Part shown: piece by piece, positions 1 to 64,000 of the stretch
Position numbering within the stretch: position 1 is the stretch's first letter
How the letters are laid out: the number at the start of each line of letters is the position of its first letter
Source: Pseudooceanicola nitratireducens
GTDB lineage: Bacteria > Pseudomonadota > Alphaproteobacteria > Rhodobacterales > Rhodobacteraceae
Length of the DNA: 64,000 bases
NCBI RefSeq assembly: GCF_900109195.1
Contig: NZ_FNZG01000001.1
Location: forward strand, 124,001-188,000
Direction of reading: 5' to 3'
Notes under the pieces: model-generated
What the model was told of the DNA's origin: nothing
What the model saw: the letters and a program-made list of their open reading frames with translations, nothing else
Databases searched by the model: none
Translations under genes and position numbers: made by a program

Positions 1-503
1 CATTCCAGGTCCGAGCCCTTGTCGATCGGCACCACCCGCCCGCCTTCGGACCCGGCGCGGAAGACGCCCAGGATGCGGCGCGGGTTGTGCCCGATGCGGC
101 GGATCAGCCGGCCTTCGTAGTCCGGCCCCTGACCCAGCAGGGTCACGCGGGCCAGGATACGGTCCCCGGCGCCAAGCGCGGGGTCGGAATTGCGCAGCAC
201 AAGGTGCACCACCGGCTCATCACCCTCGCCCTGCCATTCCAGCGGCTTGGCGGTCAGATCGCCATTGGCGTCGGGCCCATTGACCAGCAGCACCGACACG
301 GGCGGCAGCCGGTCGGGGTCGCGATAGGTCTTCTGGCGCTTCTCCAGATGCCCCTCGGCCTCGAGTTCGCGCAGGACGCGCTTCAGGTCGATCCGCGCAG
401 CCCCCTTGATCCCGAAGGCCTTGGCGATGTCGCGCTTGGCCGTCAGGCCGGGGTTGTCGGCGATCCATTGCAGGATCTGATCTTTGGAGGGGATGTTGCT
501 CAT
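1..503 (-). CDS. rnr: Ribonuclease R, N-terminal part (runs off the window)
   Basis: The reverse strand from the ATG at 503 reads MSNIPSKDQILQWIADNP, then a winged-helix-like stretch (LTAKRDIAKAFGIKG) and a KRVLRELEAEGHLEKR segment. This is the typical start of alphaproteobacterial RNase R, a processive 3'-5' exoribonuclease that degrades structured RNA. About 167 residues lie in the window, covering the N-terminal helix-turn-helix and the beginning of the cold-shock/OB region. The catalytic RNB and S1 domains are outside. It lies 53 bp downstream of the DUF2064 gene on the same strand and may share its transcript. The family call relies on N-terminal similarity only. Confidence 0.85.
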   Translation of the reverse strand, partial: MSNIPSKDQILQWIADNPGLTAKRDIAKAFGIKGAARIDLKRVLRELEAEGHLEKRQKTYRDPDRLPPVSVLLVNGPDANGDLTAKPLEWQGEGDEPVVHLVLRNSDPALGAGDRILARVTLLGQGPDYEGRLIRRIGHNPRRILGVFRAGSEGGRVVPIDKGSDLE

Positions 504-556
504 GATTTTGCCGTAGCACGACGGGGGCGGGACGTCACATCAAAAGCAAGCGCGCG

Positions 557-1219
557 TCAGGGCAGATCGGCGGCGGTATCCACGTCACGCAGGGTGTCGA
601 CCAGGGTTATGCGGTGATCGGGTAGGGTGGAGAGCGTGTCGGACAGCGCATGTTCCGTTGACCAGCGCACGCCCTGAAACTGCCCGGGAGGAGGCGGCCG
701 CACCCCGCGCATCCCGATCAGCCAATAGCCGCCATCGGGGGCGGGGCCAAAGACGGCATCGCTGCCGCGCAGGGCCTTGAAGGCGCGGGCGATATGGGTG
801 CGGGTGATGCCAGGGATGTCGGCGCCGATGATGCAGCATGGCACGGCCCATGAGGTCTGTTCCACCCGGCGGCTCCGCCGGGCCGCGCCCGACCCGCCCC
901 CCCTCGGGCCGGGCGCAGCCCTATGAACATTGCTCGGGCGGTTCCGCAGCACCCGCCCCATCCGGTCGCCCAGATCCCCCGGCCCCTGCGCCACACGCGC
1001 CAGATCATGCGGAAAGACGGGCGAGGCGACGGCCCCGTCGGGCGCGACCGCCAGCACCAGATCCCATCTGGGATCCCGCAGCCGCCGCAAAAGATCGCGC
1101 AGCTGATGCCGCATCCACCAGGTCGCCGGGATCGCCCCGATATCCGTCGCCAGCCGCGTCTTGACCCGGCCGGGGCGCGGGTCCTTGACCATCACGACAA
1201 GCCGGGGCCGGGCGGGCAT
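557..1219 (-). CDS. DUF2064 / TIGR04282-type glycosyltransferase-like protein with in-frame insertion
   Basis: This 220-residue protein opens with a nucleotidyl/glycosyl-transferase-like strand (PRLVVMVKDPRPGRVKTRLA) and contains IIGADIPGI and FGPAPDGGYWLIG, the hallmarks of the TIGR04282/DUF2064 family (GT-A-like fold, function poorly defined). Its ATG overlaps the dapE stop by one base, so translation is probably coupled to dapE. Between RVLRNRP and WAVPCCII lies a 28-residue low-complexity segment rich in Arg, Gly and Ala. It is encoded by 84 bp (851-934) that form two strong palindromes. Family members normally run straight from the helix into the strand here, so the segment looks like a palindromic repeat that inserted in frame. 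Whether the product stays functional cannot be told. Confidence 0.8.
   Translation of the reverse strand: MPARPRLVVMVKDPRPGRVKTRLATDIGAIPATWWMRHQLRDLLRRLRDPRWDLVLAVAPDGAVASPVFPHDLARVAQGPGDLGDRMGRVLRNRPSNVHRAAPGPRGGGSGAARRSRRVEQTSWAVPCCIIGADIPGITRTHIARAFKALRGSDAVFGPAPDGGYWLIGMRGVRPPPPGQFQGVRWSTEHALSDTLSTLPDHRITLVDTLRDVDTAADLP
851..934. repeat. REP-like palindromic element inside a coding sequence
   Basis: An 84-bp segment (28 codons, frame kept) contains a near-perfect palindrome CCCGGCGGCTCCGCCGGG (865-882). Next to it is a second stem formed by GCGCCCG (885-891) and CGGGCGC (910-916), with inner pairing 893-896/905-908. It interrupts the conserved core of the DUF2064 protein. GC-rich paired hairpins like these resemble the dispersed intergenic palindromes of Rhodobacteraceae. 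I infer insertion because the encoded residues do not fit the protein family. Confidence 0.6.
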
Positions 1220-2361
1220 CAGGCGAAGTAGTCGCGCAGGATGCGGGAATAGATCGCCTTGAGCTGGTGGATTTGGGCAATCTCGACCCGCTCATCCACC
1301 TGATGCATCGTCTTGCCAACAAGGCCGAATTCCACCACCGGGCAGTGATCTTTGACAAACCGCGCATCCGAGGTCCCGCCCGAGGTCGACAGCTCGGGCG
1401 TCACGCCGGTCTCGTCCTTGACCGCGCGGGCGATCAGATCCGACAGCGCACCCGGAGGGGTCACGAAGCTTTCGCCCGAAACCTTGATCCGCGTGACGAT
1501 CTTCACGCCAAAGTCTTCCGCGACCACCTCGGCCTCGGCGCGCAGCCAGTCCGACAGGCTGTCGCCGGAATGGGCGTCGGAAAACCGGATGTTGACCGCG
1601 CCCCGGCAAGCGGCGGGGATCACGTTGGTCGCCGGGTTGCCGGTGTCCATCGTCACGATCGCCAGGGTCGAGGCGTCGAAATGATCGGTGCCCTGGTCCA
1701 GCTCATGGCTGGCCAGCCGGTCCATCAGCCGCGCCAGCGCAGGTAGCGGGTTCCGGGCGCGGTGCGGATAGGCGGAATGGCCCTGCACGCCGGTGACCTC
1801 GAACCAGGCGGTCATGGACCCGCGCCGCCCGATCTTCATCATCTCGCCCATGACATTGGGGCTGGTCGGTTCGCCCACAAGGCAATCGGTCATCGCCTCG
1901 TTGTTGTCGCGCATCCAGTCCAGCAGGGCGGTGGTGCCATCGGTGGCGTCGCCCTCTTCATCGCCGGTGATTGCCAGGATCACCGCGCCGTCGGGCGGCG
2001 TGTCAGTGACAAAATCAATGGCCGCAGCGGCAAAGGCGGCAACGCCCGATTTCATGTCGGTCGCGCCCCGACCCCACAGCATCCCGTCCTTTTCGACCGC
2101 GCCAAAGGGCGGCACCGTCCAGGCGGCCTCGTCGCCGACGGGGACCACATCGGTGTGACCGTTGAACCCGAAAGACCGGTTGGCCCCGCGATTGCCCCAT
2201 CTGGCAAAGAGGTTCGAGGTGCCGTTGCGATCGACCCGGGTGCAGGTGAACCCGGCCTTCGACAGCAGGTCCTCAAGCAGCACCAGCGCGCCGCCTTCCT
2301 CGGGCGTGACCGAGGGGCAGCGGATCAGATCGGCGGTCAGGGCAACGGGATCAACACTCAT
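1219..2361 (-). CDS. dapE: Succinyl-diaminopimelate desuccinylase DapE
   Basis: The 380-residue product is an M20-family metallopeptidase. It hydrolyses N-succinyl-LL-2,6-diaminopimelate to LL-DAP and succinate in lysine and peptidoglycan precursor synthesis. It shows the metal-site motifs [21 protein letters not shown] and [11 protein letters not shown] (catalytic Glu and metal ligands) and the dimerisation-domain motif [15 protein letters not shown]. The length fits DapE. The start at 2361 ([24 protein letters not shown]) matches family N-termini, and a longer in-frame extension upstream has no family counterpart. dapD (minus strand, 4.9-5.7 kb) and dapF (48.1-48.9 kb) supply other steps of the same pathway. 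It is followed with a 1-bp overlap by the DUF2064 gene. Confidence 0.95.
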
Positions 2362-2416
2362 TTGGGGTCCTTTCGAATGGGGCTTCCGGGGCAGGGGGCG
2401 TTCCGGAAGGGGGGCG

Positions 2417-2767
2417 TCAGTGGCGCGTCTCGCCCTCGTCATAGAAGGGGGTCACCTGGGCCACGACCACGGCGTTGTCTTCCAGCGCCCGCGCCATCAG
2501 CCCGCGTTCCTCGTCCGAGATGTCGTGCCCCTCGGCCAGGCGTTCGTCCAGCGTGCCATAGCCCGAGACATCCAGCGGGGCCATTTCGGCCTGTTTCAGG
2601 ATGGCGACGGTTTCGCGCACGGCCTCGGCCTCGTCCACGCCCGAGGCATAGCACATCAGCGCCGCCCCGGTGGACCCTTCGGGAAGCCCGTCGCCCGCGG
2701 CCCGGCCCACTTCGACCAGCAGCGTATAGACCTGCTGTTTGCGCGGCGTCTTCTTTTCCTTGGCCAT
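2417..2767 (-). CDS. Conserved hypothetical protein, 116 aa
   Basis: The ATG at 2767 gives [20 protein letters not shown] followed by an acidic, soluble protein of 116 residues ending DEGETRH. No signal peptide, membrane segment or catalytic motif is visible. The lysine-rich start and the helix-rich body ([24 protein letters not shown]) suggest a small cytosolic protein. It lies 55 bp upstream of dapE on the same strand and could be in its operon. It reads like a conserved alphaproteobacterial orphan, but I do not recognise a named family. Confidence 0.7.
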
Positions 2768-2923
2768 GGGGTCGTCCTTGTCTGTGCTCCTGCGGGCCGC
2801 CGTGCGGGGCCCGGGTCTGGCCTGACGGGTGTCAGATTTGGCCGTCTTAGTAAAGAGACAGCGCTTGCCATTCACCGGGGCGGCGGGTCTGATGGCTGGT
2901 ATGGTGAGTAAAGGAGAACGCGC

Positions 2924-3319
2924 GTGAAACGGATCAAGGACATGGTGGCCGAGGCCAACGAGAAGGTAAGCCACGCCCCGGCGGACGTCATGCAGGTGCT
3001 GCATGGCCAGGAAGGCGTGACCTTCGTCGATCTGCGCGACCCCCGAGAGCTGGAGCGCGAGGGCATGATCCCCGGGGCCTTCCACTGTCCGCGCGGCATG
3101 CTGGAATTCTGGATCGACCCCGAAAGCCCCTATGCCAAGCCGCAGTTCCAGCAGGATCACAAGTTCGTCTTCTACTGCGCCTCGGGCTGGCGGTCGGCCC
3201 TGTCGGCGCTTGCGGCGCAGGACATGGGGCTTGAGAACGTCACCCATATCTCGGACGGGTTCACCGGCTGGAAAAAGGCTGGCGCTCCGGTGGCCGAGAA
3301 GTCCGCGAAGCAGGGCTGA
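2924..3319 (+). CDS. Rhodanese-like domain protein
   Basis: This single rhodanese domain of 131 residues starts at a GTG preceded by AAGGAGA. The typical motifs VTFVDLRDPRELEREGMIPGAFHCPRGMLEFW and FYCASGWRSALSA are present, the latter holding the active-site cysteine loop (C-A-S-G-W-R-S). Such proteins transfer sulfane sulfur from thiosulfate or persulfides to a thiol acceptor. The gene is directly followed by a Crp/Fnr regulator (3 bp gap) and then a DUF2892 membrane protein. In E. coli YgaP, rhodanese and DUF2892-type parts are fused, so the pair probably works on reactive sulfur or nitrosothiols at the membrane. Confidence 0.9.
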   Translation: MKRIKDMVAEANEKVSHAPADVMQVLHGQEGVTFVDLRDPRELEREGMIPGAFHCPRGMLEFWIDPESPYAKPQFQQDHKFVFYCASGWRSALSALAAQDMGLENVTHISDGFTGWKKAGAPVAEKSAKQG

Positions 3320-3322
3320 GGC

Positions 3323-3910
3323 TTGGCCGGTCACCCGCTGATCTGCGACGCGGGCACGGTGCTGTTTTCGCCCGGAATGCCCTGCACCGGCTTTGTCGTT
3401 CTAGAAGAAGGCACGATCCGGGTGACCATGACCGGCACCAACGGGCGCGAGGTCGTGCTGTACCGCGTGACGCCCGGCGACGTCTGCCTGCAGACCTTCG
3501 GCTGCCTGATGGACGGGCGCGACTATGCGGCCGAAGGCGTGGCCGAGACGGCGATCCGCGGCCATATCCTGCCGCCCGGCGATTTCCGCCGCCAGCTGGC
3601 CGAGGACGAAGGATTTCGCGACCGTCTGCTGGGCGCGGTGGCGCGGCGGTTCCACGATTTCGAACAGCTGGTCGAAGATGTCGCCCTGACCGGGTTCGAC
3701 GCCCGGCTGTCGCGCGCCCTTTTGCGGCTGGGCCGCGATCACGACGACATCCAGGTGACCCACGAAGGCCTGGCGGCTGAAACCGCCTCGGGGCGGGCCT
3801 TCGTGTCGCGCCGCCTGGCCGAATTCCAGCGTCGCGGGCTGATCCGCATCGGGCGCGGCCATGTGACCCTGCTGGACCGCACCGCCCTGGGCCACCTGGC
3901 CGAGGATTGA
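3323..3910 (+). CDS. Crp/Fnr-family transcriptional regulator
   Basis: The 195-residue protein has an N-terminal cyclic-nucleotide-binding-like beta barrel (about residues 8-115, with FSPGMPCTGFVVLEEGTIRVTM and a YRVTPGDVCLQTFGC segment). A dimer helix and a C-terminal winged helix follow (GLAAETASGRAFVSRRLAEFQRRGLI). No Fnr-type N-terminal cysteine cluster is seen. Cysteines occur at CDAG, PGMPCTG, DVCLQ and FGCLM, and some could sense thiol state or metal. The start used is a TTG three bases after the rhodanese stop; an ATG at 3377 would delete the first barrel strand. It sits between a rhodanese and a DUF2892 gene, and a Crp-like dyad lies just upstream of the latter. Confidence 0.85.
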   Translation: MAGHPLICDAGTVLFSPGMPCTGFVVLEEGTIRVTMTGTNGREVVLYRVTPGDVCLQTFGCLMDGRDYAAEGVAETAIRGHILPPGDFRRQLAEDEGFRDRLLGAVARRFHDFEQLVEDVALTGFDARLSRALLRLGRDHDDIQVTHEGLAAETASGRAFVSRRLAEFQRRGLIRIGRGHVTLLDRTALGHLAED

Positions 3911-3953
3911 CCGCCCCGTCGCCCCTGCGTTTCGCGGAAATCCCGGCCCTTCG

Positions 3954-3966
3954 GTGACATAGTCAC
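3954..3966. promoter_or_regulatory. Crp/Fnr-like operator upstream of the DUF2892 gene
   Basis: GTGAC-ATA-GTCAC is a perfect 5-3-5 inverted repeat in the 114-bp gap between the Crp/Fnr regulator and the DUF2892 gene. If TAGACT (3989-3994) is the -10 element, the dyad centre lies about 41 bp upstream of the expected transcription start, the usual class II activator position. The link to the neighbouring regulator is an inference from proximity. Confidence 0.45.
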
Positions 3967-4024
3967 ATCACCCGGCCCGCGCGGGGCGTAGACTAACCCC
4001 ATTCACACGTGAAGGAGTCGTCAC

Positions 4025-4216
4025 ATGTCCCGCAACGAAGGAACCCTTGATCGCGCGCTGCGCGTCATCCTTGGCCTAGTGCTTCTGTCGCTGGTCTTCC
4101 TGGGCCCCCAGACCCCCTGGGGCTGGATCGGCCTGGTGCCGCTGGCCACCGGCCTGATCGGCTGGTGCCCGCTCTATACCCTGCTGGGGATCCGTACCTG
4201 TCCGATGCAGAAATGA
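4025..4216 (+). CDS. DUF2892 (YgaP-like) small inner-membrane protein
   Basis: This 63-residue protein starts MSRNEGTLDRALRVILGLVL and has two hydrophobic segments. A GLIGWCPLYTLLGIRTC motif follows, typical of DUF2892 membrane hairpins. The two cysteines (in WCPLY and RTCP) are a family feature. The start follows AAGGAGTCGTCAC. The neighbouring rhodanese and Crp/Fnr genes make a split YgaP-type module, so a role in handling sulfur or nitrosative species at the inner membrane is inferred. It converges with the TRIC-like gene, with 6 bp between the stops. Confidence 0.85.
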   Translation: MSRNEGTLDRALRVILGLVLLSLVFLGPQTPWGWIGLVPLATGLIGWCPLYTLLGIRTCPMQK

Positions 4217-4222
4217 TCGCAA

Positions 4223-4846
4223 TCAGTCGCGCGGGCCGGGGGCCTTGGGGGCCTGCCACCCGCGTAACACGCTAAGGATCCGCACGAAGGCCGCCAGCGC
4301 TGCCCCAAGGATCAGAACGGGCAAAGGATCCGCCCCGATCCGATCGCCCGCCACCACGATCACCGCGCCCAGAAGCGCGGCCAGCGCGTAGACCTCTTCG
4401 CGCAGCACTCGGGGTGTTTCGGCCACCAGCAGGTCGCGCACGGCCCCGCCGCCCACGGCCGTCAGCACGCCCAGCACCACGGCCGGAAGCGGATCCAGCC
4501 CGAAATCCAGCGCCTTGCGCGCGCCGCTGACCGCAAACAGGCCCAGCCCGATGGCGTCCAGAACCATGACGGGTTTCGACAGCTTCTCGATCAGCCTGTG
4601 GAAAAAGAAGACGCAAAGCGCGGCGGCAAAGGCGGCCAGCAGCGTGTGCGAGGTCCCAAGCGCGGCCACCGGCGTCGCGCCAAGCGCCATGTCGCGGATC
4701 ATCCCGCCCGACAGCGCGGCCGCCACCGCCAGCACGGCAATCCCGAAGACATCCAGATCCCGCCGCACCGCCAGCATCGCCCCGGACAGACCAAAGACGA
4801 AGGTCCCCAGAAGGTCGAGCCAGTAAAGCGCCTGATCGGGTGTCAT
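4223..4846 (-). CDS. Trimeric intracellular cation channel (TRIC/UPF0126) family protein
   Basis: The 207-residue protein is almost wholly hydrophobic, with about seven membrane segments arranged as two UPF0126 repeats. Each repeat has a glycine-rich signature: LSGAMLAVRRDLDVFGIAVL and SGGMIRDMALG in the first, FAVSGARKALDFGL and GGGAVRDLLVAETP in the second. Bacterial members form homotrimeric monovalent-cation channels. Nothing in the context points to a special role. The length matches the family and no key motif is missing. Confidence 0.9.
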   Translation of the reverse strand: MTPDQALYWLDLLGTFVFGLSGAMLAVRRDLDVFGIAVLAVAAALSGGMIRDMALGATPVAALGTSHTLLAAFAAALCVFFFHRLIEKLSKPVMVLDAIGLGLFAVSGARKALDFGLDPLPAVVLGVLTAVGGGAVRDLLVAETPRVLREEVYALAALLGAVIVVAGDRIGADPLPVLILGAALAAFVRILSVLRGWQAPKAPGPRD

Positions 4847-4897
4847 GGGACAGGTCTCGGGTCCGGCGGCGCAGAGGCCCGCCGGACCCAGGCGCGA

Positions 4898-5725
4898 TCA
4901 GTCGCGCAGCAGGTCGTTGATGCCGGTCTTGGACCGGGTCTTTGCGTCCACGGTCTTCACGATCACGGCGCAATACAGGCTGACACCGTTCTTCGACGGC
5001 ATGGAGCCGGAGACGACCACCGAGTAGGGCGGCACTTCGCCATAGAAGACCTCACCGGTTTCGCGGTTCACGATCTTGGTGGACTGGCCGATGTAGACAC
5101 CCATCCCCAGGACCGACCCTTCGCGGACGATCACACCCTCGACCACCTCGGAGCGTGCGCCGATAAAGCAGTTGTCCTCGATGATGGTCGGGCCGGCCTG
5201 CATGGGTTCCAGCACGCCACCGATGCCGACGCCGCCGGACAGGTGCACGTCCTTGCCGATCTGGGCACAGGACCCGACGGTGGCCCAGGTGTCGACCATG
5301 GTGCCGCTGTCCACATAGGCCCCGAGGTTCACAAACGACGGCATCAGCACCACGCCGGGCGCGATATAGGCCGACTTGCGGACCACGGTGTTCGGCACGG
5401 CGCGGAACCCGGCGGCTTTGAACTCTTCGGCACCCCAGCCCTTGAACTTGCTGTCGACCTTGTCCCACCAGGTTCCGCCCTGCGGGCCACCGGTTTGGAT
5501 TTCCATGTCCTTCAGGCGGAAGCCCAGCAGCACGGCCTTCTTGGCCCACTGGTTCACGTGCCAGTCGCCGCTTTCCTGTTTCTCGGCCACGCGCAGGCTG
5601 CCGCTGTCCAGCGCGGCCAGGGTGGTTTCGATGGCATCGCGGGTCTCGCCGGTGGTGGCGGGGCTGATGGTGTCGCGCGCCTCCCAGGCGGCTTCGATGG
5701 CGGTTTCCAGCTGGGCGTTGGACAT
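4898..5725 (-). CDS. dapD: 2,3,4,5-tetrahydropyridine-2,6-dicarboxylate N-succinyltransferase DapD
   Basis: This 275-residue enzyme has an N-terminal helical domain followed by a left-handed beta-helix of hexapeptide repeats ([39 protein letters not shown]). It succinylates tetrahydrodipicolinate from succinyl-CoA, the first committed step of the succinylase branch of DAP/lysine synthesis. Family landmarks include [19 protein letters not shown] and a C-terminal [11 protein letters not shown]. The start at 5725 ([15 protein letters not shown]) fits the family, and 15 extra upstream in-frame residues do not. It is an isolated gene here, divergent from the LOG-family gene. Confidence 0.96.
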
Positions 5726-5899
5726 GGGGCGGCTCCTGTCGGTTTGAACTCGCGGGCGGTTAGACACCAATCCGCGCGGGGGCGCAATCTCTGGCTGCCC
5801 GTGCGCGGCACTGACGGGCGGGGCGGGTCCCGGCGGGTCACGACTGGTCGCGCGGCGGGCCCCGCGCTAGGTTGAGGGCAAATCACTTAAGGACACTTC

Positions 5900-6757
5900 A
5901 TGACCGAAGACCGCCACCGTTCCGCGCACCGCACGTTTCGCGACGCGCATACCGATATTCAGACCGCCGACGACGTGCCCGACACGCCCCAGACCCGCGC
6001 CCCGGCGTACCGCCTGGCCTTTGCCGATGACGAATTCCTCTGCCGGGACGAACTGCGCCCCGTCCGCCTGCAGCTGGAACTGCTGAAGCCGCAGATGGTC
6101 ATGGACGAACGCGGCATCGAATCGACCGTCGTGCTGTTCGGCGGTGCCCGCATCCCCGAGCCCGCGAAAAAGGCCGATGCCAAGACCGAGACCCTGGCCG
6201 AGCTGTCGAAGTTCTACGATCAGGCCCGCCGTTTTGCCGCGATGATCACCGCCCGGTCGCTGGACAGCTATGGCCGCGAATGGGTCGTGGCCACCGGCGG
6301 CGGCCCCGGCGTGATGGAGGCCGGCAACCGCGGCGCCGATGACGCCGGCGGCCAGTCCATCGGGCTGAACATCGTGCTGCCGCATGAACAGGCCCCGAAC
6401 GAATGGGTCACGCCGGACCTGTGCTTCAACTTCCACTACTTCGCGATCCGCAAGATGCATTTCCTGATGCGCGCCCGCGCGGTCTGCGTCTTCCCGGGCG
6501 GCTTCGGCACCCTGGACGAGATGTTCGAGGCCCTGACCCTGATCCAGACCGGCCGGATGGAGCGCGTGCCTTTCCTGCTGTTCGGCCGCGCCTTCTGGGA
6601 AAAGATCATCAACTGGGAGGCCCTGGCCGACGCCGGCACCATCGCGGCCGAGGATCTTTCGCTGTTCAAGTTCGTCGAAACGGCCGAAGAGGCGCTTGCC
6701 GCCATCGACAGCTGGCCCGCCGCGGGGACCAAGCGGGGGGACATTCCGGGGCGGTGA
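5900..6757 (+). CDS. LOG-family / TIGR00730 Rossmann-fold protein
   Basis: The C-terminal two thirds carry the LOG (lysine-decarboxylase-like) signatures GGGPGVMEAGNRGA and PGGFGTLDEMFEALTLIQTG. These form the active site of cytokinin riboside 5'-monophosphate phosphoribohydrolases and related nucleotide N-glycosidases. At 285 residues it is longer than classical LOG proteins (about 180-200), with an N-terminal extension of roughly 85 residues rich in charged residues, as in the larger bacterial TIGR00730 subgroup. Its likely reaction is hydrolysis of a nucleoside monophosphate N-glycosidic bond; the physiological substrate is unknown. An amn gene at 18.6-20.1 kb is a second nucleotide glycosidase in the window. 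Confidence 0.88.
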   Translation: MTEDRHRSAHRTFRDAHTDIQTADDVPDTPQTRAPAYRLAFADDEFLCRDELRPVRLQLELLKPQMVMDERGIESTVVLFGGARIPEPAKKADAKTETLAELSKFYDQARRFAAMITARSLDSYGREWVVATGGGPGVMEAGNRGADDAGGQSIGLNIVLPHEQAPNEWVTPDLCFNFHYFAIRKMHFLMRARAVCVFPGGFGTLDEMFEALTLIQTGRMERVPFLLFGRAFWEKIINWEALADAGTIAAEDLSLFKFVETAEEALAAIDSWPAAGTKRGDIPGR

Positions 6758-6990
6758 GGGGATATTGGCGGGGTGAGTTGGGTGTCTGAGAGGAGGTCAA
6801 TCACTCCGCCGCGACCTGTGACGTAGTTTTGTTATTGGTCAGAAGGTCGCTACCGGCCCATTGCCGACATTCAAATACAGCCTGGATGCCGCATCGCAGC
6901 ACCTTCAAGCGGACACTGATCCGAGCCGATACAATATCGGAAAATATAACGCGCTGGCCGGACCAACCCCGGAGACAGCGCGTCAGGTGT
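6758..6990. other. Intergenic region with no supportable gene
   Basis: The 233 bp between the LOG gene and the glutathione transferase hold a minus-strand open frame ending LLTNNKTTSQVAAE. It has no convincing start or family match and might be a decayed gene end. The composition is mixed and no terminator-like hairpin with a T-run was seen. Confidence 0.3.
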
Positions 6991-7692
6991 TTAGCGGAAC
7001 CTGGCTGCGTTCTCCGCGGCCGCTGCATCCGTGTCGCCCTGACCGAAAGCAGACGGTCGCGGCTCTGGCAGTTGCAGGGCCTCCTGAACCCGCGGCATGG
7101 CGTCGATGCGGTCGAACCACGCTTGAAGGTTCAGCAATCCGTCGACGCTCACAGTCGCCCAGAAGTAGGTGCGCGCCCAAGGGTAAGTCGCGATATCCGC
7201 GATGGACATCGCATCACCTACCAGCCACTCGCGCCCTGCGAGCCGCGTATCCAGCACTTCCAGCAGGCGGCGGCTTTCGGTCACATAGCGGTTAATGGCG
7301 TAGGGCACCTCATCGCCATTCGGCTTGGCGATCCGCTGGAAGAACATCGCCTGGCCCATCATCGGGCCGATCCCGCCCATCTGGAACATCAGCCATTGCA
7401 GCGTCTCCGAGCGCTCCTTGGGGTCGTGGCTGAGGAACCGATCGTATTTCTCGGCGAGATACCACAGGATCGCGCCGCTCTCGAACACGGCGCAGTCATC
7501 AGCGCCGCGATCCACGATGGTCGGAATGCGGCCGTTTGGATTCAGGCGCAGGTAATCGGGCGCTTTCTGCTCCTTCTTCCCGAAGTCGATCGGCACCAGC
7601 TCGTAGTCAATCTGTGCCTCGTGCAGAAATATCAGGGGCTTCCAGCCGTTCATGGTGTTGGCGGTGTAGAGAACGATATCAGGCCGCGTCAT
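6991..7692 (-). CDS. Glutathione S-transferase family protein (YfcG/Ure2p-like)
   Basis: This 233-residue protein has an N-terminal thioredoxin-fold GST domain with IVLYTANTMNGWKPLIFLHEA, NPNGRIPTIVD (cis-Pro) and an ESGAILWYLAEKYDRFL motif (E-S contacts the gamma-glutamyl group). A C-terminal helical domain follows with WLVGDAMSIADIATYPW. The TANTxNG-xK pattern resembles bacterial nu-class/Ure2p-like enzymes with disulfide-bond oxidoreductase activity, so peroxide or electrophile detoxification is likely. It overlaps the MdaB gene by 14 bp and lies downstream of it, forming a two-gene operon divergent from an HxlR regulator. Confidence 0.9.
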   Translation of the reverse strand: MTRPDIVLYTANTMNGWKPLIFLHEAQIDYELVPIDFGKKEQKAPDYLRLNPNGRIPTIVDRGADDCAVFESGAILWYLAEKYDRFLSHDPKERSETLQWLMFQMGGIGPMMGQAMFFQRIAKPNGDEVPYAINRYVTESRRLLEVLDTRLAGREWLVGDAMSIADIATYPWARTYFWATVSVDGLLNLQAWFDRIDAMPRVQEALQLPEPRPSAFGQGDTDAAAAENAARFR

Positions 7693-8287
7693 TGCTGAGC
7701 TCCCCGAAGGTCATAGCGAGATGGGCGTCGAACCGGGCGAGGTCGGAGGCCACGTCGGGGTTCTTCATCACGTCGAAGGCCCCGAAGGTCGGCAGCGGCG
7801 TCATGCCGAAGAACCTGGCGTTCAGGTGGACCGGACGCAGGAGGTCATCCAGCGACATGCCCTCGAAGAACGGCTCTGCCGGGTCGTCGAAGGCTTCAGC
7901 CGGGGCGTTCAGCGTGGCCGAGATCATGTAACGCGTGCCTGCCAGCTTGCCGCCCATGCCGTAGTTGGCCTTCGGTGCGGCAGCGCTGCGACCGTCGCCG
8001 TTGCTGAGCTGTCCGCCCATCCCGACCGTGTAGACCTCATCCATGTATTTCTTGAACGACCACGGCACGCCCATCCAGTTTACCGGGAATTGCAGGAGGA
8101 CCACGTCCGCCCAGAGGTGACTGTCCACCTCGGCCTGCACGTCGTATCCGGCCGCGACCGTGGTCAGGCGAACCTCGTGACCCTGCGCCTCAAATGTCGC
8201 CTTGGCGCGCTCCGCGAGCGTTCTGTTGAGTTTACCGGGGGCAAATTCGTAAGGCTGCGCGCCGTTCAGGATGTGGATCTTTCTCAT
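7679..8287 (-). CDS. mdaB: NAD(P)H-dependent quinone reductase, MdaB/DT-diaphorase family
   Basis: The 202-residue flavodoxin-fold protein begins MRKIHILNGAQPYEFAPGKLNRTLAE and carries the MdaB-type motif DVVLLQFPVNWMGVPWSFKKYMD and GTRYMISATLNAPAEAF. MdaB enzymes reduce quinones by two electrons and so avoid semiquinone radicals. The start at 8287 is the family start; upstream in-frame sequence runs into the divergent promoter. The gene overlaps the downstream GST gene and faces an HxlR regulator. YodB/QorR-type HxlR proteins regulate quinone reductases in other bacteria, so induction by quinones or electrophiles is the likely logic. Confidence 0.88.
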   Translation of the reverse strand: MRKIHILNGAQPYEFAPGKLNRTLAERAKATFEAQGHEVRLTTVAAGYDVQAEVDSHLWADVVLLQFPVNWMGVPWSFKKYMDEVYTVGMGGQLSNGDGRSAAAPKANYGMGGKLAGTRYMISATLNAPAEAFDDPAEPFFEGMSLDDLLRPVHLNARFFGMTPLPTFGAFDVMKNPDVASDLARFDAHLAMTFGELSNDAA

Positions 8288-8371
8288 ATCGTCTCTTCCG
8301 TTGCTGTGCCCGCTTGACTTCGGCGGGGTCCGGGATGAGATGACCTTGGCAGGAAGCAAAAGCAACCAGTA

Positions 8372-8382
8372 TACTTTTAGTA
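8372..8382. promoter_or_regulatory. HxlR-type operator between mdaB and its divergent regulator
   Basis: TACT-TTT-AGTA is a perfect 4-3-4 inverted repeat inside an AT-rich patch (8368-8400). It lies 85 bp upstream of the mdaB start and 33 bp upstream of the HxlR start. YodB-type HxlR regulators bind dyads with TACT/AGTA arms. Control of both divergent units from this site is inferred. Confidence 0.45.
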
Positions 8383-8414
8383 ACCTAAACCTAAATGGAT
8401 CAGCGGAGTGCAAA

Positions 8415-8795
8415 ATGATGGATGCAAAGATCGAAATAGACGGTGCAGGTCGACGGAGCGCGGCCAATGCCTGCACCGAGCCCTGCGCCATCGAGCGCGG
8501 GATGCGGATCATCGGAGGGAAATGGACCGGCTCCATCCTCTGGCACGTCAAGGATGGGCCGGTGCGGTTCAACGACCTCGCCCGGATGATCGGCGGCGCA
8601 TCGAAGAAAATGATCACGGAACGCTTACGGCAACTCGAAGACCAAGGGCTGGTCAGGCGTGAGGTATGTGAAACCGCCCCGATCACCGTGGTTTACGAAA
8701 TCACTGATTTCGGGCGCACAGCCTTGGGTTTCCTGGATGAACTGCGCAAGTGGAGTGAGGGCCTGCCGAAGGCTTTGACTGCTGAAAAGAGATAG
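8415..8795 (+). CDS. HxlR-family winged-helix transcriptional regulator
   Basis: This 126-residue HxlR protein contains CTEPCAIERGMRIIGGKWTGSILWHVKDGPVRFNDLARMIGGASKKMITERLRQLEDQGLVRREV, the full DUF24 winged helix. Two cysteines sit in the N-terminal part (A-C-T-E-P-C), where thiol-sensing family members such as YodB keep their redox cysteine. The ATG at 8415 follows CGGAGTG; an open frame further upstream crosses the operator region and is unlikely to be translated. It is divergent from the mdaB-GST operon and probably represses it until a quinone or electrophile modifies the cysteines. Confidence 0.9.
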   Translation: MMDAKIEIDGAGRRSAANACTEPCAIERGMRIIGGKWTGSILWHVKDGPVRFNDLARMIGGASKKMITERLRQLEDQGLVRREVCETAPITVVYEITDFGRTALGFLDELRKWSEGLPKALTAEKR

Positions 8796-8832
8796 CCTGT
8801 CGAGAACGCGACCGGCCCTTTGCGGTCATTGG
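8791..8832. repeat. Short repeat, left edge of the accessory island
   Basis: GATAGCCTGTC (8791-8801) followed by GGCCCTTTGCGGTCATTGG is echoed at 13238-13271 (GATAGCCTGTC ... TCGGCTTTGCAGTCATTGG). GGCCCTTTGCGGTC occurs again at 10511-10524. The copies bracket and subdivide the HEPN-containing island. They may be members of a dispersed Rhodobacteraceae intergenic repeat or scars of insertion. Confidence 0.45.
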
Positions 8833-8862
8833 CCAGGATCACCATTACCGCAGCGCGGCTAC

Positions 8863-8958
8863 CTAGTACCCGACGTTCATGACCCCGCGCAGCATATTCC
8901 AGGGCACGAAGGTCAGCAGTGCGGACCAAGCGGGCGTGCGCTGCAGTTGGACCAACAT
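8863..8958 (-). pseudogene. Possible gene remnant (C-terminal fragment)
   Basis: On the minus strand an open frame reads TPAWSALLTFVPWNMLRGVMN and ends at a stop at 8863. It looks like the hydrophobic C-terminus of a larger protein that has lost everything upstream. It is 31 codons long from an ATG, without a ribosome-binding site. No family can be named. It lies at the left edge of the accessory island, where gene debris is expected. Confidence 0.25.
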
Positions 8959-8992
8959 TGATGATTTATATACGCAAGTCTAAGCAATAGCC

Positions 8993-10405
8993 ATGTATGC
9001 AAAAAACCTGTCCCTTCTTCTTCATCGTCAACTTTCTGAACCACGATCGTATGACGAGACACTAAAGCGATTTGAAAGCCTACGGGGGTATGGGCAACTT
9101 CCCCGTGGGAGAGAAAGGGCCGCGCAACGCCTTAGCAACAGTGAGATCGCACGGGCCGTTTTAGGCTTTGTGCCGACATTAAGCGGATGGGCTGGCCATG
9201 TGGCACTCATAATGGGCGATCTTCGGCCTGTCGGTGGCGTCGCGGCGTCGTTTAAGGGGGTGGCGTCTCTCGCTGAGGCGATGGCTGCTCTGCTAACCAA
9301 AGATGAAGACTGCAATGCCCTTGTGTCGCTTACGCTTTCTATAGCCCGAATTCCTGGAAACGATGAATATCAAGCAAAGCTGATTTTCGAGGAAGACGGC
9401 CAACGGAAGACAAACTCCTACGTTTCGGAATATGCTCTGACTCTGGCGGCGGCAGGAGCGGAAAAAGACTTCGACCATGACCGACCGTTATCGACCAACA
9501 CCCGGCAACTAGTCCTAAACCGAGAGTTCTTCCGAGAGCTAAAGCGTGACATCGACCTTTCGCGCCATTGGAACCGGCCACTAGAAACGGATTGGCGAGA
9601 ATATGAAACAGAAGATGAGCGTAACGCTTTCGACGAGCGCCTTGGTGCCCGCAGAGGATCAAGATTCTTGAGCCTTGGCGTAGATACCGCCGTCACTTGG
9701 CCAAAGGAACCGACGCGAGTCGAGTTCGGCGGTCATGATTTCGTGCTTTTCCCAAAAACCAAGGAACACTCGCATTCCATCAGCATTGATTTACACCATG
9801 AGCGTATCTCAGTCGAAGCCGCCGAGACTCTACTCAACCGCTTTTTGAGTCTTCTCGCTTGGTGTGATGATCAACACGCTATCCTGCGGGAAGGATGGAC
9901 CGGCAATCCTGTACCCGTGCCCGTTCCAAGACGTGAAATCGCATCCTACGTTATGCCCGATTGGATGTTTTTTCGCTCGCTGCCAGAGGATAAGGAGCTA
10001 TTGAACTGCCTTTCATACTACCGAGAAGGGTTGAATGCTGCCGAAGCAGAGATAGCGTCACAGGCAGTGTTGAGCTTCTTTAAGGTTTTTGAGATGTGGC
10101 GTGACGCTCGGAAGGCAAAAAGGTGGATCAAGCGCGTTTTCACGGATGCTTGCACCAATGTGCCCGAGCATGCCTTGGCTCAGTTTCATTCGGACAGGCA
10201 AGAGACTGAGATTGAAGATTATTGCTACAAGTGCCGTGTCGCAGCAGCGCATGCTTCAAAATCCTATAAATCAGACGCAGACATTTCGAGTGAAACGCGC
10301 AGGCTATCCGCTGCTGCCGATATTATGAGGGCGTTAGCGCGACACTACATACGAACGAAATTCGGTTTTTCAGATTCCTACATGAGCGATAAAATAAACC
10401 GATAG
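8993..10405 (+). CDS. Hypothetical accessory protein, 470 aa, with HEPN-like C-terminal motif
   Basis: This soluble protein has no recognisable enzymatic domain in its first 350 residues. The C-terminal part is helical and holds CRVAAAHASK, an R-x4-H motif (about R415 and H420) of the type found in HEPN domains. It is preceded by a helix (ASQAVLSFFKVFEMWRDARK) resembling the first HEPN helix. Base composition is clearly more AT-rich than the flanks, suggesting transfer. It is the first gene of an island containing two more proteins with R-x4-H motifs. A role in RNA cleavage or defence is possible but is inference; it might also belong to the loosely defined MauJ-like group. Confidence 0.65.
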   Translation: MYAKNLSLLLHRQLSEPRSYDETLKRFESLRGYGQLPRGRERAAQRLSNSEIARAVLGFVPTLSGWAGHVALIMGDLRPVGGVAASFKGVASLAEAMAALLTKDEDCNALVSLTLSIARIPGNDEYQAKLIFEEDGQRKTNSYVSEYALTLAAAGAEKDFDHDRPLSTNTRQLVLNREFFRELKRDIDLSRHWNRPLETDWREYETEDERNAFDERLGARRGSRFLSLGVDTAVTWPKEPTRVEFGGHDFVLFPKTKEHSHSISIDLHHERISVEAAETLLNRFLSLLAWCDDQHAILREGWTGNPVPVPVPRREIASYVMPDWMFFRSLPEDKELLNCLSYYREGLNAAEAEIASQAVLSFFKVFEMWRDARKAKRWIKRVFTDACTNVPEHALAQFHSDRQETEIEDYCYKCRVAAAHASKSYKSDADISSETRRLSAAADIMRALARHYIRTKFGFSDSYMSDKINR

Positions 10406-10826
10406 CAGGCACTGGGTCAGTGCGCAGCATCAGTCAAACTGGGCTTAGACCGGTCATGCGGCGGCGCTGCGACCCCATCACGAGGGCCGCGCCACCCTAT
10501 CGACGCGATCGGCCCTTTGCGGTCGTTCTCGCCAGGCGCGGCGGATGACCGATGTCAGCCCCATACCCACTTTGGTATTTGCATCATCAATGTGCAAAGC
10601 AACTTTCCGGCAGCCCGATCGCAGAAATCCAGATCCGTTTCGCCATCATGGACAGCTTCTCGGCCCTTTGTTGGCCCAATATTTAAGCCGTCGCCTGAAG
10701 CTGGCAGGGATAGGGGCTCCTCATCCTTTCGGTGAAATAGCGCGACAAGTTCTCCTACTATGGGAACATTCCTTGAAAGTTTCAGAGGCAATCGCCAACA
10801 CTGCTTGGATCAACTTGGAGTAGACA
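10406..10826. other. 421-bp gap with repeat copy and a doubtful small ORF
   Basis: The first part carries GGCCCTTTGCGGTC (10511-10524), the same repeat as at the left edge of the island. A plus-strand open frame from 10545 to 10823 would encode 92 residues. Its second half (LLAQYLSRRLKLAGIGAP ... WEHSLKVSEAIANTAWINLE) is protein-like and ends three bases before the next start codon, but the first half is not. It could be a small gene, a truncated one, or chance. No terminator was seen. Confidence 0.35.
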
Positions 10827-11189
10827 ATGTCAGATTTCGAAGCATCCGTGCAGTACAACGATTTCAAAGGGTCCGTCGCGGCAGATAGGTCCGACACCGA
10901 AAGAATGTCTGATTACCTCGTTGCCCAGGGGCTTGCTACCGATGACGAGAGAGTTGTCGGGTATCGAATATCCTTCATGGGTAATCACGGAGATGAGTAT
11001 GAACCGGGTGTGTTGGTCTACCTCCAAAAGGGCAGCTACGATGATCCAGACAAAGTTGTTCGGGCCATCGACATCCAGATGTCCGGTCCAAAATTCTTCT
11101 CTTTTTTCAAACGTTTCTCGCTTGTCTTGATGCAGGATGGGCTGGACCTTACCGGCGTCACGGTGGACGGCCCACACTACGAAGAATAA
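10827..11189 (+). CDS. Hypothetical protein, 120 aa
   Basis: An acidic 120-residue protein starts MSDFEASVQYNDFKGSVAAD and ends VTVDGPHYEE. No signal peptide, membrane span or catalytic motif is visible. The body (RVVGYRISFMGNHGDEYEPGV, VYLQKGSYDDPDKVVRAIDI) predicts a compact alpha/beta fold. I do not recognise the family. Size and charge resemble immunity or antitoxin proteins, but no partner toxin is identifiable. The ATG follows a TTGGAGTAG ribosome-binding-like stretch. A strong GC-rich hairpin follows the stop. Confidence 0.6.
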   Translation: MSDFEASVQYNDFKGSVAADRSDTERMSDYLVAQGLATDDERVVGYRISFMGNHGDEYEPGVLVYLQKGSYDDPDKVVRAIDIQMSGPKFFSFFKRFSLVLMQDGLDLTGVTVDGPHYEE

Positions 11190-11199
11190 GATAAAGCGC

Positions 11200-11228
11200 G
11201 CCCGCCGCGAGGAGACTACGCGGCGGGC
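11200..11228 (+). terminator. Hairpin after the 120-aa gene
   Basis: GCCCGCCGCG (11200-11209) pairs perfectly with CGCGGCGGGC (11219-11228) around a 9-nt loop, starting 11 bp after the stop codon. There is no T-run, so it may act as a Rho-assisted or processing stem rather than a classical terminator. Confidence 0.4.
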
Positions 11229-11480
11229 ACTGCGGCGTGCTGTGTTAGCCAGGCGGCAGGAGCAGATGCCGAGCGGTGCGCTCTGGATGAGTGCAGCCCT
11301 GCATTTCCGGCCCGAAGCTTCTGTCTGCCGCCCCGCTGGTTGCTGCAATGCAGCTTCCTCAATCCAGCCGTTGGCGAAAGTCGCAGTTTAACGATAGGCT
11401 GATCGTCTTTCTGCTGGCGCCATTTGGCATGAGTTAATGCCTATGGTAGGTCTTTGACTTCACTTCGAAAGGGCTCTGGG

Positions 11481-11996
11481 ATGTCGAAAAAGCTGATAGA
11501 AGAGATCAGTAGTGGTGAATACGGTAATCCACTAAAGCCATTCCATAGGGATGCCATGCTTGACTTAATTCTGGCATGGGGATCATTGGATGGAGCGCTA
11601 ACTATGCTCGTGTCTGCGTTTACAGGCGAAGATCTACATGCAACTGCTAGCCGTTTAATGAAGGTGAAAGGTACAGCAAAAATATTGGAAATCGCCCGAT
11701 TGCTTGAAGAGCATGACCGCGAATCTCAGATCGCAAAAAACTTTAGAAAATTGAAAAAACGCTACGAGAAACACTCAAGACCACGAAACCGCATCGCACA
11801 CGGCCACTGTGCCGGTTACCTACTAGCCGATGAACAGTACTTGGTGTTCGCAGTCGCCGAGCCGGAAGGCGAGGACCAAATGGTTGCTGAGGCGATCCCC
11901 GTTGAGGAGATAATTGCCGCTAAAAGGTTTGGAGAAACACTCACCGCATTCGCCGCGCAAACCGCAGAAAGGCTCTGTGCTACTCGTGCGACATGA
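11481..11996 (+). CDS. Small HEPN-like protein, 171 aa
   Basis: This helical protein starts MSKKLIEEISSGEYGNPLKP at an ATG preceded by CTCTGGG. Residues 85-110 read NFRKLKKRYEKHSRPRNRIAHGHCAG. The R102-N-R-I-A-H107 sequence is a canonical HEPN R-N-x3-H catalytic signature, placed after two predicted helices. HEPN proteins are often metal-independent RNases in toxin-antitoxin and defence systems, or non-catalytic helical scaffolds. No obvious MNT-type nucleotidyltransferase partner is nearby. It lies between two other R-x4-H proteins, all more AT-rich than the genome around them. Confidence 0.65.
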   Translation: MSKKLIEEISSGEYGNPLKPFHRDAMLDLILAWGSLDGALTMLVSAFTGEDLHATASRLMKVKGTAKILEIARLLEEHDRESQIAKNFRKLKKRYEKHSRPRNRIAHGHCAGYLLADEQYLVFAVAEPEGEDQMVAEAIPVEEIIAAKRFGETLTAFAAQTAERLCATRAT

Positions 11997-12211
11997 AGAC
12001 TTGGGAGGGCCTTGCGTCTGTAAGATGGCAAAGCTGGTAAGAACGTAGATCAAAATCCACGCAGCAGAATCCCTGCAGGGGCCCTGCTTCCGGACCGATT
12101 TGCTCGGCCCACAACCGACATTTGCGACCAACTGGATAACGTCCGGTCCAAGCCTGCTGCTAACCTTTGCAAATTCAGAAACCGCATGCGTAGCGGATCC
12201 TCGAGTGTTAA

Positions 12212-13207
12212 TTAGCTCTGAACCCATAAATCATCTACTTCGCAAAGATATATCCCTTCGCGCCGCGTAGTCTCTGATGAGACGTATCGTCTCCTCAGGC
12301 CTTGCAACTTTTTCCAATCTTGTCGCTTTCCTTGGATTCGAGCGAGGCGAGCTGTGTCTATATAAAGGGCAAGTTCTAGCCCTGCGCCTTTCTCGCCAAT
12401 ATGCGCAAACTTGCATTGGCCTCCTTTCGCGTCTGAGAGGCGATCTTCCATTTCCGAGAGGGAGTTCAGAGCTTGTGCGAGGGACGCTTCTGTCAAATCA
12501 CGCACGACTTGGTGCAAGGTAAATAGGCTTTCAACAAAGCCCCTAGTGAACATCTTGAGGTCGATACCTTCAGCACTCAGTTCTTCAATCTCGTCTCTTG
12601 TCGCTCTTCTTATCTTTTCTGACGCAACTAAGGGTTGGGTGCGAATATGAGGACTGCATGTAAGTCTCCGTCGCCAAGGTTCCCCATCTTTCAGCCGGCC
12701 TGACGACGTTTCATTCTTGAAAGAAATCGGGAACCCCGCGATCGGAAGCTTGTCGTGTATCGAAAAATTTCTTAGAGCACACATCACCCTGTAAGATAGA
12801 TCAGAGTCGAAGACTGCTTTTCTGCGCGGGTCGTATGCTTCCCAATCAAATCCCGGTATGCTCGCGCTCTTCGCAAGCCTCTCCATTCGTTCAGAATAAG
12901 CGCCAGCAGCGGTCAGAAGGGAAAGCAAGTTGAGATTGATTACCTCTCTCCAGTGATCAAAAAAATCATTGTGAGATGCGTAGTCGTCGTTCTCTAGGCT
13001 CCATTCAAGGCTGGCTGACATTAAGGTCTTTTCGAGATCTATGTATGAGCGGGCGATAAGGCTGAATGCCTCTTCAATGCTAAATGCCGCGGCTAGTACC
13101 TCGCGAGATTGTTTCGCCCTTTCATAATCATCTTTTGAAACGTCACAGCTGACACCACCAATAAAACCCTCAAAGACCTTGTATTCATTCGTCATCGGAA
13201 TACCCAT
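12212..13207 (-). CDS. Hypothetical accessory protein, 331 aa, with R-N-x3-H motif
   Basis: This is a soluble, mostly helical protein. After a long helical region (FSIEEAFSLIARSYIDLEKTL and WREVINLNLLSLLTAAGAYSERMERL) it carries CALRNFSIHD, an R146-N-x3-H151 motif in the setting expected of a HEPN or RiboL-PSP-like domain. The C-terminal half has no recognisable motif. The first ATG (13207) or the fourth-codon-later ATG (13195, MTNEYKVFEGF) may be used; neither has a good ribosome-binding site. It is convergent with the 171-aa HEPN-like gene and AT-rich, and it ends the accessory island. Confidence 0.6.
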   Translation of the reverse strand: MGIPMTNEYKVFEGFIGGVSCDVSKDDYERAKQSREVLAAAFSIEEAFSLIARSYIDLEKTLMSASLEWSLENDDYASHNDFFDHWREVINLNLLSLLTAAGAYSERMERLAKSASIPGFDWEAYDPRRKAVFDSDLSYRVMCALRNFSIHDKLPIAGFPISFKNETSSGRLKDGEPWRRRLTCSPHIRTQPLVASEKIRRATRDEIEELSAEGIDLKMFTRGFVESLFTLHQVVRDLTEASLAQALNSLSEMEDRLSDAKGGQCKFAHIGEKGAGLELALYIDTARLARIQGKRQDWKKLQGLRRRYVSSETTRREGIYLCEVDDLWVQS

Positions 13208-13237
13208 TATTTGTGCTCTAGTTCAATGCCCAGGCAC

Positions 13238-13271
13238 GATAGCCTGTCTTCCTCGGCTTTGCAGTCATTGG
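13238..13271. repeat. Short repeat, right edge of the accessory island
   Basis: GATAGCCTGTC (13238-13248) is identical to 8791-8801. The following TCGGCTTTGCAGTCATTGG is a diverged copy of the sequence after the left repeat. The pair brackets about 4.4 kb of AT-richer DNA in direct orientation. Confidence 0.45.
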
Positions 13272-13395
13272 TGCAGAGCGCAGCGAACGACCGCTAACCG
13301 CCCATCTAGGCACGAGCTGCCATGACAGAGTTACCGGTCGTCCCCCCGCGGCAAACCCTCACCAATACTGCACGACTGAAACTATTGCCCCCCCA

Positions 13396-13424
13396 AAAAG
13401 AAAATCGGCCCCAAAGGGCCGACC
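13396..13424 (-). terminator. Terminator of the aminotransferase gene
   Basis: On the minus strand GGTCGGCCC-TTT-GGGGCCGA is followed by TTTTCTTTTT, a textbook Rho-independent terminator 24 bp after the stop codon. Confidence 0.8.
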
Positions 13425-13447
13425 TTCCCATTCCCAACACTACAAAT

Positions 13448-14800
13448 TCAAACCGACCCGATCGCCGTATCAAACGCGTCGATCATGATCTGCACCTCGG
13501 CCTCGGTGATGATCAGCGGAGGCGACATCATGATGTTGGGCGGTGCGGGGCGGACCATGGCACCAGCCTCGTAGACGCGTTTCTGGATCGTCTTGACCGT
13601 ATCCGCGTCCAGGGGCGTCTTGGTGGCGCGGTCCGACACGAATTCAATCGCGGTCATCAGCCCATGGCCGCCGCGCACGTCGCCGATGATGTCGTACTTC
13701 TCCTTCAGGCCCATCAGCCCGTCGTACAGCTGCGTGCCGCGCGCGGCGGCGTTGGTCTTGGTGTCCAGGCGCAGGGTTTCCGACAGGCAGGCGGTGACCG
13801 CAGCCGCCCCGACCGGGTGCGCCGAATAGGTATAGCCGTGCCAGATCGCGGCATTGCCGCTCTGGTCCTGCTCGAACACCTCGGCTACCTCTTCCGACAC
13901 CAGTGCCGCGCCGACCGGGAAATAGGCCGAGGTGATGCCCTTGGCCACCGACATCAGGTCGGGCTTCACGCCCCAGTGGCGCGATCCGCTCCAGTCTCCG
14001 GTGCGTCCGAAACCGCAGATCACCTCGTCCGCGATCATCAGGATGCCGTAGCGGGTGCAGATCTCGCGCATCAGTTTCATGAAGCTGGGATCGGGCACCA
14101 GCACGCCGCCGGCGCCCAGGATCGGCTCCATGATGAAGGCGGCGATGGTGTCGGGGCCCTGGAATTCGATCTCGTCCACCAGTTCGGCTGCGATCTTCTG
14201 CGCCAGCCTGGCCGGGTCGGCTTCGTCATAGGGGTTGCGATAGGGGTAGGGCGCGGTGATGTGGAAACAGCCCGGCAGAAGCGGTTCATACCCGATGCGG
14301 AAGCGGTTGTTGCCGTTCACGCTGGCCCCGCCGAAATGCGTGCCGTGATAGCCCTTTTTCAGCGACAGGAACTTGGTCCGCTGCGGCTGGCCCTTGATGC
14401 GGTGATAATTCCGCGTCAGCCGCAGGCAGGTGTCGACGGAATCCGACCCGCCCGAGGTGAAGAAGACCCGGCCGATGCCGTCTTCGGCAAAGAACTCCTG
14501 CACCGCGACCGAGGCTTCGATTGCCGCGGGGTTGGTCGATCCGGCGAAGGCCGAGTAATAGGGCAGCTGCGCCAGCTGGTCCGAGATCGCCTGTTTCACC
14601 ACATCGTTCGAATAGCCCAGGTTGGCGCACCACAGCCCGCCCACGCCGTCGACCACCGAATGGCCGTCGATGTCGAAGATGCGCGATCCTTCGGCTTTCG
14701 TGATGATGGTCGGCGGGTTCGCCATGCTGTCGCCGGGGGCGCCCATGGGATGCCACAGGGCCTTTGCATTATGTTCCTTGAGGAAATTGTCGTCCTTCAT
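13448..14800 (-). CDS. Class III (omega-) aminotransferase, PLP-dependent
   Basis: The 450-residue product is a fold-type I class III aminotransferase. It shows GGLWCANLGYSNDVVKQAI, SGGSDSVDTCLRLTRNYH (phosphate-binding loop) and MIADEVICGFGRTGDW (Asp contacts the pyridine nitrogen). The Schiff-base lysine lies in SVAKGITSAYFPVGA, and an H-G-Y-T-Y-S-A-H-P motif is present. Such enzymes transfer the amino group of a diamine, beta-alanine, taurine or other omega-amino compound to pyruvate or 2-oxoglutarate. The substrate cannot be assigned because no catabolic partner gene is adjacent. The N-terminus KEHNAKALWHPMGAP suits the pyruvate-dependent beta-alanine/taurine-type subgroup. It is a stand-alone transcription unit with its own terminator. 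Confidence 0.9.
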   Translation of the reverse strand: MKDDNFLKEHNAKALWHPMGAPGDSMANPPTIITKAEGSRIFDIDGHSVVDGVGGLWCANLGYSNDVVKQAISDQLAQLPYYSAFAGSTNPAAIEASVAVQEFFAEDGIGRVFFTSGGSDSVDTCLRLTRNYHRIKGQPQRTKFLSLKKGYHGTHFGGASVNGNNRFRIGYEPLLPGCFHITAPYPYRNPYDEADPARLAQKIAAELVDEIEFQGPDTIAAFIMEPILGAGGVLVPDPSFMKLMREICTRYGILMIADEVICGFGRTGDWSGSRHWGVKPDLMSVAKGITSAYFPVGAALVSEEVAEVFEQDQSGNAAIWHGYTYSAHPVGAAAVTACLSETLRLDTKTNAAARGTQLYDGLMGLKEKYDIIGDVRGGHGLMTAIEFVSDRATKTPLDADTVKTIQKRVYEAGAMVRPAPPNIMMSPPLIITEAEVQIMIDAFDTAIGSV

Positions 14801-14956
14801 GGATCACCTCCTTGTTGTGGCGGAAGGCTACGCCCTTCGCGCGAAGTGTCCAGTGGGCAAATGACCCAAGGAAGGTCTGCCGGTGCAGCGCCGTGTGTGC
14901 GGGGCTGTCCCCGCTGTCGATCCCCCGCCGATCCACTGTCGACCCCGGCACCGCAA

Positions 14957-14985
14957 ACGAAAACACCCTGCCGGTTGGGGCAGGG
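14957..14985 (-). terminator. Terminator of the OmpA-family lipoprotein gene
   Basis: Minus-strand CCCTGCC-loop-GGCAGGG (14966-14985) is followed by TGTTTTCG, a Rho-independent terminator about 40 bp after the stop. Confidence 0.75.
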
Positions 14986-15025
14986 CGTTCCGTGACTTGT
15001 GAAATCAGGCGGGGAAAGGGCGCGA

Positions 15026-15700
15026 TCAGGCGTTCGGCAGGATCACGATCTCGACCCGGCGGTTCTGGGCGCGGCCCTCGGGGGTCAGGTTGGAGGCACG
15101 CGGCTGATCTTCGCCCCGGCCGAACGACTGGATCCGGCCCGAGGACACGCCGTTTTGCACCAGCACATTGGCGACCGAATTGGCACGGCGGGCCGAAAGC
15201 TGCTGGTTGTAACCCGCGTCACCGGTGTTGTCGGTATGGCCGATCACCTGGACGGTGGTGTTGGGGTATTCGTTCAGGCTGCGCGCCACGGTGGCCAGAT
15301 CGCCGGTCAGGTCGGCGCGCAGGGTGGCGCTGTCGGTGGCGAACAGGATGTCCTGCGGCATGGTCACGATCAGGCGGTCGCCGGTGTTGACGATTTGGAC
15401 GTTGTTGCCCAGCTGACCGCGCAGCGCGGCTTCCTGACGGTCAAGGTAGTCGCCATAGGCGGCCCCGGCCAGCGCACCGGCGGCGGCCCCGATGATGGCG
15501 CCCTTCTTGCTGTCCTTGGACAGCGCGGCCCCGGCGATCGCGCCGAAGGTCGCCCCGCCAAGCGCACCCGTGCGGGTGTTCTGGCGACCGTCGTTCTGGT
15601 TCATGTCCGTGCAGGCGGTGGTGACCAGAAGGGTCGCCGCGGACAGGGCAAGGACGGGACGGGTGAAAAAGTTGCGCTGTGCGGCGATGGTGCGGGTCAT
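15026..15700 (-). CDS. OmpA-family outer-membrane lipoprotein with glycine zipper
   Basis: This 224-residue protein has a signal peptide ending in lipobox LLVTTAC, so the mature protein is lipidated and probably anchored in the outer membrane. A glycine-zipper segment follows (GALGGATFGAIAGAALSKDS ... GAIIGAAAGALAGAAYGDYL). The C-terminal OmpA peptidoglycan-binding domain has ILFATDSATL, VIGHTDNTGDAGYNQQLSARRA and AQNRRVEIVI; the Asp and Arg that bind meso-DAP are present. It resembles E. coli YiaD. The start at 15700 (MTRTIAAQRNFF) is preferred over one eight codons upstream. It presumably links the outer membrane to the wall. Confidence 0.92.
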   Translation of the reverse strand: MTRTIAAQRNFFTRPVLALSAATLLVTTACTDMNQNDGRQNTRTGALGGATFGAIAGAALSKDSKKGAIIGAAAGALAGAAYGDYLDRQEAALRGQLGNNVQIVNTGDRLIVTMPQDILFATDSATLRADLTGDLATVARSLNEYPNTTVQVIGHTDNTGDAGYNQQLSARRANSVANVLVQNGVSSGRIQSFGRGEDQPRASNLTPEGRAQNRRVEIVILPNA

Positions 15701-15829
15701 GGTGGCCTCTTGCAGGTCGGTCAATTCTTGCCGCAGGAATGACTATTCCCGCGTTACAGTCAAAACACTTTACCGCGCAAAAGGTTCCAAGCGCCTTTTC
15801 GCCGAAGCGTTTTAACCCCCGCTTAACCG

Positions 15830-15865
15830 CCTGAACCCCGGCCTGAACCCCGGCCTGATCGCCGG
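15830..15865. repeat. Three tandem 12-bp units next to the ada-like stop codon
   Basis: CCTGAACCCCGG is repeated exactly at 15830-15841 and 15842-15853, and a third degenerate unit CCTGATCGCCGG (15854-15865) abuts the stop codon of the Ada-like gene. It is non-coding and could vary in copy number by slippage. Confidence 0.7.
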
Positions 15866-16741
15866 TCAGCCTGCCAGCGCGGTCCTGGCCGCGGGGTCCG
15901 CCTGCGCGCTTTCCCAGGCCAGCATGGCGCGTTTCACCGGCGTGCCCCAATGATAGCCGCCCAGGCCCCCGGTGGACCGCAGCACCCGGTGGCAGGGGAT
16001 CAGCCAGCTGACCGGGTTGCGCCCCACGGCGGTGCCCACGGCGCGCACGGCGCGGGGCGATCCGATGCTGCGCGCGATCTCGCCATAGGTGGAGACCTGG
16101 CCCGTGGGGATCCGCAGCAGCGCCTCCCAGACCTTGATCTGGAAGGGTGCGCCGATCATCTGCACCCGCGTCTCTCCGGCTTGGCCAAAGGCGGCCTCGG
16201 CCCAGGGGCGCAGCAGCGCGGTGTCTTCGTGGAACTGCGCGCCGGGCCAGCGAGTGGTCAGATCGTGCCAGACCGCGTCGCGGCCCATCTCGGCGGTGAA
16301 GCCGATGCCGCTGATGCCGCGATCGGTGCCAAAGACCAGCGCCTCACCAAAGGGGGTGTCCAGCGTGGCATGGGCCATGCGCAGCCCTGCGCCGCCACTG
16401 GCGAAATCGCCGGGGCTCATCGCCTCCCATCTGATGAACAGATCGTGCAGCCGCCCGGTGCCCGACAGACCCGCGCCGGCGGCGGCATCCAGCGTGGTGA
16501 ACTTCTCTCGCAGCAGGGCCTTGGCATGGCCAAGCGCCAGGTATTGCTGGAACCGCTTCGGGCTGACCCCGGCCCAGGCCGAAAAGAGACGCTGAAAATG
16601 CGCCGGGCTCATCCCCGTGGCGGCGGCCAGCGCCTCTAGCGATTGCGGTGCCTCGGACTGGTCGATCGCCTCGATCGCGCGGCGGATAACCTGATAGTGG
16701 TAGCCCTTATCTGGGTCCGTGTCTGGTTGGATGTTCGGCAT
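15866..16741 (-). CDS. Ada-like bifunctional regulator / O6-alkylguanine-DNA alkyltransferase
   Basis: The 291-residue protein combines an AraC-type helix-turn-helix (about residues 15-105: LEALAAATGMSPAHFQRLFSAWAGVSPKRFQQYL) with a C-terminal alkyltransferase domain. The suicide cysteine lies in WLIPCHRVLRSTGGLGGY, with the DNA-binding RAVGTAVGRNP before it. It lacks the N-terminal zinc domain of E. coli Ada (methylphosphotriester acceptor), so its sensing may depend on the C-terminal cysteine or may be absent. It repairs O6-methylguanine and may regulate repair genes. The start at 16741 (MPNIQPDTDPDKGYHYQVIRR) fits shorter Ada homologues. It is divergent from nth, another base-damage repair gene. 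Confidence 0.92.
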   Translation of the reverse strand: MPNIQPDTDPDKGYHYQVIRRAIEAIDQSEAPQSLEALAAATGMSPAHFQRLFSAWAGVSPKRFQQYLALGHAKALLREKFTTLDAAAGAGLSGTGRLHDLFIRWEAMSPGDFASGGAGLRMAHATLDTPFGEALVFGTDRGISGIGFTAEMGRDAVWHDLTTRWPGAQFHEDTALLRPWAEAAFGQAGETRVQMIGAPFQIKVWEALLRIPTGQVSTYGEIARSIGSPRAVRAVGTAVGRNPVSWLIPCHRVLRSTGGLGGYHWGTPVKRAMLAWESAQADPAARTALAG

Positions 16742-16905
16742 GGCGGCGGTCCTTTCGGGATCCAATCTAAGCCGCCGCAGGGCAGGGCGCGACCCGGAAC
16801 CTGCGGGTTCTTTGGGCCGGGCGGTCGACGGGCCCGTCGATGACGCACCGGCCGAAAGGCGTTCCGCGCTTGCCCCACCCTTGTTTCCAAGCAATAACCG
16901 CCCCC

Positions 16906-17550
16906 ATGGCCAAGCAACTGCCCTATCAGACCCTGACCGAGATCTTCCAGCGGTTCGCCGCGGCCGAGCCCGAGCCGAAAGGCGAGCTGGATCACGTCAA
17001 CGTCTATACCCTTGTCGTCGCCGTGGCGCTGTCGGCGCAGGCGACCGATGCGGGCGTGAACAAGGCCACGGCCAAGCTGTTCAAGATCGCCGACACGCCG
17101 CAGAAGATGCTCGACCTTGGCGAAGAAGGCCTGATCGAGCACATCAAGACCATCGGCCTGTTCCGGCAAAAGGCCAAGAACGTGATGAAAACCGCCCGTA
17201 TCCTGGTCGAGGACTACGGAGGAGAGGTCCCATCCTCTCGCGCGGCCCTGCAATCCCTGCCGGGGGTGGGCCGCAAGACCGCGAACGTGGTGCTGAACAT
17301 GTGGTGGGGCCATCCGGCACAGGCCGTCGACACCCATATCTTCCGCGTCGGCAACCGATCCGGCATCGCGCCGGGCAAGGACGTGGACGCGGTCGAACGC
17401 GCCATCGAAGACAATATCCCCGCCGAATATCAACGCCACGCGCATCACTGGCTGATCCTGCACGGACGCTATACCTGCGTGGCCCGGAAACCCAAATGCG
17501 CGGCCTGCCTGATCCGCGACCTCTGCGAATTCGAGGAGAAAACCCTGTGA
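16906..17550 (+). CDS. nth: Endonuclease III (base-excision DNA glycosylase/AP lyase)
   Basis: This 214-residue Nth has the helix-hairpin-helix LPGVGRKTANVVLNMWWG with the catalytic lysine, and the catalytic Asp in VDTHIFRVGNR. The C-terminal [4Fe-4S] cluster follows the pattern C-x6-C-x2-C-x5-C (CVARKPKCAACLIRDLC). It removes oxidised pyrimidines and nicks the abasic site. The ATG at 16906 matches family N-termini (MAKQLPYQTLTEIFQRF). The gene overlaps the following PfkB kinase by 4 bp (GTGA), so the two are translationally coupled. Confidence 0.96.
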   Translation: MAKQLPYQTLTEIFQRFAAAEPEPKGELDHVNVYTLVVAVALSAQATDAGVNKATAKLFKIADTPQKMLDLGEEGLIEHIKTIGLFRQKAKNVMKTARILVEDYGGEVPSSRAALQSLPGVGRKTANVVLNMWWGHPAQAVDTHIFRVGNRSGIAPGKDVDAVERAIEDNIPAEYQRHAHHWLILHGRYTCVARKPKCAACLIRDLCEFEEKTL

Positions 17551-18530
17551 AATATGACGTGATCGCCATCGGCAACGCCGTGATGGACGTGATTGCCCCG
17601 GTCGACGAATACTTCCTGTCGGAAATGGCGATCCAGAAGGGCATCATGCAGCTGGTCGAACTGGAACGGGCCGAGATGCTGTACCACGCCATGGGCGAAC
17701 ACCGGCAGATCCCCGGCGGGTCGGTCGCCAATACCATGGCCGGCTGCAGCAACCTTGGCCTGAAGACCGCCTTTATCGGCAAGGTCGCCGACGACGCCGT
17801 GGGCCGCGCCTATGTCGAAGGCACCGAGGCCGCCGGCACCCATTGCCCGAACGCGCCCGAGCGCGAGGCGCGGCTGCCCTCGTCCCGGTCGATGATCTTC
17901 GTGTCGCGCGATGGCGAACGGTCGATGAACACCTACCTTGGGATTTCGTCCGAAGTCGGCCCCAAGGACGTGCCCGAGGATGTCTGCAACGAGGCGCGGA
18001 TCCTGTTCCTCGAAGGCTATCTCTACGACAAGGACAAGGGCAAGCAGGCGTTTGAAACCGCGGCCCGCCTGACCCGCAACGCCGGCGGCATGGCCGGGAT
18101 CGCCCTGTCCGATCCCTTCTGCGTCGACCGTCACCGCGGCGATTTTCGTAAGCTGGTCAAGGAGCTCGACTACGTGATCGGCAACGAACACGAATGGAAA
18201 TCGCTGTACCAGACCGATGACCTGTCGACCGCGCTGGAAAAGGCCGCCGGGGACAGCGGGCTGATCGTCTGCACCCGGTCCGGCCACGACGTGGCCATCG
18301 TGCGCGGCAACGATCACGCGCAGGTCCCGGTGAAAGAGGTCAAGCCCGTCGATGCCACCGGCGCGGGCGACCAGTTCGCCGCCGGTTTCCTGTATGGGCT
18401 GGCCACGGGCAAGGATCTTGCGACCTCGGGCCGGATGGGCTGTGTCGCCGCCGGAGAGGTGATTTCCCACTACGGTGCCCGTCCCGAGACCGACCTGAAA
18501 GAGCTTTTCCGCAAGGAAGGCCTGCTCTGA
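17547..18530 (+). CDS. PfkB-family carbohydrate/nucleoside kinase (adenosine-kinase-like)
   Basis: The 327-residue ribokinase-fold protein starts at a GTG overlapping the nth stop. It has the N-terminal GNAVMDVIAPVD, the substrate loop GGSVANTMAGCSNLG and the ATP-binding/catalytic signature VDATGAGDQFAAGFLYGL, with Asp as base. The GGSVANT loop and overall sequence match the alphaproteobacterial PfkB proteins annotated as adenosine kinase. Phosphorylation of adenosine or a related nucleoside is therefore likely, but not proven by sequence. The next gene encodes AMP nucleosidase, which also suggests purine salvage. Confidence 0.88.
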   Translation: MKYDVIAIGNAVMDVIAPVDEYFLSEMAIQKGIMQLVELERAEMLYHAMGEHRQIPGGSVANTMAGCSNLGLKTAFIGKVADDAVGRAYVEGTEAAGTHCPNAPEREARLPSSRSMIFVSRDGERSMNTYLGISSEVGPKDVPEDVCNEARILFLEGYLYDKDKGKQAFETAARLTRNAGGMAGIALSDPFCVDRHRGDFRKLVKELDYVIGNEHEWKSLYQTDDLSTALEKAAGDSGLIVCTRSGHDVAIVRGNDHAQVPVKEVKPVDATGAGDQFAAGFLYGLATGKDLATSGRMGCVAAGEVISHYGARPETDLKELFRKEGLL

Positions 18531-18579
18531 CCCGAGGTGCCTCTTGCCTTTCTGCCTGTCCCGCGACCAGATGTGGGGC

Positions 18580-20073
18580 ATGGATATGGATAAAGACATC
18601 GAGACCGGTTTGAACTTCGTCACGCCCGACGCGCCCGCCCCCGAGGCCTTCGACACCCCGAAAGAGGCCGTCGACCGGCTGAACGCGCTTTATGATCAGG
18701 CCACGGCCTTCCTGCAGGGCGAATTCATGGCCGCGATGCGCAAGGGCCAGCCTGCCACGCGCATCCGCGCCTTCTATCCCGAAGTGCGGATCACCACGAC
18801 GACGTTTTCCAAGATCGACAGCCGCCTGTCCTTCGGCCATGTGCCCGCGCCCGGCACCTATGCCGCGACGATCACGCGCCCCGACCTGTTCCGCAACTAC
18901 CTGGAACAGCAGATCGCCCTGCTGATCAAGAACCACAACGTGCCCGTGGTGGTCGGCCCGTCCTCGACCCCGATGCCGGTGCATTTCGCCGTCGCCCGCG
19001 ACAGCGGGCTGACCGTACCGCAGGAAGGGGCCGCCAGCTTCCCGCTGCGCGATGTCTTCGACGTGCCGGACCTGGACACCACCAACGACGACATCGTCAA
19101 CGGCACCTTTGTGCCCCAGGCGGGCGATCCGCTGCCGCTGGCCCCCTTTACCGCGCAGCGCGTGGATTATTCCCTGGCCCGTCTGGCGCATTACACCGCC
19201 ACCGACCCCGATCATTTCCAGAACCACGTGCTGTTCACGAACTACCAGTTCTACGTCAGCGAATTCGAGGCCTTCGCCCGCCGGATGCTGGCCGACAAGT
19301 CCAGCGGCTACACGTCCTTCGTGTCGACCGGTAACGCCGAGATCACCGATCCCCTGGGGGAGCTTCCGGCCTCGCCCCGGATGCCGCAGATGCCGACCTA
19401 TCACCTGAAACGGCCCAATTCCGCAGGGATCACCCTGGTCAACATCGGCGTGGGCCCGTCCAACGCGAAAACCGCGACGGACCACATCGCCGTGCTGCGC
19501 CCCCATGCCTGGCTGATGGTCGGCCACTGCGCGGGCCTGCGCAATTCCCAGTCGCTTGGCGATTTCGTCCTGGCCCATGCCTATCTGCGCGAAGACAAGG
19601 TGCTGGACGACGATCTGCCCGTCTGGGTGCCGATCCCGGCGCTGGCCGAAATCCAGATCGCCCTGGAAGAGGCGGTCGAGAAAGAGACCGAGCTTCAGGG
19701 CTATGACCTCAAGCGGATCATGCGGACGGGCACGGTTGCCACGCTAGACAACCGCAACTGGGAGCTGCGCGAGACATCCGGCCCGGTGCAGCGCCTGTCG
19801 CAGTCCCGCGCCGTGGCGCTGGACATGGAAAGCGCGACGATCGCCGCCAACGGCTTCCGCTTCCGCGTGCCCTATGGGACGCTACTGTGCGTGTCCGACA
19901 AGCCCCTGCATGGGGAATTGAAGCTTCCGGGCATGGCCAGCGACTTCTACAAGACCCAGGTTTCGCGCCATCTGATGATAGGGATTCGCGCCATGGAAAC
20001 CCTTAGGGACATGCCGTTGGAGCGGATTCACAGCCGGAAACTGCGATCTTTCGACGAAACGGCCTTCCTTTAA
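18580..20073 (+). CDS. amn: AMP nucleosidase
   Basis: The 497-residue protein has an N-terminal AMP-nucleosidase-specific domain (DRLNALYDQATAFLQGEFM) and a C-terminal phosphorylase-like domain. The latter includes LVNIGVGPSNAKTATDHIAVLRP, LMVGHCAGLRNSQSLGDFVL and ALDMESATIAANGFRFRVPYGTLLCVSD, the last holding the purine-binding DMES motif. It hydrolyses AMP to adenine and ribose 5-phosphate. The start at 18580 follows GTGGGG; a TTG 12 codons upstream is the alternative. Together with the preceding adenosine-kinase-like gene it would turn adenosine via AMP into adenine plus ribose phosphate. Confidence 0.95.
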   Translation: MDMDKDIETGLNFVTPDAPAPEAFDTPKEAVDRLNALYDQATAFLQGEFMAAMRKGQPATRIRAFYPEVRITTTTFSKIDSRLSFGHVPAPGTYAATITRPDLFRNYLEQQIALLIKNHNVPVVVGPSSTPMPVHFAVARDSGLTVPQEGAASFPLRDVFDVPDLDTTNDDIVNGTFVPQAGDPLPLAPFTAQRVDYSLARLAHYTATDPDHFQNHVLFTNYQFYVSEFEAFARRMLADKSSGYTSFVSTGNAEITDPLGELPASPRMPQMPTYHLKRPNSAGITLVNIGVGPSNAKTATDHIAVLRPHAWLMVGHCAGLRNSQSLGDFVLAHAYLREDKVLDDDLPVWVPIPALAEIQIALEEAVEKETELQGYDLKRIMRTGTVATLDNRNWELRETSGPVQRLSQSRAVALDMESATIAANGFRFRVPYGTLLCVSDKPLHGELKLPGMASDFYKTQVSRHLMIGIRAMETLRDMPLERIHSRKLRSFDETAFL

Positions 20074-20203
20074 CGAAAAAAGTGCTGTTTTTAAGGGAAA
20101 TCGGAGTGAATTGGCGTCACTATTTCTTGTGTCACAACACTACATCCGGTTAAATGCCTTGGACCAAGCCCAACCAATCGGGCAATAAGCAAGGAGACCA
20201 GAA

Positions 20204-20491
20204 ATGGCAAAACCTCTGACAAAGACCCAACTGGTGGCGGCTCTGGCCGAGGAACTGGGTTCTGACAAGAAATCCGCAACCGCTGCTCTGGACGCGATTG
20301 CAAACATCATCACCAAGGAAGTCGCCGGCGGCGGTGCCGTTGCGATCCCCGGTGTTGGCAAATTCTACTGCCGTGAGCGCCCCGAGCGCATGGTGCGCAA
20401 CCCCGCCACCAACGAGCAGATCAAGAAAGAAGCCGACAAAGTGGTCAAGGTGACCATCGCGAAGGCCCTGAAAGACAGCGTGAACAGCTGA
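20204..20491 (+). CDS. HU-family DNA-binding protein
   Basis: This 95-residue histone-like protein starts MAKPLTKTQLVAALAEELG, with the beta-arm region ERPERMVRNPATNEQIKKEADKV and the GGAVAIPGVGKF turn. It shares the HU/IHF fold but differs from canonical HU in its arm: RNPATNEQ replaces RNPxTGE. It is a nucleoid-shaping DNA-bending protein. A good ribosome-binding site (AAGGAGA) and a downstream terminator indicate a monocistronic unit. Confidence 0.93.
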   Translation: MAKPLTKTQLVAALAEELGSDKKSATAALDAIANIITKEVAGGGAVAIPGVGKFYCRERPERMVRNPATNEQIKKEADKVVKVTIAKALKDSVNS

Positions 20492-20544
20492 TCTTGCAGA
20501 GATCGGGGGCATTCAACACTTGTCCCCGGTAAGAGTTTTCGAAA

Positions 20545-20575
20545 GGGTCGCCTGAAAAGGCGGCCCTTTCCTTTT
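20545..20575 (+). terminator. Terminator of the HU gene
   Basis: GGGTCGCCT-GAAA-AGGCGGCCC is followed by TTTCCTTTT, a Rho-independent terminator about 50 bp after the HU stop. Confidence 0.85.
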
Positions 20576-20634
20576 GGCATGCGGTCCACGCCGAAATCCA
20601 GGCCCGCCGCGGGCCGCAGAACGGGACGATATCA

Positions 20635-21552
20635 ATGGATCTGCGCGCAATCGGATTGGGGCTGGCCTTTGCCTTCATGTGGTCCTCGGCCTTCACCTCG
20701 GCCCGGATCATCGTGGCGGATGCGCCGCCGCTGATGTCGCTGTCGCTGCGCTTCCTGATCTCGGGGCTTCTGGGCATCGCCATCGCCCGCGCCATGGGCC
20801 AGACCTGGCGTCTGACCCGGCCGCAGTGGAAATCGACCTTCATCTTCGGGATCTGCCAGAACGCGCTGTACCTTGGGTTGTTCTTCGTCGCCATGCAGCG
20901 GATCGAGGCCTCCTTGGCCGCGATCATCGCCGCCGCCATGCCGCTGTTTGTCGGGCTGGCGGGCCGGCTGTTCCTGGGCGACCGCCTGCGGCCCGTGGCG
21001 GTGCTGGGGCTGGTCCTGGGCATGGGGGGCGTGGCGCTGATCATGGGCAGCCGCCTGACCGGCGGCGCGGATCCCCTCGCCATCGGGCTGTGCATCATCG
21101 GCACGCTGGCGCTGACCGTGGCGACTCTGTCGGTGCGCGGGGCCAGCGCGGGCGGCAACGTGCTGATGATTGTCGGGCTTCAGATGCTGGTCGGGGCCGC
21201 CGCCCTGGCCGTTGTCGCCGCCTTTACCGAGGACTGGCAGGTCACCTGGTCCACGCCGCTGATCGTGGCCTTCTTCTACACCACCCTGGTGCCGGGCCTT
21301 GCCGCGACCTTCACCTGGTTCGTGCTTGTCAATCGCATCGGCGCGATCCGGGCGGCGACCTTCCATTTCCTCAACCCCTTCTTCGGGGTGTTGATCGCCG
21401 CCATCGTCCTGGGCGAGGCGGTCGGCCTGCTGGATATCTTCGGCGCGCTGATCATCGCGCTTGGCATCCTGGCGGTGCAATTGTCGAAACAGGCTCAGGC
21501 CCGGCCTGTCCCCGCCCATGCGGCCGAGCCGCCCGCCAAGACCGTCAGCTGA
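20635..21552 (+). CDS. EamA/DMT-superfamily transporter
   Basis: This 305-residue inner-membrane protein has about ten hydrophobic segments arranged as two EamA repeats, each with the family's terminal helices (LFLGDRLRPVAVLGLVLGMGGVALI and IVLGEAVGLLDIFGALIIALGILAVQL). The N-terminus MWSSAFTSARIIVADAPP is typical of RhaT/YdcZ-type drug/metabolite exporters. The substrate is unknown; exporters of amino acids or small metabolites are common in this family. It has no operon partner. The hydrophilic C-terminal tail of about 20 residues is Ala/Pro-rich. Confidence 0.9.
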   Translation: MDLRAIGLGLAFAFMWSSAFTSARIIVADAPPLMSLSLRFLISGLLGIAIARAMGQTWRLTRPQWKSTFIFGICQNALYLGLFFVAMQRIEASLAAIIAAAMPLFVGLAGRLFLGDRLRPVAVLGLVLGMGGVALIMGSRLTGGADPLAIGLCIIGTLALTVATLSVRGASAGGNVLMIVGLQMLVGAAALAVVAAFTEDWQVTWSTPLIVAFFYTTLVPGLAATFTWFVLVNRIGAIRAATFHFLNPFFGVLIAAIVLGEAVGLLDIFGALIIALGILAVQLSKQAQARPVPAHAAEPPAKTVS

Positions 21553-21661
21553 AACATTCCTGACGGCCGCGTCAGCGGGCGTCAGAGAATGTTATAAAAT
21601 CCGCGGCGGATAACGCATTCGTCAGGTGACGCGGGGCAGGCGGCTGCGCCACCATGGGGTC

Positions 21662-22375
21662 ATGGAACTTGTCTTCGGATACCTCGCGGGGCTGCTGACC
21701 CTGATCAACCCCTGCGTCCTGCCGGTGCTGCCGATCGTGCTGGGCTCGGCCCTGCAGGCCAGCCCGCGCGGGCCGCTGGCGCTGGCGGCGGGCATGTCGG
21801 TCAGCTTCGTCGTGCTGGGCGTGGCGGTGGCCGCCTTCGGCTATGCCCTGGGTCTTGATGCCGATACGATTGCGCAAGGCGGGGCGGTCCTGATGATCGG
21901 CTTTGGCCTGATCCTGCTGGTCCCGCGCTTTTCCATGGCCTTTTCGTCCGCCACCGCTGGCATGGCCGCCGGGGCCGATACCCGTATTTCCCGCATTCAA
22001 AGCACCGGGGCCCGGGGGCAGTTCCTGGGCGGCCTGCTGCTTGGCGCAGTCTGGAGCCCCTGCGTCGGCCCGACCCTGGGCGGGGCCATTTCGCTGGCCT
22101 CTCAGGGCGGGTCTCTGGTTTGGGCCTCCGCGATCATGATGGCCTTTGCCGCCGGGGTCGCCACGCTGATCATAGGGCTGGGATACGGCGCGCGCGCCCT
22201 GCTGACGCGACACCAGGCCACCATGCGCCGCATCGCCGAGGTCTCGCGCCCCGCGCTTGGCGTCATCTTCGTGGTGACTGGCCTGGCCATCCTGTTTCGC
22301 CTGCACCACCTGGCCGAGATCTGGGCGCTGAAGACCCTGCCGCCCTGGTTGCTTGACCTTTCGGTTTCCTTCTGA
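21662..22375 (+). CDS. CcdA/DsbD-type thiol-disulfide transmembrane protein
   Basis: The 237-residue protein has about six membrane segments and the two conserved redox cysteines of the CcdA family, in NPCVLPVLP near the start of TM1 and SPCVGPTLGGAISLA in TM4. CcdA proteins carry electrons from cytoplasmic thioredoxin across the inner membrane to periplasmic thioredoxin-like proteins. The start at 21662 (MELVFGYLAGLLTLINPCVLP) fits; 12 upstream in-frame residues are basic and probably untranslated. A thioredoxin-fold protein with a signal sequence follows 89 bp downstream and is the likely partner. Confidence 0.92.
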   Translation: MELVFGYLAGLLTLINPCVLPVLPIVLGSALQASPRGPLALAAGMSVSFVVLGVAVAAFGYALGLDADTIAQGGAVLMIGFGLILLVPRFSMAFSSATAGMAAGADTRISRIQSTGARGQFLGGLLLGAVWSPCVGPTLGGAISLASQGGSLVWASAIMMAFAAGVATLIIGLGYGARALLTRHQATMRRIAEVSRPALGVIFVVTGLAILFRLHHLAEIWALKTLPPWLLDLSVSF

Positions 22376-22464
22376 CGTTCCACTGACCCGCCCTATCTTT
22401 CATCCATCCGCCAAGTTTCGCCCGACCGTCACCGCACCTATTTCCACCCCGAGGAGGACTTTAC

Positions 22465-22989
22465 ATGACACATCGCTTCCCGCCCCGCCGCGCCAACCCA
22501 ACCCTTGGCCAGCCCGCCAGTAAGACCCAACCGCACCGGAACACCGTAATAGCGCAACCCTCGCCCGGGCTGACCCGCCGGGGCTTCGTGGCGCTCGGGG
22601 CCGCCGGTCTTCTGGTGCCTGCGCTGGCTTCTGGCGCAAAATCCGCGCCGCTGGATTACACGCCCGGGCTGGTCCAGGATCACCTTGCCGCCGGAGAAAC
22701 CGTGTTCCTGGACTTCAAGGCCAGCTGGTGCACCACCTGCGCCGCGCAGGAACGTGTGCTAGACAAGCTGAAGGCCGAGAACCCGTCCTACGAACAGGTC
22801 ATCACCTTCGTGAACGTCGACTGGGACACCTATGGCAAGGCCAAGTTCACCCAGGACCTGAAGATCCCGCGCCGCTCGACCCTTGTCGTGCTGAAGGGCG
22901 ATGCCGAAATCGGTCGCCTGGTGGCCGAAACCCGCGAAGCCCAGATCAAGCAGCTGCTGGACGCCGCGCTGAACGCCGCCAGCGCCTGA
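22465..22989 (+). CDS. Periplasmic thioredoxin-like protein (WCTTC active site)
   Basis: The 174-residue protein has an N-terminal extension of about 35 residues, then a Tat-like signal (LTRRGFVALGAAGLLVPALA). The thioredoxin fold has FLDFKASWCTTCAAQERVLDKL and a cis-proline-type loop KIPRRSTLVVL. The active site C-T-T-C and the DsbD-gamma-like FKASWC motif suggest a reductant fed by the adjacent CcdA protein. A shorter start near the signal peptide cannot be excluded. The pair would form a split DsbD-like system keeping periplasmic thiols reduced. Confidence 0.87.
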   Translation: MTHRFPPRRANPTLGQPASKTQPHRNTVIAQPSPGLTRRGFVALGAAGLLVPALASGAKSAPLDYTPGLVQDHLAAGETVFLDFKASWCTTCAAQERVLDKLKAENPSYEQVITFVNVDWDTYGKAKFTQDLKIPRRSTLVVLKGDAEIGRLVAETREAQIKQLLDAALNAASA

Positions 22990-23062
22990 CTTCGGCCGCA
23001 GAAAGATCGACACCGTCCGACGCGCGCAGGCCAGTGCCCTGGCCGGCGCGTGCCGCGAAGCA

Positions 23063-23287
23063 TCAGGGGCTGTCGTCGCGCGGGCCGTCCAGAACGGAAA
23101 CCTCAACCTCGGGCGGCGGATCAAGGGGCGTGGCCTGGGGATCCTGCCATCGCCCGGGATCCTGCAGCATCGGCGCGGGCGGCAGATCCAGCGCGAACCA
23201 GCCCAGCAGCCAGGCCAAGGATCCGGCCAGAACGGCCACCGACAGCAGGCTCGCGCCCAGGGTTTCGTGATCCGCATCCTGTCGCAT
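23063..23287 (-). CDS. Small single-pass membrane protein, 74 aa, unknown function
   Basis: It starts at an ATG preceded by a strong AAGGAGG site (reverse strand). MRQDADHETLGASLLSVAVL leads into one hydrophobic helix (AGSLAWLLGWFAL), then a Pro/Asp-rich tail ending LDGPRDDSP. N-in topology with a short periplasmic tail is likely. No family is recognised. It converges with the thioredoxin-like gene and lies downstream of the AEC transporter gene on the same strand. Confidence 0.6.
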   Translation of the reverse strand: MRQDADHETLGASLLSVAVLAGSLAWLLGWFALDLPPAPMLQDPGRWQDPQATPLDPPPEVEVSVLDGPRDDSP

Positions 23288-23381
23288 CTCATCCTCCTTG
23301 CCAGATACAGGGCGATCCTGCGGCAAGGGGGTGAAGATTTCGTCAACGTGGTCGGATCAAACGACCGTCCACCGGAAAATC

Positions 23382-24332
23382 CTAGACCAGCAGGACCAGC
23401 GCCAGGTTGATGGTCAGGAAGGACAGCCCCGTCGCCAGCATCAGCGCCAGCGAGGCCAGGCCTTCGTGCCCCACCTCCTGCGCGAAAAGCGTGAAGATCG
23501 CGAACATCGGCAGACAGCCGGTCAGCAGCACACCGATCCGCAGTTCCGGCCCAAGCGCGGGCCAGCCAAGCGCGGCAAACAGCGCGATGGCGCAGAAGAT
23601 CATCAGCGGATGGATCAGCAGCTTGGTCCCCGCGATCAGGCTGGCCAGCCGCAGGTCACCGCGCAGGTTCAGCCCGACCAGGGACCCGCCGATCACGGTC
23701 AGCGCCAAAGGCGACGCCGCGGTGCCCAGGATGCCGGTGAACCTTTCGATCACCGAAGGCAGCTCGACCCCCGCAAGCACCGTCGCCATCCCAAGGATCA
23801 GCCCGATGATCAGCGGCCGGCGCAGCACCGACAGGATGATCTGCCCGGCCAGCTTCAGCGGCGGCAGCTTGGCCTCTCCGTCCTCGCGGGCGCTGCCCAG
23901 CAGGGTCAGCCCGATCGGGGTCAGCAGGAAATTCTCGATCAGCAGGTTCATCGCCAGCACCGGCGCGGCATGGTCGGGAATGACCATCAGGAAGATCGGA
24001 TAACCCAGGAAGGCCGAATTCGGCGTGGCCGAGGCCAGGACGGCCAGCGCCCGCCGCTTCGGCCCCGCCTGCTGCATCCGGGCCAAGCCCCACATCAGGG
24101 CATGGGTGGCCAGTCCGGCGATCGCCAGGGTGCCCAGGTAGGATGCGTCGATCACCTCGGCAAAGTCGCGCCCGGCGACGGCATGGAACAACGCGCAGGG
24201 CAGGGCGATCATCATCGTGTAATCGCCAAGCGCGCGCATGGTGTCGCGGCTGAAGGGGCCATAGCGGACGGCAAGGAACCCGACGGCAATGATGGCAAAG
24301 ATCGGAAGGGTGATCGAAAGGACCGAAAGCAC
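23382..24332 (-). CDS. AEC-family (auxin efflux carrier-like) transporter
   Basis: The 316-residue protein has about ten hydrophobic segments. It starts MLSVLSITLPIFAIIAVGFLA and has the family's central TPNSAFLGYPIFLM motif, with the broken helix at ATPNS-x-FLGYP, and a C-terminal FAIFTLFAQEVGHEGLASLA. Bacterial AEC proteins such as MdcF and MleP transport malonate, malate and other carboxylates. The start lies 1 bp after the aroC stop, so both are probably on one transcript, though no metabolic link is obvious. Confidence 0.9.
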   Translation of the reverse strand: MLSVLSITLPIFAIIAVGFLAVRYGPFSRDTMRALGDYTMMIALPCALFHAVAGRDFAEVIDASYLGTLAIAGLATHALMWGLARMQQAGPKRRALAVLASATPNSAFLGYPIFLMVIPDHAAPVLAMNLLIENFLLTPIGLTLLGSAREDGEAKLPPLKLAGQIILSVLRRPLIIGLILGMATVLAGVELPSVIERFTGILGTAASPLALTVIGGSLVGLNLRGDLRLASLIAGTKLLIHPLMIFCAIALFAALGWPALGPELRIGVLLTGCLPMFAIFTLFAQEVGHEGLASLALMLATGLSFLTINLALVLLV

Positions 24333-24333
24333 C

Positions 24334-25437
24334 TTAGCCGATCTTTCCGCCGGCGTCCCCGATCTGGCCGCGATGCAGCAGCAGGTGATCCAGGATCACG
24401 CAGGCCATCATCGCCTCGCCCACGGGGACGGCGCGGATGCCGACACAGGGGTCATGGCGGCCCTTGGTGATGATCTCGGTCGCCTCGCCCGACTTGGTGA
24501 TCGTCTGGCGCGGCTTCAGGATCGACGAGGTCGGTTTGACGGCGAACCGCACGACAACGTCCTGCCCGGTGGAGATCCCGCCCAGGATCCCGCCCGCATG
24601 GTTACTGGAATAGACCGGCTGGCCGTCATTCCCCATGAAGATCTCGTCGGCATTGGCCTCTCCGGTCAGTTCGGCCGCCGCCATGCCTTCGCCGATCTCG
24701 ACACCCTTCACGGCGTTGATCGACATCATCGCCGCCGCCAGGTCGGTGTCCAGCTTGCCGTAGATCGGTGCCCCAAGGCCCGCCGGAACGCCCCGCGCCA
24801 CGACCTCGACCACTGCGCCTACGGAATTGCCCGACTTGCGCAGGGCGTCCAGGTAATCGGCCCAGTCCCCGGCGGCCTGGGCGTCGGGCACCCAAAACGG
24901 GTTCTGCTCGATCTGGTCCCAGTCGAACCGGTCACGGTTCATCTTGTGCGGGCCCATCTGCACCATGTAGCCCTTGATCTCGATGCCCGGGGCCAGGTGA
25001 TCCAGCGCGGCGCGCGCCAGCCCGCCTGCGGCCACCCTTGCCGCCGTTTCCCGGGCCGAAGATCGCCCGCCCCCGCGATAGTCGCGGATGCCGTATTTCT
25101 GCCAATAGGTGATGTCGGCATGGCCGGGGCGGAACTTCTCGGCGATCTCGGAATAATCCTTCGACCGCTGGTCCGTGTTGCGGATCATCAGCTGGACCGA
25201 GGTGCCGGTGGTCTTGCCCTCGAACACACCCGACAGGATCTCGACCTGGTCAGGCTCCTGCCGCTGCGTGGTATAGCGGTTCTGCCCGGGCTTCCGGCGA
25301 TCCAGCCAATGCTGCAGCATCCCGGCATCCACCGCCACGCCCGGCGGCACGCCATCCACCGTCGCGCCAAGCGCGGGCCCGTGACTTTCGCCCCAGGTGG
25401 CGACGCGGAACAGGTGACCGAAGGAATTGAGAGACAT
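24334..25437 (-). CDS. aroC: Chorismate synthase
   Basis: The 367-residue enzyme converts 5-enolpyruvylshikimate 3-phosphate to chorismate with reduced FMN as cofactor. It shows the three family signatures: [18 protein letters not shown] near the N-terminus, [18 protein letters not shown] in the middle and the C-terminal [19 protein letters not shown]. The catalytic histidines (in GESHG and the DYRG region) and conserved arginines are present. Start and length fit the family. It is followed by an AEC transporter gene with one base between them. Confidence 0.97.
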
Positions 25438-25564
25438 GGCAGAAGCCCCTGAAAAGACGTTGCCACGGCCCTAACCCATAAGCCCCTCCGGTGCAATTCC
25501 GCCTTTTCGCCTGGCCCGCACCGGGTCCCGCGCCGCCCCCTCCGCCTCGCGCCCCCCGATCCCC

Positions 25565-25585
25565 ATCATCTTGCCAGAAATACTC
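25565..25585. repeat. Dispersed intergenic repeat, copy 1
   Basis: The 21-bp segment ending ATCTTGCCAGAAATACTC is identical to 46741-46761. Such elements recur in intergenic DNA of Rhodobacteraceae. This one lies between aroC and the thi operon riboswitch. Confidence 0.6.
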
Positions 25586-25645
25586 AACCACCCGGCCCGC
25601 CACCGCGTGCTCCGCTCTCTTGTCATCCCGGCGGTCAGCCACTAG

Positions 25646-25736
25646 TCTCCGCCGCACCTCGGGGTGCCCATTCGGGCTGAGATGCAATTCCGCGAACCCG
25701 TTGAACCTGAACCGGTTAACACCGGCGGAGGGAAGG
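25646..25736 (+). ncRNA. TPP riboswitch (thi box)
   Basis: The leader contains the conserved parts of the thiamine pyrophosphate aptamer in order: CCTCGGGGTGCCC, then GGGCTGAGA, then CCGTTGAACCTGAACCGGTT and the closing AACACCGGCGGAGGGAA. The outer stem CTCCGCCG/CGGCGGAG closes it. It lies 60 bp upstream of thiB, so TPP is expected to shut down thiamine uptake, most likely by occluding the start region. Confidence 0.95.
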
Positions 25737-25795
25737 CCAGGCCGCGTATCGCGACCCACTACTTTCTTTCGCCCGTTGCACTGAAGGAGGATGCC

Positions 25796-26776
25796 ATGAA
25801 GCATCTGATCACCGCTGCGGGTCTTCTGCTGGCCACTGGGGCCATGGCAGAGGAAACCCCCGTCCTCACCATCTACACCTACGACAGCTTCGCCTCTGAA
25901 TGGGGGCCGGGCCCGGCGCTGGAACAGGCGTTCGAGGCTGATTGCGCCTGCGATCTGCAATTCGTCACCGCCGGTGACGGCGCGGCGCTGCTGTCGCGCC
26001 TGCGGCTGGAAGGCGATGCCACCAAGGCCGACATCGTCCTCGGCCTGGACACCAACCTGACCGCCGCCGCCCGCGACACCGGGCTGTTCGCGCCGCATGG
26101 GGTCAGCGCTGACTATGCGCTGCCCGTGGCCTGGAACGATCCCGATTTCGTGCCCTTCGACTGGGGCTATTTCGCCTTCATCGGCAACCAGGGCGATCCC
26201 GCGCCCACGACCTTCCGCGATCTGGCCGACAGCGACCGCCGCATCCTGATCCAGGATCCGCGCTCCTCGACGCCCGGGCTGGGCCTGCTGCTCTGGGTGA
26301 AACAGGCCTACGGCGATGAGGCCCCCGCCATCTGGGAGGCCCTGTCGGACAATATCGTCACCGTGACCCCCGGCTGGTCCGAGGCCTACGGCATGTTCCT
26401 GGAAGGCGAAGGCGACCTGGTCCTGTCCTACACGACCTCGCCCGCCTACCACATCATCGCGGAAGAAGACGCCTCCAAGGTGGCTCTGCCCTTCGAGGAA
26501 GGCCACTACATGCAGATCGAGGTCGCGGGCCTCGTCGCGGGATCCGACAAGGCGGATCTGGCGAAATCCTTCCTGGCCTTCCTGGTCTCGGACGCGGCGC
26601 AATCGGTGATCCCGACGACCAACTGGATGTACCCGGCGGTTGAACCCTCGGCCGGCCTGCCCGAGGGCTTCGACATGCTGATCACGCCCGCGAAACCGCT
26701 GCTTATCGCGCCCGAGGACGTGCCCGCCACCCGTGACGCGGCGCTGGAAGAATGGCGCAACGCGCTGTCGCAATAA
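25796..26776 (+). CDS. thiB: Thiamine ABC transporter substrate-binding protein
   Basis: The 326-residue periplasmic protein has a signal peptide (MKHLITAAGLLLATGAMA) and a ThiB-type family 1 binding fold: LTIYTYDSFASEWGPGP at the mature N-terminus, then LIQDPRSSTPGLGLLLWV and GYMQ-like ligand loops. The position just downstream of a TPP riboswitch and the overlapping permease and ATPase genes make thiamine/TPP binding secure. The ATG at 25796 follows a GAAGGAGG site. It overlaps thiP by 25 bp. Confidence 0.96.
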   Translation: MKHLITAAGLLLATGAMAEETPVLTIYTYDSFASEWGPGPALEQAFEADCACDLQFVTAGDGAALLSRLRLEGDATKADIVLGLDTNLTAAARDTGLFAPHGVSADYALPVAWNDPDFVPFDWGYFAFIGNQGDPAPTTFRDLADSDRRILIQDPRSSTPGLGLLLWVKQAYGDEAPAIWEALSDNIVTVTPGWSEAYGMFLEGEGDLVLSYTTSPAYHIIAEEDASKVALPFEEGHYMQIEVAGLVAGSDKADLAKSFLAFLVSDAAQSVIPTTNWMYPAVEPSAGLPEGFDMLITPAKPLLIAPEDVPATRDAALEEWRNALSQ

Positions 26777-28308
26777 GCCCCGCATCGCCTGCGATGCTGC
26801 GTCTTGGCGGCGCGGCGGCCCTTCTGGTCGCCGCGCTGATCCTTGCCCCCCTGGCGGCCGTCCTGTGGCGGGCCGGCGGGGCCGGTTGGCCCGGTCCGGC
26901 GGACTGGGCCGCGCTGCGCTTCACCCTGTTGCAGGCCAGCCTGTCTGCGATCCTTTCGGCTGCTTTTGCGATCCCGGTCGCCCGTGCCCTGGCGCGGCGG
27001 CGGTTTGCGGGCCGTGCGGCGCTGATCACCCTGATGGGCGCGCCCTTCATCCTGCCGGTGATCGTGGCCATCGCCGGACTTCTGACGATCTTCGGTCGCA
27101 ACGGGCTGGTGAACTCCGCCCTCGAGGCGCTAGGCCTGCCGCCGATCGACATCTTCGGTCTGCACGGCGTGCTTCTGGCCCATGTCTTCTTCAACCTGCC
27201 GCTGGCGGTACGCCTGCTGCTCGAGGGCTGGCGGGCGATTCCGGCGGAACACTTCCGCCTGGCCGCGCAGCTGGACCTGCCCCCCGCCACGATCTTCCGC
27301 ACGCTGGAATGGCCGATGCTGCGCGCCCGGCTGCCCGGCATCTGCGCGGTGATCTTCGCCATCTGCCTCTCCAGCTTTGCCACCGTGCTGATCCTGGGCG
27401 GGGGGCCTGCCGCCACCAATGTCGAACTGGCGATCTACCAGGCCTTCACCTTTGATTTCGACCTGGGCCGCGCGGCGGTTCTGTCGGCGCTGCAACTGGT
27501 GATCGTCGCGGCGGCGGCGGTGCTGGCGCTGATCCTGGCGGGCAATGGCACGGCGGCACCGGGGCTGGACCGATTGGTCCAGCGATGGGACGGCGCGGGC
27601 GGGCTGCGCCTGTGGGACGCGGCCGTTCTGACCCTAGCCGCCGCATTCGTGGCCCTGCCGATCGCTTTGGTGCTGGGCCGGGGCGCGGCCTCGGTCCTTA
27701 GCCTGCCGGTGTCGATCTGGATGGCCGCCGGGGTGTCGCTGCTGGTCGCCCTGGCCTCGGCCGCAATCTCGGTCCTGCTGGCGCTGGCCCTTGCCCTGCC
27801 GCGCAGACGCCGGTTCGAGGCCGTGGGCCTGATGACACTCGCCGCCTCCCCCCTGGTGCTGGGCACGGGGCTGTTCCTGCTGATCCGGCCCTTCACCTTT
27901 CCCGGCAACCACGTGCTGGCCATCACCGCGCTGGTCAACGCGGCCATGGCGCTGCCCTTCGTGTTGCGCAGCCTCTCGCCCGAGATCCGCCAGATCGAGG
28001 CCACCTACGGCCGGCTGTCCGACAGCCTGGGCCTAGGCGGCTGGCACCGGTTCCGCTGGCTGCTGCTGCCGCGCCTGCGCCGTCCCCTCGGCTTTGCCAC
28101 CGGGCTGGCGGCGGCCCTGTCCATGGGCGATCTGGGCGTGATCGCGCTGTTCCCCCCGCCCGAGGCCGCGACCCTGCCGCTTGAGATCTACCGCCTGCTC
28201 GGGGCCTACCGGACCGAGGCCGCGGCGGGTGCAAGCCTGATCCTCACCGCCCTCAGCTTCGGGCTGTTTCTTTTGTTCGACCGGATGGGACGCCATGCTG
28301 ACACTTGA
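26752..28308 (+). CDS. thiP: Thiamine ABC transporter permease
   Basis: The 518-residue permease has about twelve membrane segments in two homologous halves, each with a binding-protein-dependent EAA-like loop (PAEHFRLAAQLDLPPATIF and SLGLGGWHRFRWLLLPRLRRP). The length and duplication are typical of ThiP. The proposed ATG lies inside the end of thiB, and overlaps with thiB and thiQ indicate coupled translation. It moves thiamine or TPP across the inner membrane using ThiQ for energy. Confidence 0.95.
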   Translation: MAQRAVAISPASPAMLRLGGAAALLVAALILAPLAAVLWRAGGAGWPGPADWAALRFTLLQASLSAILSAAFAIPVARALARRRFAGRAALITLMGAPFILPVIVAIAGLLTIFGRNGLVNSALEALGLPPIDIFGLHGVLLAHVFFNLPLAVRLLLEGWRAIPAEHFRLAAQLDLPPATIFRTLEWPMLRARLPGICAVIFAICLSSFATVLILGGGPAATNVELAIYQAFTFDFDLGRAAVLSALQLVIVAAAAVLALILAGNGTAAPGLDRLVQRWDGAGGLRLWDAAVLTLAAAFVALPIALVLGRGAASVLSLPVSIWMAAGVSLLVALASAAISVLLALALALPRRRRFEAVGLMTLAASPLVLGTGLFLLIRPFTFPGNHVLAITALVNAAMALPFVLRSLSPEIRQIEATYGRLSDSLGLGGWHRFRWLLLPRLRRPLGFATGLAAALSMGDLGVIALFPPPEAATLPLEIYRLLGAYRTEAAAGASLILTALSFGLFLLFDRMGRHADT

Positions 28309-28990
28309 CGGGCTGCGCCTGACCCAGGGCGGGTTTTCCCTGACCGCCGACTGGACTTTGCCAAAAGGCGCGCGGCTGGCGTTGATCGGGCCCTCGGGCG
28401 CGGGGAAATCCACGTTGCTTGCGGGGATCGCGGGGTTCCTCGCCCCCTTGCATGGGCGCGTCACCTGGGACGGCACCGACCTGACCGGTGTGCCCCCGGG
28501 CAAACGCCCCGTGGCGATGCTGTTCCAGGACGGCAACCTGCTGCCGCATCTGACGCTGGCGCAGAACGTCGGCCTTGGCCTGCGCCCCGATCTGCGGCTG
28601 ACCTCTGACGACCGCGAAACGGTCTCATCGGCGCTGGCCCGCGTTGGACTGGCCGGGCTGGACGCCCGTCGCCCCGCCGCTCTGTCGGGCGGTCAGCAAT
28701 CGCGCGCCGCGCTGGCCCGGGTGCTGGTGATGCGCCGGCCGATCCTGCTGCTGGACGAACCCTTTGCCGCGCTTGGTCCCGCCCTCAGGGCCGAGATGCT
28801 GGATTTGGTCAGCGCAGTATTGGGCGAGACCGGGGCGACGCTTCTGATGGTGACGCATGAGCCCGAGGATGCCGCCCGCATCACCGATCTGATCAGCGTG
28901 GTGGCGTCGGGCCGGGCCGAGCGACCCGTTCCGACGCAAGAGGCGCTGGACAACCCAGGCCCTGAATTGGGCGCCTATCTGGGGCGCTGA
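28295..28990 (+). CDS. thiQ: Thiamine ABC transporter ATP-binding protein
   Basis: This 231-residue ABC ATPase has Walker A GPSGAGKST, Q-loop FQDGNLLPHLTL, signature LSGGQQSRAALARVL, Walker B ILLLDEPFAALGP and the switch histidine in VTHEPEDA. It is shorter than most ABC ATPases, as usual for ThiQ. It overlaps the thiP end by 14 bp and completes the thiBPQ operon under riboswitch control. Confidence 0.96.
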   Translation: MLTLDGLRLTQGGFSLTADWTLPKGARLALIGPSGAGKSTLLAGIAGFLAPLHGRVTWDGTDLTGVPPGKRPVAMLFQDGNLLPHLTLAQNVGLGLRPDLRLTSDDRETVSSALARVGLAGLDARRPAALSGGQQSRAALARVLVMRRPILLLDEPFAALGPALRAEMLDLVSAVLGETGATLLMVTHEPEDAARITDLISVVASGRAERPVPTQEALDNPGPELGAYLGR

Positions 28991-29011
28991 GGGGCCCCGC
29001 CAAAGGGCCCC
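28991..29011. terminator. Hairpin between the convergent thiQ and acyl-CoA dehydrogenase genes
   Basis: GGGGCCC (28991-28997) pairs with GGGCCCC (29005-29011), directly after the thiQ stop and before the convergent stop at 29020. There is no T-run on either strand, so termination is uncertain. Confidence 0.35.
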
Positions 29012-29019
29012 CGCAGGGA

Positions 29020-30183
29020 TCAGGCGCGACCGGTGAATTCCTTCACCATGCGGCGCGCGATGATCATCTGCTGGATCTGGCTGGTGCCTTCATAGATCCG
29101 CAGCAACCGGCTGTCGCGGAACAGACGCTCGATCGGGTATTCGGCCATATAGCCCGCCCCGCCGTGGATCTGCAGCGCCCGATCCGCCACCCGGAACGCC
29201 ATTTCCGAGGCAAAGAGCTTGGACGAAGACGCCATCAGCACCGCCTGACCTTCGCGGTCATAGGCCTCGGCGGTGGCGCGGACCAGGTGGCGGGCGGCCA
29301 ACAGCTCGGCCTGGCTTTCCGCCAGCATGCCCTGCACGAACTGGTGTTCGGCAATCGGCACGCCGAACTGCTTGCGGTCGATGGCATAGGCGGTGGCCAC
29401 GTCCAGCATCCGCTGCGCCGTGCCCACGGCGATGGACGACACATGCACGCGCCCCCGGTCCAGCACCTTCATCGCGGTGCGGAAGCCCCGGTTCAGGTTC
29501 TGCGGCCCGCCGATGATCGCGCTTTCCGGCAGGCGCACGTCATCAAAGATCACGTCCGACGTCTTGGTGCCGCGCTGCCCCAGCTTGCGGTCGGGTTTCG
29601 CCACGGTGATGCCGGGCGTATCCGCAGGCAGCAGGAAGGCCGAGACACCATCGCCCCCCGGACGATCCGGGTCGGTCCGGGCAAAGACGGTGAAGACCCC
29701 GGCGCGCACCGCATTGGTGATGTACCGCTTGGTGCCGTTCAGAACGAAATCCGTGCCGTCGCGCCGCGCGGTGGTCTTCAGATGGGCCGCGTCCGATCCG
29801 ATGTCCGGCTCGGTCAGGGCAAAGCTGGCGATCATGTCGCCGCTGGCCAGATCGGGCAGATACTGCGCCTTCTGCGCGTCGGTGCCATCCATGACGATGC
29901 CCTGCGACCCGATGCCCACATTGGTGCCGATCAGCGACCGGAAGGACACCGAGGCATAGCACAGCGCCTCGACCAGGCGGCTTTCCTGCAGCGTGGTCAG
30001 GCCCAGCCCGCCGTGCTCTTCCGGGATCGACAGGCCGAACAAGCCCATTTCGCGCATCTCCTGCACGATCTCTTCGGGGATCTCGTCTTCTTCCTCGACG
30101 CGGGTTTCGGCCGGGATCAGGCGTTCGCGGACAAAGCGCTCGACCGTGTCGAGAAGCTGGCGGAAGGTATCGTCGTCAACCAT
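29020..30183 (-). CDS. Acyl-CoA dehydrogenase
   Basis: The 387-residue flavoprotein has the three-domain acyl-CoA dehydrogenase fold. It shows the FAD/substrate signature ASFALTEPDIGSDAAHLKTTA, the middle-barrel region KRYITNAVRAGVFTVFARTD, and the C-terminal IHGGAGYMAEYPIERLFRDSRLLRIYEGTSQIQQMIIARRMV. The Glu of IYEGT sits at the position of the catalytic base in short/medium-chain enzymes. It forms 2-enoyl-CoA and passes electrons to ETF. It is the last gene of the minus-strand arm of the 29-41 kb catabolic locus, 10 bp after the TRAP permease gene, so it probably acts on the imported acid after CoA activation. Confidence 0.93.
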   Translation of the reverse strand: MVDDDTFRQLLDTVERFVRERLIPAETRVEEEDEIPEEIVQEMREMGLFGLSIPEEHGGLGLTTLQESRLVEALCYASVSFRSLIGTNVGIGSQGIVMDGTDAQKAQYLPDLASGDMIASFALTEPDIGSDAAHLKTTARRDGTDFVLNGTKRYITNAVRAGVFTVFARTDPDRPGGDGVSAFLLPADTPGITVAKPDRKLGQRGTKTSDVIFDDVRLPESAIIGGPQNLNRGFRTAMKVLDRGRVHVSSIAVGTAQRMLDVATAYAIDRKQFGVPIAEHQFVQGMLAESQAELLAARHLVRATAEAYDREGQAVLMASSSKLFASEMAFRVADRALQIHGGAGYMAEYPIERLFRDSRLLRIYEGTSQIQQMIIARRMVKEFTGRA

Positions 30184-30193
30184 GGGGGTCCTT

Positions 30194-32128
30194 TCAGGCT
30201 GTTGCGGTCCGGCGCATGCGGTGCAGCGCGAAAAGCGCCAGGGCCACCGCCACGCCGATCAGATCGGTCACGGGTTCGGGGTAAAGGGACAGAAGCGCGG
30301 CCAGGATCACCACGACGCGTTCCGCCGCGTTGATCCGCCCCGAGAAATACAGCCACCCGGACAGGCCCGCTGACAGCAGAACCACCGAGAAGCCCGCGGT
30401 CGCCACCGCCTGCAGCACGTGCATCGGATCGCCCTGGCCGATCAGCGCAGGTTCCAGCACGAAGAAGACCGGCAGGATGAACAGGATCAGCCCAAGCCGC
30501 ATGGCGGTGAAGCCGGTCTTCATCGCATCGGCCTTTCCGACCGAGGCGGCGGTGATCGCGGCCAGCGCGACGGGCGGGGTGATATAAGACAGCATGCCCC
30601 AGTAGAGGATGTACAGGTGGCTTGCCATCGGGTTCAGCCCGGCCTGAACCAGCGCCGGGGCCAGGATGATGGCCAGGAAGACATAGCAGGCCGAAACGGT
30701 CATCCCCATGCCCAGCACGAAGGATGTCATCGCACCGTACAGCAGCAGCAGGTAGACGTTGCCGTTTGCATATTGCACCAGCTCGCGGGCAAAGGCCGAC
30801 CCGACCCCGGTGATCGACAGCGCGCCCACCACAAGCCCGACACCGGCCAGGATGCCGATCAGCTGGGCCAGGGCGACGCCGCTTTCCTCGATGATCTTGG
30901 TGACGGCCAGGACGCGCGGGCGGAAATAGGGGTCCAGCAGCGCGCCGACGATCATCACGCCGGTCGCGTACCAGGGCGCATAGCTTTCCAGACGCAGCAC
31001 CAGCAGCACGTAGATCAGCACCGCCAGCGACAGCACGAAGATCCAGCTTTGCCGCAGCACCGACCGCCCCGAGGGGATGTCGGCCTCGTCCGCGCCCTGC
31101 AGGTCCTTGCTGGCCGCATAGCAATCGGCCTGCAGCAGAAGCGCCGCGTAGAACAAAAGAGAGGGGATGACGGCGGCGGCGATGACCTCTCCGTAGGGGA
31201 CGGCCAGGAAGGTCGCCATCAGGAAGGCCGCGGCCCCCATGATCGGCGGCATCAGCGTCCCGCCCGTCGAGGCGCAGGCCTCGACCGCCGAGGAGTAATG
31301 CGGCGAGTAACCGGCCTTTTTCATCGAGGGGATCGTGAAGGTCCCGGTGGTGATGATGTTCGACACCACCGACCCCGACAGCGATCCGAACAGGGACGAG
31401 GCGACGATAGCCACCTTGGCGGGCCCGCCCCGTGTCCGGCCCAGCAGCTTCAGCGCCAGGGCCATGAAGAATTCGCCCCCGCCCAGCAGCGCAAGCACCA
31501 CGCCGAAGATGATGTAGCCGATCAGCAGGTCGGCCACGACGCGGAAGGGGATGCCGATGATGGATTCCGTGCCAAGCGCATGGGCCGCCACCAGCCCCGA
31601 CCAGCTGAACTGGTTCCCCCAGAGCACGCCGGGCATGGAATCCGCGATCATCGGGTAAAGCCCGAAGACCGCGCAGACCACCGCCAGCAACAGCCCGGCA
31701 CAGCGGCGCACGCCCTCGATCGACAGGACGAACAGGATCGACGCCCCGACGGTCGGCCAGAAGGGGGCAGCAAAGGACCAGCCCGCCGTCATGATCCGCC
31801 GCGCCTGGAAGGCCAGGTAGGTACAGATCACCAGCGCCGCCACGGCCATCGCCCAGTCCATAAGCCACAGCCACATCGGCCGGTCGCGCCGGTCGGCCGG
31901 GAACCGCAGGAAAACCACGGCCAGAAAGACGCCCAGAAGCGCATAGTAGAAGGCCGAGGTGATCGGCCGCATCCCCGGCGCGATGATCGGCAGGGTCTGC
32001 ACCATGGTCATGGCGATGCCGACCACCGACAGGGCGATCACGACGACGCGCGACAGGCGCATCATGGCGGTGTCGGCGGGGGCCGGTGCTTGTGGTGCGG
32101 TCTCGGGGATCTGCTCGGAAAGGCTCAT
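30194..32128 (-). CDS. TAXI-type TRAP transporter permease (fused small and large subunits)
   Basis: The 644-residue membrane protein has about 16-18 hydrophobic segments. The N-terminal third resembles the DctQ-like small subunit and the rest the DctM-like large subunit (FGSLSGSVVSNIITTGTFTIPSMKKAGY, EACASTGGTLMPPIMGAAAFLMA). Fused 4TM/12TM permeases are characteristic of TRAP systems using TAXI binding proteins, and one is encoded just upstream. Such transporters use ion gradients to import carboxylates. The likely substrate is the acid degraded by the surrounding CoA-dependent enzymes. Confidence 0.93.
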   Translation of the reverse strand: MSLSEQIPETAPQAPAPADTAMMRLSRVVVIALSVVGIAMTMVQTLPIIAPGMRPITSAFYYALLGVFLAVVFLRFPADRRDRPMWLWLMDWAMAVAALVICTYLAFQARRIMTAGWSFAAPFWPTVGASILFVLSIEGVRRCAGLLLAVVCAVFGLYPMIADSMPGVLWGNQFSWSGLVAAHALGTESIIGIPFRVVADLLIGYIIFGVVLALLGGGEFFMALALKLLGRTRGGPAKVAIVASSLFGSLSGSVVSNIITTGTFTIPSMKKAGYSPHYSSAVEACASTGGTLMPPIMGAAAFLMATFLAVPYGEVIAAAVIPSLLFYAALLLQADCYAASKDLQGADEADIPSGRSVLRQSWIFVLSLAVLIYVLLVLRLESYAPWYATGVMIVGALLDPYFRPRVLAVTKIIEESGVALAQLIGILAGVGLVVGALSITGVGSAFARELVQYANGNVYLLLLYGAMTSFVLGMGMTVSACYVFLAIILAPALVQAGLNPMASHLYILYWGMLSYITPPVALAAITAASVGKADAMKTGFTAMRLGLILFILPVFFVLEPALIGQGDPMHVLQAVATAGFSVVLLSAGLSGWLYFSGRINAAERVVVILAALLSLYPEPVTDLIGVAVALALFALHRMRRTATA

Positions 32129-32259
32129 GACGGGGTCATCCTATGGGCAGGGCCGGCCCGCCGTCTGGCAGGTCCATCGGGCGGGTCGGCGCAGGCTGCA
32201 TCAGGACCGCCCCGCGCGGAACGCGGGACGGCCATGGATCAGGTCGGATCAGGCGGCGA

Positions 32260-33411
32260 TCACAGGGCCGCCGTGGCCTTGGCGCGGGCCTCGTCCCAGG
32301 CGGCGGCAAACTCGGCCTCTCCCAACCCCTTGTTCGCGGCCAGGAAGTCGGGCCAGGCGGCGGTCAGGGCCTCGATCTCGGCGACTGAACGGTCGTTCCA
32401 GGCCTGCTGTTGGTCCGACCACTGGCCGATTTCCTGCAGGTAGCGGATCGCGCCTTCGTGCAGGGGGGCGTCCATCGGCGTGGTGCCGGACATCTTGATG
32501 CCCCATCTTTCCATGATCGGCGCGGCGTCCTTGTAGCCCGGATAGCTTTCGTCCAGCGCCTTGAGGAAACCGTAGGTCATGTCGGGATCCGCATCGTGCA
32601 TCACCGTGACCATCGGGTATTTATAGGCCACCACGTCCACCGGATCCTTGCCGGTGACGCCGACGCCGATGGTTTCCCGGAACGGAGAGAAGATCGGTGC
32701 GATCTTGTTCATGTTGTCCCAGGCTTCGGCGTCGTTCGGATCGAAGGACAGCCAGCGGATGCCGCGCGGGCTTGCCTCCAACTCGGTCAGGGCAGACGAC
32801 GTCAGGGCAGAGCCCGCCGCATCCGCCTGGCCCTGGGTCAGGGACCGCAGCGTGTCGCCGTAGGACGGGAATTCGATCACCTCGACGTCGTCGCGGGTCA
32901 GCCCCTTGGAGGCCAGCATCGTGTCGACCTTCACCGAGACCGAGGGGTTGGCCGCCGCATAGGCGAACCGCTTGCCGCGCAGGTCCTCGATTTTCTCGAT
33001 ACCGCTTTCCTGGGTGACCACGATGCCGAAGCTGGCGGGGCGGCCACAGATCGTGCGCAAGTTCTGCGGACCCCAGTCGGGCGTCGCGAAATCAAAGATG
33101 CCGCGGGTGGCAAAGAACAATTCATTGGCCAGCCAGGCGGTGCTGGCCTGGCCCATCTTCAGCGGGATGATCCGCCCCACGCCCGACCCCGAGGGCAGCA
33201 GCCGCACGCGGGTGCCATAGTTCTTGATCATCGCATCGGCGATCGCCGTCGCCTCGACATAGCCGGTGGATCCGACGTCGTAGGTGCTCCAGATCATGGT
33301 GTCGGGCAGGCCCGCGGGCTTGTCCTGCGCCCGCAGGACCGCGGGGGCCATGGGTGCGGCGGCCGCCGCCCCGAGAAGCGCCATGGTCTGGCGTCTGTTC
33401 AACTTGGTCAT
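32260..33411 (-). CDS. TAXI-family TRAP transporter solute-binding protein
   Basis: This 383-residue periplasmic protein has a Tat-like signal (MTKLNRRQTMALLGAAAAAP) and TAXI-family features: GSTGYVEATAIADAMIKNYG, VRLLPSGSGVGRIIPLKMGQ and GKRFAYAAANPSVSVKVDTML. TAXI proteins bind diverse carboxylates; few ligands are known. The start at 33411 precedes the signal, and the longer open frame upstream is spurious. It lies upstream of the fused permease, between it and the enoyl-CoA hydratase gene. Confidence 0.93.
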   Translation of the reverse strand: MTKLNRRQTMALLGAAAAAPMAPAVLRAQDKPAGLPDTMIWSTYDVGSTGYVEATAIADAMIKNYGTRVRLLPSGSGVGRIIPLKMGQASTAWLANELFFATRGIFDFATPDWGPQNLRTICGRPASFGIVVTQESGIEKIEDLRGKRFAYAAANPSVSVKVDTMLASKGLTRDDVEVIEFPSYGDTLRSLTQGQADAAGSALTSSALTELEASPRGIRWLSFDPNDAEAWDNMNKIAPIFSPFRETIGVGVTGKDPVDVVAYKYPMVTVMHDADPDMTYGFLKALDESYPGYKDAAPIMERWGIKMSGTTPMDAPLHEGAIRYLQEIGQWSDQQQAWNDRSVAEIEALTAAWPDFLAANKGLGEAEFAAAWDEARAKATAAL

Positions 33412-33481
33412 CTTTATTCTCCTCCCTGAGAACGGGCCAGTTGCCTGGCCGTGATGGCCGCCGTGGCGGGGTCCTCTTCCC

Positions 33482-34264
33482 CTAGCGGCCGATGAATCCT
33501 GGTGGACGCTTTTCAAGAAAGGCGCGCCGGGCCTCGTCGTGGTCTTCGGTCGCGAACAGCGCACCCTGCGCTTCGCGTTCGTCGGCAAGCACGGCCTCCA
33601 GGTCACCGTGATGCCGGGTGATGATGCGGCGCATGTGGCCGCCGGGAAGGGGGGCTGCGGGCACCAGGGTCCGTGCCTCTTGGGTGGCCGTGGCGATCAG
33701 GTCTTCGTCCGTCCCAGTTGCGGCCAGCACATCGGCCAGGCCCATGTCGACGGCGGCTTCTCCCCGAACCTCGGTGCCCTGTTGCAGGAACCGCAGCGCC
33801 CGCGCTGCGCCGATGCGCCGGGGCAGGGACCACATGGCCCCCATGTCCGGCACCAGGCCGACACGACCGAAGCTGGCGCAGAACCGCGCGCCGGGGGTGG
33901 CGACCACGCTGTCGCAGCACAGCGCCAGCGACATGCCGCCGCCATAGGCCACGCCATCGACGGCCGCGACGACCGGTTTCGGGCCAAGCGCGATCAGCCG
34001 CACAACGTCATGCACCACGTCCAGCCGGGTCAGCGCGATGTCGACCGGCTGGCCCATGCCCTTGATGTCGCCGCCGGCGCAAAAACAGCCGCCGGACCCG
34101 GCCAGCACGATGCTGCAGACGGCCGGATCCTCGTGCGCGGCGCGCAGGGCATCGCGCAGCTCGGCCCGCATCTCGTCGCTAAGCGCATTCCGGCGTTCGG
34201 GCTGCATCAGGCGAAGGATCCGGACCTCTCCGTCTTGGGTAAGGTTCAGGCAGTCGGTGGTCAT
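33482..34264 (-). CDS. Enoyl-CoA hydratase/isomerase (crotonase) family protein
   Basis: The 260-residue crotonase has the oxyanion-hole segments NALSDEMRAEL and GCFCAGGDIKGMG, and AAVDGVAYGGGMSLALCCD. Mitochondrial enoyl-CoA hydratase has two catalytic glutamates. Here the first position reads FGRVGLV without a Glu, and the second is an Asp in VPDMGAMW, as in PaaG-like isomerases (PDAGG). It may therefore be a 2,3-/3,4-enoyl isomerase rather than a simple hydratase. It is the first gene of the minus-strand arm, divergent from the IclR gene. Confidence 0.88.
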   Translation of the reverse strand: MTTDCLNLTQDGEVRILRLMQPERRNALSDEMRAELRDALRAAHEDPAVCSIVLAGSGGCFCAGGDIKGMGQPVDIALTRLDVVHDVVRLIALGPKPVVAAVDGVAYGGGMSLALCCDSVVATPGARFCASFGRVGLVPDMGAMWSLPRRIGAARALRFLQQGTEVRGEAAVDMGLADVLAATGTDEDLIATATQEARTLVPAAPLPGGHMRRIITRHHGDLEAVLADEREAQGALFATEDHDEARRAFLEKRPPGFIGR

Positions 34265-34370
34265 CGGGTCAACGCTGCCCCGTGCGGCAGATGTGTTGAT
34301 TCTGTGCGTCCGGGCGGGGTCCGCATGTGAAATTCCTTTCAATAGCAATGCGTTGCCTCTGACCTATGAT

Positions 34371-34384
34371 TGGAATCGTTTCCA
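34371..34384. promoter_or_regulatory. IclR-type operator candidate 1
   Basis: TGGAA-TCGT-TTCCA is a perfect 5-4-5 inverted repeat in the divergent region between the enoyl-CoA hydratase and IclR genes. It resembles the TGGAA/TTCCA arms of known IclR-family operators. Regulation of both arms is inferred. Confidence 0.45.
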
Positions 34385-34407
34385 GAGGGGCTTGCGTCAT
34401 GTCGGCC

Positions 34408-34431
34408 ATTCTGTATAACGAATGGCATTCG
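34408..34431. promoter_or_regulatory. IclR-type operator candidate 2
   Basis: Two overlapping dyads lie 18-41 bp upstream of the IclR start: ATTC-N8-GAAT (34408-34423) and CGAATG-G-CATTCG (34419-34431, perfect). The position fits autoregulation by repression. Confidence 0.4.
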
Positions 34432-34448
34432 GACAAGAGAAAAATCTA

Positions 34449-35222
34449 ATGAAGACCTCGGACCCCCAGAAATTCGTCGGCGCCGTCGAGAACGCGGTGA
34501 AGATCCTGCGCCGCCTGGCCCAGGTGCCCGCGCCCGAGGGCGTGGCGATCGTGGCGCGGGAAACCGGGCTGAACGTCTCGACCACCTACAACATCTTAAA
34601 AACGCTCGCAAAAGAGGGGCTGGTCACCTTCGATGAACGGACCAAGGGCTATGCCATCGGCATGGGCGTGCTGGAGCTGGCCGCACCCATGCTGGGCCGC
34701 AACCCGGGCGATATGATTCGCCCGGTGATGGAGCGGATCTCGAGCGAGCATTCGGTTCTTGTCGCGCTTTGGACCATCACGCCGAACGGGCGGATCGTCC
34801 TGTCGGACCGGATCTCTCCGTCTGACGTGGTGCGCGCCGACATGCAGCCGGGATCGCGTCTTCCGGATCTTGTGGGGGCCGTCGGCCGCTGCGTTGCCGC
34901 CGCCCGCGACATGGACAAGGACAGCCTGCGCGACGCCTATGGCCGGCTGCGCTGGCAGCGCGCGCCCGGCTTCGACGCCTACTGGGACGAGGTGCAGCAG
35001 GCCAAGATCGACGGCTACGCCTTCGACTTCGGTCAGCTGTTCCGGGGCCTCAGCATCGCCGCCGTGGTGATCCGCGACATCGAGGGCACGCCCCGCCTGG
35101 GCCTTTCCACCATCAGCATATCCGACCAGATCGAAGAAGCCGCCCTGCGCGACGCCGCCATGGCCCTGCGGTCGGCAAAGACTTTCATCGAATTGAACGT
35201 ATTCGGGCGGCGCGACAGCTAG
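34449..35222 (+). CDS. IclR-family transcriptional regulator
   Basis: The 257-residue protein has an N-terminal winged helix (about residues 12-75: AVENAVKILRRLAQ, VARETGLNVSTTYNILKTLAKEGLV). The C-terminal IclR effector domain has RCVAAARDMD and SIAAVVIRDIEG followed by LGLSTISIS. The start at 34449 is preceded by AATCTA. It sits at the centre of the 29-41 kb catabolic locus, divergent from the hydratase-TRAP arm and 21 bp upstream of the acyl-CoA synthetase gene, so the two may be cotranscribed. It probably senses the imported acid or its CoA ester. Confidence 0.92.
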   Translation: MKTSDPQKFVGAVENAVKILRRLAQVPAPEGVAIVARETGLNVSTTYNILKTLAKEGLVTFDERTKGYAIGMGVLELAAPMLGRNPGDMIRPVMERISSEHSVLVALWTITPNGRIVLSDRISPSDVVRADMQPGSRLPDLVGAVGRCVAAARDMDKDSLRDAYGRLRWQRAPGFDAYWDEVQQAKIDGYAFDFGQLFRGLSIAAVVIRDIEGTPRLGLSTISISDQIEEAALRDAAMALRSAKTFIELNVFGRRDS

Positions 35223-35243
35223 CACCGCCAGGGGGGAGAACAG

Positions 35244-37373
35244 ATGACACAGCACAGCGCGGCCTCGCTCGGGGCCTTTTTCGCGCCGCGCGCCATTGCG
35301 GTGATCGGGGCATCGGACAACCCGACGCGGATCGGCGGGCGTCCGGTGGATTTCTGCAAGGCCGCAGGGTTCGACGGGCCGATCTATCCGGTCAACCCGA
35401 CCCGCGACACCGTGCAGGGCCTGAAGGCCTGGCCCGACATCGAGGCGATCGAGGGCGAGGTCGACCTGGCCGTCCTGGCCATTCCCGCCGCCCGCGCCGA
35501 AGAAACGCTGGAGGCCTGCGGGCGCAAGGGCGTGAAGGCCGCCGTCATCTTCTCGGCCGGGTTTTCCGAAGTGGGCGAAGAAGGGCGCGCCGCGCAGGAC
35601 CGTCTGCTGGCCATCGCCGCGCGCTATGGCATGCGCATCCTGGGGCCCAATTGCCTGGGCTGCTATTCCTCGGCCTCCGGGGCCTGCGCGACCTTTACCA
35701 CCGGGCTTGAAGGCGGGATGCCGCGCCGGGGCGGTATCGGGCTGATCACCCAGTCCGGGGCCTATGGCACCCATCTTCTGTCGATGGCCAAGGCGCGGCG
35801 CCTGGGCGTTGCGGGCTGGGTGTCCACCGGGAACGAGGCCGACATCTCGGTCGCGGAATGCCTGGAATATATGGTCGAACAGCCCGAGATCACGGCGATC
35901 GGCATGTACATGGAAGGCGTCAACGACGCCCCCCGCCTGATCCGCGCCCTGTCCCGCGCCCGCGATCTGCGCAAGCCAGTCACCATCATCAAGGTCGGTG
36001 CATCCGAGGTCGGCGCCGCCGCCGTGCAATCGCACACCGCGTCCCTTGCCGGGTCGGATGCCAGCTTTCAGGCGGTGATCGAGCAATACGGGGCCGTGCG
36101 CGCCATGACCACGGAAGAGATGTTCGACACGCTCTACGCCGCATCCGTCGCGCCGATGCCCAAGGGCAAGCGCCTGGGGATCCTGACCGTGTCGGGCGGG
36201 GCCGGGGTGCTGATGGCCGACGCGGCCGAGCTGCGCGGCATGCAGGTGCCGGCCATGCCCGAGGCGTCCGTCACTAAGTTGCTGGAACGCAATCCCTTTG
36301 CCTCTCCGCGCAACCCGGTCGACATCACCGCCCATGCGCTGAACGATTTCGACCTGATCCCGGAAAACCTGGCCGAAATGATGCGCACCGGCGGCTACGA
36401 CGCCTACACCGGGTTCTTCACGTCCTGGACCAGTTCGCCGGTGATCGGGCCGAAACTGCGCGATGTGCTGTTGCAGACGCTCAAGGGGGCGGAGCTGCCC
36501 TTTGCGGTGATCGGCCTGTTCAATGACGAACAGGCGACCGCCTACGAGGATCAGGGCCTGCTGACCTTTGCCGACCCGTCGCGCGCGGTCACGGCCCTTG
36601 CCACCATGGCGCAGCTGGCCGAAGGGTTCGACCGTGGGGCCGAGGGCACGCCGCCGGTGATCGACGACACCGATCTGACGGGCACCCCCACGGATGAGGC
36701 CGGTGCCAAGACCCGCCTGGCCGAGGCCGGCATCCCCATCCTGCCCGAACGCGTTGTCGGCACCGCCGACGAAGCCGCCGCCGCCGCGCAAGAAATGGGC
36801 CTGCCGGTGGTTCTGAAGATCGTGTCGCCCGACATCGCTCACAAGACCGAGGTCGGCGGCGTCGCCCTGAACCTGGGCGATGCCAAGGCGGTGCGGGATG
36901 AAGCCCGGCGCATGCTGACCGATATCCCGACGCTGTGCCCGGGCGCGCGGATCATGGGAATCCTGGTGTCGCCCATGGCAGGGGCCGGGGTCGAACTGAT
37001 CGTCGGCACGCAGCGTGACCCGGTCATGGGCCCCATGGTCATGGTCGGGCTGGGCGGTGTCCTGACCGAGGTGCTCGAGGACGTGGCGCTGGCCCATGCC
37101 CCCGTCAGCGAAGCCCAGGCGTTGCAGATGCTGGCGCGTTTGCGCGGGGCCAAGCTGCTGGACGGCTACCGCGGCGAACAGCCCGTTGATCGGGCGGCCA
37201 TCGCGTCGGTGATCGCGCGGCTGTCGGTTCTGGCGGCGGCGAATGCCGACACCATCGACAGCATCGAAATCAACCCCCTGCTGGCGCGCCCCGAAGGCGC
37301 GGTCGCGCTGGACGCGCTGATCCTGCCGGTCGCGGCACAGGACGTCCCCCAGGACGGAAAGGACAAGACATGA
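35244..37373 (+). CDS. Acyl-CoA synthetase (NDP-forming), acetate-CoA ligase family
   Basis: The 709-residue fused protein has an N-terminal CoA-binding Rossmann domain (FAPRAIAVIGASDNPTRIGG), a central succinyl-CoA-synthetase-like flavodoxin domain (GIGLITQSGAYGTHLLSMA) and a C-terminal ATP-grasp domain (GLPVVLKIVSPDIAHKTEVGGV, with the subfamily's KT-GGV motif). Such enzymes form acyl-CoA via a phosphohistidine, using ATP or GTP and releasing NDP. It overlaps the next gene by 4 bp and is the probable activating step for the acid imported by the TAXI-TRAP system. Confidence 0.92.
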   Translation: MTQHSAASLGAFFAPRAIAVIGASDNPTRIGGRPVDFCKAAGFDGPIYPVNPTRDTVQGLKAWPDIEAIEGEVDLAVLAIPAARAEETLEACGRKGVKAAVIFSAGFSEVGEEGRAAQDRLLAIAARYGMRILGPNCLGCYSSASGACATFTTGLEGGMPRRGGIGLITQSGAYGTHLLSMAKARRLGVAGWVSTGNEADISVAECLEYMVEQPEITAIGMYMEGVNDAPRLIRALSRARDLRKPVTIIKVGASEVGAAAVQSHTASLAGSDASFQAVIEQYGAVRAMTTEEMFDTLYAASVAPMPKGKRLGILTVSGGAGVLMADAAELRGMQVPAMPEASVTKLLERNPFASPRNPVDITAHALNDFDLIPENLAEMMRTGGYDAYTGFFTSWTSSPVIGPKLRDVLLQTLKGAELPFAVIGLFNDEQATAYEDQGLLTFADPSRAVTALATMAQLAEGFDRGAEGTPPVIDDTDLTGTPTDEAGAKTRLAEAGIPILPERVVGTADEAAAAAQEMGLPVVLKIVSPDIAHKTEVGGVALNLGDAKAVRDEARRMLTDIPTLCPGARIMGILVSPMAGAGVELIVGTQRDPVMGPMVMVGLGGVLTEVLEDVALAHAPVSEAQALQMLARLRGAKLLDGYRGEQPVDRAAIASVIARLSVLAAANADTIDSIEINPLLARPEGAVALDALILPVAAQDVPQDGKDKT

Positions 37374-37762
37374 GCGACCCGATCTGGACCTACGACCGTT
37401 TTGAGCCGGGCCAGTCCTTCGGAGAGGTGACGATCCCGCTGGACACCGAACGCACCGACGGCTGGGCCGCGATCTATGGCCCCCCGACCGGCCCCGATGC
37501 GCCTGACGGCATGATCGTCGCCGGCATGATGGAGGCCTATATCCGCGCCATCCAGCCCCGGCCAAAGGGCAATGTGCATGCCTCTCAGACACTGGCCTTC
37601 ACCGGGGCCACCGTGCCGCTTGGCGCCAAGGTCACCTATCACGTCTCGGTCCGCGACAAGGCGCTGAAGAAGGGCCGCAACTGGGTGACCTTTTCCTTGC
37701 GCGCCGAAGCCGCCGGGCAAGAACTGATGACAGGCGAGATCCTGTCGATCTGGGCTGCCTGA
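37370..37762 (+). CDS. Hotdog-fold MaoC-like protein, probable non-catalytic hydratase subunit
   Basis: This 130-residue hotdog-fold protein starts MSDPIWTYDRFEPGQSFGE, a MaoC-like N-terminus. The hydratase motif D-x4-H is missing: at that place it has YGPPTGPDAPDGMIVAGMM. The immediately following gene encodes a complete MaoC hydratase with the motif, 11 bp downstream. In mycobacterial ChsH1-ChsH2 one subunit supplies catalysis and the other lacks it, so a heteromeric hydratase is a reasonable inference. It overlaps the CoA-synthetase stop by 4 bp. Confidence 0.8.
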   Translation: MSDPIWTYDRFEPGQSFGEVTIPLDTERTDGWAAIYGPPTGPDAPDGMIVAGMMEAYIRAIQPRPKGNVHASQTLAFTGATVPLGAKVTYHVSVRDKALKKGRNWVTFSLRAEAAGQELMTGEILSIWAA

Positions 37763-37773
37763 GGAGCACCGCG

Positions 37774-38139
37774 ATGACCTATCCCGACACGATCCCCGCC
37801 CTCACCATCCAGTCCACGCCCGAGGCCGCGCAGGCCTATGCCGCGCTGACCCAGGACTGGAACCCGATCCACCTGGATGCGGATTTCGCCGCCGACACGC
37901 CCTTTGGCCGACCGATCGCCCATGGCACCATGGCGCTGAACCTGCTGGTCGAGGCGATCGCCCGCGCCGGCCTGCGGATCGCCGATCTGGACATCCGCTT
38001 CAGCGCGCCGACCTACGTGGGCCAAAGCCTGACCGCCACGGCCCGCCACCAGGGTGCCGGCAGCTACGAGGTCACCGTGCTGGCCGAGGGCGAGACGCCG
38101 GTGCTGACGGGACGCGCCACCCTGAAGGCCCGCGGCTGA
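37774..38139 (+). CDS. MaoC-family enoyl-CoA hydratase, catalytic subunit
   Basis: The 121-residue hotdog protein has the full (R)-hydratase motif TQDWNPIHLDADFAADTPFGRPIAHGTMALNL; Asp and His of D-W-N-P-I-H are the catalytic pair. It adds water across a trans-2-enoyl-CoA double bond. It follows the motif-less hotdog gene and its stop shares a base with the thiolase-like start (TGATG), so these genes are tightly coupled. At 121 residues it is a single-hotdog subunit that must oligomerise. Confidence 0.9.
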   Translation: MTYPDTIPALTIQSTPEAAQAYAALTQDWNPIHLDADFAADTPFGRPIAHGTMALNLLVEAIARAGLRIADLDIRFSAPTYVGQSLTATARHQGAGSYEVTVLAEGETPVLTGRATLKARG

Positions 38140-39278
38140 TGGCCTATCTGCGCGCCGCCCATGCGACCGCCTTTGGACGCCACGAAGGCGCGGACCCGCT
38201 GTCGCTGATGGCCGATGCCGCCGACCGGGCGCTGGATCAGGCGGGGATGGAGAGGGGGCAGATCGACGGGCTGATCTGCGGCTATGCCACCACGCTGCCG
38301 CACCTGATGCTGGCGACGCTCTTTGCCGAAGGCTACGGCCTGTCGCCCACCTATGCCCATGGCATGCAGATGGGCGGCGCGACCGGGGCGGGCATGGTGC
38401 ACCTGGCGCAGATCCTCGTGTCCTCGGGCACCTGCCGCAATGTGCTTGTGGTTGCCGGGGAAAACCGGCTGACCGGACAAAGCCGCGATACATCTGTGCA
38501 GACGCTGGCGCAGGTCGGCCATCCCCAGGCCGAGGTGCCCGCCGGGGCGACCGTGCCCGCCTATTACGCCCTGACCGCCGCGCGCTATCTGCACGATACC
38601 GGGGCAAGCCAGGCGGATCTGGCCGAACTGGCGGTGCTGATGCGCCGCCACGCCGCGACGACGCCGGGGGCCCATCTGACCGCGCCCCTGACGGTCGCCG
38701 ATGTCACCGCCTCCCGCCCCATTGCCGATCCGCTGAAGCTGCTGGATTGCTGCCCGATCTCGGACGGCGGCGCGGCGGTCATCGTTTCGTCCACGCCCGG
38801 GGATGGCCCGGCGGTGAAGATCACCGGCGCAGCCCAAGCCCATACGCATCAGCACATCAGCGAAGCCCCCGACGACCTTGCCCTTGGCGCGCGCCAAAGC
38901 GCGGCCCGCGCGCTGGAGATGGCCGGGGTGGGGATCGGCGATATCGGCTATCTCGCCGTCTACGACAGTTTCACCGTGACCCTTGCCTTGCTGCTCGAGG
39001 CGCTTGGGATCAGCGCCCCGGGGCAGGCCGGACGCGATGCCGCCGCCGGGCGCTTTGACGCGGCGGGGGCGCTGCCACTGAACACCCATGGCGGGCTTCT
39101 GTCCTATGGCCATTGCGGCGTCGCCGGGGCCATGGCGCATCTGGCGGAATGCTTTGCCCAGATGACCGGCCAGGGCGGGGCGCGGCAGATCCCGACACGA
39201 CCCGCACATGCCCTGATGCATGGCGACGGCGGTGTTCTGTCCTCGCATGTGTCGCTGGTGATGGAGGCCCTGGCATGA
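38139..39278 (+). CDS. SCP2-type thiolase homologue lacking the nucleophilic cysteine; possible retro-aldolase
   Basis: The 379-residue thiolase-fold protein has QMGGATGAGMVHLAQIL where thiolases have the acyl-accepting Cys, so the nucleophile is absent. The C-terminal NTHGGLLSYGHCGVAGAMAHLAE keeps the second catalytic region, and a VYDSFTVTLALLLEALG motif is typical of SCP2/lipid-transfer-protein homologues. Cysteine-less homologues of the Ltp2 type act as aldolases together with a DUF35 protein. The DUF35 gene follows with a 4-bp overlap and two MaoC genes precede. Retro-aldol cleavage of a tertiary 3-hydroxyacyl-CoA is therefore the favoured inference. Confidence 0.82.
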   Translation: MAYLRAAHATAFGRHEGADPLSLMADAADRALDQAGMERGQIDGLICGYATTLPHLMLATLFAEGYGLSPTYAHGMQMGGATGAGMVHLAQILVSSGTCRNVLVVAGENRLTGQSRDTSVQTLAQVGHPQAEVPAGATVPAYYALTAARYLHDTGASQADLAELAVLMRRHAATTPGAHLTAPLTVADVTASRPIADPLKLLDCCPISDGGAAVIVSSTPGDGPAVKITGAAQAHTHQHISEAPDDLALGARQSAARALEMAGVGIGDIGYLAVYDSFTVTLALLLEALGISAPGQAGRDAAAGRFDAAGALPLNTHGGLLSYGHCGVAGAMAHLAECFAQMTGQGGARQIPTRPAHALMHGDGGVLSSHVSLVMEALA

Positions 39279-39604
39279 GCGCGATCCAGATCCAAAGCTG
39301 CCCGGCCTGCGACACCCACTGGTTTTTGCCGCGCGACCGCTGCCCCCGGTGCAGCGGGCCGGTCCAGACCCTTGAAAGCACCGGCCTGGGCCGGGTCTTT
39401 GCGGTCACCACCCAGCACCGGGCCCCCGCGCGCGACTTCCCCGTCGCGCCGCCCTGGCGGATCGGTCTGATCGACCTGGACGACGGGGTGCGCGTCATGG
39501 GCCACCTGGATGCGGAGGCCGTGATCGGCGCGCGCGTCCGGGGACAGATGCGCGATTTTGCGGGGGCCCTGGTCCCCGGCTTCGACACACTTGGAACATC
39601 GTAG
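39275..39604 (+). CDS. DUF35 zinc-ribbon/OB-fold protein, partner of the thiolase homologue
   Basis: This 109-residue protein has an N-terminal rubredoxin-like zinc ribbon (C-P-A-C ... C-P-R-C, about residues 9-27) and an OB-fold (ESTGLGRVFAVTTQHRAPAR, IGLIDLDDGVRVMGHL). DUF35 proteins bind SCP2-thiolase homologues and are needed for their aldolase or thiolase activity. In mycobacterial ChsH2 the DUF35 unit is fused to the MaoC domain; here it is free-standing. The ATGA overlap with the thiolase-like gene indicates stoichiometric synthesis. Confidence 0.9.
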   Translation: MSAIQIQSCPACDTHWFLPRDRCPRCSGPVQTLESTGLGRVFAVTTQHRAPARDFPVAPPWRIGLIDLDDGVRVMGHLDAEAVIGARVRGQMRDFAGALVPGFDTLGTS

Positions 39605-39619
39605 AAAAGGACGGATGCC

Positions 39620-40534
39620 ATGGACGGACTTCTGAAAGACAAGGTGATGCTGGTCACCGGCGCAGGCGGCGGCATCGGGCGGGACATCGCCCTTGCTGCG
39701 GCGCGGGCCGGGGCGGCGGTCGTGGTCAACGACCTCGGGGCCAGCCTCAAGGGGGACCGCGAAAACTCCGGGGCCGCCGACAAGGTCGTGGCCGAGATCG
39801 AGGCCGAAGGCGGCCGCGCCATCGCCAACGGGGGATCGGTCAGCGATCCCGACGCCGCGCGCCAGATGGTCAAGGACGCGGTCGAGGCCTTCGGGCGGCT
39901 GGACGCTGTGGTCAACAACGCCGGAATCCTGCGCGACGGCTTCTTCCACAAGATGACCTACGAGGATTTCGATGCCGTGGTGAAGGTGCACCTGTATGGC
40001 GCGTTCAACACGTCCCGCGCGGCGGCCGACCAGTTCCGTGAACAGAACGGCGGGGCGCTGATCCACATGACCTCGACCTCGGGTCTGATCGGCAACCTGG
40101 CGCAGGCGAATTACTCCGCCGCCAAGCTGGGCATCGCGGCGCTGTCGAAATCCATCGCCCTGGACCTGGCGCGCTGGAACGTGACCTCGAACTGCATCGC
40201 CCCCTTTGCCTGGAGCCGCATGACCTCGTCCATCAAGGTCGACAGCCCCGAGCAAGAGGCGCGGGTGAAGAAGCTTCAGGAAATGAAGCCCGCCAAGATC
40301 GCGCCGCTGGCCGTCTACCTGGCCTCGGACCGGGCGCGCGACGTGACCGGACAGGTCTTTGCCTCGCGCAACAACGAGCTGTTCGTGATGAGCCAGCCGC
40401 GCCCCGTCAAATCGGTCCACCGGGCCGAGGGCTGGACGCCCGAGACGGTGGCCGATCACGCCATGCCCGCCCTGCGCGCCGGGTTCATGCCGCTGGACGT
40501 GTCGGGCGACGTCTTCAGCTGGGACCCGATCTAA
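39620..40534 (+). CDS. Short-chain dehydrogenase, HSD17B4-like (3-hydroxyacyl-CoA dehydrogenase type)
   Basis: The 304-residue SDR has the Rossmann motif TGAGGGIGRDIALAAARAGA, an insertion VVNDLGASLKGDRE typical of peroxisomal multifunctional-enzyme-type dehydrogenases, NNAG and the catalytic Ser-Tyr-Lys (TSTSG, QANYSAAKLG). HSD17B4-like SDRs oxidise (R)-3-hydroxyacyl-CoA to 3-ketoacyl-CoA with NAD, which suits a MaoC-type (R)-specific hydratase upstream. It is longer than a single SDR domain, with a C-terminal extension after residue 245. It lies 15 bp after the DUF35 gene. Confidence 0.9.
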   Translation: MDGLLKDKVMLVTGAGGGIGRDIALAAARAGAAVVVNDLGASLKGDRENSGAADKVVAEIEAEGGRAIANGGSVSDPDAARQMVKDAVEAFGRLDAVVNNAGILRDGFFHKMTYEDFDAVVKVHLYGAFNTSRAAADQFREQNGGALIHMTSTSGLIGNLAQANYSAAKLGIAALSKSIALDLARWNVTSNCIAPFAWSRMTSSIKVDSPEQEARVKKLQEMKPAKIAPLAVYLASDRARDVTGQVFASRNNELFVMSQPRPVKSVHRAEGWTPETVADHAMPALRAGFMPLDVSGDVFSWDPI

Positions 40535-40544
40535 GGAGCCATCC

Positions 40545-41339
40545 ATGCCCAAACGCAAGGACAAGCTGACCTCGAACATCGGGTGGAGCATCTCGGACCA
40601 GATCAATGTCCACGGGCTCGACCTGCCGTCCGAGATCCTGGGCCATGTCAACCTGGGCGACATGGCCTTCATGCAGGTGACCGGGCGGCGGCCCGATCCG
40701 GCGGAATCGGTGGTCTTCAACGCCATCGCCGTGACGCTGGTCGAACACGGGATCACGCCATCCGCCCTGGTGGCGCGCCTGACCTACATGGGCGCGCCGG
40801 AATCGCTTCAGGCCGCCGTGGCGGCGGGGCTGTGCGGGTTGGGCACGGTCTTTGTCGGCTCGATGGAGGGCGCGTCGCGCATGCTCTACGCCGCGCTGCC
40901 CCGGGACCAGGCGGGGCAGGGCGCTGACCTCGGGGCCATCGCGGATGACGTTGTGTCCGACCATGTCGCGGCGGGCCGGATCGTTCCGGGTCTGGGCCAT
41001 CCGGTGCACAAACCGGTCGATCCCCGCACCCCGCGCCTGTTCCAGATCGCGGCCGAGAACGGCAAATCCGGCGACTACGTCCGCTTGATGCAGCTGATCC
41101 AGGAGAAGGCCGAGGCCCAGTCGGGCCGGCAACTGCCCATCAACGCGACCGGGGCCATCGGCGCGATCTGCTGCGAATTCGGTTTCCCGCAAGAGATCAT
41201 TCGCGGCTTTGGCGTCATGGCGCGGGCGATCGGCCTGGTCGGTCACATCCTCGAGGAAACGCGCGACCCAATGGCCTACGAGATCTGGCAGCGCACCGAA
41301 GAAGAGATCCTGGCCTCCTCCGGCCCGGATCGCGGGTAA
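40545..41339 (+). CDS. Citryl-CoA-lyase-like protein (citrate synthase superfamily)
   Basis: The 264-residue protein matches the C-terminal citrate-synthase-like part of ATP-citrate lyase. It has the CoA/citrate loop GLGHPVHKPVDPRTPRL with the catalytic His, and RAIGLVGHILEETRDP near the end. The motif corresponding to N-V-D in citrate synthase and ACLY reads INATGAIG, so the acidic catalytic residue is replaced by Thr. It probably cleaves or forms a citryl-CoA-like branched hydroxyacyl-CoA, but the true substrate is unknown. It is the last gene of the plus-strand arm, with a terminator downstream. Confidence 0.85.
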   Translation: MPKRKDKLTSNIGWSISDQINVHGLDLPSEILGHVNLGDMAFMQVTGRRPDPAESVVFNAIAVTLVEHGITPSALVARLTYMGAPESLQAAVAAGLCGLGTVFVGSMEGASRMLYAALPRDQAGQGADLGAIADDVVSDHVAAGRIVPGLGHPVHKPVDPRTPRLFQIAAENGKSGDYVRLMQLIQEKAEAQSGRQLPINATGAIGAICCEFGFPQEIIRGFGVMARAIGLVGHILEETRDPMAYEIWQRTEEEILASSGPDRG

Positions 41340-41347
41340 TCCCGACT

Positions 41348-41389
41348 GGCCCGGGGGGCGGTTCTCTGAACCCACCCCGGGCCTTTTTT
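41348..41389 (+). terminator. Terminator of the plus-strand catabolic operon
   Basis: GGCCCGGGG (41348-41356) pairs with CCCCGGGCC (41375-41383) and is followed by TTTTTT, 9 bp after the citryl-CoA-lyase-like gene. Confidence 0.88.
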
Positions 41390-41470
41390 CCCGACAGTCC
41401 AAGTCAATCGCCGGGCGAGCCCGGGGCGACGCCCTGCGTCGGGCCGAGTGAGCATTTCGAACCATGGCCG

Positions 41471-41504
41471 CAAAAGCAAAAGCCCCGCCGGACTGGGCGG
41501 GGCT
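41471..41504 (-). terminator. Terminator of the petABC operon
   Basis: On the minus strand AGCCCCGCC (41504-41496) pairs with GGCGGGGCT (41489-41481) and is followed by TTTGCTTTTG. It lies about 30 bp after the cytochrome c1 stop. Confidence 0.88.
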
Positions 41505-41532
41505 TTCGAATGTCTTGGTCCTGCTCTGAAGA

Positions 41533-42324
41533 TCAGGCGATCTTCTTGCCCTTGTGCGGGGCCCACAGACGCTTGTTCGTCAGGTAAAGCAGCGCGCCCA
41601 GGATGACCAGGAAGACCACGCCGACAAAGCCCGCGTGCTTGCGCGCCATCATCTTCGGCTCGGCCGCCCACATCAGGAAGGCCGCGACGTCTTCTGCTTC
41701 GTGGTGCAGATCGTTGGCGTGACCGTCGGCGAATTCCACGTCCTCGCCCGCCAGGGGCGGGGCCATTGCGATCCAGCCGCCGGGGAAGGCGGTGTTCTCG
41801 TAATAGGTGGTGCCGGCTTCTTCCTTGGTCTCGCCGGTGTAGCCGGCCAGGATGCTGACGATGTACTCAGCGCCGCCCATGCCTTTGAACAGCTGGTTCA
41901 GACCCAGGCCATAGGGCCCGTGGAAGCCCGCGCGACCCTTCGCCATCAGCGACAGGTCGGGCGCGTTTTCCAGGTTGGACACCGGGAAGTGGTCGGCCGG
42001 TTTCGCCGGACGGAAATCGTCCAGCTCTGCGTCGAAGACCTCGAAGTTCTGGGCCGCATAGGCGCGGACCTGATCTTCGGGCAGATGCGGGCCACCTTCG
42101 TCGGCAAGCGTCCGGATCGGCACATAGCGCAGACCGTGACAGGCCGAGCAGACCTCGGTGTAGATTTGCAGGCCGCGCTGAAGCTGGTTCTGGTCAAAGG
42201 TGCCGAACGGCCCCTCGAACGAGAAATCCACGTCTTCGATGTGGCCTTCGCTACCTGCCGCCTGGGCGGCACCGGCCGAAAGGGCCAGTGCTGCAAGGGC
42301 AGAGATGGTGAACTTGCGGAACAT
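41533..42324 (-). CDS. petC: Cytochrome c1 of the cytochrome bc1 complex
   Basis: The 263-residue protein has a signal peptide ([16 protein letters not shown]) and the haem c motif [11 protein letters not shown]. The acidic region and methionine-ligand region follow, and a single C-terminal membrane anchor ([23 protein letters not shown]) holds the haem domain in the periplasm. It passes electrons from the Rieske protein to cytochrome c2 or cy. It is the third gene of the operon and ends at a clear terminator. Confidence 0.97.
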
Positions 42325-42340
42325 GATCTCTGTCCTTTCC

Positions 42341-43660
42341 TTATTCGGCGGGGGTCTTGTTGCCGTAGTGCGCTTCGAAGTCTTCTTCGATGGACGCGGG
42401 CTGCGGCAGCGGTTTCTCGATCACGCCGAGGATCGGCAGGATCACCAGGAAGTAGGCGAACCAATAGGTCGAGCCGATCAGCGAGATGGTCGAATACGGC
42501 GGTTCAGCCGGCATCGCGCCACACCACATCAAGACCACGAAGTCGATCAGCAGCAGGTAGAACCACCACTTGAACATCGGGCGATAGCGACCGGACCGCA
42601 CCGAGGAGGTGTCGAGCCAGGGCGTCAGCGCCATCACGGCGATGGCCGCGAACATGGCCAGCACGCCGAAGAACTTCGCGTCGACGATGCCGCCGGTGAT
42701 CCAGCTTGCCGCCATCACGATCCAGACGTCGCCGGTGAAGGCACGCAGGATGGCGTAGAAGGGCAGGAAGTACCACTCGGGCACGATATGCGCCGGCGTC
42801 GAAAGCGGGTTCGCTTCCAGGTAGTTGTCGGGGTGGCCCAGGTAGTTGGGCATGAAACCGACGATGGCGAAGAAGATCACCAGCACGACGACCAGACCAA
42901 CGAGATCCTTGATCACGAAGTAGGGCCAGAAGGGCAGGGTGTCTTTCTTGGCTTCTTCCTTGGACCCGCGACGGACCTCAACACCCGTGGGGTTGTTGTT
43001 GCCGGTCGAGTGGAAGGCCCAGATGTGCACGATCACCAGGCCCGCGATGACGAAGGGCAGCAGGTAGTGCAGCGAGAAGAAGCGGTTCAGCGTGGCGTTG
43101 TCCACGGCGGGTCCGCCCAGCAGCCAGGTCTGGATCGCTTCGCCCACGAAGGGGATCGCGCCGAACAGGCCGGTGATCACGGTCGCCCCCCAGAAGGACA
43201 TCTGACCCCAGGGCAGAACATAGCCCATGAAGCCGGTCGCCATCATCAGCAGGTAGATGATCATGCCGATGATCCAGGTGATTTCGCGGGGTGCCTTGTA
43301 GGACCCGTAGAACAGACCGCGGAAGATGTGGATGTAGACCGCAAAGAAGAACAGCGATGCGCCGTTCATGTGCAGGTAGCGCAGGAAATGGCCGCCGTTC
43401 ACGTCACGCATGATGTGTTCGACCGACGCGAAGGCCAGGTCCACATGCGGGGTGTAATGCATCACCAGGACGATGCCGGTGACGATTTGCAGCGCCAGGC
43501 AGAAGGCCAGGACGATGCCCCAGATCCACCACCAGTTCAGGTTCTTCGGGGTGGGAATCATCAGGGTGTCATAGAGAAGGCCGATGATCGGCAGGCGGGA
43601 ATGGACCCACTTTTCGCCTTTGGTCTTCGGTTCGTAATGATCGTGGGGAATACCGGACAT
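42341..43660 (-). CDS. petB: Cytochrome b of the cytochrome bc1 complex
   Basis: The 439-residue protein has eight membrane helices in one chain, as in alphaproteobacterial and mitochondrial cytochrome b. Haem-ligand histidines lie in [23 protein letters not shown] and in the fourth helix ([25 protein letters not shown]). The quinol-oxidation-site motif [13 protein letters not shown] (P-E-W-Y) is present. It contains the quinol oxidation and reduction sites of complex III. It lies between petA and petC with 11- and 16-bp gaps. Confidence 0.98.
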
Positions 43661-43671
43661 TGCTATCTCCC

Positions 43672-44241
43672 TCAGCCCAGAACGATCTCGGTGCCCTCAA
43701 AGCGGGCAACGGGGACGGGCAGGTTTTGCGGCGCGGGGCCTTTGCGGATACGACCGGCAGTGTCGTAGTGAGAACCGTGACAGGGGCAGAACCACCCGCC
43801 GAAGTCGCCGGCACCGTCGCCCAGGGGCACACAGCCCAGGTGCGTGCAGACGCCCATCATGACCAGCCACTCTTCGCTGCCTTCGTCATTGGCGAGGGCG
43901 CGGTTGGGGTCGGTCGCGGGGGAACCGGCGTCGATATTGGCGTTGCGCGCTTCCGGGTCGGGCAGGCTGGTGACGTCGACGGCATTGGCTTCGTCGATCT
44001 CTTCCTGCGTGCGGCGGCGGATAAACACCGGCTTGCCAAGGAACTTGACCGTCAGCTGCGTGCCGGGCTCGACGCCTGACACGTCGACGCGGATCGAGGC
44101 AAGCGCCTGAACATCGGCCGAGGGGTTCATCTGGTTCACGAGCGGCCAGACAGCCGCGCCCGTTGCGACGGCACCTGCACCTGCGGTGGCATAGTAGAGG
44201 AAGTCCCTCCTGGTGCCTTCGTGGTCTTCTGCGTGGGACAC
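43672..44241 (-). CDS. petA: Rieske iron-sulfur protein of the cytochrome bc1 complex
   Basis: The 189-residue protein has a Tat signal-anchor ([20 protein letters not shown]) and a C-terminal Rieske domain with the [2Fe-2S] ligands in [10 protein letters not shown] and CPCHGSHYD. The hinge region [19 protein letters not shown] resembles that of Rhodobacter. It is the first gene of the petABC operon. Upstream lies about 250 bp shared with the divergent outer-membrane-protein gene. Confidence 0.98.
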
Positions 44242-44488
44242 GAGGTTTGCTCCATCATTCGGCCTGTCGGCCCGGATACGAAAACTGGGGCCGGACCTTG
44301 CAGTCCTGCCTCTCCGAGCCGGTGTTTAACCGCCGATTTCCGTGCCGTCCAGCATACAATGGGCTGTCTCAAGGGGGGGCGCGCATCTGTCGCGCTTGAG
44401 AAGGCCCGCCCCAAGGTGTAGGCAGGTCCCCAGATAATGGCCGGAAGATCAGGCCTTAAGACATTGGCCGCAAGGATCGGACGGGATC

Positions 44489-45238
44489 ATGCTGAAGACA
44501 CGCCCCACACAATCGACACCTCAACCGACCAGGGCATCGGCCTCTCGCCGCTTGAACGGCCGCACGGGCCAGGGCCTTGCCGCCATCGCCGGTGCCGCAA
44601 CCCTTGCCGCCGGCCTGACCCTGGCCGCCCCCGCCCGCGCGGAAATGGAGCTGAACTTCTACACCGGCTACCAGACCGCGCCGCACAGCCGCGTCACCGG
44701 CACGCGCGGCGCATCCTCGGGCAGCACCAGCTTTGACAGCCTGATCGGCTGGCAGGGCAAAAGCTTTTCCGCACCGCCCTACTACGGCCTGCGCGCCACC
44801 TGGTGGCGTCCGTCGAACGTGGGCTTCGGGCTGGAATTCTCGCACAACAAGGTCTACGCCCCCGCGGCCGAGATGCCGGCCGGCTTCTCCCGCCTGGAAT
44901 TCACCGATGGTCTGAACATCATCACCGCCAATATCTCAAAGCGCTGGCCCGGTGCCTGGGGCGGGTCGATCACGCCCTATGTCAGCGGTGGCCTTGGGAT
45001 CTCGATGCCGCATGTGGACGTGACCGAAGGCACCAACGTGACCTATGGCTACCAGGTGACCGGTGCCGCCGCGCGCGTGACCGCCGGGGCCAAGTACCAG
45101 CTGAACGACCGCTGGTCGATCTTTGGCGAATACCAGTTCACCTGGTCGCAGAACTCGGCCGACCTGGCCGGCGGCGGCAATCTGAACACCCGGATCTTCA
45201 CCAACGCGCTGAACATCGGCGTCGGCTTCAGCTTCTGA
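44489..45238 (+). CDS. Outer-membrane beta-barrel protein, possibly lipid A oxidase (LpxQ)-like
   Basis: The 249-residue protein has a long basic N-terminus, then a signal peptide (GLAAIAGAATLAAGLTLAAPARA). The mature part (EMELNFYTGYQTAPHS ... NIGVGFSF) has alternating amphipathic strands and a C-terminal Phe, as in outer-membrane barrels. The motif MELNFYTGYQTAPHS and the eight-strand-like size resemble rhizobial lipid A oxidase-type proteins, but this is from memory of the family and not decisive. A shorter start near the signal peptide is possible. It is monocistronic with a terminator. Confidence 0.75.
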   Translation: MLKTRPTQSTPQPTRASASRRLNGRTGQGLAAIAGAATLAAGLTLAAPARAEMELNFYTGYQTAPHSRVTGTRGASSGSTSFDSLIGWQGKSFSAPPYYGLRATWWRPSNVGFGLEFSHNKVYAPAAEMPAGFSRLEFTDGLNIITANISKRWPGAWGGSITPYVSGGLGISMPHVDVTEGTNVTYGYQVTGAAARVTAGAKYQLNDRWSIFGEYQFTWSQNSADLAGGGNLNTRIFTNALNIGVGFSF

Positions 45239-45282
45239 CGCAGGGGTCCGGATAGCCCGGATAACATCTTTATTTAAAATGC

Positions 45283-45313
45283 AAAAAGCGCCCGATCATT
45301 CGGGCGCTTTTTC
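45283..45313. terminator. Bidirectional terminator between the barrel-protein and GST genes
   Basis: AAAAAGCGCCCGA pairs with TCGGGCGCTTTTT around a 4-nt loop (TCAT), giving a GC stem with A- and T-tracts on both sides. It serves the barrel gene on the plus strand and the GST gene on the minus strand. Confidence 0.92.
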
Positions 45314-45345
45314 GTTGTTCCAAAGGCTGTTCCAATGGCCGCGGC

Positions 45346-45951
45346 TCAAGCCGGGGGCTGGCTGCCCTGCATCGACGGACGTGCCGCGAATCCCTCGAAC
45401 CACTTGGCCAGCTCTGGGGCCTCGGCGCGCCAGTTGCGGTCGTTGTGGCGGTAATCCACGTAGGCCAGCGCACAGCCGACCCCGATCTGTGCCGCATCCA
45501 GCGGGCCATTCAGATGCCCCATCCAGCGCTCTTCGATCGCCTTGATCGCGCCAAGCGCCTTGCCCCATTGCGCCTCGATCCAGCCGTCGAAAACCTTGTC
45601 CTCGGGGCGGACGCGGTGTTCGTAGACCATCAGCACGGCGGCCTCCATCAGCCCGTCTGCGGTGGCTTCCAGCGTCAGCACCTCCCAGATGCGGGCCTCC
45701 GGGTACAGGGACCCGCCCGCCACCGCGTCAAGATAACGGGTGATCACCCGGCTGTCATAGATCGCCGGGCCGTCGTCGCGCACCAGGCAGGGCAGCTTGC
45801 CCAGGGGGTTCGCCGCCTTCAGCGCGCCGTCGGTCGCCACCGGCGTGGTCGCGGTCGCGATGACCTCGATGCTCTCGGCGATCCCCAGCTCTTGCGCGGC
45901 GACCATGACCTTGCGCACGAACGGCGAAGACGGTGAATGGAATAGCTTCAT
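45346..45951 (-). CDS. Glutathione S-transferase family protein
   Basis: The 201-residue protein has a thioredoxin-fold N-domain (MKLFHSPSSPFVRKVMVAAQ, with S-P-F-V-R at the catalytic serine position; NPLGKLPCLV with cis-Pro; IYDSRVITRYLD). The helical C-domain has DAAQIGVGCALAYVDYR. It is a beta/zeta-like GST, substrate unknown. The start at 45951 is the family start, and 30 in-frame upstream codons are not family-like. Confidence 0.9.
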   Translation of the reverse strand: MKLFHSPSSPFVRKVMVAAQELGIAESIEVIATATTPVATDGALKAANPLGKLPCLVRDDGPAIYDSRVITRYLDAVAGGSLYPEARIWEVLTLEATADGLMEAAVLMVYEHRVRPEDKVFDGWIEAQWGKALGAIKAIEERWMGHLNGPLDAAQIGVGCALAYVDYRHNDRNWRAEAPELAKWFEGFAARPSMQGSQPPA

Positions 45952-46104
45952 CTTTCTCTCCCTGTTCCGGGCCTTGCTGTCCCAAAGACGGGCAATGGCC
46001 CTTTGCGCGCAGCCTATGCCGCGCCGCGCGCCCCTGTCCATCGCCCGCGGACGCCGCGCCCCGCCAACCCGGGCTTGCCCGCCCGCAATGGCACGGCACC
46101 TGCC

Positions 46105-46725
46105 TCAGATCGGCTTTGCCTGGCGCATCAGCTGCGCCAGCACCTCGACCTCGGATCCCAGTCCGGCCTGCGCCAGCCCCTCGGCTGCGGCCAGCCGCGC
46201 CGCCTCGGGCTTGTGCTGGGCCAGCTTCCAGGTGCCGTCCACGTCTTCGATATACAGGCGGAAGGGCAGGATGATCCGCATCAAGCGCGCCAGCGCCTCG
46301 GGATCGACCTTGTCGATCTTCCAGACCGGCTTTGGGGCCAGCCGTTCCTCGAAATGGTCCGACAGCCGCTCCAGCACCTCGCGCAGCGCCTCCGGGGGCA
46401 GCGGCTCCAGCCTCCCGGTCAGATGCACCGAGACATAGTTCCAGGTCGGCACCTGGTCCTCGATCCCGTACCAGTCGGGCGAGATGTACCCATGAGGCCC
46501 CTGCACGGCCAGGCGTGCGGGAATCGCTTCGCGTGCCGCCCGCGCCACCGGGTTCGACCGCATCAGATGAAGATCCACGTGGTCGCCCTCGATCACGAAA
46601 GGCACATGTGCCAGATGCGGCGCGCCCCCGGGATCAGACGCGGCCAGCACACCGAATCCCGTCTCGGCGGCAAAGCCCAGCCAGTCGTCGCGGCTGCCCA
46701 CATGGTACATAGGATTGGGATGCAT
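46105..46725 (-). CDS. PaiB-like FMN-binding (split-barrel) protein
   Basis: The 206-residue protein starts MHPNPMYHV and contains HLAHVPFVIEGDHVDLHLMRSNP, HGYISPDWY, VPTWNYVSVHLTGRLEP and KPVWKIDKV, a full set of PaiB motifs. PaiB was named a negative regulator of sporulation and protease genes in Bacillus, but the fold is an FMN/haem-binding split barrel and function in alphaproteobacteria is unclear. No gene partner is evident. Confidence 0.9.
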   Translation of the reverse strand: MHPNPMYHVGSRDDWLGFAAETGFGVLAASDPGGAPHLAHVPFVIEGDHVDLHLMRSNPVARAAREAIPARLAVQGPHGYISPDWYGIEDQVPTWNYVSVHLTGRLEPLPPEALREVLERLSDHFEERLAPKPVWKIDKVDPEALARLMRIILPFRLYIEDVDGTWKLAQHKPEAARLAAAEGLAQAGLGSEVEVLAQLMRQAKPI

Positions 46726-46740
46726 GGCGCGGCCCCCCTG

Positions 46741-46761
46741 ATCATCTTGCCAGAAATACTC
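46741..46761. repeat. Dispersed intergenic repeat, copy 2
   Basis: This is identical over 21 bp to 25565-25585 and ends ATCTTGCCAGAAATACTC. It lies just upstream of the PaiB-like gene. Confidence 0.6.
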
Positions 46762-46826
46762 TCGCCGAAGGCATCGACGGTCCGGGCAAGACTAGCGCCG
46801 GGGCAGGGCGCTGTCGCGATCAGATG

Positions 46827-48080
46827 TCACGCAAACAATGACTTTCCGTCATGCGAGGATATCCGCGCCGTGATGATCTGCCCCTCGGGCATGTCCCGGT
46901 CGAACCGCACCTCGGCGAATTGCTCGGTCCGGCCCATGCGCGGGCCTTCCATCAGGATCACCTGGTCGCGTCCGACTTGGGCGTCCAGATGCGCCTGCAC
47001 CCGCAGATCCCCCGCCGCCCGCAACCGGGCCGCGCGGTCCTTGATGGCCGGGCCGCGCACCTGCGGCATCTTGGCCGCCGGGGTGCCGGGGCGCGGCGAA
47101 TAGGGGAAGACATGCAGCCAGGTCAGCTGACATTCCTCGACCAGCTTCAGAGAGTTCTCGAACATCTCTTCGGTCTCGGTCGGGAAACCGGCGATGATAT
47201 CGGCCCCATAGGTCATGTCGGGGCGCAGCTTCAGCGCCTCTTCGCAGAAGCGGATGGCGTCATCGCGCAGGTGACGGCGCTTCATCCGCTTGAGAATCAT
47301 GTCATCCCCCGCCTGCAGCGACAGGTGAAGATGCGGCATCAGGCGCGGCTCGGTTGCGATGGCCTCCATCAGCGCGGGATCGGCCTCGATCGAATCGATC
47401 GAGGAGATCCGCAACCGCGGCAAATCCGGCACCAGCTTCAGGATGCGCCGCACCAGGTCACCAAGCGGCGGCGTCCCTGGCAGGTCATCCCCCCAGGAGG
47501 TCAGATCAACCCCGGTCAGCACGACCTCGTTGAATCCGCGGTCAACCAGACGCTTGATCTGGTCCACCACGACCCCGGCGGGAACCGATCGCGAATTGCC
47601 CCGGCCATAGGGGATGATGCAGAAGGTACAGCGGTGGTCACAGCCGTTCTGCACCTGCACATAGGCCCGGTGCCGCCCGAAGCCGTCGATCAGGTGCCCC
47701 GCGGTCTCCGTCACCGACATGATGTCGTCGACGATCACGCGCTCGGTCTGGCCGATCAGGTCGGGGGCGAATCCCTTCCAGGTCTCGGCCTGCATCTTCT
47801 CGGAATTGCCGACCACGTGGTCGACCTCGGCCATGGCGGCAAAGGTTTCCGGTTCGGTCTGGGCGGCGCAGCCGGTCACGATGATCTTGGCGTTCGGATT
47901 GTCGCGCCGCATCCGGCGGATGTCCTGGCGCGCCTTGCGCACGGCCTCGGCCGTGACGGCGCAGGTGTTCACGACGATGGCGTCCTCGACCCCGGCGGCC
48001 TCGGCCAGTTCCTTCATCGCTTCCGTCTCATAGGCGTTGAGCCGGCAGCCGAAGGTTTCAAAGATCGGCGGCTTGGTCAT
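46827..48080 (-). CDS. mtaB: tRNA t6A37 methylthiotransferase MtaB (radical SAM)
   Basis: The 417-residue protein has an N-terminal MTTase domain ([49 protein letters not shown]; three cluster cysteines). The radical SAM core has [15 protein letters not shown] (C-x3-C-x2-C), and a C-terminal TRAM-like domain ends the chain. It adds the methylthio group to N6-threonylcarbamoyladenosine 37 of tRNAs reading ANN codons. It overlaps the dapF stop by 4 bp. Interestingly, a tRNA-Lys(UUU), the usual ms2t6A-modified tRNA, lies 1.1 kb away. Confidence 0.95.
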
Positions 48081-48916
48081 TCCAGCCCACCCAGAAGCTT
48101 CGGCGACAGCACCGCCTCGAACACATGGGCCACGGGGCCTGTCATCCAGACGCCTTCGTCGGTCCAGTCCAGTTCAAGCCAGCCGCCGTCGACCTCCATA
48201 CGGATGTGCCGGTCGGTCAGGCCGCGCTGCGCGCCCGCCACGGCGACGGCGCAAGCGCCCGAGCCGCAGGCCAGGGTGATTCCCGTGCCGCGTTCCCAGA
48301 CCCGCATCCGGACCTCTCCGCGCGACCGCACCTGGACGAATTCCACGTTGGTCGCCTGCGGGAACAGGGGATCATGTTCGACCGCCGCGCCACGCGCCGC
48401 CACGTCGACCGCGGCGATGTCATCGACAAAGAAGACCGCATGGGGGTTGCCCATGCCCACGGCCACCGGGTCGCCCTCCAGCGGCAGATGCTGCTGATCG
48501 ACCGCGTGCGACAGCGGGATCTGCGCCCAGTCCAGCACCGGCGCGCCAAGGTTCACCCAGACAGCCTGACCGCGCATCTCGGCCCGCAGCACGCCGCGGG
48601 CGGTGCGGATGGTCACCCGGTCGCGCCCGGTCTCGCCCATCCACAGCGCCGCGACACAGCGGGTGGCATTGCCACAAGCCCCGGCGCGGCTGCCGTCGGA
48701 ATTCCAGAAGTCCAGCTCGATGTCCGTATCCACGCCGTCGCGGATCTCGGCCAGCTGGTCAAAGCCCACGCCGCGATGCCGGTCCCCCACGGCCTTCGCC
48801 AGGGCAGCCGTGCACACCGGGGCCATGCCCCGGCTGTCGAGGATGACGAAATCGTTGCCGGCCCCATGCATCTTGCGAAAGGGCAGACCGTCGGAAGGGA
48901 TCGGGCGTGTCTGCAT
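48077..48916 (-). CDS. dapF: Diaminopimelate epimerase
   Basis: The 279-residue enzyme interconverts LL- and meso-DAP. It has both catalytic cysteines, in [13 protein letters not shown] and [13 protein letters not shown], and the N-terminal [15 protein letters not shown] motif. The start at 48916 ([20 protein letters not shown]) is preceded by GCGGGGG; an ATG three codons upstream lacks a ribosome-binding site. It is the first gene of a dapF-mtaB operon with a 4-bp overlap. dapD and dapE lie 43-46 kb away in the same window. Confidence 0.96.
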
Positions 48917-49125
48917 CCCCCGCATATAAGGCGCATCGCGCCTGTAGAAAAGGCCGCAGAAACCGCTGTGCCCCCAGGGTGTCACCCTGCGCTGACAGGG
49001 CCCGGGTCGGGGGTGAAAAGCCGACGTTGGGGAAGGGGTCAGGGAATTTGCAGATTTTTCGCAAAAAATCCGGGAAACCGGGTTGACCCCCCGCGAAGGC
49101 ATATCTAATAGGGCGGCTCTAGAGT

Positions 49126-49201
49126 GGGCCGTTAGCTCAGTTGGTAGAGCAACTGACTTTTAATCAGTGGGTCGCAGGTTCGAATCCTGCACGGCTCACC
49201 A
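49126..49201 (+). tRNA. tRNA-Lys (anticodon TTT)
   Basis: The 76-nt sequence folds as a standard cloverleaf. The acceptor stem is GGGCCGT/ACGGCTC and the D arm is GCTCAGTTGGTAGAGC. The anticodon arm ACTGA-CTTTTAA-TCAGT has anticodon TTT at 49159-49161. The T arm GCAGG-TTCGAAT-CCTGC follows, and CCA is encoded at 49199-49201. Confidence 0.98.
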
Positions 49202-49405
49202 CTGAACCTCCCTTAGTGGAAATTATTCAATGACCTCGCCGGTTTGGCGGGATGTCTGCGATATGCCTCTGCCCGCGAATTGGGCCCTTTCCCGACATCC
49301 GACCGATGCAAGCGCGGCTTTCCCGTGGCGCGGCACCTGTCCGGATGACAGCCCCGCGTCGCCGGGCTAGGCTGGATGCCGCACGACACCAAGGGGCCAT
49401 CCGCC

Positions 49406-50698
49406 ATGTTCGACCTAATCATCCGCAACGCCACCCTTCCCGACGGTCGCACCGGACAGGACATCGCCGTCCGCGAGGGCACCATCGCCGCGATCGAGCC
49501 GGGAATCACCGCCGACGCCGGCGAGGTGATCGATGCGGGCGGGCTTCTGGTCACGCCGCCCTTTGTCGATCCGCATTTCCACATGGACGCCACCCTGTCG
49601 CTTGGGCTGCCGCGGATGAACCGCTCGGGCACGCTTCTGGAAGGAATCGCACTGTGGGGAGAGCTGCGTCCGACCCTGACCAAGGAGGCGCTGATCGACC
49701 GGGCGCTGCGCTACTGCGATCTTGCGATCTCGAAGGGGTTGCTGGCGGTGCGCAGCCATGTCGATGTCTCGGATCCCCGCCTTGTCACCGCCGAGGCGCT
49801 GCTTGAGGTCCGCGATCTGGTCGCCCCCTATCTTCAGCTGCAGCTGGTCGCCTTCCCGCAGGACGGATACTACCGCGAGCCCGGCATCACCGAGGCGCTG
49901 ACCCGCGCGCTCGACATGGGGGTCGAGGTCGTCGGCGGCATCCCGCATTTCGAACGCACGATGGAAGACGGGGCCCGCAGCGTCGAGGCGCTGTGCCGGA
50001 TCGCCGCCGACCGGGGGCTGCGCGTCGACATGCATTGCGACGAAACCGACGATCCGCTGTCGCGCCACGTGGAAACGCTGGCCGCCCAGACCGTGCGCTT
50101 CGGCCTTCAGGGCCGGGTCGCCGGATCGCATCTGACCTCGATGCATTCGATGGACAATTACTATGTCTCGAAACTGCTGCCCCTGATGGCCGAGGCGCAG
50201 ATGGCCGCGATTCCCAACCCGCTGATCAACATGATGTTGCAGGGTCGCCACGACACCTATCCCAAGCGGCGCGGCCTGACGCGCATTCCCCAGATGCTTG
50301 AAATGGGGATAAACGTCGGGCTGGGGCAGGACTGCGTGATGGACCCCTGGTATTCCATGGGCACCGGCGATCTGCTGGACGTGGCCCATATGGCTGTGCA
50401 TGCGACCCAGATGGGGTCCATCGACGACAAGCGGGCGCTGTTCGACGCGGTCACGGTGAATTCGGCCCGCATCATGGGGCTTGAGGGTTATGGGCTGGAG
50501 CCGGGCTGCCACGCCGACATGGTGATCCTGCAGGCCACCGACCCGGGCGAGGCGATCCGCCTGCGCCCCAACCGGATCAAGGTGATCCGCCGTGGCAAGA
50601 CCATCGCCGAAACCGCGCCCGAGGTCTCGACCCTGATGCTTGATGGGCGGCCCGGCCAGGTCGATCCGGCGGCTTATGCACCCAAAGCGGCCCAATAG
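49406..50698 (+). CDS. Cytosine deaminase (CodA-like) amidohydrolase
   Basis: The 430-residue amidohydrolase has a composite N-terminal beta domain (MFDLIIRNATLPDGRTGQDI) and metal motifs DPHFHMDATL and DMHCDETDDPLSRHVETLA. CodA-like sequences include RSHVDVSDPRL, LVAFPQDGYY, GSHLTSMHSMDNYYV, GRHDTYPKRRGLTRIPQMLE and the Asp in GLGQDCVMDPWYSMGTG. It is likely to deaminate cytosine or a related pyrimidine or creatinine-like compound. The start at 49406 fits the fold. A BMP-type nucleoside transporter operon follows, supporting a nucleobase/nucleoside role. Confidence 0.9.
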   Translation: MFDLIIRNATLPDGRTGQDIAVREGTIAAIEPGITADAGEVIDAGGLLVTPPFVDPHFHMDATLSLGLPRMNRSGTLLEGIALWGELRPTLTKEALIDRALRYCDLAISKGLLAVRSHVDVSDPRLVTAEALLEVRDLVAPYLQLQLVAFPQDGYYREPGITEALTRALDMGVEVVGGIPHFERTMEDGARSVEALCRIAADRGLRVDMHCDETDDPLSRHVETLAAQTVRFGLQGRVAGSHLTSMHSMDNYYVSKLLPLMAEAQMAAIPNPLINMMLQGRHDTYPKRRGLTRIPQMLEMGINVGLGQDCVMDPWYSMGTGDLLDVAHMAVHATQMGSIDDKRALFDAVTVNSARIMGLEGYGLEPGCHADMVILQATDPGEAIRLRPNRIKVIRRGKTIAETAPEVSTLMLDGRPGQVDPAAYAPKAAQ

Positions 50699-50756
50699 CG
50701 CAGGCGGGAAGGGGGGCGTCGCGACGGCCCCGATCTGCCCCAAGGGAAGTTCAATT

Positions 50757-50770
50757 TGACCAACTGGTCA
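50757..50770. promoter_or_regulatory. Dyad operator upstream of the BMP transporter operon
   Basis: TGACCA-AC-TGGTCA, a perfect 6-2-6 inverted repeat, lies 164 bp before the binding-protein start and 59 bp after the deaminase stop. It resembles GntR- or TetR-type operators; no such regulator gene is in the window. Confidence 0.4.
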
Positions 50771-50933
50771 GAAAATGCCCAATATCGCGGCACTCGCTGC
50801 CTAACGATCGGGCAATCCTTCATGGCTGCGCTTGACAGACGGGCGGATGCGCCCGCCAAATCCGGGTAGCCATTCACTTGGACAACACGACCGCCCGGGC
50901 TGCTCCGGGCAAACAGGGACAAGGACCATTCCG

Positions 50934-51923
50934 ATGACTTCGATCAAGATTAACCGTCGCCGCCTGCTGGGCACCGGGACCGCGCTTGGCGCAACCACGC
51001 TTTTCGCCCCGTCGCTGCTGCGCGCCGCGACCCCGCTGAAGGTTGCGGGCATCCATGCCTCTCCGGTTGAAAACACCTGGAACTCGGTCCTGCACGCCGC
51101 GATGCTGGCCGCGCACGAAGATGGCTCGATCGAATACACCTTCTCGGAAGGTGTGTCGGGCACCGATTACCCCCGCGTGATGCGCGAATACGCCGAGGCC
51201 GGCAATGCGCTGATCGTCGGCGAATCCTACGCGGTCGAGCGTGAGGCGCGCAGCGTCGCGGGCGATTATGCCGATACCGCCTTCCTCATGGGGTCGTCGG
51301 GCGAAGCGGCGGGCGACAACTTTGGCGTCTTCGGCACCTGGAACTGGGAAGCCGCCTACCTGTGCGGGATGCTGGCCGGTGCGATGACCGAAACCGGCAC
51401 CGTCGGGTCCGTCGGCGCGATCCCGATCCCCGAGGTCAACATGCTGATCAACGGCTTTGCCGACGGCGTGAAGGCCACCAACCCCGATGCCAAGCACCTG
51501 GTCAGCTTCATCGGCACCTTCTTCGATCCGCCCAAGGCGCGCGAGGCCGGGCTGGCCCAGATCGACAGCGGCGCGGACATCCTGTTCGGCGAACGCATCG
51601 GCACGGCGGATGCCGCCAAGGAACGCGGGATCAAGGCCGTCGGGTCCATGATCGACTACACGCCGCGCTACCCCGAAACCGTCTTTGCCAACGCGCTGTG
51701 GTCCTTCCGGCCGCTGCTGGATGCTGCCGTGGCCGATGCCGCCGCGGGCACCCCGACCGGCAAGAACTACACCCCGCTCAGCCTGATGAAGGACGGCGGC
51801 AACGACATCTCTTACGTCGAAGGTGCGGCCCCGGCCGAAGCCGTCGCCAAGATGGAAGAAGTCCGCGCCGCGATCATGGCCGGCGAATTCGAGGTGCCGC
51901 GCAACTTCGACGAACCGAAGTAA
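50934..51923 (+). CDS. BMP-family ABC transporter substrate-binding protein
   Basis: The 329-residue protein has a Tat signal (INRRRLLGTGTALGATTLFA) and a BMP/PnrA-like periplasmic fold: VAGIHASPVENTWNSVLHAA, VIVGESYAVE-like and GSVGAIPIPEVNMLINGFADG, then LFGERIGTADAAKERGIKAVG. It is not a lipoprotein, unlike many Gram-positive BMP proteins. BMP proteins bind nucleosides or related compounds. A strong stem-loop separates it from the next gene, which is usual for highly expressed binding proteins. Confidence 0.92.
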   Translation: MTSIKINRRRLLGTGTALGATTLFAPSLLRAATPLKVAGIHASPVENTWNSVLHAAMLAAHEDGSIEYTFSEGVSGTDYPRVMREYAEAGNALIVGESYAVEREARSVAGDYADTAFLMGSSGEAAGDNFGVFGTWNWEAAYLCGMLAGAMTETGTVGSVGAIPIPEVNMLINGFADGVKATNPDAKHLVSFIGTFFDPPKAREAGLAQIDSGADILFGERIGTADAAKERGIKAVGSMIDYTPRYPETVFANALWSFRPLLDAAVADAAAGTPTGKNYTPLSLMKDGGNDISYVEGAAPAEAVAKMEEVRAAIMAGEFEVPRNFDEPK

Positions 51924-51944
51924 GCCAAAGCGATTGACGACCTG

Positions 51945-51971
51945 CTCGGGCCGGGGCATTCCCGGCCCGAG
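51945..51971 (+). terminator. Intercistronic hairpin after the binding-protein gene
   Basis: CTCGGGCCGGG (51945-51955) pairs perfectly with CCCGGCCCGAG (51961-51971) around GCATT, 21 bp after the stop codon. Without a long T-run it probably stabilises the upstream message and partly reduces readthrough into the amidase and transporter genes. Confidence 0.6.
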
Positions 51972-52014
51972 CTGTTACGCCGCCCCGGTTGCGGGGCGTT
52001 GACGGGCGAAGACC

Positions 52015-53379
52015 TTGACCGAATTCACAAATATCGCCGACGCCACGGATCTGGCCGGGGCCATCGCAACGGGCCGGATCAGTGCGGATGCCGCGCTTGA
52101 CGCCGCGCGCGGCCGGGCCGGGGCCATCGCGGACCTGGGTGCGGTCACCTGGATGGCCGACACCGTGCCTGCGGCCGAAGACGGGCCCTTTGCCGGGGTT
52201 CCGACCCTCGCCAAGGACTTGGGCGGCCCCTTTGCCGGCATACCGATGCGCGCCGGGTCGGCGGCGCTGGCCCGGATGAAGGGCCTGTCCGACAGCGATC
52301 TGGCCGCGCGCTTCCGCGCCGCCGGGTTCCGGGTCTTCGGCGCGACCACGGTGCCGGAATTCGGCCTGTCGCTGTCGTCCGAACCTGCCGTGGGCCCCGT
52401 CTGCCGCAACCCGCTGGATCCGTCGCGGATCGCGGGCGGGTCATCTGGCGGGGCGGCGGCTGCGGTGGCGGCGGGGATCGTGCCGCTGGCCCATGCCACC
52501 GATGCGGGCGGGTCAATCCGGGTGCCTGCAGCCTGTTGTGGACTGATCGGTCTAAAGCCCACGCGCGGGGCGGTGCCCGGCGGGCCGGGCTTTGGCAACC
52601 ACCTGGGCGGCATCGCCACCGAATTCGCCATCACCCGCACGATCCGCGACGCCCGCGCGCTCTGGCCCTGTCTGACGGGGCAGGCACGGGGGCCCTTCCC
52701 GGACCCGGTGCAGCGCGCCGAACGGCCCGGGCTGAAGATCGGCCTGCTGACCGACGCGAAAGGCATCGACCCCGACAGGGCCGAGGCCGTGACCCGTGCA
52801 GCCGCCATGCTGGAAGAGGCAGGCCATCAGATCATCGAGATCCCCGCCCAGGCGCTGACCCAGATCCGCCGTGCCTCGGCCCGGGCGTTCGAACGTATCG
52901 TGTCGGTCAACTTGGCGGGGCTTGTGGCCACCGGGCTTGATCCGGACCAGACCGAACCTCTGACCCAGGCCTTTATCGAACGCGGGCTGACGATGTCCGC
53001 CGTCGACCTCTGGTCCGCGCTGGACCAATCGGTCCAGGCGGCGCACAAGCTGTGGCAGGTCTTCGACCGGATCGACGTGCTGCTGACCCCGATGCTGGCG
53101 ACCGCGCCGCCCGCCCTGGGCAGCTTTCCCATGGACCACCGGGACTGCGCGACGCAGATTGAACGGATGGATGCCTTCGCCCCCTTTGCCGCGCTGGCCA
53201 ATGTCACCGGCGCGCCGGCCCTGACCCTGCCCGTTGGTGCGGATGCCCAGGGCCTGCCGCTGCCAGTGCAGCTGATCGGCCCCATGGGCAGCGACCTGCA
53301 GCTGTTGGGCCTTGGCGCAACGATCGAGGCCGCCGGCCAGTGGCACCACCCCATAGCGATGTTCGGAGCCCCCTCATGA
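52015..53379 (+). CDS. Amidase (amidase-signature family)
   Basis: The 454-residue protein has the Ser-cisSer-Lys triad of the amidase-signature family: Lys in VPTLAKDLGG, cis-Ser in GGSSGGAAAAVAAG and nucleophile Ser in TDAGGSIRVPAACCGLIGLKP. The proposed start is a TTG 44 bp after the intercistronic hairpin, because no ATG occurs before the first conserved helix. It overlaps the next gene (ABC ATPase) by 4 bp, so it is part of the transporter operon and should act on an imported amide, such as a ureido- or carbamoyl-compound from pyrimidine breakdown. The exact substrate is unknown. Confidence 0.9.
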   Translation: MTEFTNIADATDLAGAIATGRISADAALDAARGRAGAIADLGAVTWMADTVPAAEDGPFAGVPTLAKDLGGPFAGIPMRAGSAALARMKGLSDSDLAARFRAAGFRVFGATTVPEFGLSLSSEPAVGPVCRNPLDPSRIAGGSSGGAAAAVAAGIVPLAHATDAGGSIRVPAACCGLIGLKPTRGAVPGGPGFGNHLGGIATEFAITRTIRDARALWPCLTGQARGPFPDPVQRAERPGLKIGLLTDAKGIDPDRAEAVTRAAAMLEEAGHQIIEIPAQALTQIRRASARAFERIVSVNLAGLVATGLDPDQTEPLTQAFIERGLTMSAVDLWSALDQSVQAAHKLWQVFDRIDVLLTPMLATAPPALGSFPMDHRDCATQIERMDAFAPFAALANVTGAPALTLPVGADAQGLPLPVQLIGPMGSDLQLLGLGATIEAAGQWHHPIAMFGAPS

Positions 53380-54947
53380 CCCGCGTGCTTGACCTGTCCA
53401 ACATCACCAAGCGGTTCGGCCATGTCACCGCCAACGAAGACGTGTCGCTGCACCTGGAAAAGGGCGAGATCGTCGCGCTTCTGGGGGAAAACGGCGCGGG
53501 CAAGACGACGCTGATGTCGATCCTTTTCGGCCACTACACGGCGGATGAGGGCGAGGTGCGGGTGAACGGCACGCCGCTGCCCCCCGGAAAGTCCCGCGCC
53601 GCCATCCGCGCCGGCGTCGGCATGGTGCATCAGCATTTCGCCCTGGCCCCCAACCTGACCGTGCTGGAAAACGTCATGACCGGCACCGAAAGCCTGTGGA
53701 GCCTGCGGTCCAACCGCAGCGCGGGTCGGGCCAAGCTGGTGGCGCTGTCGGAAAAATTCGGCCTGAAGGTTGACCCGGATGCCCGTGTCTCGGACCTGTC
53801 GGTCGGCGAATGTCAGCGGGTCGAGATCCTCAAGGCGCTGTACAACGACGCCCGCATCCTGATCCTGGACGAACCGACTGCCGTGCTGACTGCGCAAGAG
53901 GCCGAAAGCCTCTTTGCCACCCTGCGCCAGATGACCGCCGACGGGCTGTCCCTGATCTTCATCAGCCACAAACTGCACGAGGTCATGTCGGCCTCGGACC
54001 GTGTCGTGGTGCTGCGCCGGGGCAGTGTGGTCGCCGAACGCGCCACCGGCGAGACCAGCAAGGAAGAGCTGGCCGAGCTGATGGTGGGCCGCAAGGTCGA
54101 ACGCCCGAAACGTCCGCCTGCCACGCCCGGGAAGGTGCTGCTGGAAGGCCTCGACCTGACGCTGTCCGGAAAGGGCGGGGCATCGCTGCATGGTGTCAGC
54201 TTCCGCCTGCGCGCGGGCGAGACGCTTGGCATCATCGGGGTTTCCGGCAACGGGCAAACGACGCTGGCGGGGCTGGTTTCCGGGCTCTATCCGCCCGATG
54301 CGGGCACCCTGCTGATCGACGGGCGCGCGGTGACGACCCATGACGTGCCCCATGCCATCGCCGCCGGCATCGGCCGCATCCCCGAGGACCGCAATGCCGA
54401 GGGCACGATCGGCGACATGACGACCTGGGAAAACACCGTGCTGGAACGCATCTGGTCGCCCGAATTCTCGTCGCGCGGGATGGTGCGCCGGGCCGCCGCC
54501 CGCGCGGCCACCGACCAGATCATCGACCGCTATGACGTGCGCGGAGCCAGCGCCGACGGCCGGATCCGGCTGCTATCGGGCGGGAACATGCAAAAGCTGA
54601 TCCTGGGCCGCGTGTTGGAGGCCGGTCCCGACATTCTGGTCGCCGCGCAGCCGTCGCGCGGGCTGGACGAAGGGGCCATCGCCGGTGTGCACGAGCGCCT
54701 GCTTGAGGCGCGGGGACGCGGGGCCGGGGTGCTGCTGATCTCCGAGGACCTGGACGAGGTCATCGGCCTGTCGGATCGCATCCGCGCCATCGTCAACGGC
54801 CGCCTGTCGCCCGCCATCCCAGCCGACCGCGCCAATGCGCAGCTGCTGGGTCTGATGATGGCCGGTGACTGGAGCGCCGCCGCAGAAATCGAGGCCGAAA
54901 CCCAAATGCCCGAACACAAGAAGGCGGAGACCGAAGATGCGCTTTGA
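53376..54947 (+). CDS. BMP-type nucleoside ABC transporter, double ATP-binding protein
   Basis: The 523-residue protein has two ABC domains. The first has LLGENGAGKTTLM, VHQHFALAPNLTV, LSVGECQRVEILKAL, ILILDEPTAVLT and FISHKLHEV. The second has Walker A-like IIGVSGNGQTTLAG and the degenerate signature LLSGGNMQKLILGRV. This arrangement is that of NupA/YufO and sugar-type ATPases. The second domain's Walker A lacks the usual Lys (GNGQTT), as is common in the family, so one site is probably inactive. It energises the two permeases that follow. Confidence 0.95.
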   Translation: MTRVLDLSNITKRFGHVTANEDVSLHLEKGEIVALLGENGAGKTTLMSILFGHYTADEGEVRVNGTPLPPGKSRAAIRAGVGMVHQHFALAPNLTVLENVMTGTESLWSLRSNRSAGRAKLVALSEKFGLKVDPDARVSDLSVGECQRVEILKALYNDARILILDEPTAVLTAQEAESLFATLRQMTADGLSLIFISHKLHEVMSASDRVVVLRRGSVVAERATGETSKEELAELMVGRKVERPKRPPATPGKVLLEGLDLTLSGKGGASLHGVSFRLRAGETLGIIGVSGNGQTTLAGLVSGLYPPDAGTLLIDGRAVTTHDVPHAIAAGIGRIPEDRNAEGTIGDMTTWENTVLERIWSPEFSSRGMVRRAAARAATDQIIDRYDVRGASADGRIRLLSGGNMQKLILGRVLEAGPDILVAAQPSRGLDEGAIAGVHERLLEARGRGAGVLLISEDLDEVIGLSDRIRAIVNGRLSPAIPADRANAQLLGLMMAGDWSAAAEIEAETQMPEHKKAETEDAL

Positions 54948-55989
54948 ACGCCGTGACCATCCCTCGCGCGTGTTGACGGTGCTGGCCCCCGTCGGGGCCA
55001 TCGTCGCGGCGCTTCTGGTGTCGGGCCTGCTGATCGCGCTGGCCGGGGCCAATCCGATCCGTGCCTATGGGCTGATCCTCAAGGGGGCTTTTGGCTCTCG
55101 CCTCGGCCTGTCGGAAATGCTGACCCGCGCCACCCCGCTGATCCTGACCGGCCTCGCCGCCGCCGTCGCCTTCCGCGCAAGGCTGTGGAACATCGGCGGG
55201 GAAGGGCAATTCTACCTCGGCGCGCTTGGGGTCACCGCCTTTGGCATGATCCCCGCCGTGGCCGCGATGCCGGCGGGCGTGGTGATCCCGCTGTCGATGG
55301 CCGCAGGGGCCGTGGCGGGCATGATCCTGCTGCTGGTGCCGCTTGGCCTGCGCCTGAAGTTCGGCGTGGACGAGGTCGTGACCACGCTTTTGCTGAACTT
55401 CGTCGCCGTGCTTTTCGTGTCGCTGATGATCGACGGCGTTATGAAGGACCCGCTGGCCTTTGGCTGGCCGCAGTCGGTTCCGGTGCCCGACAGCGCCGTG
55501 CTGCCCAAGCTGATGGACCGCACCCGCCTGCATGTCGGCCTGCTGATCGCCGCCGCCATGGCCGTGGTGGTCTGGTGGTTGCAGTCGCGCACCGTCTTCG
55601 GCATCCGCGCCCGCGCCGCCGGTCTGAACCCCCGCGCCGCCGCCTTTGCCGGCGTGCCGCTTGGCACCACGCTGATCGCGGTCGCCTGTCTGTCCGGCGG
55701 GCTTGCGGGCCTGGCCGGCGCGATCGAGGTGATGGGCGTGAAGGGCTATGTCACCACGGACCTGTCGCCCAACTACGGCTATTCCGGGATCGTCATCGCC
55801 ATGCTGGCCAATCTCAACCCGATCGGGGTGATCGGCGCGGCGCTGTTTTCCGCCATCATGTTCGTCGGGGCCGACAGCATGTCGCGCGCCCTGTCGATCC
55901 CGTCCTACATCGCCGACGTCACCGTGGCCCTGTCGCTGCTGACTATGCTGGTGGCCTTGTTCCTTGCCCAATACAGGATACGCCGATGA
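54937..55989 (+). CDS. Nucleoside-type ABC transporter permease 1
   Basis: The 350-residue membrane protein has about nine hydrophobic segments and BPD_transp_2-family motifs: LTGLAAAVAFRARLWNIGGE, QFYLGALGV and RAAGLNPRAAAFAGVPLG. Its start lies inside the end of the ATPase gene (11-bp overlap) and its stop overlaps the next permease by 4 bp. It corresponds to NupP/YufP in BMP transporters. Confidence 0.94.
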   Translation: MRFERRDHPSRVLTVLAPVGAIVAALLVSGLLIALAGANPIRAYGLILKGAFGSRLGLSEMLTRATPLILTGLAAAVAFRARLWNIGGEGQFYLGALGVTAFGMIPAVAAMPAGVVIPLSMAAGAVAGMILLLVPLGLRLKFGVDEVVTTLLLNFVAVLFVSLMIDGVMKDPLAFGWPQSVPVPDSAVLPKLMDRTRLHVGLLIAAAMAVVVWWLQSRTVFGIRARAAGLNPRAAAFAGVPLGTTLIAVACLSGGLAGLAGAIEVMGVKGYVTTDLSPNYGYSGIVIAMLANLNPIGVIGAALFSAIMFVGADSMSRALSIPSYIADVTVALSLLTMLVALFLAQYRIRR

Positions 55990-56927
55990 ATATTCTTGCC
56001 GATATCCTGACCTCGGTCGGCATGTGGGAGGCCGTGCTGCGCATCGCCACCCCGCTGATCCTGGGCACCCTGGGCGTGTTGCTGTGCGAACGCGTCGGGG
56101 TTCTGAACCTCGGGATCGAGGGGATCATGACCTTCGGGGCCATGCTGGGTTGGCTTGCGGTCTACAATGGCGCGGACCTTTGGACCGGCATGATCGTCGC
56201 GGCCCTGGGCGGGGCGGCCTTCGGCCTGCTGCATGCGCTTCTGACCGTGCCCCTGGGGCTAAGCCAACATGTCACCGGCCTGGGCATCACGCTCTTTGCC
56301 TCCAGCTTTTCCTACTACGTGTTCCGCCTGGCCGTGCCGACGGCCTCGTCCCCGCCAACGATCGAGCCGTTCCGCCCGCTCGAGATCCCTGTGCTGTCCG
56401 ACATCCCCTTCCTGGGGCCGGTGATCTTCAACCAGACCGCGCCGACCTACCTGGCGCTGGTACTGGTGGTGGCGATTGCCTGGGGGCTGAACCGCACGCC
56501 TCTGGGCCTGGCGATCCGCATGGCCGGGGAAAACCCTCATGCGGTGGACGCCCAGGGCATCGATCCGATCTGGCTGCGCATTGGCACGATCATGGCGGGA
56601 TCGGCGCTGATGGGACTGGCGGGGGCCTTCCTGACGCTGGCGGCCTTCAATTCCTTTTTCCCGACCATGGTGCAGGGGCGGGGCTGGATCTGCGTCGCGC
56701 TGGTGGTCTTTGCCTCGTGGAAGCCCGCGCGCGCCTTGCTGGGCGCGCTGCTGTTCGCCTTCTTCGATGCCTTCCAGCTGCGGCTTCAGACGGTGGTCGA
56801 GGGCGTGCCCTATCAGCTGTTCCTGATGCTGCCCTATCTGCTGTCCATCGTGGCGCTGATCGTCATGGCGCGCCGGGCGCGGGTGCCGCAGGCGCTGATG
56901 CGGCCCTATCGCCGGGGCGAACGCTAG
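55986..56927 (+). CDS. Nucleoside-type ABC transporter permease 2
   Basis: The 313-residue permease belongs to the same BPD_transp_2 family as its neighbour: VLLCERVGVLNLGIEGIMTFG and AIRMAGENPHAVDAQGIDP, then SALMGLAGAFLTLAAFNSFF. It corresponds to NupQ/YufQ. It is the last gene of the operon; an inverted repeat GGCCCGTCC...GGACGGGCC (56952-56980) follows and may end transcription. Confidence 0.94.
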   Translation: MNILADILTSVGMWEAVLRIATPLILGTLGVLLCERVGVLNLGIEGIMTFGAMLGWLAVYNGADLWTGMIVAALGGAAFGLLHALLTVPLGLSQHVTGLGITLFASSFSYYVFRLAVPTASSPPTIEPFRPLEIPVLSDIPFLGPVIFNQTAPTYLALVLVVAIAWGLNRTPLGLAIRMAGENPHAVDAQGIDPIWLRIGTIMAGSALMGLAGAFLTLAAFNSFFPTMVQGRGWICVALVVFASWKPARALLGALLFAFFDAFQLRLQTVVEGVPYQLFLMLPYLLSIVALIVMARRARVPQALMRPYRRGER

Positions 56928-56951
56928 GGCGGCCAACCCCGCAAAATAATT

Positions 56952-56980
56952 GGCCCGTCCCCCACTCACTGAGGACGGGC
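56952..56980. terminator. Hairpin after the nucleoside transporter operon
   Basis: GGCCCGTCC and GGACGGGCC form a 9-bp stem with an 11-nt loop, about 25 bp after the permease stop. A T-run is lacking on the plus strand; on the minus strand AATTATTTT follows. Confidence 0.5.
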
Positions 56981-57216
56981 CAGATCCGTCATGGAAATGA
57001 GTCGACCCGATCCTGGTAATCAGGCGGGTTCTGATGGTGTCGGTCGTGCCTTGGGACGGGCCCCGAGGGTGCCCGGCCGGAACATACCAAATTTACACCA
57101 AAGAAAGTCGGATGACCGACACCGCCAACGAACCTGACGTGAAAGCGCGCCAGTGTATATCCCCCTTGATAGGGGGGGCGCCCCGGTACCCCGATGCGCC
57201 GGATCAATCGGCCGGA
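56981..57216. other. Intergenic region without a supportable gene
   Basis: This lies between the transporter operon and the convergent luxR-like gene. It contains a short GC hairpin (CCCCC-TTGATA-GGGGG) near 57160, before the luxR-like stop on the opposite strand. A plus-strand open frame from 57034 overlaps the luxR-like gene and has no protein-like features. Confidence 0.3.
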
Positions 57217-57993
57217 TCAGTCGGGCGGGGCGATCGGATCGCTGCCCGCGGCATTGAAGATCTGCGTCAGGCGAATGCGGTCGTTGATGCCCAGCTTGGC
57301 ATAGACCGATTTCAGGTAATCCGAGACGGTGTGCTGCGAAATCGCGCATAGCCGGGCGCATTCCTTGCGGCTGAACCCCTGGGCCACCAGGTAGGCGATT
57401 TCGCGTTCCCTGGGCGTCAGCTGCGCGATCTCGTCATGCTCGGGCGCGATCATCGGGCGGGGGAATTCACCGCTGCCAAGGGCCAGCTGCTGCGTCAGCT
57501 CCTCGATCCGGCGGTGCGCCAGAAGACAATACAGGCGGAATTCCTCGCGCCGGGGGAGGATCCTTGCCTCGAAGGCCTCGCGGTCCATGGCGGTGCCCAG
57601 GTTGAACCCGCCGAAGCGGGCCGCGCCCTGCAGCCGCATGGGCAGGCCAAGCCCGGTCTTGAAACCGCTGTCGCGGGCGCGCTGGATGAAGGTCTTGGCC
57701 TCGTCGGGCAGATAATCGTGTTCCGGAAGATAGGCGACGCCGGTCTTGGTCACCGCGTAGCTGTTGCAGCAATGGTGCAGGAACGGATCGGCCTGGGGCG
57801 GGAACCCGGCATAGAGCGCGGGAATGTTCGTCAGCAGATGCGGGTGGCTGAAATCCGGGTCGACCGAGAGGTAGATGAAGAAATCGATCCCCTCGGGCGT
57901 CAACGCCCGTTTGACGGCCTGCCAGACCTCTTCGATCTCGGTCATCTGCTCGAAAGTGCCTGCCTGGTCGGCCAGCATCGCGGAACCTTTCAC
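57217..57993 (-). CDS. LuxR-family transcriptional regulator, orphan
   Basis: The 258-residue protein has an N-terminal sensor domain of about 180 residues (autoinducer-binding-like: LTPEGIDFFIYLSVDPDFSHPHLL, GLGLPMRLQGAARFGGFNLG). The C-terminal LuxR/GerE helix-turn-helix reads LTPREREIAYLVAQGFSRKECARLCAISQHTVSDYLKSVYAKLGINDR. The usual HTH-type residues are present. No luxI-type synthase lies nearby, so it is a solo LuxR and may sense a foreign or other signal. Two ATGs (57993 and 57978) could serve as the start. Confidence 0.88.
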   Translation of the reverse strand: MKGSAMLADQAGTFEQMTEIEEVWQAVKRALTPEGIDFFIYLSVDPDFSHPHLLTNIPALYAGFPPQADPFLHHCCNSYAVTKTGVAYLPEHDYLPDEAKTFIQRARDSGFKTGLGLPMRLQGAARFGGFNLGTAMDREAFEARILPRREEFRLYCLLAHRRIEELTQQLALGSGEFPRPMIAPEHDEIAQLTPREREIAYLVAQGFSRKECARLCAISQHTVSDYLKSVYAKLGINDRIRLTQIFNAAGSDPIAPPD

Positions 57994-58051
57994 CCTGTAT
58001 CCAAGCGGTAACGACCCGATCCGCGTGGGGCAAGGCCCACGGGCACGGCAT

Positions 58052-58065
58052 GTGTACTGGTATAC
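58052..58065. promoter_or_regulatory. Dyad upstream of the luxR-like gene
   Basis: GTGTAC-TG-GTATAC is a 6-2-6 imperfect inverted repeat (5 of 6 arm positions) 59 bp upstream of the luxR-like start. It could be an autoregulatory lux-box-like site. Confidence 0.3.
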
Positions 58066-58112
58066 TGACGGGGTGCTTATCGATGCTGATCCGCGTCAGT
58101 TCAACCCCGGAA

Positions 58113-58826
58113 TCACAGCACCCGGATCACATCTTTGCCGACCGATAGCATATAGCCCCGCCGCGCGATATTCCGGACCAGCAGTTCCGACACCAGTTGA
58201 TTGCCCAGGGTGTCGCGCAGCCGCTTGATCCGGGTGGCCCCGGCGGCCTCGTCGCAATCCTCGACCTTCCGCCCCGAGATCATCGCCTCGATCTGCGCGC
58301 CGGACAGCATTTCGTCGTCCATGCGCGCCTCGGCCAGGATCGACAGGGTCTCCATCGCGGCATCGGTCAGCTTGAAACCGTGGTTGTTCAGGTAGACGGT
58401 CTTTTCCTCGCGCGAGATCAGAAGAGAGTTCACCTCGATCCCGGCGCGTTCGATTTCGGCCATGCGGCGGTTCAGCGTGACCAGGATCACCAGGAAGACC
58501 AGCGCGGCGATCAGCAGCGCGGTGGCAAAGACCAGCAGCACGAAGATCACGATGCGATAGCCCGCCAGGGTTTCCGCAAAGGCAGTGCCGGACTGGGCGA
58601 GGATTTCCAGCAGCTTCAGCTCGGCCTCTCCCGTCAGGGTGTCGTTTTCCACGAACAGACGTTCCACCCGGTCGTTGAAGACCCCGGCGTCGGGCAGGGT
58701 CAGGAACAGCACCACCCCGCCCAAAAGCAGCAGCGCGGCGATGGCCCCCAGGCCAAGCGCCACGACACGGGTGCCGACCCGGCGCGCATCGGCGGCAAAG
58801 GTCTGGTTCTCTCCGGGGTGGGTCAT
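58113..58826 (-). CDS. Membrane-anchored winged-helix protein (two TM helices, C-terminal DNA-binding domain)
   Basis: The 237-residue protein has TM1 at about residues 21-44, a 47-residue periplasmic loop and TM2 at 92-118. A cytoplasmic C-terminal domain follows, ending RIKRLRDTLGNQLVSELLVR and NIARRGYML, which resembles the OmpR/ToxR-type winged helix (recognition helix then the G-Y-x-L wing). ToxR/CadC-type regulators have the DNA-binding part at the N-terminus; here the order is reversed. The gene lies 4 bp after a small secreted-protein gene, which may encode its periplasmic partner. Function is unknown. Confidence 0.7.
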   Translation of the reverse strand: MTHPGENQTFAADARRVGTRVVALGLGAIAALLLLGGVVLFLTLPDAGVFNDRVERLFVENDTLTGEAELKLLEILAQSGTAFAETLAGYRIVIFVLLVFATALLIAALVFLVILVTLNRRMAEIERAGIEVNSLLISREEKTVYLNNHGFKLTDAAMETLSILAEARMDDEMLSGAQIEAMISGRKVEDCDEAAGATRIKRLRDTLGNQLVSELLVRNIARRGYMLSVGKDVIRVL

Positions 58827-58830
58827 GCGC

Positions 58831-59064
58831 CTAGCCCTTGATCGACAGGATCTTGAGAAGGGTCCAGCCCTGCTGCGCCAGGGCGGCGCGCGCCTCGGCC
58901 TCGGCCTGGGCCGGCTCGCACGAGGCGACTTCGATGGTGCCGACGCTCAGCCGCAGGGGGTCGTCCTGCTTGGCCTTGTATTCCACCAGGCAGGCCGCCT
59001 GGGCGGCAAGGGGCGCGGCCATCAGGCCAAGCGCGGCGATCAGGATGTAGACTGTGTGTTTCAT
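58831..59064 (-). CDS. Small secreted protein, 77 aa
   Basis: The ATG at 59064 opens a clear signal peptide (MKHTVYILIAALGLMAAPLA) with cleavage expected after AAQA. The mature part is about 55 residues, with two cysteines (ACLVEY and VASCEP) likely joined as a disulfide. A helical, Ala-rich stretch follows (AQAEAEARAALAQQGWTLLK). No family is recognised. It immediately precedes the membrane-anchored winged-helix gene, so a sensor/ligand relationship is conceivable. Confidence 0.7.
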   Translation of the reverse strand: MKHTVYILIAALGLMAAPLAAQAACLVEYKAKQDDPLRLSVGTIEVASCEPAQAEAEARAALAQQGWTLLKILSIKG

Positions 59065-59260
59065 GGTCCCGACTGTGCCCAAGCGCCTGCCGTCATTCAA
59101 TAACCAAGCGGGTCGGCGCGCGATGTTATCCGATAGCAGGGGGCCGTTATTGCCCGATTTCGACACTCGGGGCGAGGGTGGTCCTACCTCGCCGCGGGTC
59201 CATCGGGTCCGCATCCCCCGGGCCCTGCTGCCCCCAAGACATAGATATAGGAACCTCAAC

Positions 59261-59788
59261 ATGGCTGGTACATCCCTTCACCGTCTGCCCCGCAAGATCA
59301 TGGCCACCGTCCTGGCCGCCGCGCTGGCGGTCACCTCGGTCAATGTCGGCACCGCCCAGGCGGGCGACCGCGACGCCGTGCGCATCATCGTCGGGGCCAC
59401 CGCCCTGGCCATCATCGGCAGCGCCCTGGTCGCCGAACAGCGAAAGAAAGACGCCGTGAGCCAGAGCCGCCACCGCCCCTACGATCCGCCGCGCCACACC
59501 AACCAAGGCTACAACAACCGCGGTGAGCCGCGCTATTACACGCCCGGCCATGACAACCGGTACCAGAACCGCCACGACAAGCCGCGCGCGCGCCGCATCT
59601 CGATCCCGCGCAACTGCCTGATGAGCGTGCGCGGAAGCAACGGCTGGACCGAGGGCTACGCCGTCCGCTGCACCCAGAACCAGACCCGGGCCACGCTGCC
59701 TTCGGACTGTGTGCGCCGGAACTTTGCCCAGGGCCCGCGCCTGTTCTATGCGCCGGTCTGCCTGCGCCGGAACGGGTTCGACGCCTGA
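59261..59788 (+). CDS. Hypothetical exported protein, 175 aa
   Basis: It starts MAGTSLHRLPRKIMATVLAA with a signal peptide ending TAQA, then a second hydrophobic stretch (IIVGATALAIIGSALVAEQ) that may anchor it. A basic Arg/Tyr/His/Asn-rich linker follows. The C-terminal part has four cysteines (NCLMS, RCTQN, DCVRR, VCLRR) that could form two disulfides. It resembles small envelope proteins common in Rhodobacteraceae, without a known function. The ATG at 59261 is preceded by TATAGGAACC. Confidence 0.75.
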   Translation: MAGTSLHRLPRKIMATVLAAALAVTSVNVGTAQAGDRDAVRIIVGATALAIIGSALVAEQRKKDAVSQSRHRPYDPPRHTNQGYNNRGEPRYYTPGHDNRYQNRHDKPRARRISIPRNCLMSVRGSNGWTEGYAVRCTQNQTRATLPSDCVRRNFAQGPRLFYAPVCLRRNGFDA

Positions 59789-59853
59789 TCCCTTTGGGTC
59801 CCCCTGGGGACCGCGATCTTTCCTTCCTGCCCGCCGGGCGGTACATCCGGGCC

Positions 59854-60471
59854 ATGACTGGCCCGGATTTTTCCTTTGAACACGACCTGCTCACCCAGGG
59901 TTTCCCCCGCATCGCCGGCGTGGACGAGGTCGGGCGCGGCCCGCTGTGCGGCCCCGTGACCGCCGCCGCCGTGGTGCTGGACCCCGCCCGCATCCCCGCC
60001 GGGCTGAACGATTCAAAGAAGCTGACCGAGAAGAAGCGCCAGGCCTTGCTGGACGAACTGCGCGACTGTGCCGAAATCTCGGTCGCCCATGCCAGCCCGG
60101 CCGAGATCGACGAACACAACATCCTGCGCGCCTCTCATCTTGCGATGGAACGCGCGGTGGCCGGGTTGCGCCATCCGCCCGACCACTGCCTGATCGACGG
60201 CAACATGATCCCCCGCGGGCTGACGATCCCGGCCACCACCGTGGTCAAGGGGGACGCCCGCAGCGTGTCGATCGCCGCCGCCTCGATCGCGGCCAAGATC
60301 GCCCGTGACGCGATCATGAGGGATTTGGCGCAACACTTTCCCGGCTATGGATGGGAAACAAACCAGGGTTATCCATCAAAAAGCCACATTTCGGCGCTTC
60401 AAGCCCTTGGTGTGACCCCACACCATAGGAAGTCCTTCAAGCCGGTCTACAATATCTTGTGTAAACCCTGA
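59854..60471 (+). CDS. rnhB: Ribonuclease HII
   Basis: The 205-residue RNase HII has the catalytic D-E-D-D set. The GVDEVGRGPLCGPV motif gives the Asp-Glu pair, the third acid lies in LIDGNMIP, and ASIAAKIARDAIM holds the fourth. It removes ribonucleotides misincorporated in DNA. The start at 59854 fits the family; upstream in-frame codons are GC-rich and not family-like. It precedes ccrM, a gene order also seen in other alphaproteobacteria. Confidence 0.95.
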   Translation: MTGPDFSFEHDLLTQGFPRIAGVDEVGRGPLCGPVTAAAVVLDPARIPAGLNDSKKLTEKKRQALLDELRDCAEISVAHASPAEIDEHNILRASHLAMERAVAGLRHPPDHCLIDGNMIPRGLTIPATTVVKGDARSVSIAAASIAAKIARDAIMRDLAQHFPGYGWETNQGYPSKSHISALQALGVTPHHRKSFKPVYNILCKP

Positions 60472-60484
60472 TTAGTAACCTCTT

Positions 60485-61673
<1,189 letters not shown>

Positions 61674-61751
61674 GCGCCGCGGCCTAGACCCACATACATC
61701 GCATAAAGTTTGCCGACCACGCCGACTGCCGTCAGGCGTGTTCCACCTGAC

Positions 61752-61780
61752 GCCCCGGCCTTCGTGCCGGGGCTATTTTT
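61752..61780 (+). terminator. Terminator downstream of ccrM
   Basis: GCCCCGGC-loop-GCCGGGGC is followed by TATTTTTG, a Rho-independent terminator about 80 bp after the ccrM stop. Confidence 0.85.
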
Positions 61781-61870
61781 GTCCGGCCACACCATCCTGT
61801 CGGTCCGAAAATTGATCCAAATAAAGAATCATGAGACCATCCCGATATTCTTTTGTGTTTGGGTGGTATC

Positions 61871-62518
61871 ATGACAAGACTTTCAATCCTGCTGGCAACG
61901 GCCGCGACCTTGGGTTTCTCGGCTCCGCTGTCCGCGGCAACGACCTATCTTAACATCGACAACATCAGCGTGGCCGTCGGATCAGGGACGGGCACGGGCA
62001 CTTTCAACAACACCTTCGACAACGGGCAGACGATCGACAAGGTGATCGACGCCCCCACGGCCACAGCCCAGGAATTCCACGACCAGACAACGCATATCTG
62101 GTTCACCGGCAGTGCGCCGAACCAGGGGCTTGAGCTGATTTTCACCTTCGGCGTGTCCTACGACATCACGACGCTGCATTTCTGGAACTACACTGGTGAG
62201 GGCTACGACGTCGACAACGTCGAATTCACCTTCTTCAACTCGCTCGGGGCCTCGATCGGGTCGACCTCGATCCAGCCGGCACTTGGATCTTCTGGCGGGA
62301 TCACGGCACAGAATATTGCGCTGCAATCCCCGTTGAACACGCGCAGCGTGCGGGCCTATCTGACCGGGTCGAACGGGCAAATCGACTTCCAGAACATCGG
62401 TTTCACCGCCAATGTCTCGGACCCCACGCTTGATCCAGCGCCACAGGTTCCGCTGCCGGCGGGGGGGCTTCTTCTGCTGTCGGGCCTTTGGGCCGTGGCC
62501 TTGCGCCGCCGCCGCTAG
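61871..62518 (+). CDS. VPLPA-CTERM sorting-domain exported protein
   Basis: The 215-residue protein has a signal peptide (MTRLSILLATAATLGFSAPLSA) and a beta-rich secreted body with repeated Thr/Asn/Gly. The C-terminal tripartite sorting signal is VPLPAGG, then a hydrophobic helix, then RRRR. VPLPA-CTERM proteins are processed by a dedicated exosortase (type D) and usually belong to exopolysaccharide or surface systems. No exosortase gene is in the window. It is a single-gene unit, with a hairpin terminator after it. Confidence 0.88.
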   Translation: MTRLSILLATAATLGFSAPLSAATTYLNIDNISVAVGSGTGTGTFNNTFDNGQTIDKVIDAPTATAQEFHDQTTHIWFTGSAPNQGLELIFTFGVSYDITTLHFWNYTGEGYDVDNVEFTFFNSLGASIGSTSIQPALGSSGGITAQNIALQSPLNTRSVRAYLTGSNGQIDFQNIGFTANVSDPTLDPAPQVPLPAGGLLLLSGLWAVALRRRR

Positions 62519-62536
62519 GGCCCGCGCTACATCAAA

Positions 62537-62570
62537 AAACAAACGCCCGGTCCCAGGATCGGGCGTTTGT
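62537..62570. terminator. Bidirectional terminator between the VPLPA-CTERM and AlkB-like genes
   Basis: ACAAACGCCCG (62539-62549) pairs with CGGGCGTTTGT (62560-62570), with A- and T-rich flanks. It lies between converging genes. Confidence 0.88.
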
Positions 62571-62581
62571 CGTTGCCGGCC

Positions 62582-63712
62582 TCAGCCCGAATGCGTGCCG
62601 CGCTTGTAGGGGGTCCAATCGGTGATTTCGGGGTAATGCGCGCGCCGCCAGGTGCGGACGCGGGGGTTCATCATCCGCCGCCAGACCGGGGGCACCATCG
62701 CCAGCGCCGTCATCAGCGGATAGCCATAGGGCAGCTGCGGGGCCTGATCCTCGGCATGGTGCTGCAGCAGGGGAAAGCGGCGGTCGGGCTTGTAGTGATG
62801 GTCTGAATGGCGCTGAAGGTTGATCAGGAACCAGTTCGACACCCGATGCGCCGCGTTCCAGGAGTGATGCGGTTTGACATGTTCGAACTTGCCGTTGCCC
62901 AGGTACTTCCGCGTCAGCCCATAGTGTTCGATGTAATTCGTCAGCTCGAGCATCCAGATCGCAAAGAAGGCCTGCGCCAGGAACAGCCCGATCCCGTACC
63001 ACCCGCCGACGATCCCCGCCATGGCCAGCATCCCGGCCTGAAGCGCGGCATAGCGCCAGAAGGGGTTGCGCCGGTCCAAGGCCCCCGCGCCGCGCCGGGC
63101 CAGCAGCGCCACCTCGGCCCGCCAGGCGGATCCGGGGCATTGCACCAGAACCCGGGGGAAATAGCGCAAGAAGCTTTCGTTGTAGCGCGCGGTCACCGCA
63201 TCCTTGGGCGTGCCCACATGGATGTGATGCACCAGAAGATGCTCGGACCGGAAATGCGAATACAGCACCATCGACAGCAGGATGTCGGCCAACCAGCGTT
63301 CGGTCCGGTTGCGCTGGTGCATCAGCTCGTGCGCATAGACGATGCCCGCCGCGCCGGTCATGATCCCGACCCCATAAAGAAGCACCACCAGCTCGGCCCA
63401 GCCCAGGTGACGCTGTGCGGCGACCGTGCCGATGATCCAGAACAGCAGCACGAATTGCACCGGCACCCAGACCGTCGTAATGGCGCGATACCAGAACAGG
63501 TCGGCCTCGGCCGTGGTGGGGTCGGCGTTGTCTTCGTTCAGCCCGGCGATCCGGTCGAGGACCGAGACCAGCACTAGCCCATAGGCTGGCAGCGCCAGCA
63601 GCCACAGCCCGCCCCAAAGCGTGCCCAGCACCGCCAGCGGCACGTTCACCAGCGTCATCCAGAAGGGCAGGGCGCTGCGCCAGTCCGTCAGGGGTCTTGG
63701 GGGTCGGGGCAT
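62582..63712 (-). CDS. AlkB-family membrane alkane/fatty-acid monooxygenase
   Basis: The 376-residue protein has about six membrane helices and the full histidine clusters of the AlkB/desaturase superfamily: HELMHQRN, EHLLVHHIHVG, LQRHSDHHYKP and NYIEHYGLTR. These bind the diiron centre. AlkB enzymes hydroxylate terminal carbons of alkanes, with rubredoxin as electron donor. No rubredoxin or rubredoxin reductase gene is adjacent. The ATG at 63712 is used; a TTG at 63745 overlapping the mutY stop (TTGA) is the alternative, and a weak AGGAAAG lies between them. Confidence 0.92.
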   Translation of the reverse strand: MPRPPRPLTDWRSALPFWMTLVNVPLAVLGTLWGGLWLLALPAYGLVLVSVLDRIAGLNEDNADPTTAEADLFWYRAITTVWVPVQFVLLFWIIGTVAAQRHLGWAELVVLLYGVGIMTGAAGIVYAHELMHQRNRTERWLADILLSMVLYSHFRSEHLLVHHIHVGTPKDAVTARYNESFLRYFPRVLVQCPGSAWRAEVALLARRGAGALDRRNPFWRYAALQAGMLAMAGIVGGWYGIGLFLAQAFFAIWMLELTNYIEHYGLTRKYLGNGKFEHVKPHHSWNAAHRVSNWFLINLQRHSDHHYKPDRRFPLLQHHAEDQAPQLPYGYPLMTALAMVPPVWRRMMNPRVRTWRRAHYPEITDWTPYKRGTHSG

Positions 63713-63741
63713 CGGGGGGTCCGCTTTCCTGGGGTCTCGCG

Positions 63742-64000
63742 TCAACTGTCGAACGCCGTGCGCCCCAGGTCAAACGCCTTTCGCATCACCGTCGGCAGAT
63801 CCGAGGGGCGGAAATCCTGCGCGGGAACCAGACGCAGGGCGCTGTCCCCGGGGATCTGTCCCGGGTCGATCACCGCCACCTGCACCGCCAGCCGCAGGTG
63901 GAAATGCGTGAAGGTGTGGCGCGCCTCGGCCCCGGTGTCGCGCCAGTTGGCGGGCAGGGGGGGCGCATGGTCCTGGGAGGCCTCGGCCCAAGCCGTGCCG
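63742..64000 (-). CDS. mutY: A/G-specific adenine glycosylase MutY, C-terminal part (runs off the window)
   Basis: The minus-strand frame ending at 63742 reads WRDTGAEARHTFTHFHLRLA near its visible start and LPTVMRKAFDLGRTAFDS at its end. This is the MutT-like C-terminal 8-oxoG-recognition domain of MutY, with the F-T-H-F-H motif. The glycosylase domain lies outside the window. The stop codon overlaps a possible TTG start of the AlkB-like gene. MutY removes adenine mispaired with 8-oxoguanine. Confidence 0.88.
   Translation of the reverse strand, partial: GTAWAEASQDHAPPLPANWRDTGAEARHTFTHFHLRLAVQVAVIDPGQIPGDSALRLVPAQDFRPSDLPTVMRKAFDLGRTAFDS

Follow-up and report, generated by a model that had tools for sequence, protein, structure and literature searches.

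The twelve genes at positions 29,020–41,339 of a 64-kb stretch of Pseudooceanicola nitratireducens DNA (hereafter the window, whose numbering is used throughout) form two divergent arms around an IclR-type regulator. Their grouping is not due to chance, since seven syntenic loci carry the core of the locus and share a sequence motif. We propose that the locus directs the substrate-inducible uptake and catabolism of a branched, probably dicarboxylic, acid, a reading to which we give an even chance of being correct.

Conservation of the locus and its candidate operator

All 12/12 genes were found with the content, order and strands described in the initial annotation (Table 1). Pfam or NCBIfam families were matched by 11/12, the exception being HD1. 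Both genes that had been called MaoC/hotdog belong to that fold, HD1 on the evidence of a profile search and a structural model. The complete set was observed only in the P. nitratireducens window. It had been said to match no known pathway, and a literature search agrees: the titles and abstract openings came mostly from papers on steroids, itaconate, transporters or genomes in general, and none described this set.

Table 1. Features of the locus, in window coordinates.
Feature	Position	Strand	Basis and remarks
Acyl-CoA dehydrogenase (ACAD)	29020..30183	-	Pfam/NCBIfam
Fused TRAP permease	30194..32128	-	TIGR02123, 539 bits over cut-off
TAXI-family solute-binding protein	32260..33411	-	TIGR02122, 187 bits over cut-off; start corrected to 33411
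ECH, crotonase-fold, isomerase-like (PaaG type)	33482..34264	-	Pfam/NCBIfam; start corrected to 34264
Candidate IclR operator, tandem ATTC-N8-RAAW sites	34408..34442	.	Sites 34408-34423, 34427-34442
IclR-type regulator	34449..35222	+	Pfam; start probably 34449
NDP-forming acyl-CoA synthetase (ACS)	35244..37373	+	Pfam/NCBIfam domains
HD1, MaoC-type hotdog protein without D-x-N-P-x-H dyad	37370..37762	+	Profile, model
HD2, MaoC hydratase-2 with Asp28/His33 dyad	37774..38139	+	PF01575
THL, SCP2-thiolase-like retro-aldolase candidate	38139..39278	+	Gly80, Tyr275-Asp-Ser-Phe, His325-Cys326
DUF35 / OB_ChsH2_C protein	39275..39604	+	PF01796; start corrected to 39275; gene overlaps THL
SDR, MFE-2 (3R)-hydroxyacyl-CoA dehydrogenase type	39620..40534	+	Best PDB matches
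CCL, citrate-synthase fold with remodelled active site	40545..41339	+	NF004868, 349 bits over cut-off 193

Gene neighborhoods were compared among seven syntenic loci: the window, a near-complete copy (G052) and five sister loci (G088, G066, G188, G189 and one on a Limimaricola plasmid). TRAP, TAXI, ECH, ACS, a MaoC hydratase, ACAD and IclR are present in 7/7, SDR in 6/7 and CCL in 3/7. ACAD identity is 73–90% across five of the loci and 76% in Limimaricola. The core genes thus co-occur and are not homologues lacking a cluster, and the locus had rightly been read as one IclR-linked unit of transport and CoA-dependent catabolism.

ATTCTNTATNNNRAAY, the tight form of the operator motif, occurs once in the 4.06-Mb genome. 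An alternative upstream ATG for IclR, at 34422, lies within the operator. Sites resembling ATTC-N8-GAAT are present in all seven syntenic loci, and those of G052 and the five sister loci lie at the IclR promoter. This tight form, defined after the loci had been inspected, matched 16 times at 13 places in 167 loci (2.33 Mb) and 0 times in each of five resamplings. Seven of the 13 places are outside the loci that defined the motif, and Limimaricola, which was fetched after the motif was fixed, added two further matches. For the loose pattern ATTCN8RAAW there is no enrichment in the window, where 6 matches stand against 4.1 expected and 27/100 shuffles reach 6. These results suggest that IclR may bind the ATTC-N8-GAAT-like sites, and that the acid or its CoA ester would release or activate the divergent promoters. 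The site offers a way to find the inducer and, through it, the substrate.

Modules are exchanged among the loci. In several loci CCL has as its neighbor a second acyl-CoA dehydrogenase (ACAD2, 72–81%), a CoA transferase, a FAS1-type dehydratase or MmgE/PrpD. In G088 and Limimaricola, CitE is the last gene of the module formed by ACAD2, CaiB and dehydratase; in G188 the genes of this module are present with no CitE after them. CaiB, the FAS1-type dehydratase and CitE have no match at window positions 20001–46000, nor is any ACAD2 closer than 28% found near the window locus; for the dicarboxylate reading we therefore rely on relatives. Judged from synteny, ACAD2 may be a methylsuccinyl-CoA dehydrogenase (an Mcd orthologue). 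Four ACAD2 loci from outside the Rhodobacterales were examined. One (L169) fits a methylsuccinate-type cluster, one (L170) fits it partially with a CoA ester lyase as the only such gene beside ACAD2, and neither L171 nor L174 fits. A further locus, L041, has the same core together with genes that by eye resemble alcohol and aldehyde dehydrogenases and no TRAP match; its content would fit a monocarboxylate substrate. 3-Methyladipate, which can be converted to methylsuccinyl-CoA, was considered as a source of that ester, and the literature search gave no support.

Active sites of the catabolic enzymes

Crotonase-type enoyl-CoA hydratases have two catalytic glutamates. At what we take to be these positions, ECH has serine (GGG-M-S) in place of the first and a second motif, FCASFGRVGLVPDMG, that is without glutamate. 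It also carries a VPD-x-G motif, as in PaaG. ECH, which had been labeled an enoyl-CoA hydratase/isomerase, looks like an isomerase rather than a hydratase. The YEGT glutamate and FRS arginine motifs of ACAD are present in 9/9 aligned sequences. In ACS, His264, which is presumably catalytic, is located in QSHTASLAG. The TAXI N-terminus, RRQTMALLG, is what we take to be of Tat type, and homology searches for the TAXI ligand gave only weak matches.

HD1 has no Pfam match. Profile searching retrieved one solved (R)-hydratase (E 7e-6), and the structural model (pLDDT 94) resembles MaoC/HadAB hotdog folds. The D-x-N-P-x-H motif is missing from 9/9 aligned HD1 sequences, and the Asp28/His33 dyad of HD2 is invariant in 8/8. 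HD1 adjoins HD2 in 15/15 loci examined; HD1 matches occur in 12/385 genomes of the class, and six of the 11 others were opened. Heteromeric MaoC hydratases have one subunit with the dyad and one without; the sequences of HD2 and HD1 show this division, and HD1 is the probable inert partner of HD2. The top-ranked PDB relatives of SDR (2et6, 1gz6, 1zbq) are MFE-2 dehydrogenases.

THL had been described as a cysteine-less thiolase. The nucleophilic cysteine is indeed gone, replaced by Gly80, but Cys204, Cys205 and Cys326 remain and are invariant across 22 aligned sequences, as is Tyr275 of YDSF. In 12/12 aligned family members, the window included, the nucleophile position is glycine and positions 275–276 are Tyr-Asp. 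The tyrosine of the Tyr-Asp motif is the catalytic base in Sal and Ltp2, and Sal also has glycine at the nucleophile position, which is stated to exclude thiolysis (PMC12329534). No equivalent of Ltp2 Tyr344 or Sal Cys304 is found in THL, which has Ser277 and His325 instead, the Ltp2 alignment being uncertain where the chain segment ends. The DUF35 protein has a C-x2-C-x10-C-x2-C zinc finger, and its closest PDB chain is 6ok1_B, ChsH2(DUF35). Because the nucleophilic cysteine is lost, the Tyr-Asp motif of the steroid retro-aldolases is kept and DUF35 is paired with it, THL is probably a retro-aldolase.

THL-DUF35 is an add-on to the locus, as it lies off the operon in 2/7 syntenic loci (in a separate operon in G052, absent at the G189 locus) and most other THL loci are without CCL and HD1. 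Of 80 further loci with THL at 57–73%, 78 have DUF35 no more than 1.5 kb from THL, 27 have TRAP plus TAXI, three have SDR (29%), two have an HD1 match and none has a CCL match near THL. This scarcity of partner genes suggests that THL-DUF35 mostly works without them. Among genomes of the taxonomic family, THL and HD1 orthologues are found in the same 3/198.

CCL is closest to 6hxp in both sequence and fold, and it retains the conserved GH-x His152. It had been called citryl-CoA-lyase-like, and passing the NCBIfam cut-off agrees with that name; the active site does not. Thr202 occupies the position of the catalytic Asp (ACLY Asp1026 and, in the numbering that we take for citrate synthase, CS Asp375), and Phe103 that of one catalytic His (CS His274), where the compared ATP-citrate lyase chain also has Phe. 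Both replacements occur in 12/12 close family members, the window included. PDB titles list an ACLY D1026A mutant and a D541A mutant with citryl-CoA bound. With two residues of the citrate synthase triad lost in its subfamily, CCL is a putative cleaving enzyme. Of the 8000 candidates that were scored, 5859 proteins fall in the subfamily at E values up to 1e-40, a count that may take in other subfamilies; this large group of "citryl-CoA lyases" is probably misnamed. A phylum-wide search at a strict cut-off, which served only to add two loci, found CCL in 3/398 genomes.

Proposed pathway and alternatives

We infer a branched-dicarboxylate substrate class from genomic context. TAXI-TRAP would take up the acid, ACS would convert it to a CoA ester, and ACAD would desaturate the ester. 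ECH could shift the double bond, and hydration by HD1 together with HD2 would give a (3R)-hydroxyacyl-CoA, from which two outlets are conceivable. Secondary alcohols would pass to the MFE-2-type SDR, and branched alcohols that cannot be oxidized would be cut by THL-DUF35 in a retro-aldol reaction, with Tyr275 as the base and His325 as a possible acid. Unless THL and SDR act in different rounds or on different isomers, they would be rivals for one hydroxyacyl-CoA. CCL may cut a citramalyl-CoA-like 3-hydroxy-3-carboxyacyl-CoA to acetyl-CoA and a 2-oxo acid, and so would do what CitE does in related modules. The initial annotation had counted two C-C-cleaving enzymes. A retro-aldol role for THL fits its active site, but the pair is not constant, since THL-DUF35 is outside the operon in two of the seven syntenic loci and CCL is limited to three.

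We rate a wider reading as less likely than not. The locus may represent a modular IclR-controlled family for branched dicarboxylates in which THL is a DUF35-bound, non-steroid retro-aldolase whose active site (Tyr275, His325-Cys326) follows a third pattern and CCL is a new Asp-free C-C lyase of citrate synthase fold that acts on a citramalyl-CoA-like ester and displaces CitE.

Plain β-oxidation of a methyl-branched acyl-CoA by MFE-2/SCPx-type enzymes, in which THL-DUF35 would be a true thiolase with some other nucleophile, is unlikely. The SDR matches described above and the SCP2-thiolase likeness of THL would suit it, as would the fused MaoC of G088, which matches MFE-2_hydrat-2_N. Moreover, in L118 (SDR 67%) and L125 (SDR by annotation) SDR lies near a canonical thiolase and HD1-HD2. 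However, glycine replaces the nucleophile throughout the aligned THL family, the same loss that excludes thiolysis in Sal (PMC12329534). That CCL is a genuine citryl-CoA lyase is improbable. The substrate would then be a tricarboxylate such as tricarballylate, processed via aconityl-CoA and citryl-CoA to acetyl-CoA and oxaloacetate, for which ligase, dehydrogenase, hydratase and lyase would suffice. Its NCBIfam score and 6hxp match agree with this, but the catalytic Asp and one His are replaced in its close family, THL-DUF35 and SDR are left without a role, and 4/7 syntenic loci lack CCL. Least probable is that the locus, given its likeness to ChsH1-ChsH2-Ltp2, is a piece of a pathway that degrades the side chains of steroids or bile acids, for although THL and DUF35 match Ltp2/ChsH2 chains, the best HsaA score in the genome is 23.5 against a cut-off of 450 bits (0/14 control genomes pass either, so there is no positive control) and, at the Limimaricola locus, the annotated neighbors include no steroid-ring genes.

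Comparison with known systems

In the itaconate/methylsuccinate cluster Ict-Ich-Ccl-Mcd-Msi (PMC12290011), as in our preferred reading of uptake and catabolism of a branched acid, an acid is activated to its CoA ester, dehydrogenated as the acyl-CoA, hydrated and cut by a retro-aldol lyase. Similar gene types lie beside the sister loci in G088 and Limimaricola. The window has no such genes; there the locus uses THL-DUF35, SDR and CCL, its ACS is NDP-forming and its hydratase is split. CCL resembles citryl-CoA lyase (6hxp) and the ATP-citrate lyase core in its fold and GH-x His152, and differs from citrate synthase and ATP-citrate lyase in having Thr202 for their Asp. AtuA-containing clusters of Burkholderiales and Methylobacterium share THL-DUF35-ACS. 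Unlike the window locus, they have no CCL, HD1 or HD2 match and, read by eye, a Bug-like receptor; AtuA, their second putative lyase, was confirmed by Pfam in L035.

Peroxisomal MFE-2/SCPx is a pathway of branched-chain β-oxidation. It has in common with the locus a hydratase-2, a (3R)-hydroxyacyl-CoA dehydrogenase and an SCP2-thiolase fold, but here these are separate proteins and the thiolase homologue lacks the nucleophile. The steroid hydratase/retro-aldolase systems ChsH1-ChsH2-Ltp2 and Shy-Sal share with the locus catalytic and inert MaoC hotdogs (HD2/HD1 mirror ChsH1/ChsH2), a DUF35 partner and a thiolase-fold homologue with Tyr-Asp and without the nucleophilic Cys. The locus differs in that DUF35 is a separate protein, the gene context is ACS, TAXI-TRAP and IclR, and THL has YDSF and His325-Cys326 where Ltp2 has YDHF/Tyr344 and Sal has YDCY/Gln352. 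DUF35-thiolase aldolases, which have been characterized on steroids, may act on a wider range of substrates.

Recurring core and candidate operator

The initial annotation had described a divergent twelve-gene locus around one IclR gene. All twelve genes were found at the places described; that observation stands, with details corrected. Gene calling by codon usage, with the window's genes as training set, recovered the set and proposed the starts. Family scans assigned an acyl-CoA dehydrogenase (ACAD), fused TRAP permease, TAXI receptor, crotonase (ECH), IclR, NDP-forming CoA ligase (ACS), MaoC hydratase (HD2), thiolase homologue (THL), DUF35/OB_ChsH2_C, SDR and citryl-CoA-lyase subfamily protein (CCL). 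HD1, alone among the twelve, received no family assignment from these scans.

The core of the locus is a unit. The family genome G052 carries the same divergent locus (ACAD 90%, SDR 88%, CCL 85%, TRAP 82%, TAXI 79%, ACS 68%, ECH 68%, HD1 60% and HD2 58% identical). It has no THL-DUF35 between HD2 and SDR; a separate THL-DUF35 pair (58% and 32%) begins approximately 4 kb past ACAD and diverges from an operon that has an IclR gene of its own. A sister form in G088, G066, G188 and a Limimaricola plasmid comprises TRAP, TAXI, ECH, a fused two-domain MaoC, ACS, THL, DUF35, a 4HBT thioesterase, ACAD, IclR and SDR, with identities of 34–35% for THL, 73–78% for ACAD and 72–77% for SDR. G189 has the sister form without THL, DUF35 and SDR, and a CCL of 73% elsewhere on the same contig. 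TRAP, TAXI, ECH, ACS, a MaoC hydratase, ACAD and IclR are each present in 7/7 of these syntenic loci, window included, SDR in 6/7, THL-DUF35 inside the operon in 5/7 and CCL in 3/7. DUF35 in loci L136 and L137 was overlooked in the tblastn table and found by blastp.

The intergenic region contains two copies of ATTCTGTATAACGAAT. G052 retains this operator-like block, and the IclR promoters of G088, G066, G188 and G189 have sites that resemble it. The 4.06 Mb genome contains a single occurrence of ATTCTNTATNNNRAAY. A slightly looser motif, its form fixed after the defining loci had been seen, gave 16 matches (13 places, 9 loci) in 2.33 Mb of 167 loci; five first-order resamplings each gave none. 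6/13 places lie within the motif-defining loci. The other seven lie ahead of an ACAD and the TRAP gene in L117, at IclR and other promoters in two closely similar loci (L059/L063), and roughly 330 bp before an ACAD-like gene in L131; only 2/80 THL loci possess the motif. In Limimaricola, obtained later, both IclR and the ACAD/SDR promoter carry it. This distribution supports the action of one IclR type on one kind of predicted site.

The THL-DUF35 pair

The full gene set is rare. Among 198 family genomes, matches to both THL (at least 49%) and HD1 were found only in the window's genome, G052 and G137. Given the source genome, the chance of this coincidence in the other two is about 1 in 19,000, under an assumption of independence that genomes do not satisfy. 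From a wider collection of genomes, the 80 best THL loci (57–73% identical, many from Bradyrhizobium, 64 holding at least 15 kb) were examined. DUF35 lies within 1.5 kb of THL in 78/80, and matches to ACS occur in 28, TRAP and TAXI in 27, IclR in 8, SDR in 3, HD1 in 2 and CCL in 0/80. The HD1-bearing pair, Albimonas (L031) and Paraburkholderia (L041), has the order ACS-HD1-HD2-THL-DUF35-ACAD; G137 (L117) arranges these genes differently and also has TRAP, IclR and, at a distance, a TAXI-like gene. These counts and arrangements show THL-DUF35 to be a pair in its own right that was added to the core. The recount of the 80 loci made its add-on nature plainer without altering the odds of the pathway model, in which the pair was optional from the start. 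Relatives of THL and CCL in Pseudooceanicola aestuarii (81 and 87% identical) and Litorivita (76 and 82%) come from contigs of equal length and so probably share a contig.

HD1 adjoins HD2 in 15/15 loci (window, L031, L041, L111, L116, L117, L118, L125, L126, L130–L135), a sample that took in 6/11 further class genomes and 2/11 plasmid records with HD1. In 6/15 a THL match lies within the retrieved stretch.

The CCL neighbourhood

Every family genome whose CCL is full-length and at least 73% identical (8/8, window counted) has an SDR (at least 73%) directly upstream of it. On plasmids, 36/38 records of at least 73% among the matches listed extend into a gene annotated as SDR or dehydrogenase, but 21/102 plasmid CCL records come from Pseudosulfitobacter, where many of the plasmids are equal in size. 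A module of a second acyl-CoA dehydrogenase (ACAD2), CaiB and a dehydratase ends with CitE in G088 and Limimaricola, not in G188. Such gene sets are assigned to itaconate and methylsuccinate in PMC12290011. Because of this assignment and the neighbours tabulated here, CCL may serve a citramalyl-CoA-like ester.

CCL neighbours and other features of the window and compared loci
Locus	Position	Feature
L113		CCL with ACAD2, FAS1-type dehydratase (Pfam-confirmed)
L119, L120		CCL with ACAD2, FAS1-type dehydratase (same N-terminus as in L113)
L124		CCL with CoA transferase, ACAD2
L129, L138		CCL with ACAD2, MmgE/PrpD
Cupriavidus pBB2		CCL with CaiB, isopropylmalate-dehydratase genes
Rhodococcus		ACAD-MaoC-SDR-CCL-TRAP
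Limimaricola		CCL context: 3-oxoacid CoA transferase, CitE, MmgE/PrpD
L124, L129, G153/G189/G161/G138/G044, Roseobacter plasmids		SDR and CCL within large carboxylase/HMG-CoA-lyase-like catabolic cluster
Window	34408-34423	ATTCTGTATAACGAAT
Window	34427-34442	Second copy
L059	8214; 14533-14665	ATTC-N8-GAAT-like motif at promoters; another THL-DUF35 locus with IclR gene
L035	11517-17424	THL-DUF35-ACS cluster beside AtuA-type protein (Pfam-confirmed); Burkholderiales and Methylobacterium, with L101
L101	6984-13562	As L035 (by eye)
L118	8200-9339	HD2-type MaoC fused to crotonase domain, adjoining HD1
Window	25664-28990 (+)	Adjoining ABC importer: binding protein, permease (by eye), ATPase; not seen beside ACAD in G052
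Window	41533-44241 (opposite strand)	Directly downstream: three genes, by eye cytochrome bc1 subunits
L144 (G000:C13)	18015-19157	Own-genome ACAD paralogue, 63%; surroundings not a similar cluster

Catalytic residues and known systems

In ACAD the YEGT glutamate and FRS arginine are kept in 9/9 aligned sequences; the arginine probably corresponds to the site at which the distal carboxylate is bound in glutaryl-CoA dehydrogenase. ECH resembles PaaG, and the nearest relatives of SDR are MFE-2 (3R)-hydroxyacyl-CoA dehydrogenases. The Asp/His dyad is present in HD2 and absent from HD1, whose predicted model is a hotdog with HadAB, MaoC-like and (R)-hydratase chains closest.

The window's CCL was compared with 11 close relatives (at least 55%), a single relative at 43% and a further 20 that are more remote, taken from other CCL match sites. 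All 12 close members, the window's CCL among them, have Thr for Asp and lack the His274 equivalent. Neither residue is present in the 43% relative or in 10/10 intermediate relatives, which have Ser or Thr at Asp; both are retained in 10/10 distant relatives. The best match of the predicted model (pLDDT 77) is citryl-CoA lyase. His152 and Arg227 are invariant and Thr202 is found in 14/15, conservation that argues for a catalytically active CCL.

THL possesses Gly80 at the nucleophile position, and its Tyr275 corresponds to the residue that is the catalytic base in Ltp2 and Sal. Of the 12 aligned members, 8 have Ser and 4 have Ala at residue 277, and His325 is found in 12/12. In Sal, according to PMC12329534, Gly at the nucleophile position excludes thiolysis and Tyr is the base. 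Retro-aldol cleavage outside steroids is reported for ibuprofen breakdown, where PMC9195938 ascribes the propionyl-CoA to the ipfDE thiolase. Judged by its residues, THL makes retro-aldol chemistry probable in the pathway of the locus. The initial reading of a full CoA-dependent pathway with two C–C-cleaving enzymes is supported in part, by the recurring core and this probable chemistry; against it, CCL is a doubtful lyase.

ATP-citrate lyase, like CCL, is without the His274 equivalent but, unlike CCL, retains Asp. The HD1/HD2 pair resembles ChsH2/ChsH1, in which, as described in PMC11321319, the work is likewise split between a dyad-bearing and a dyad-less subunit.
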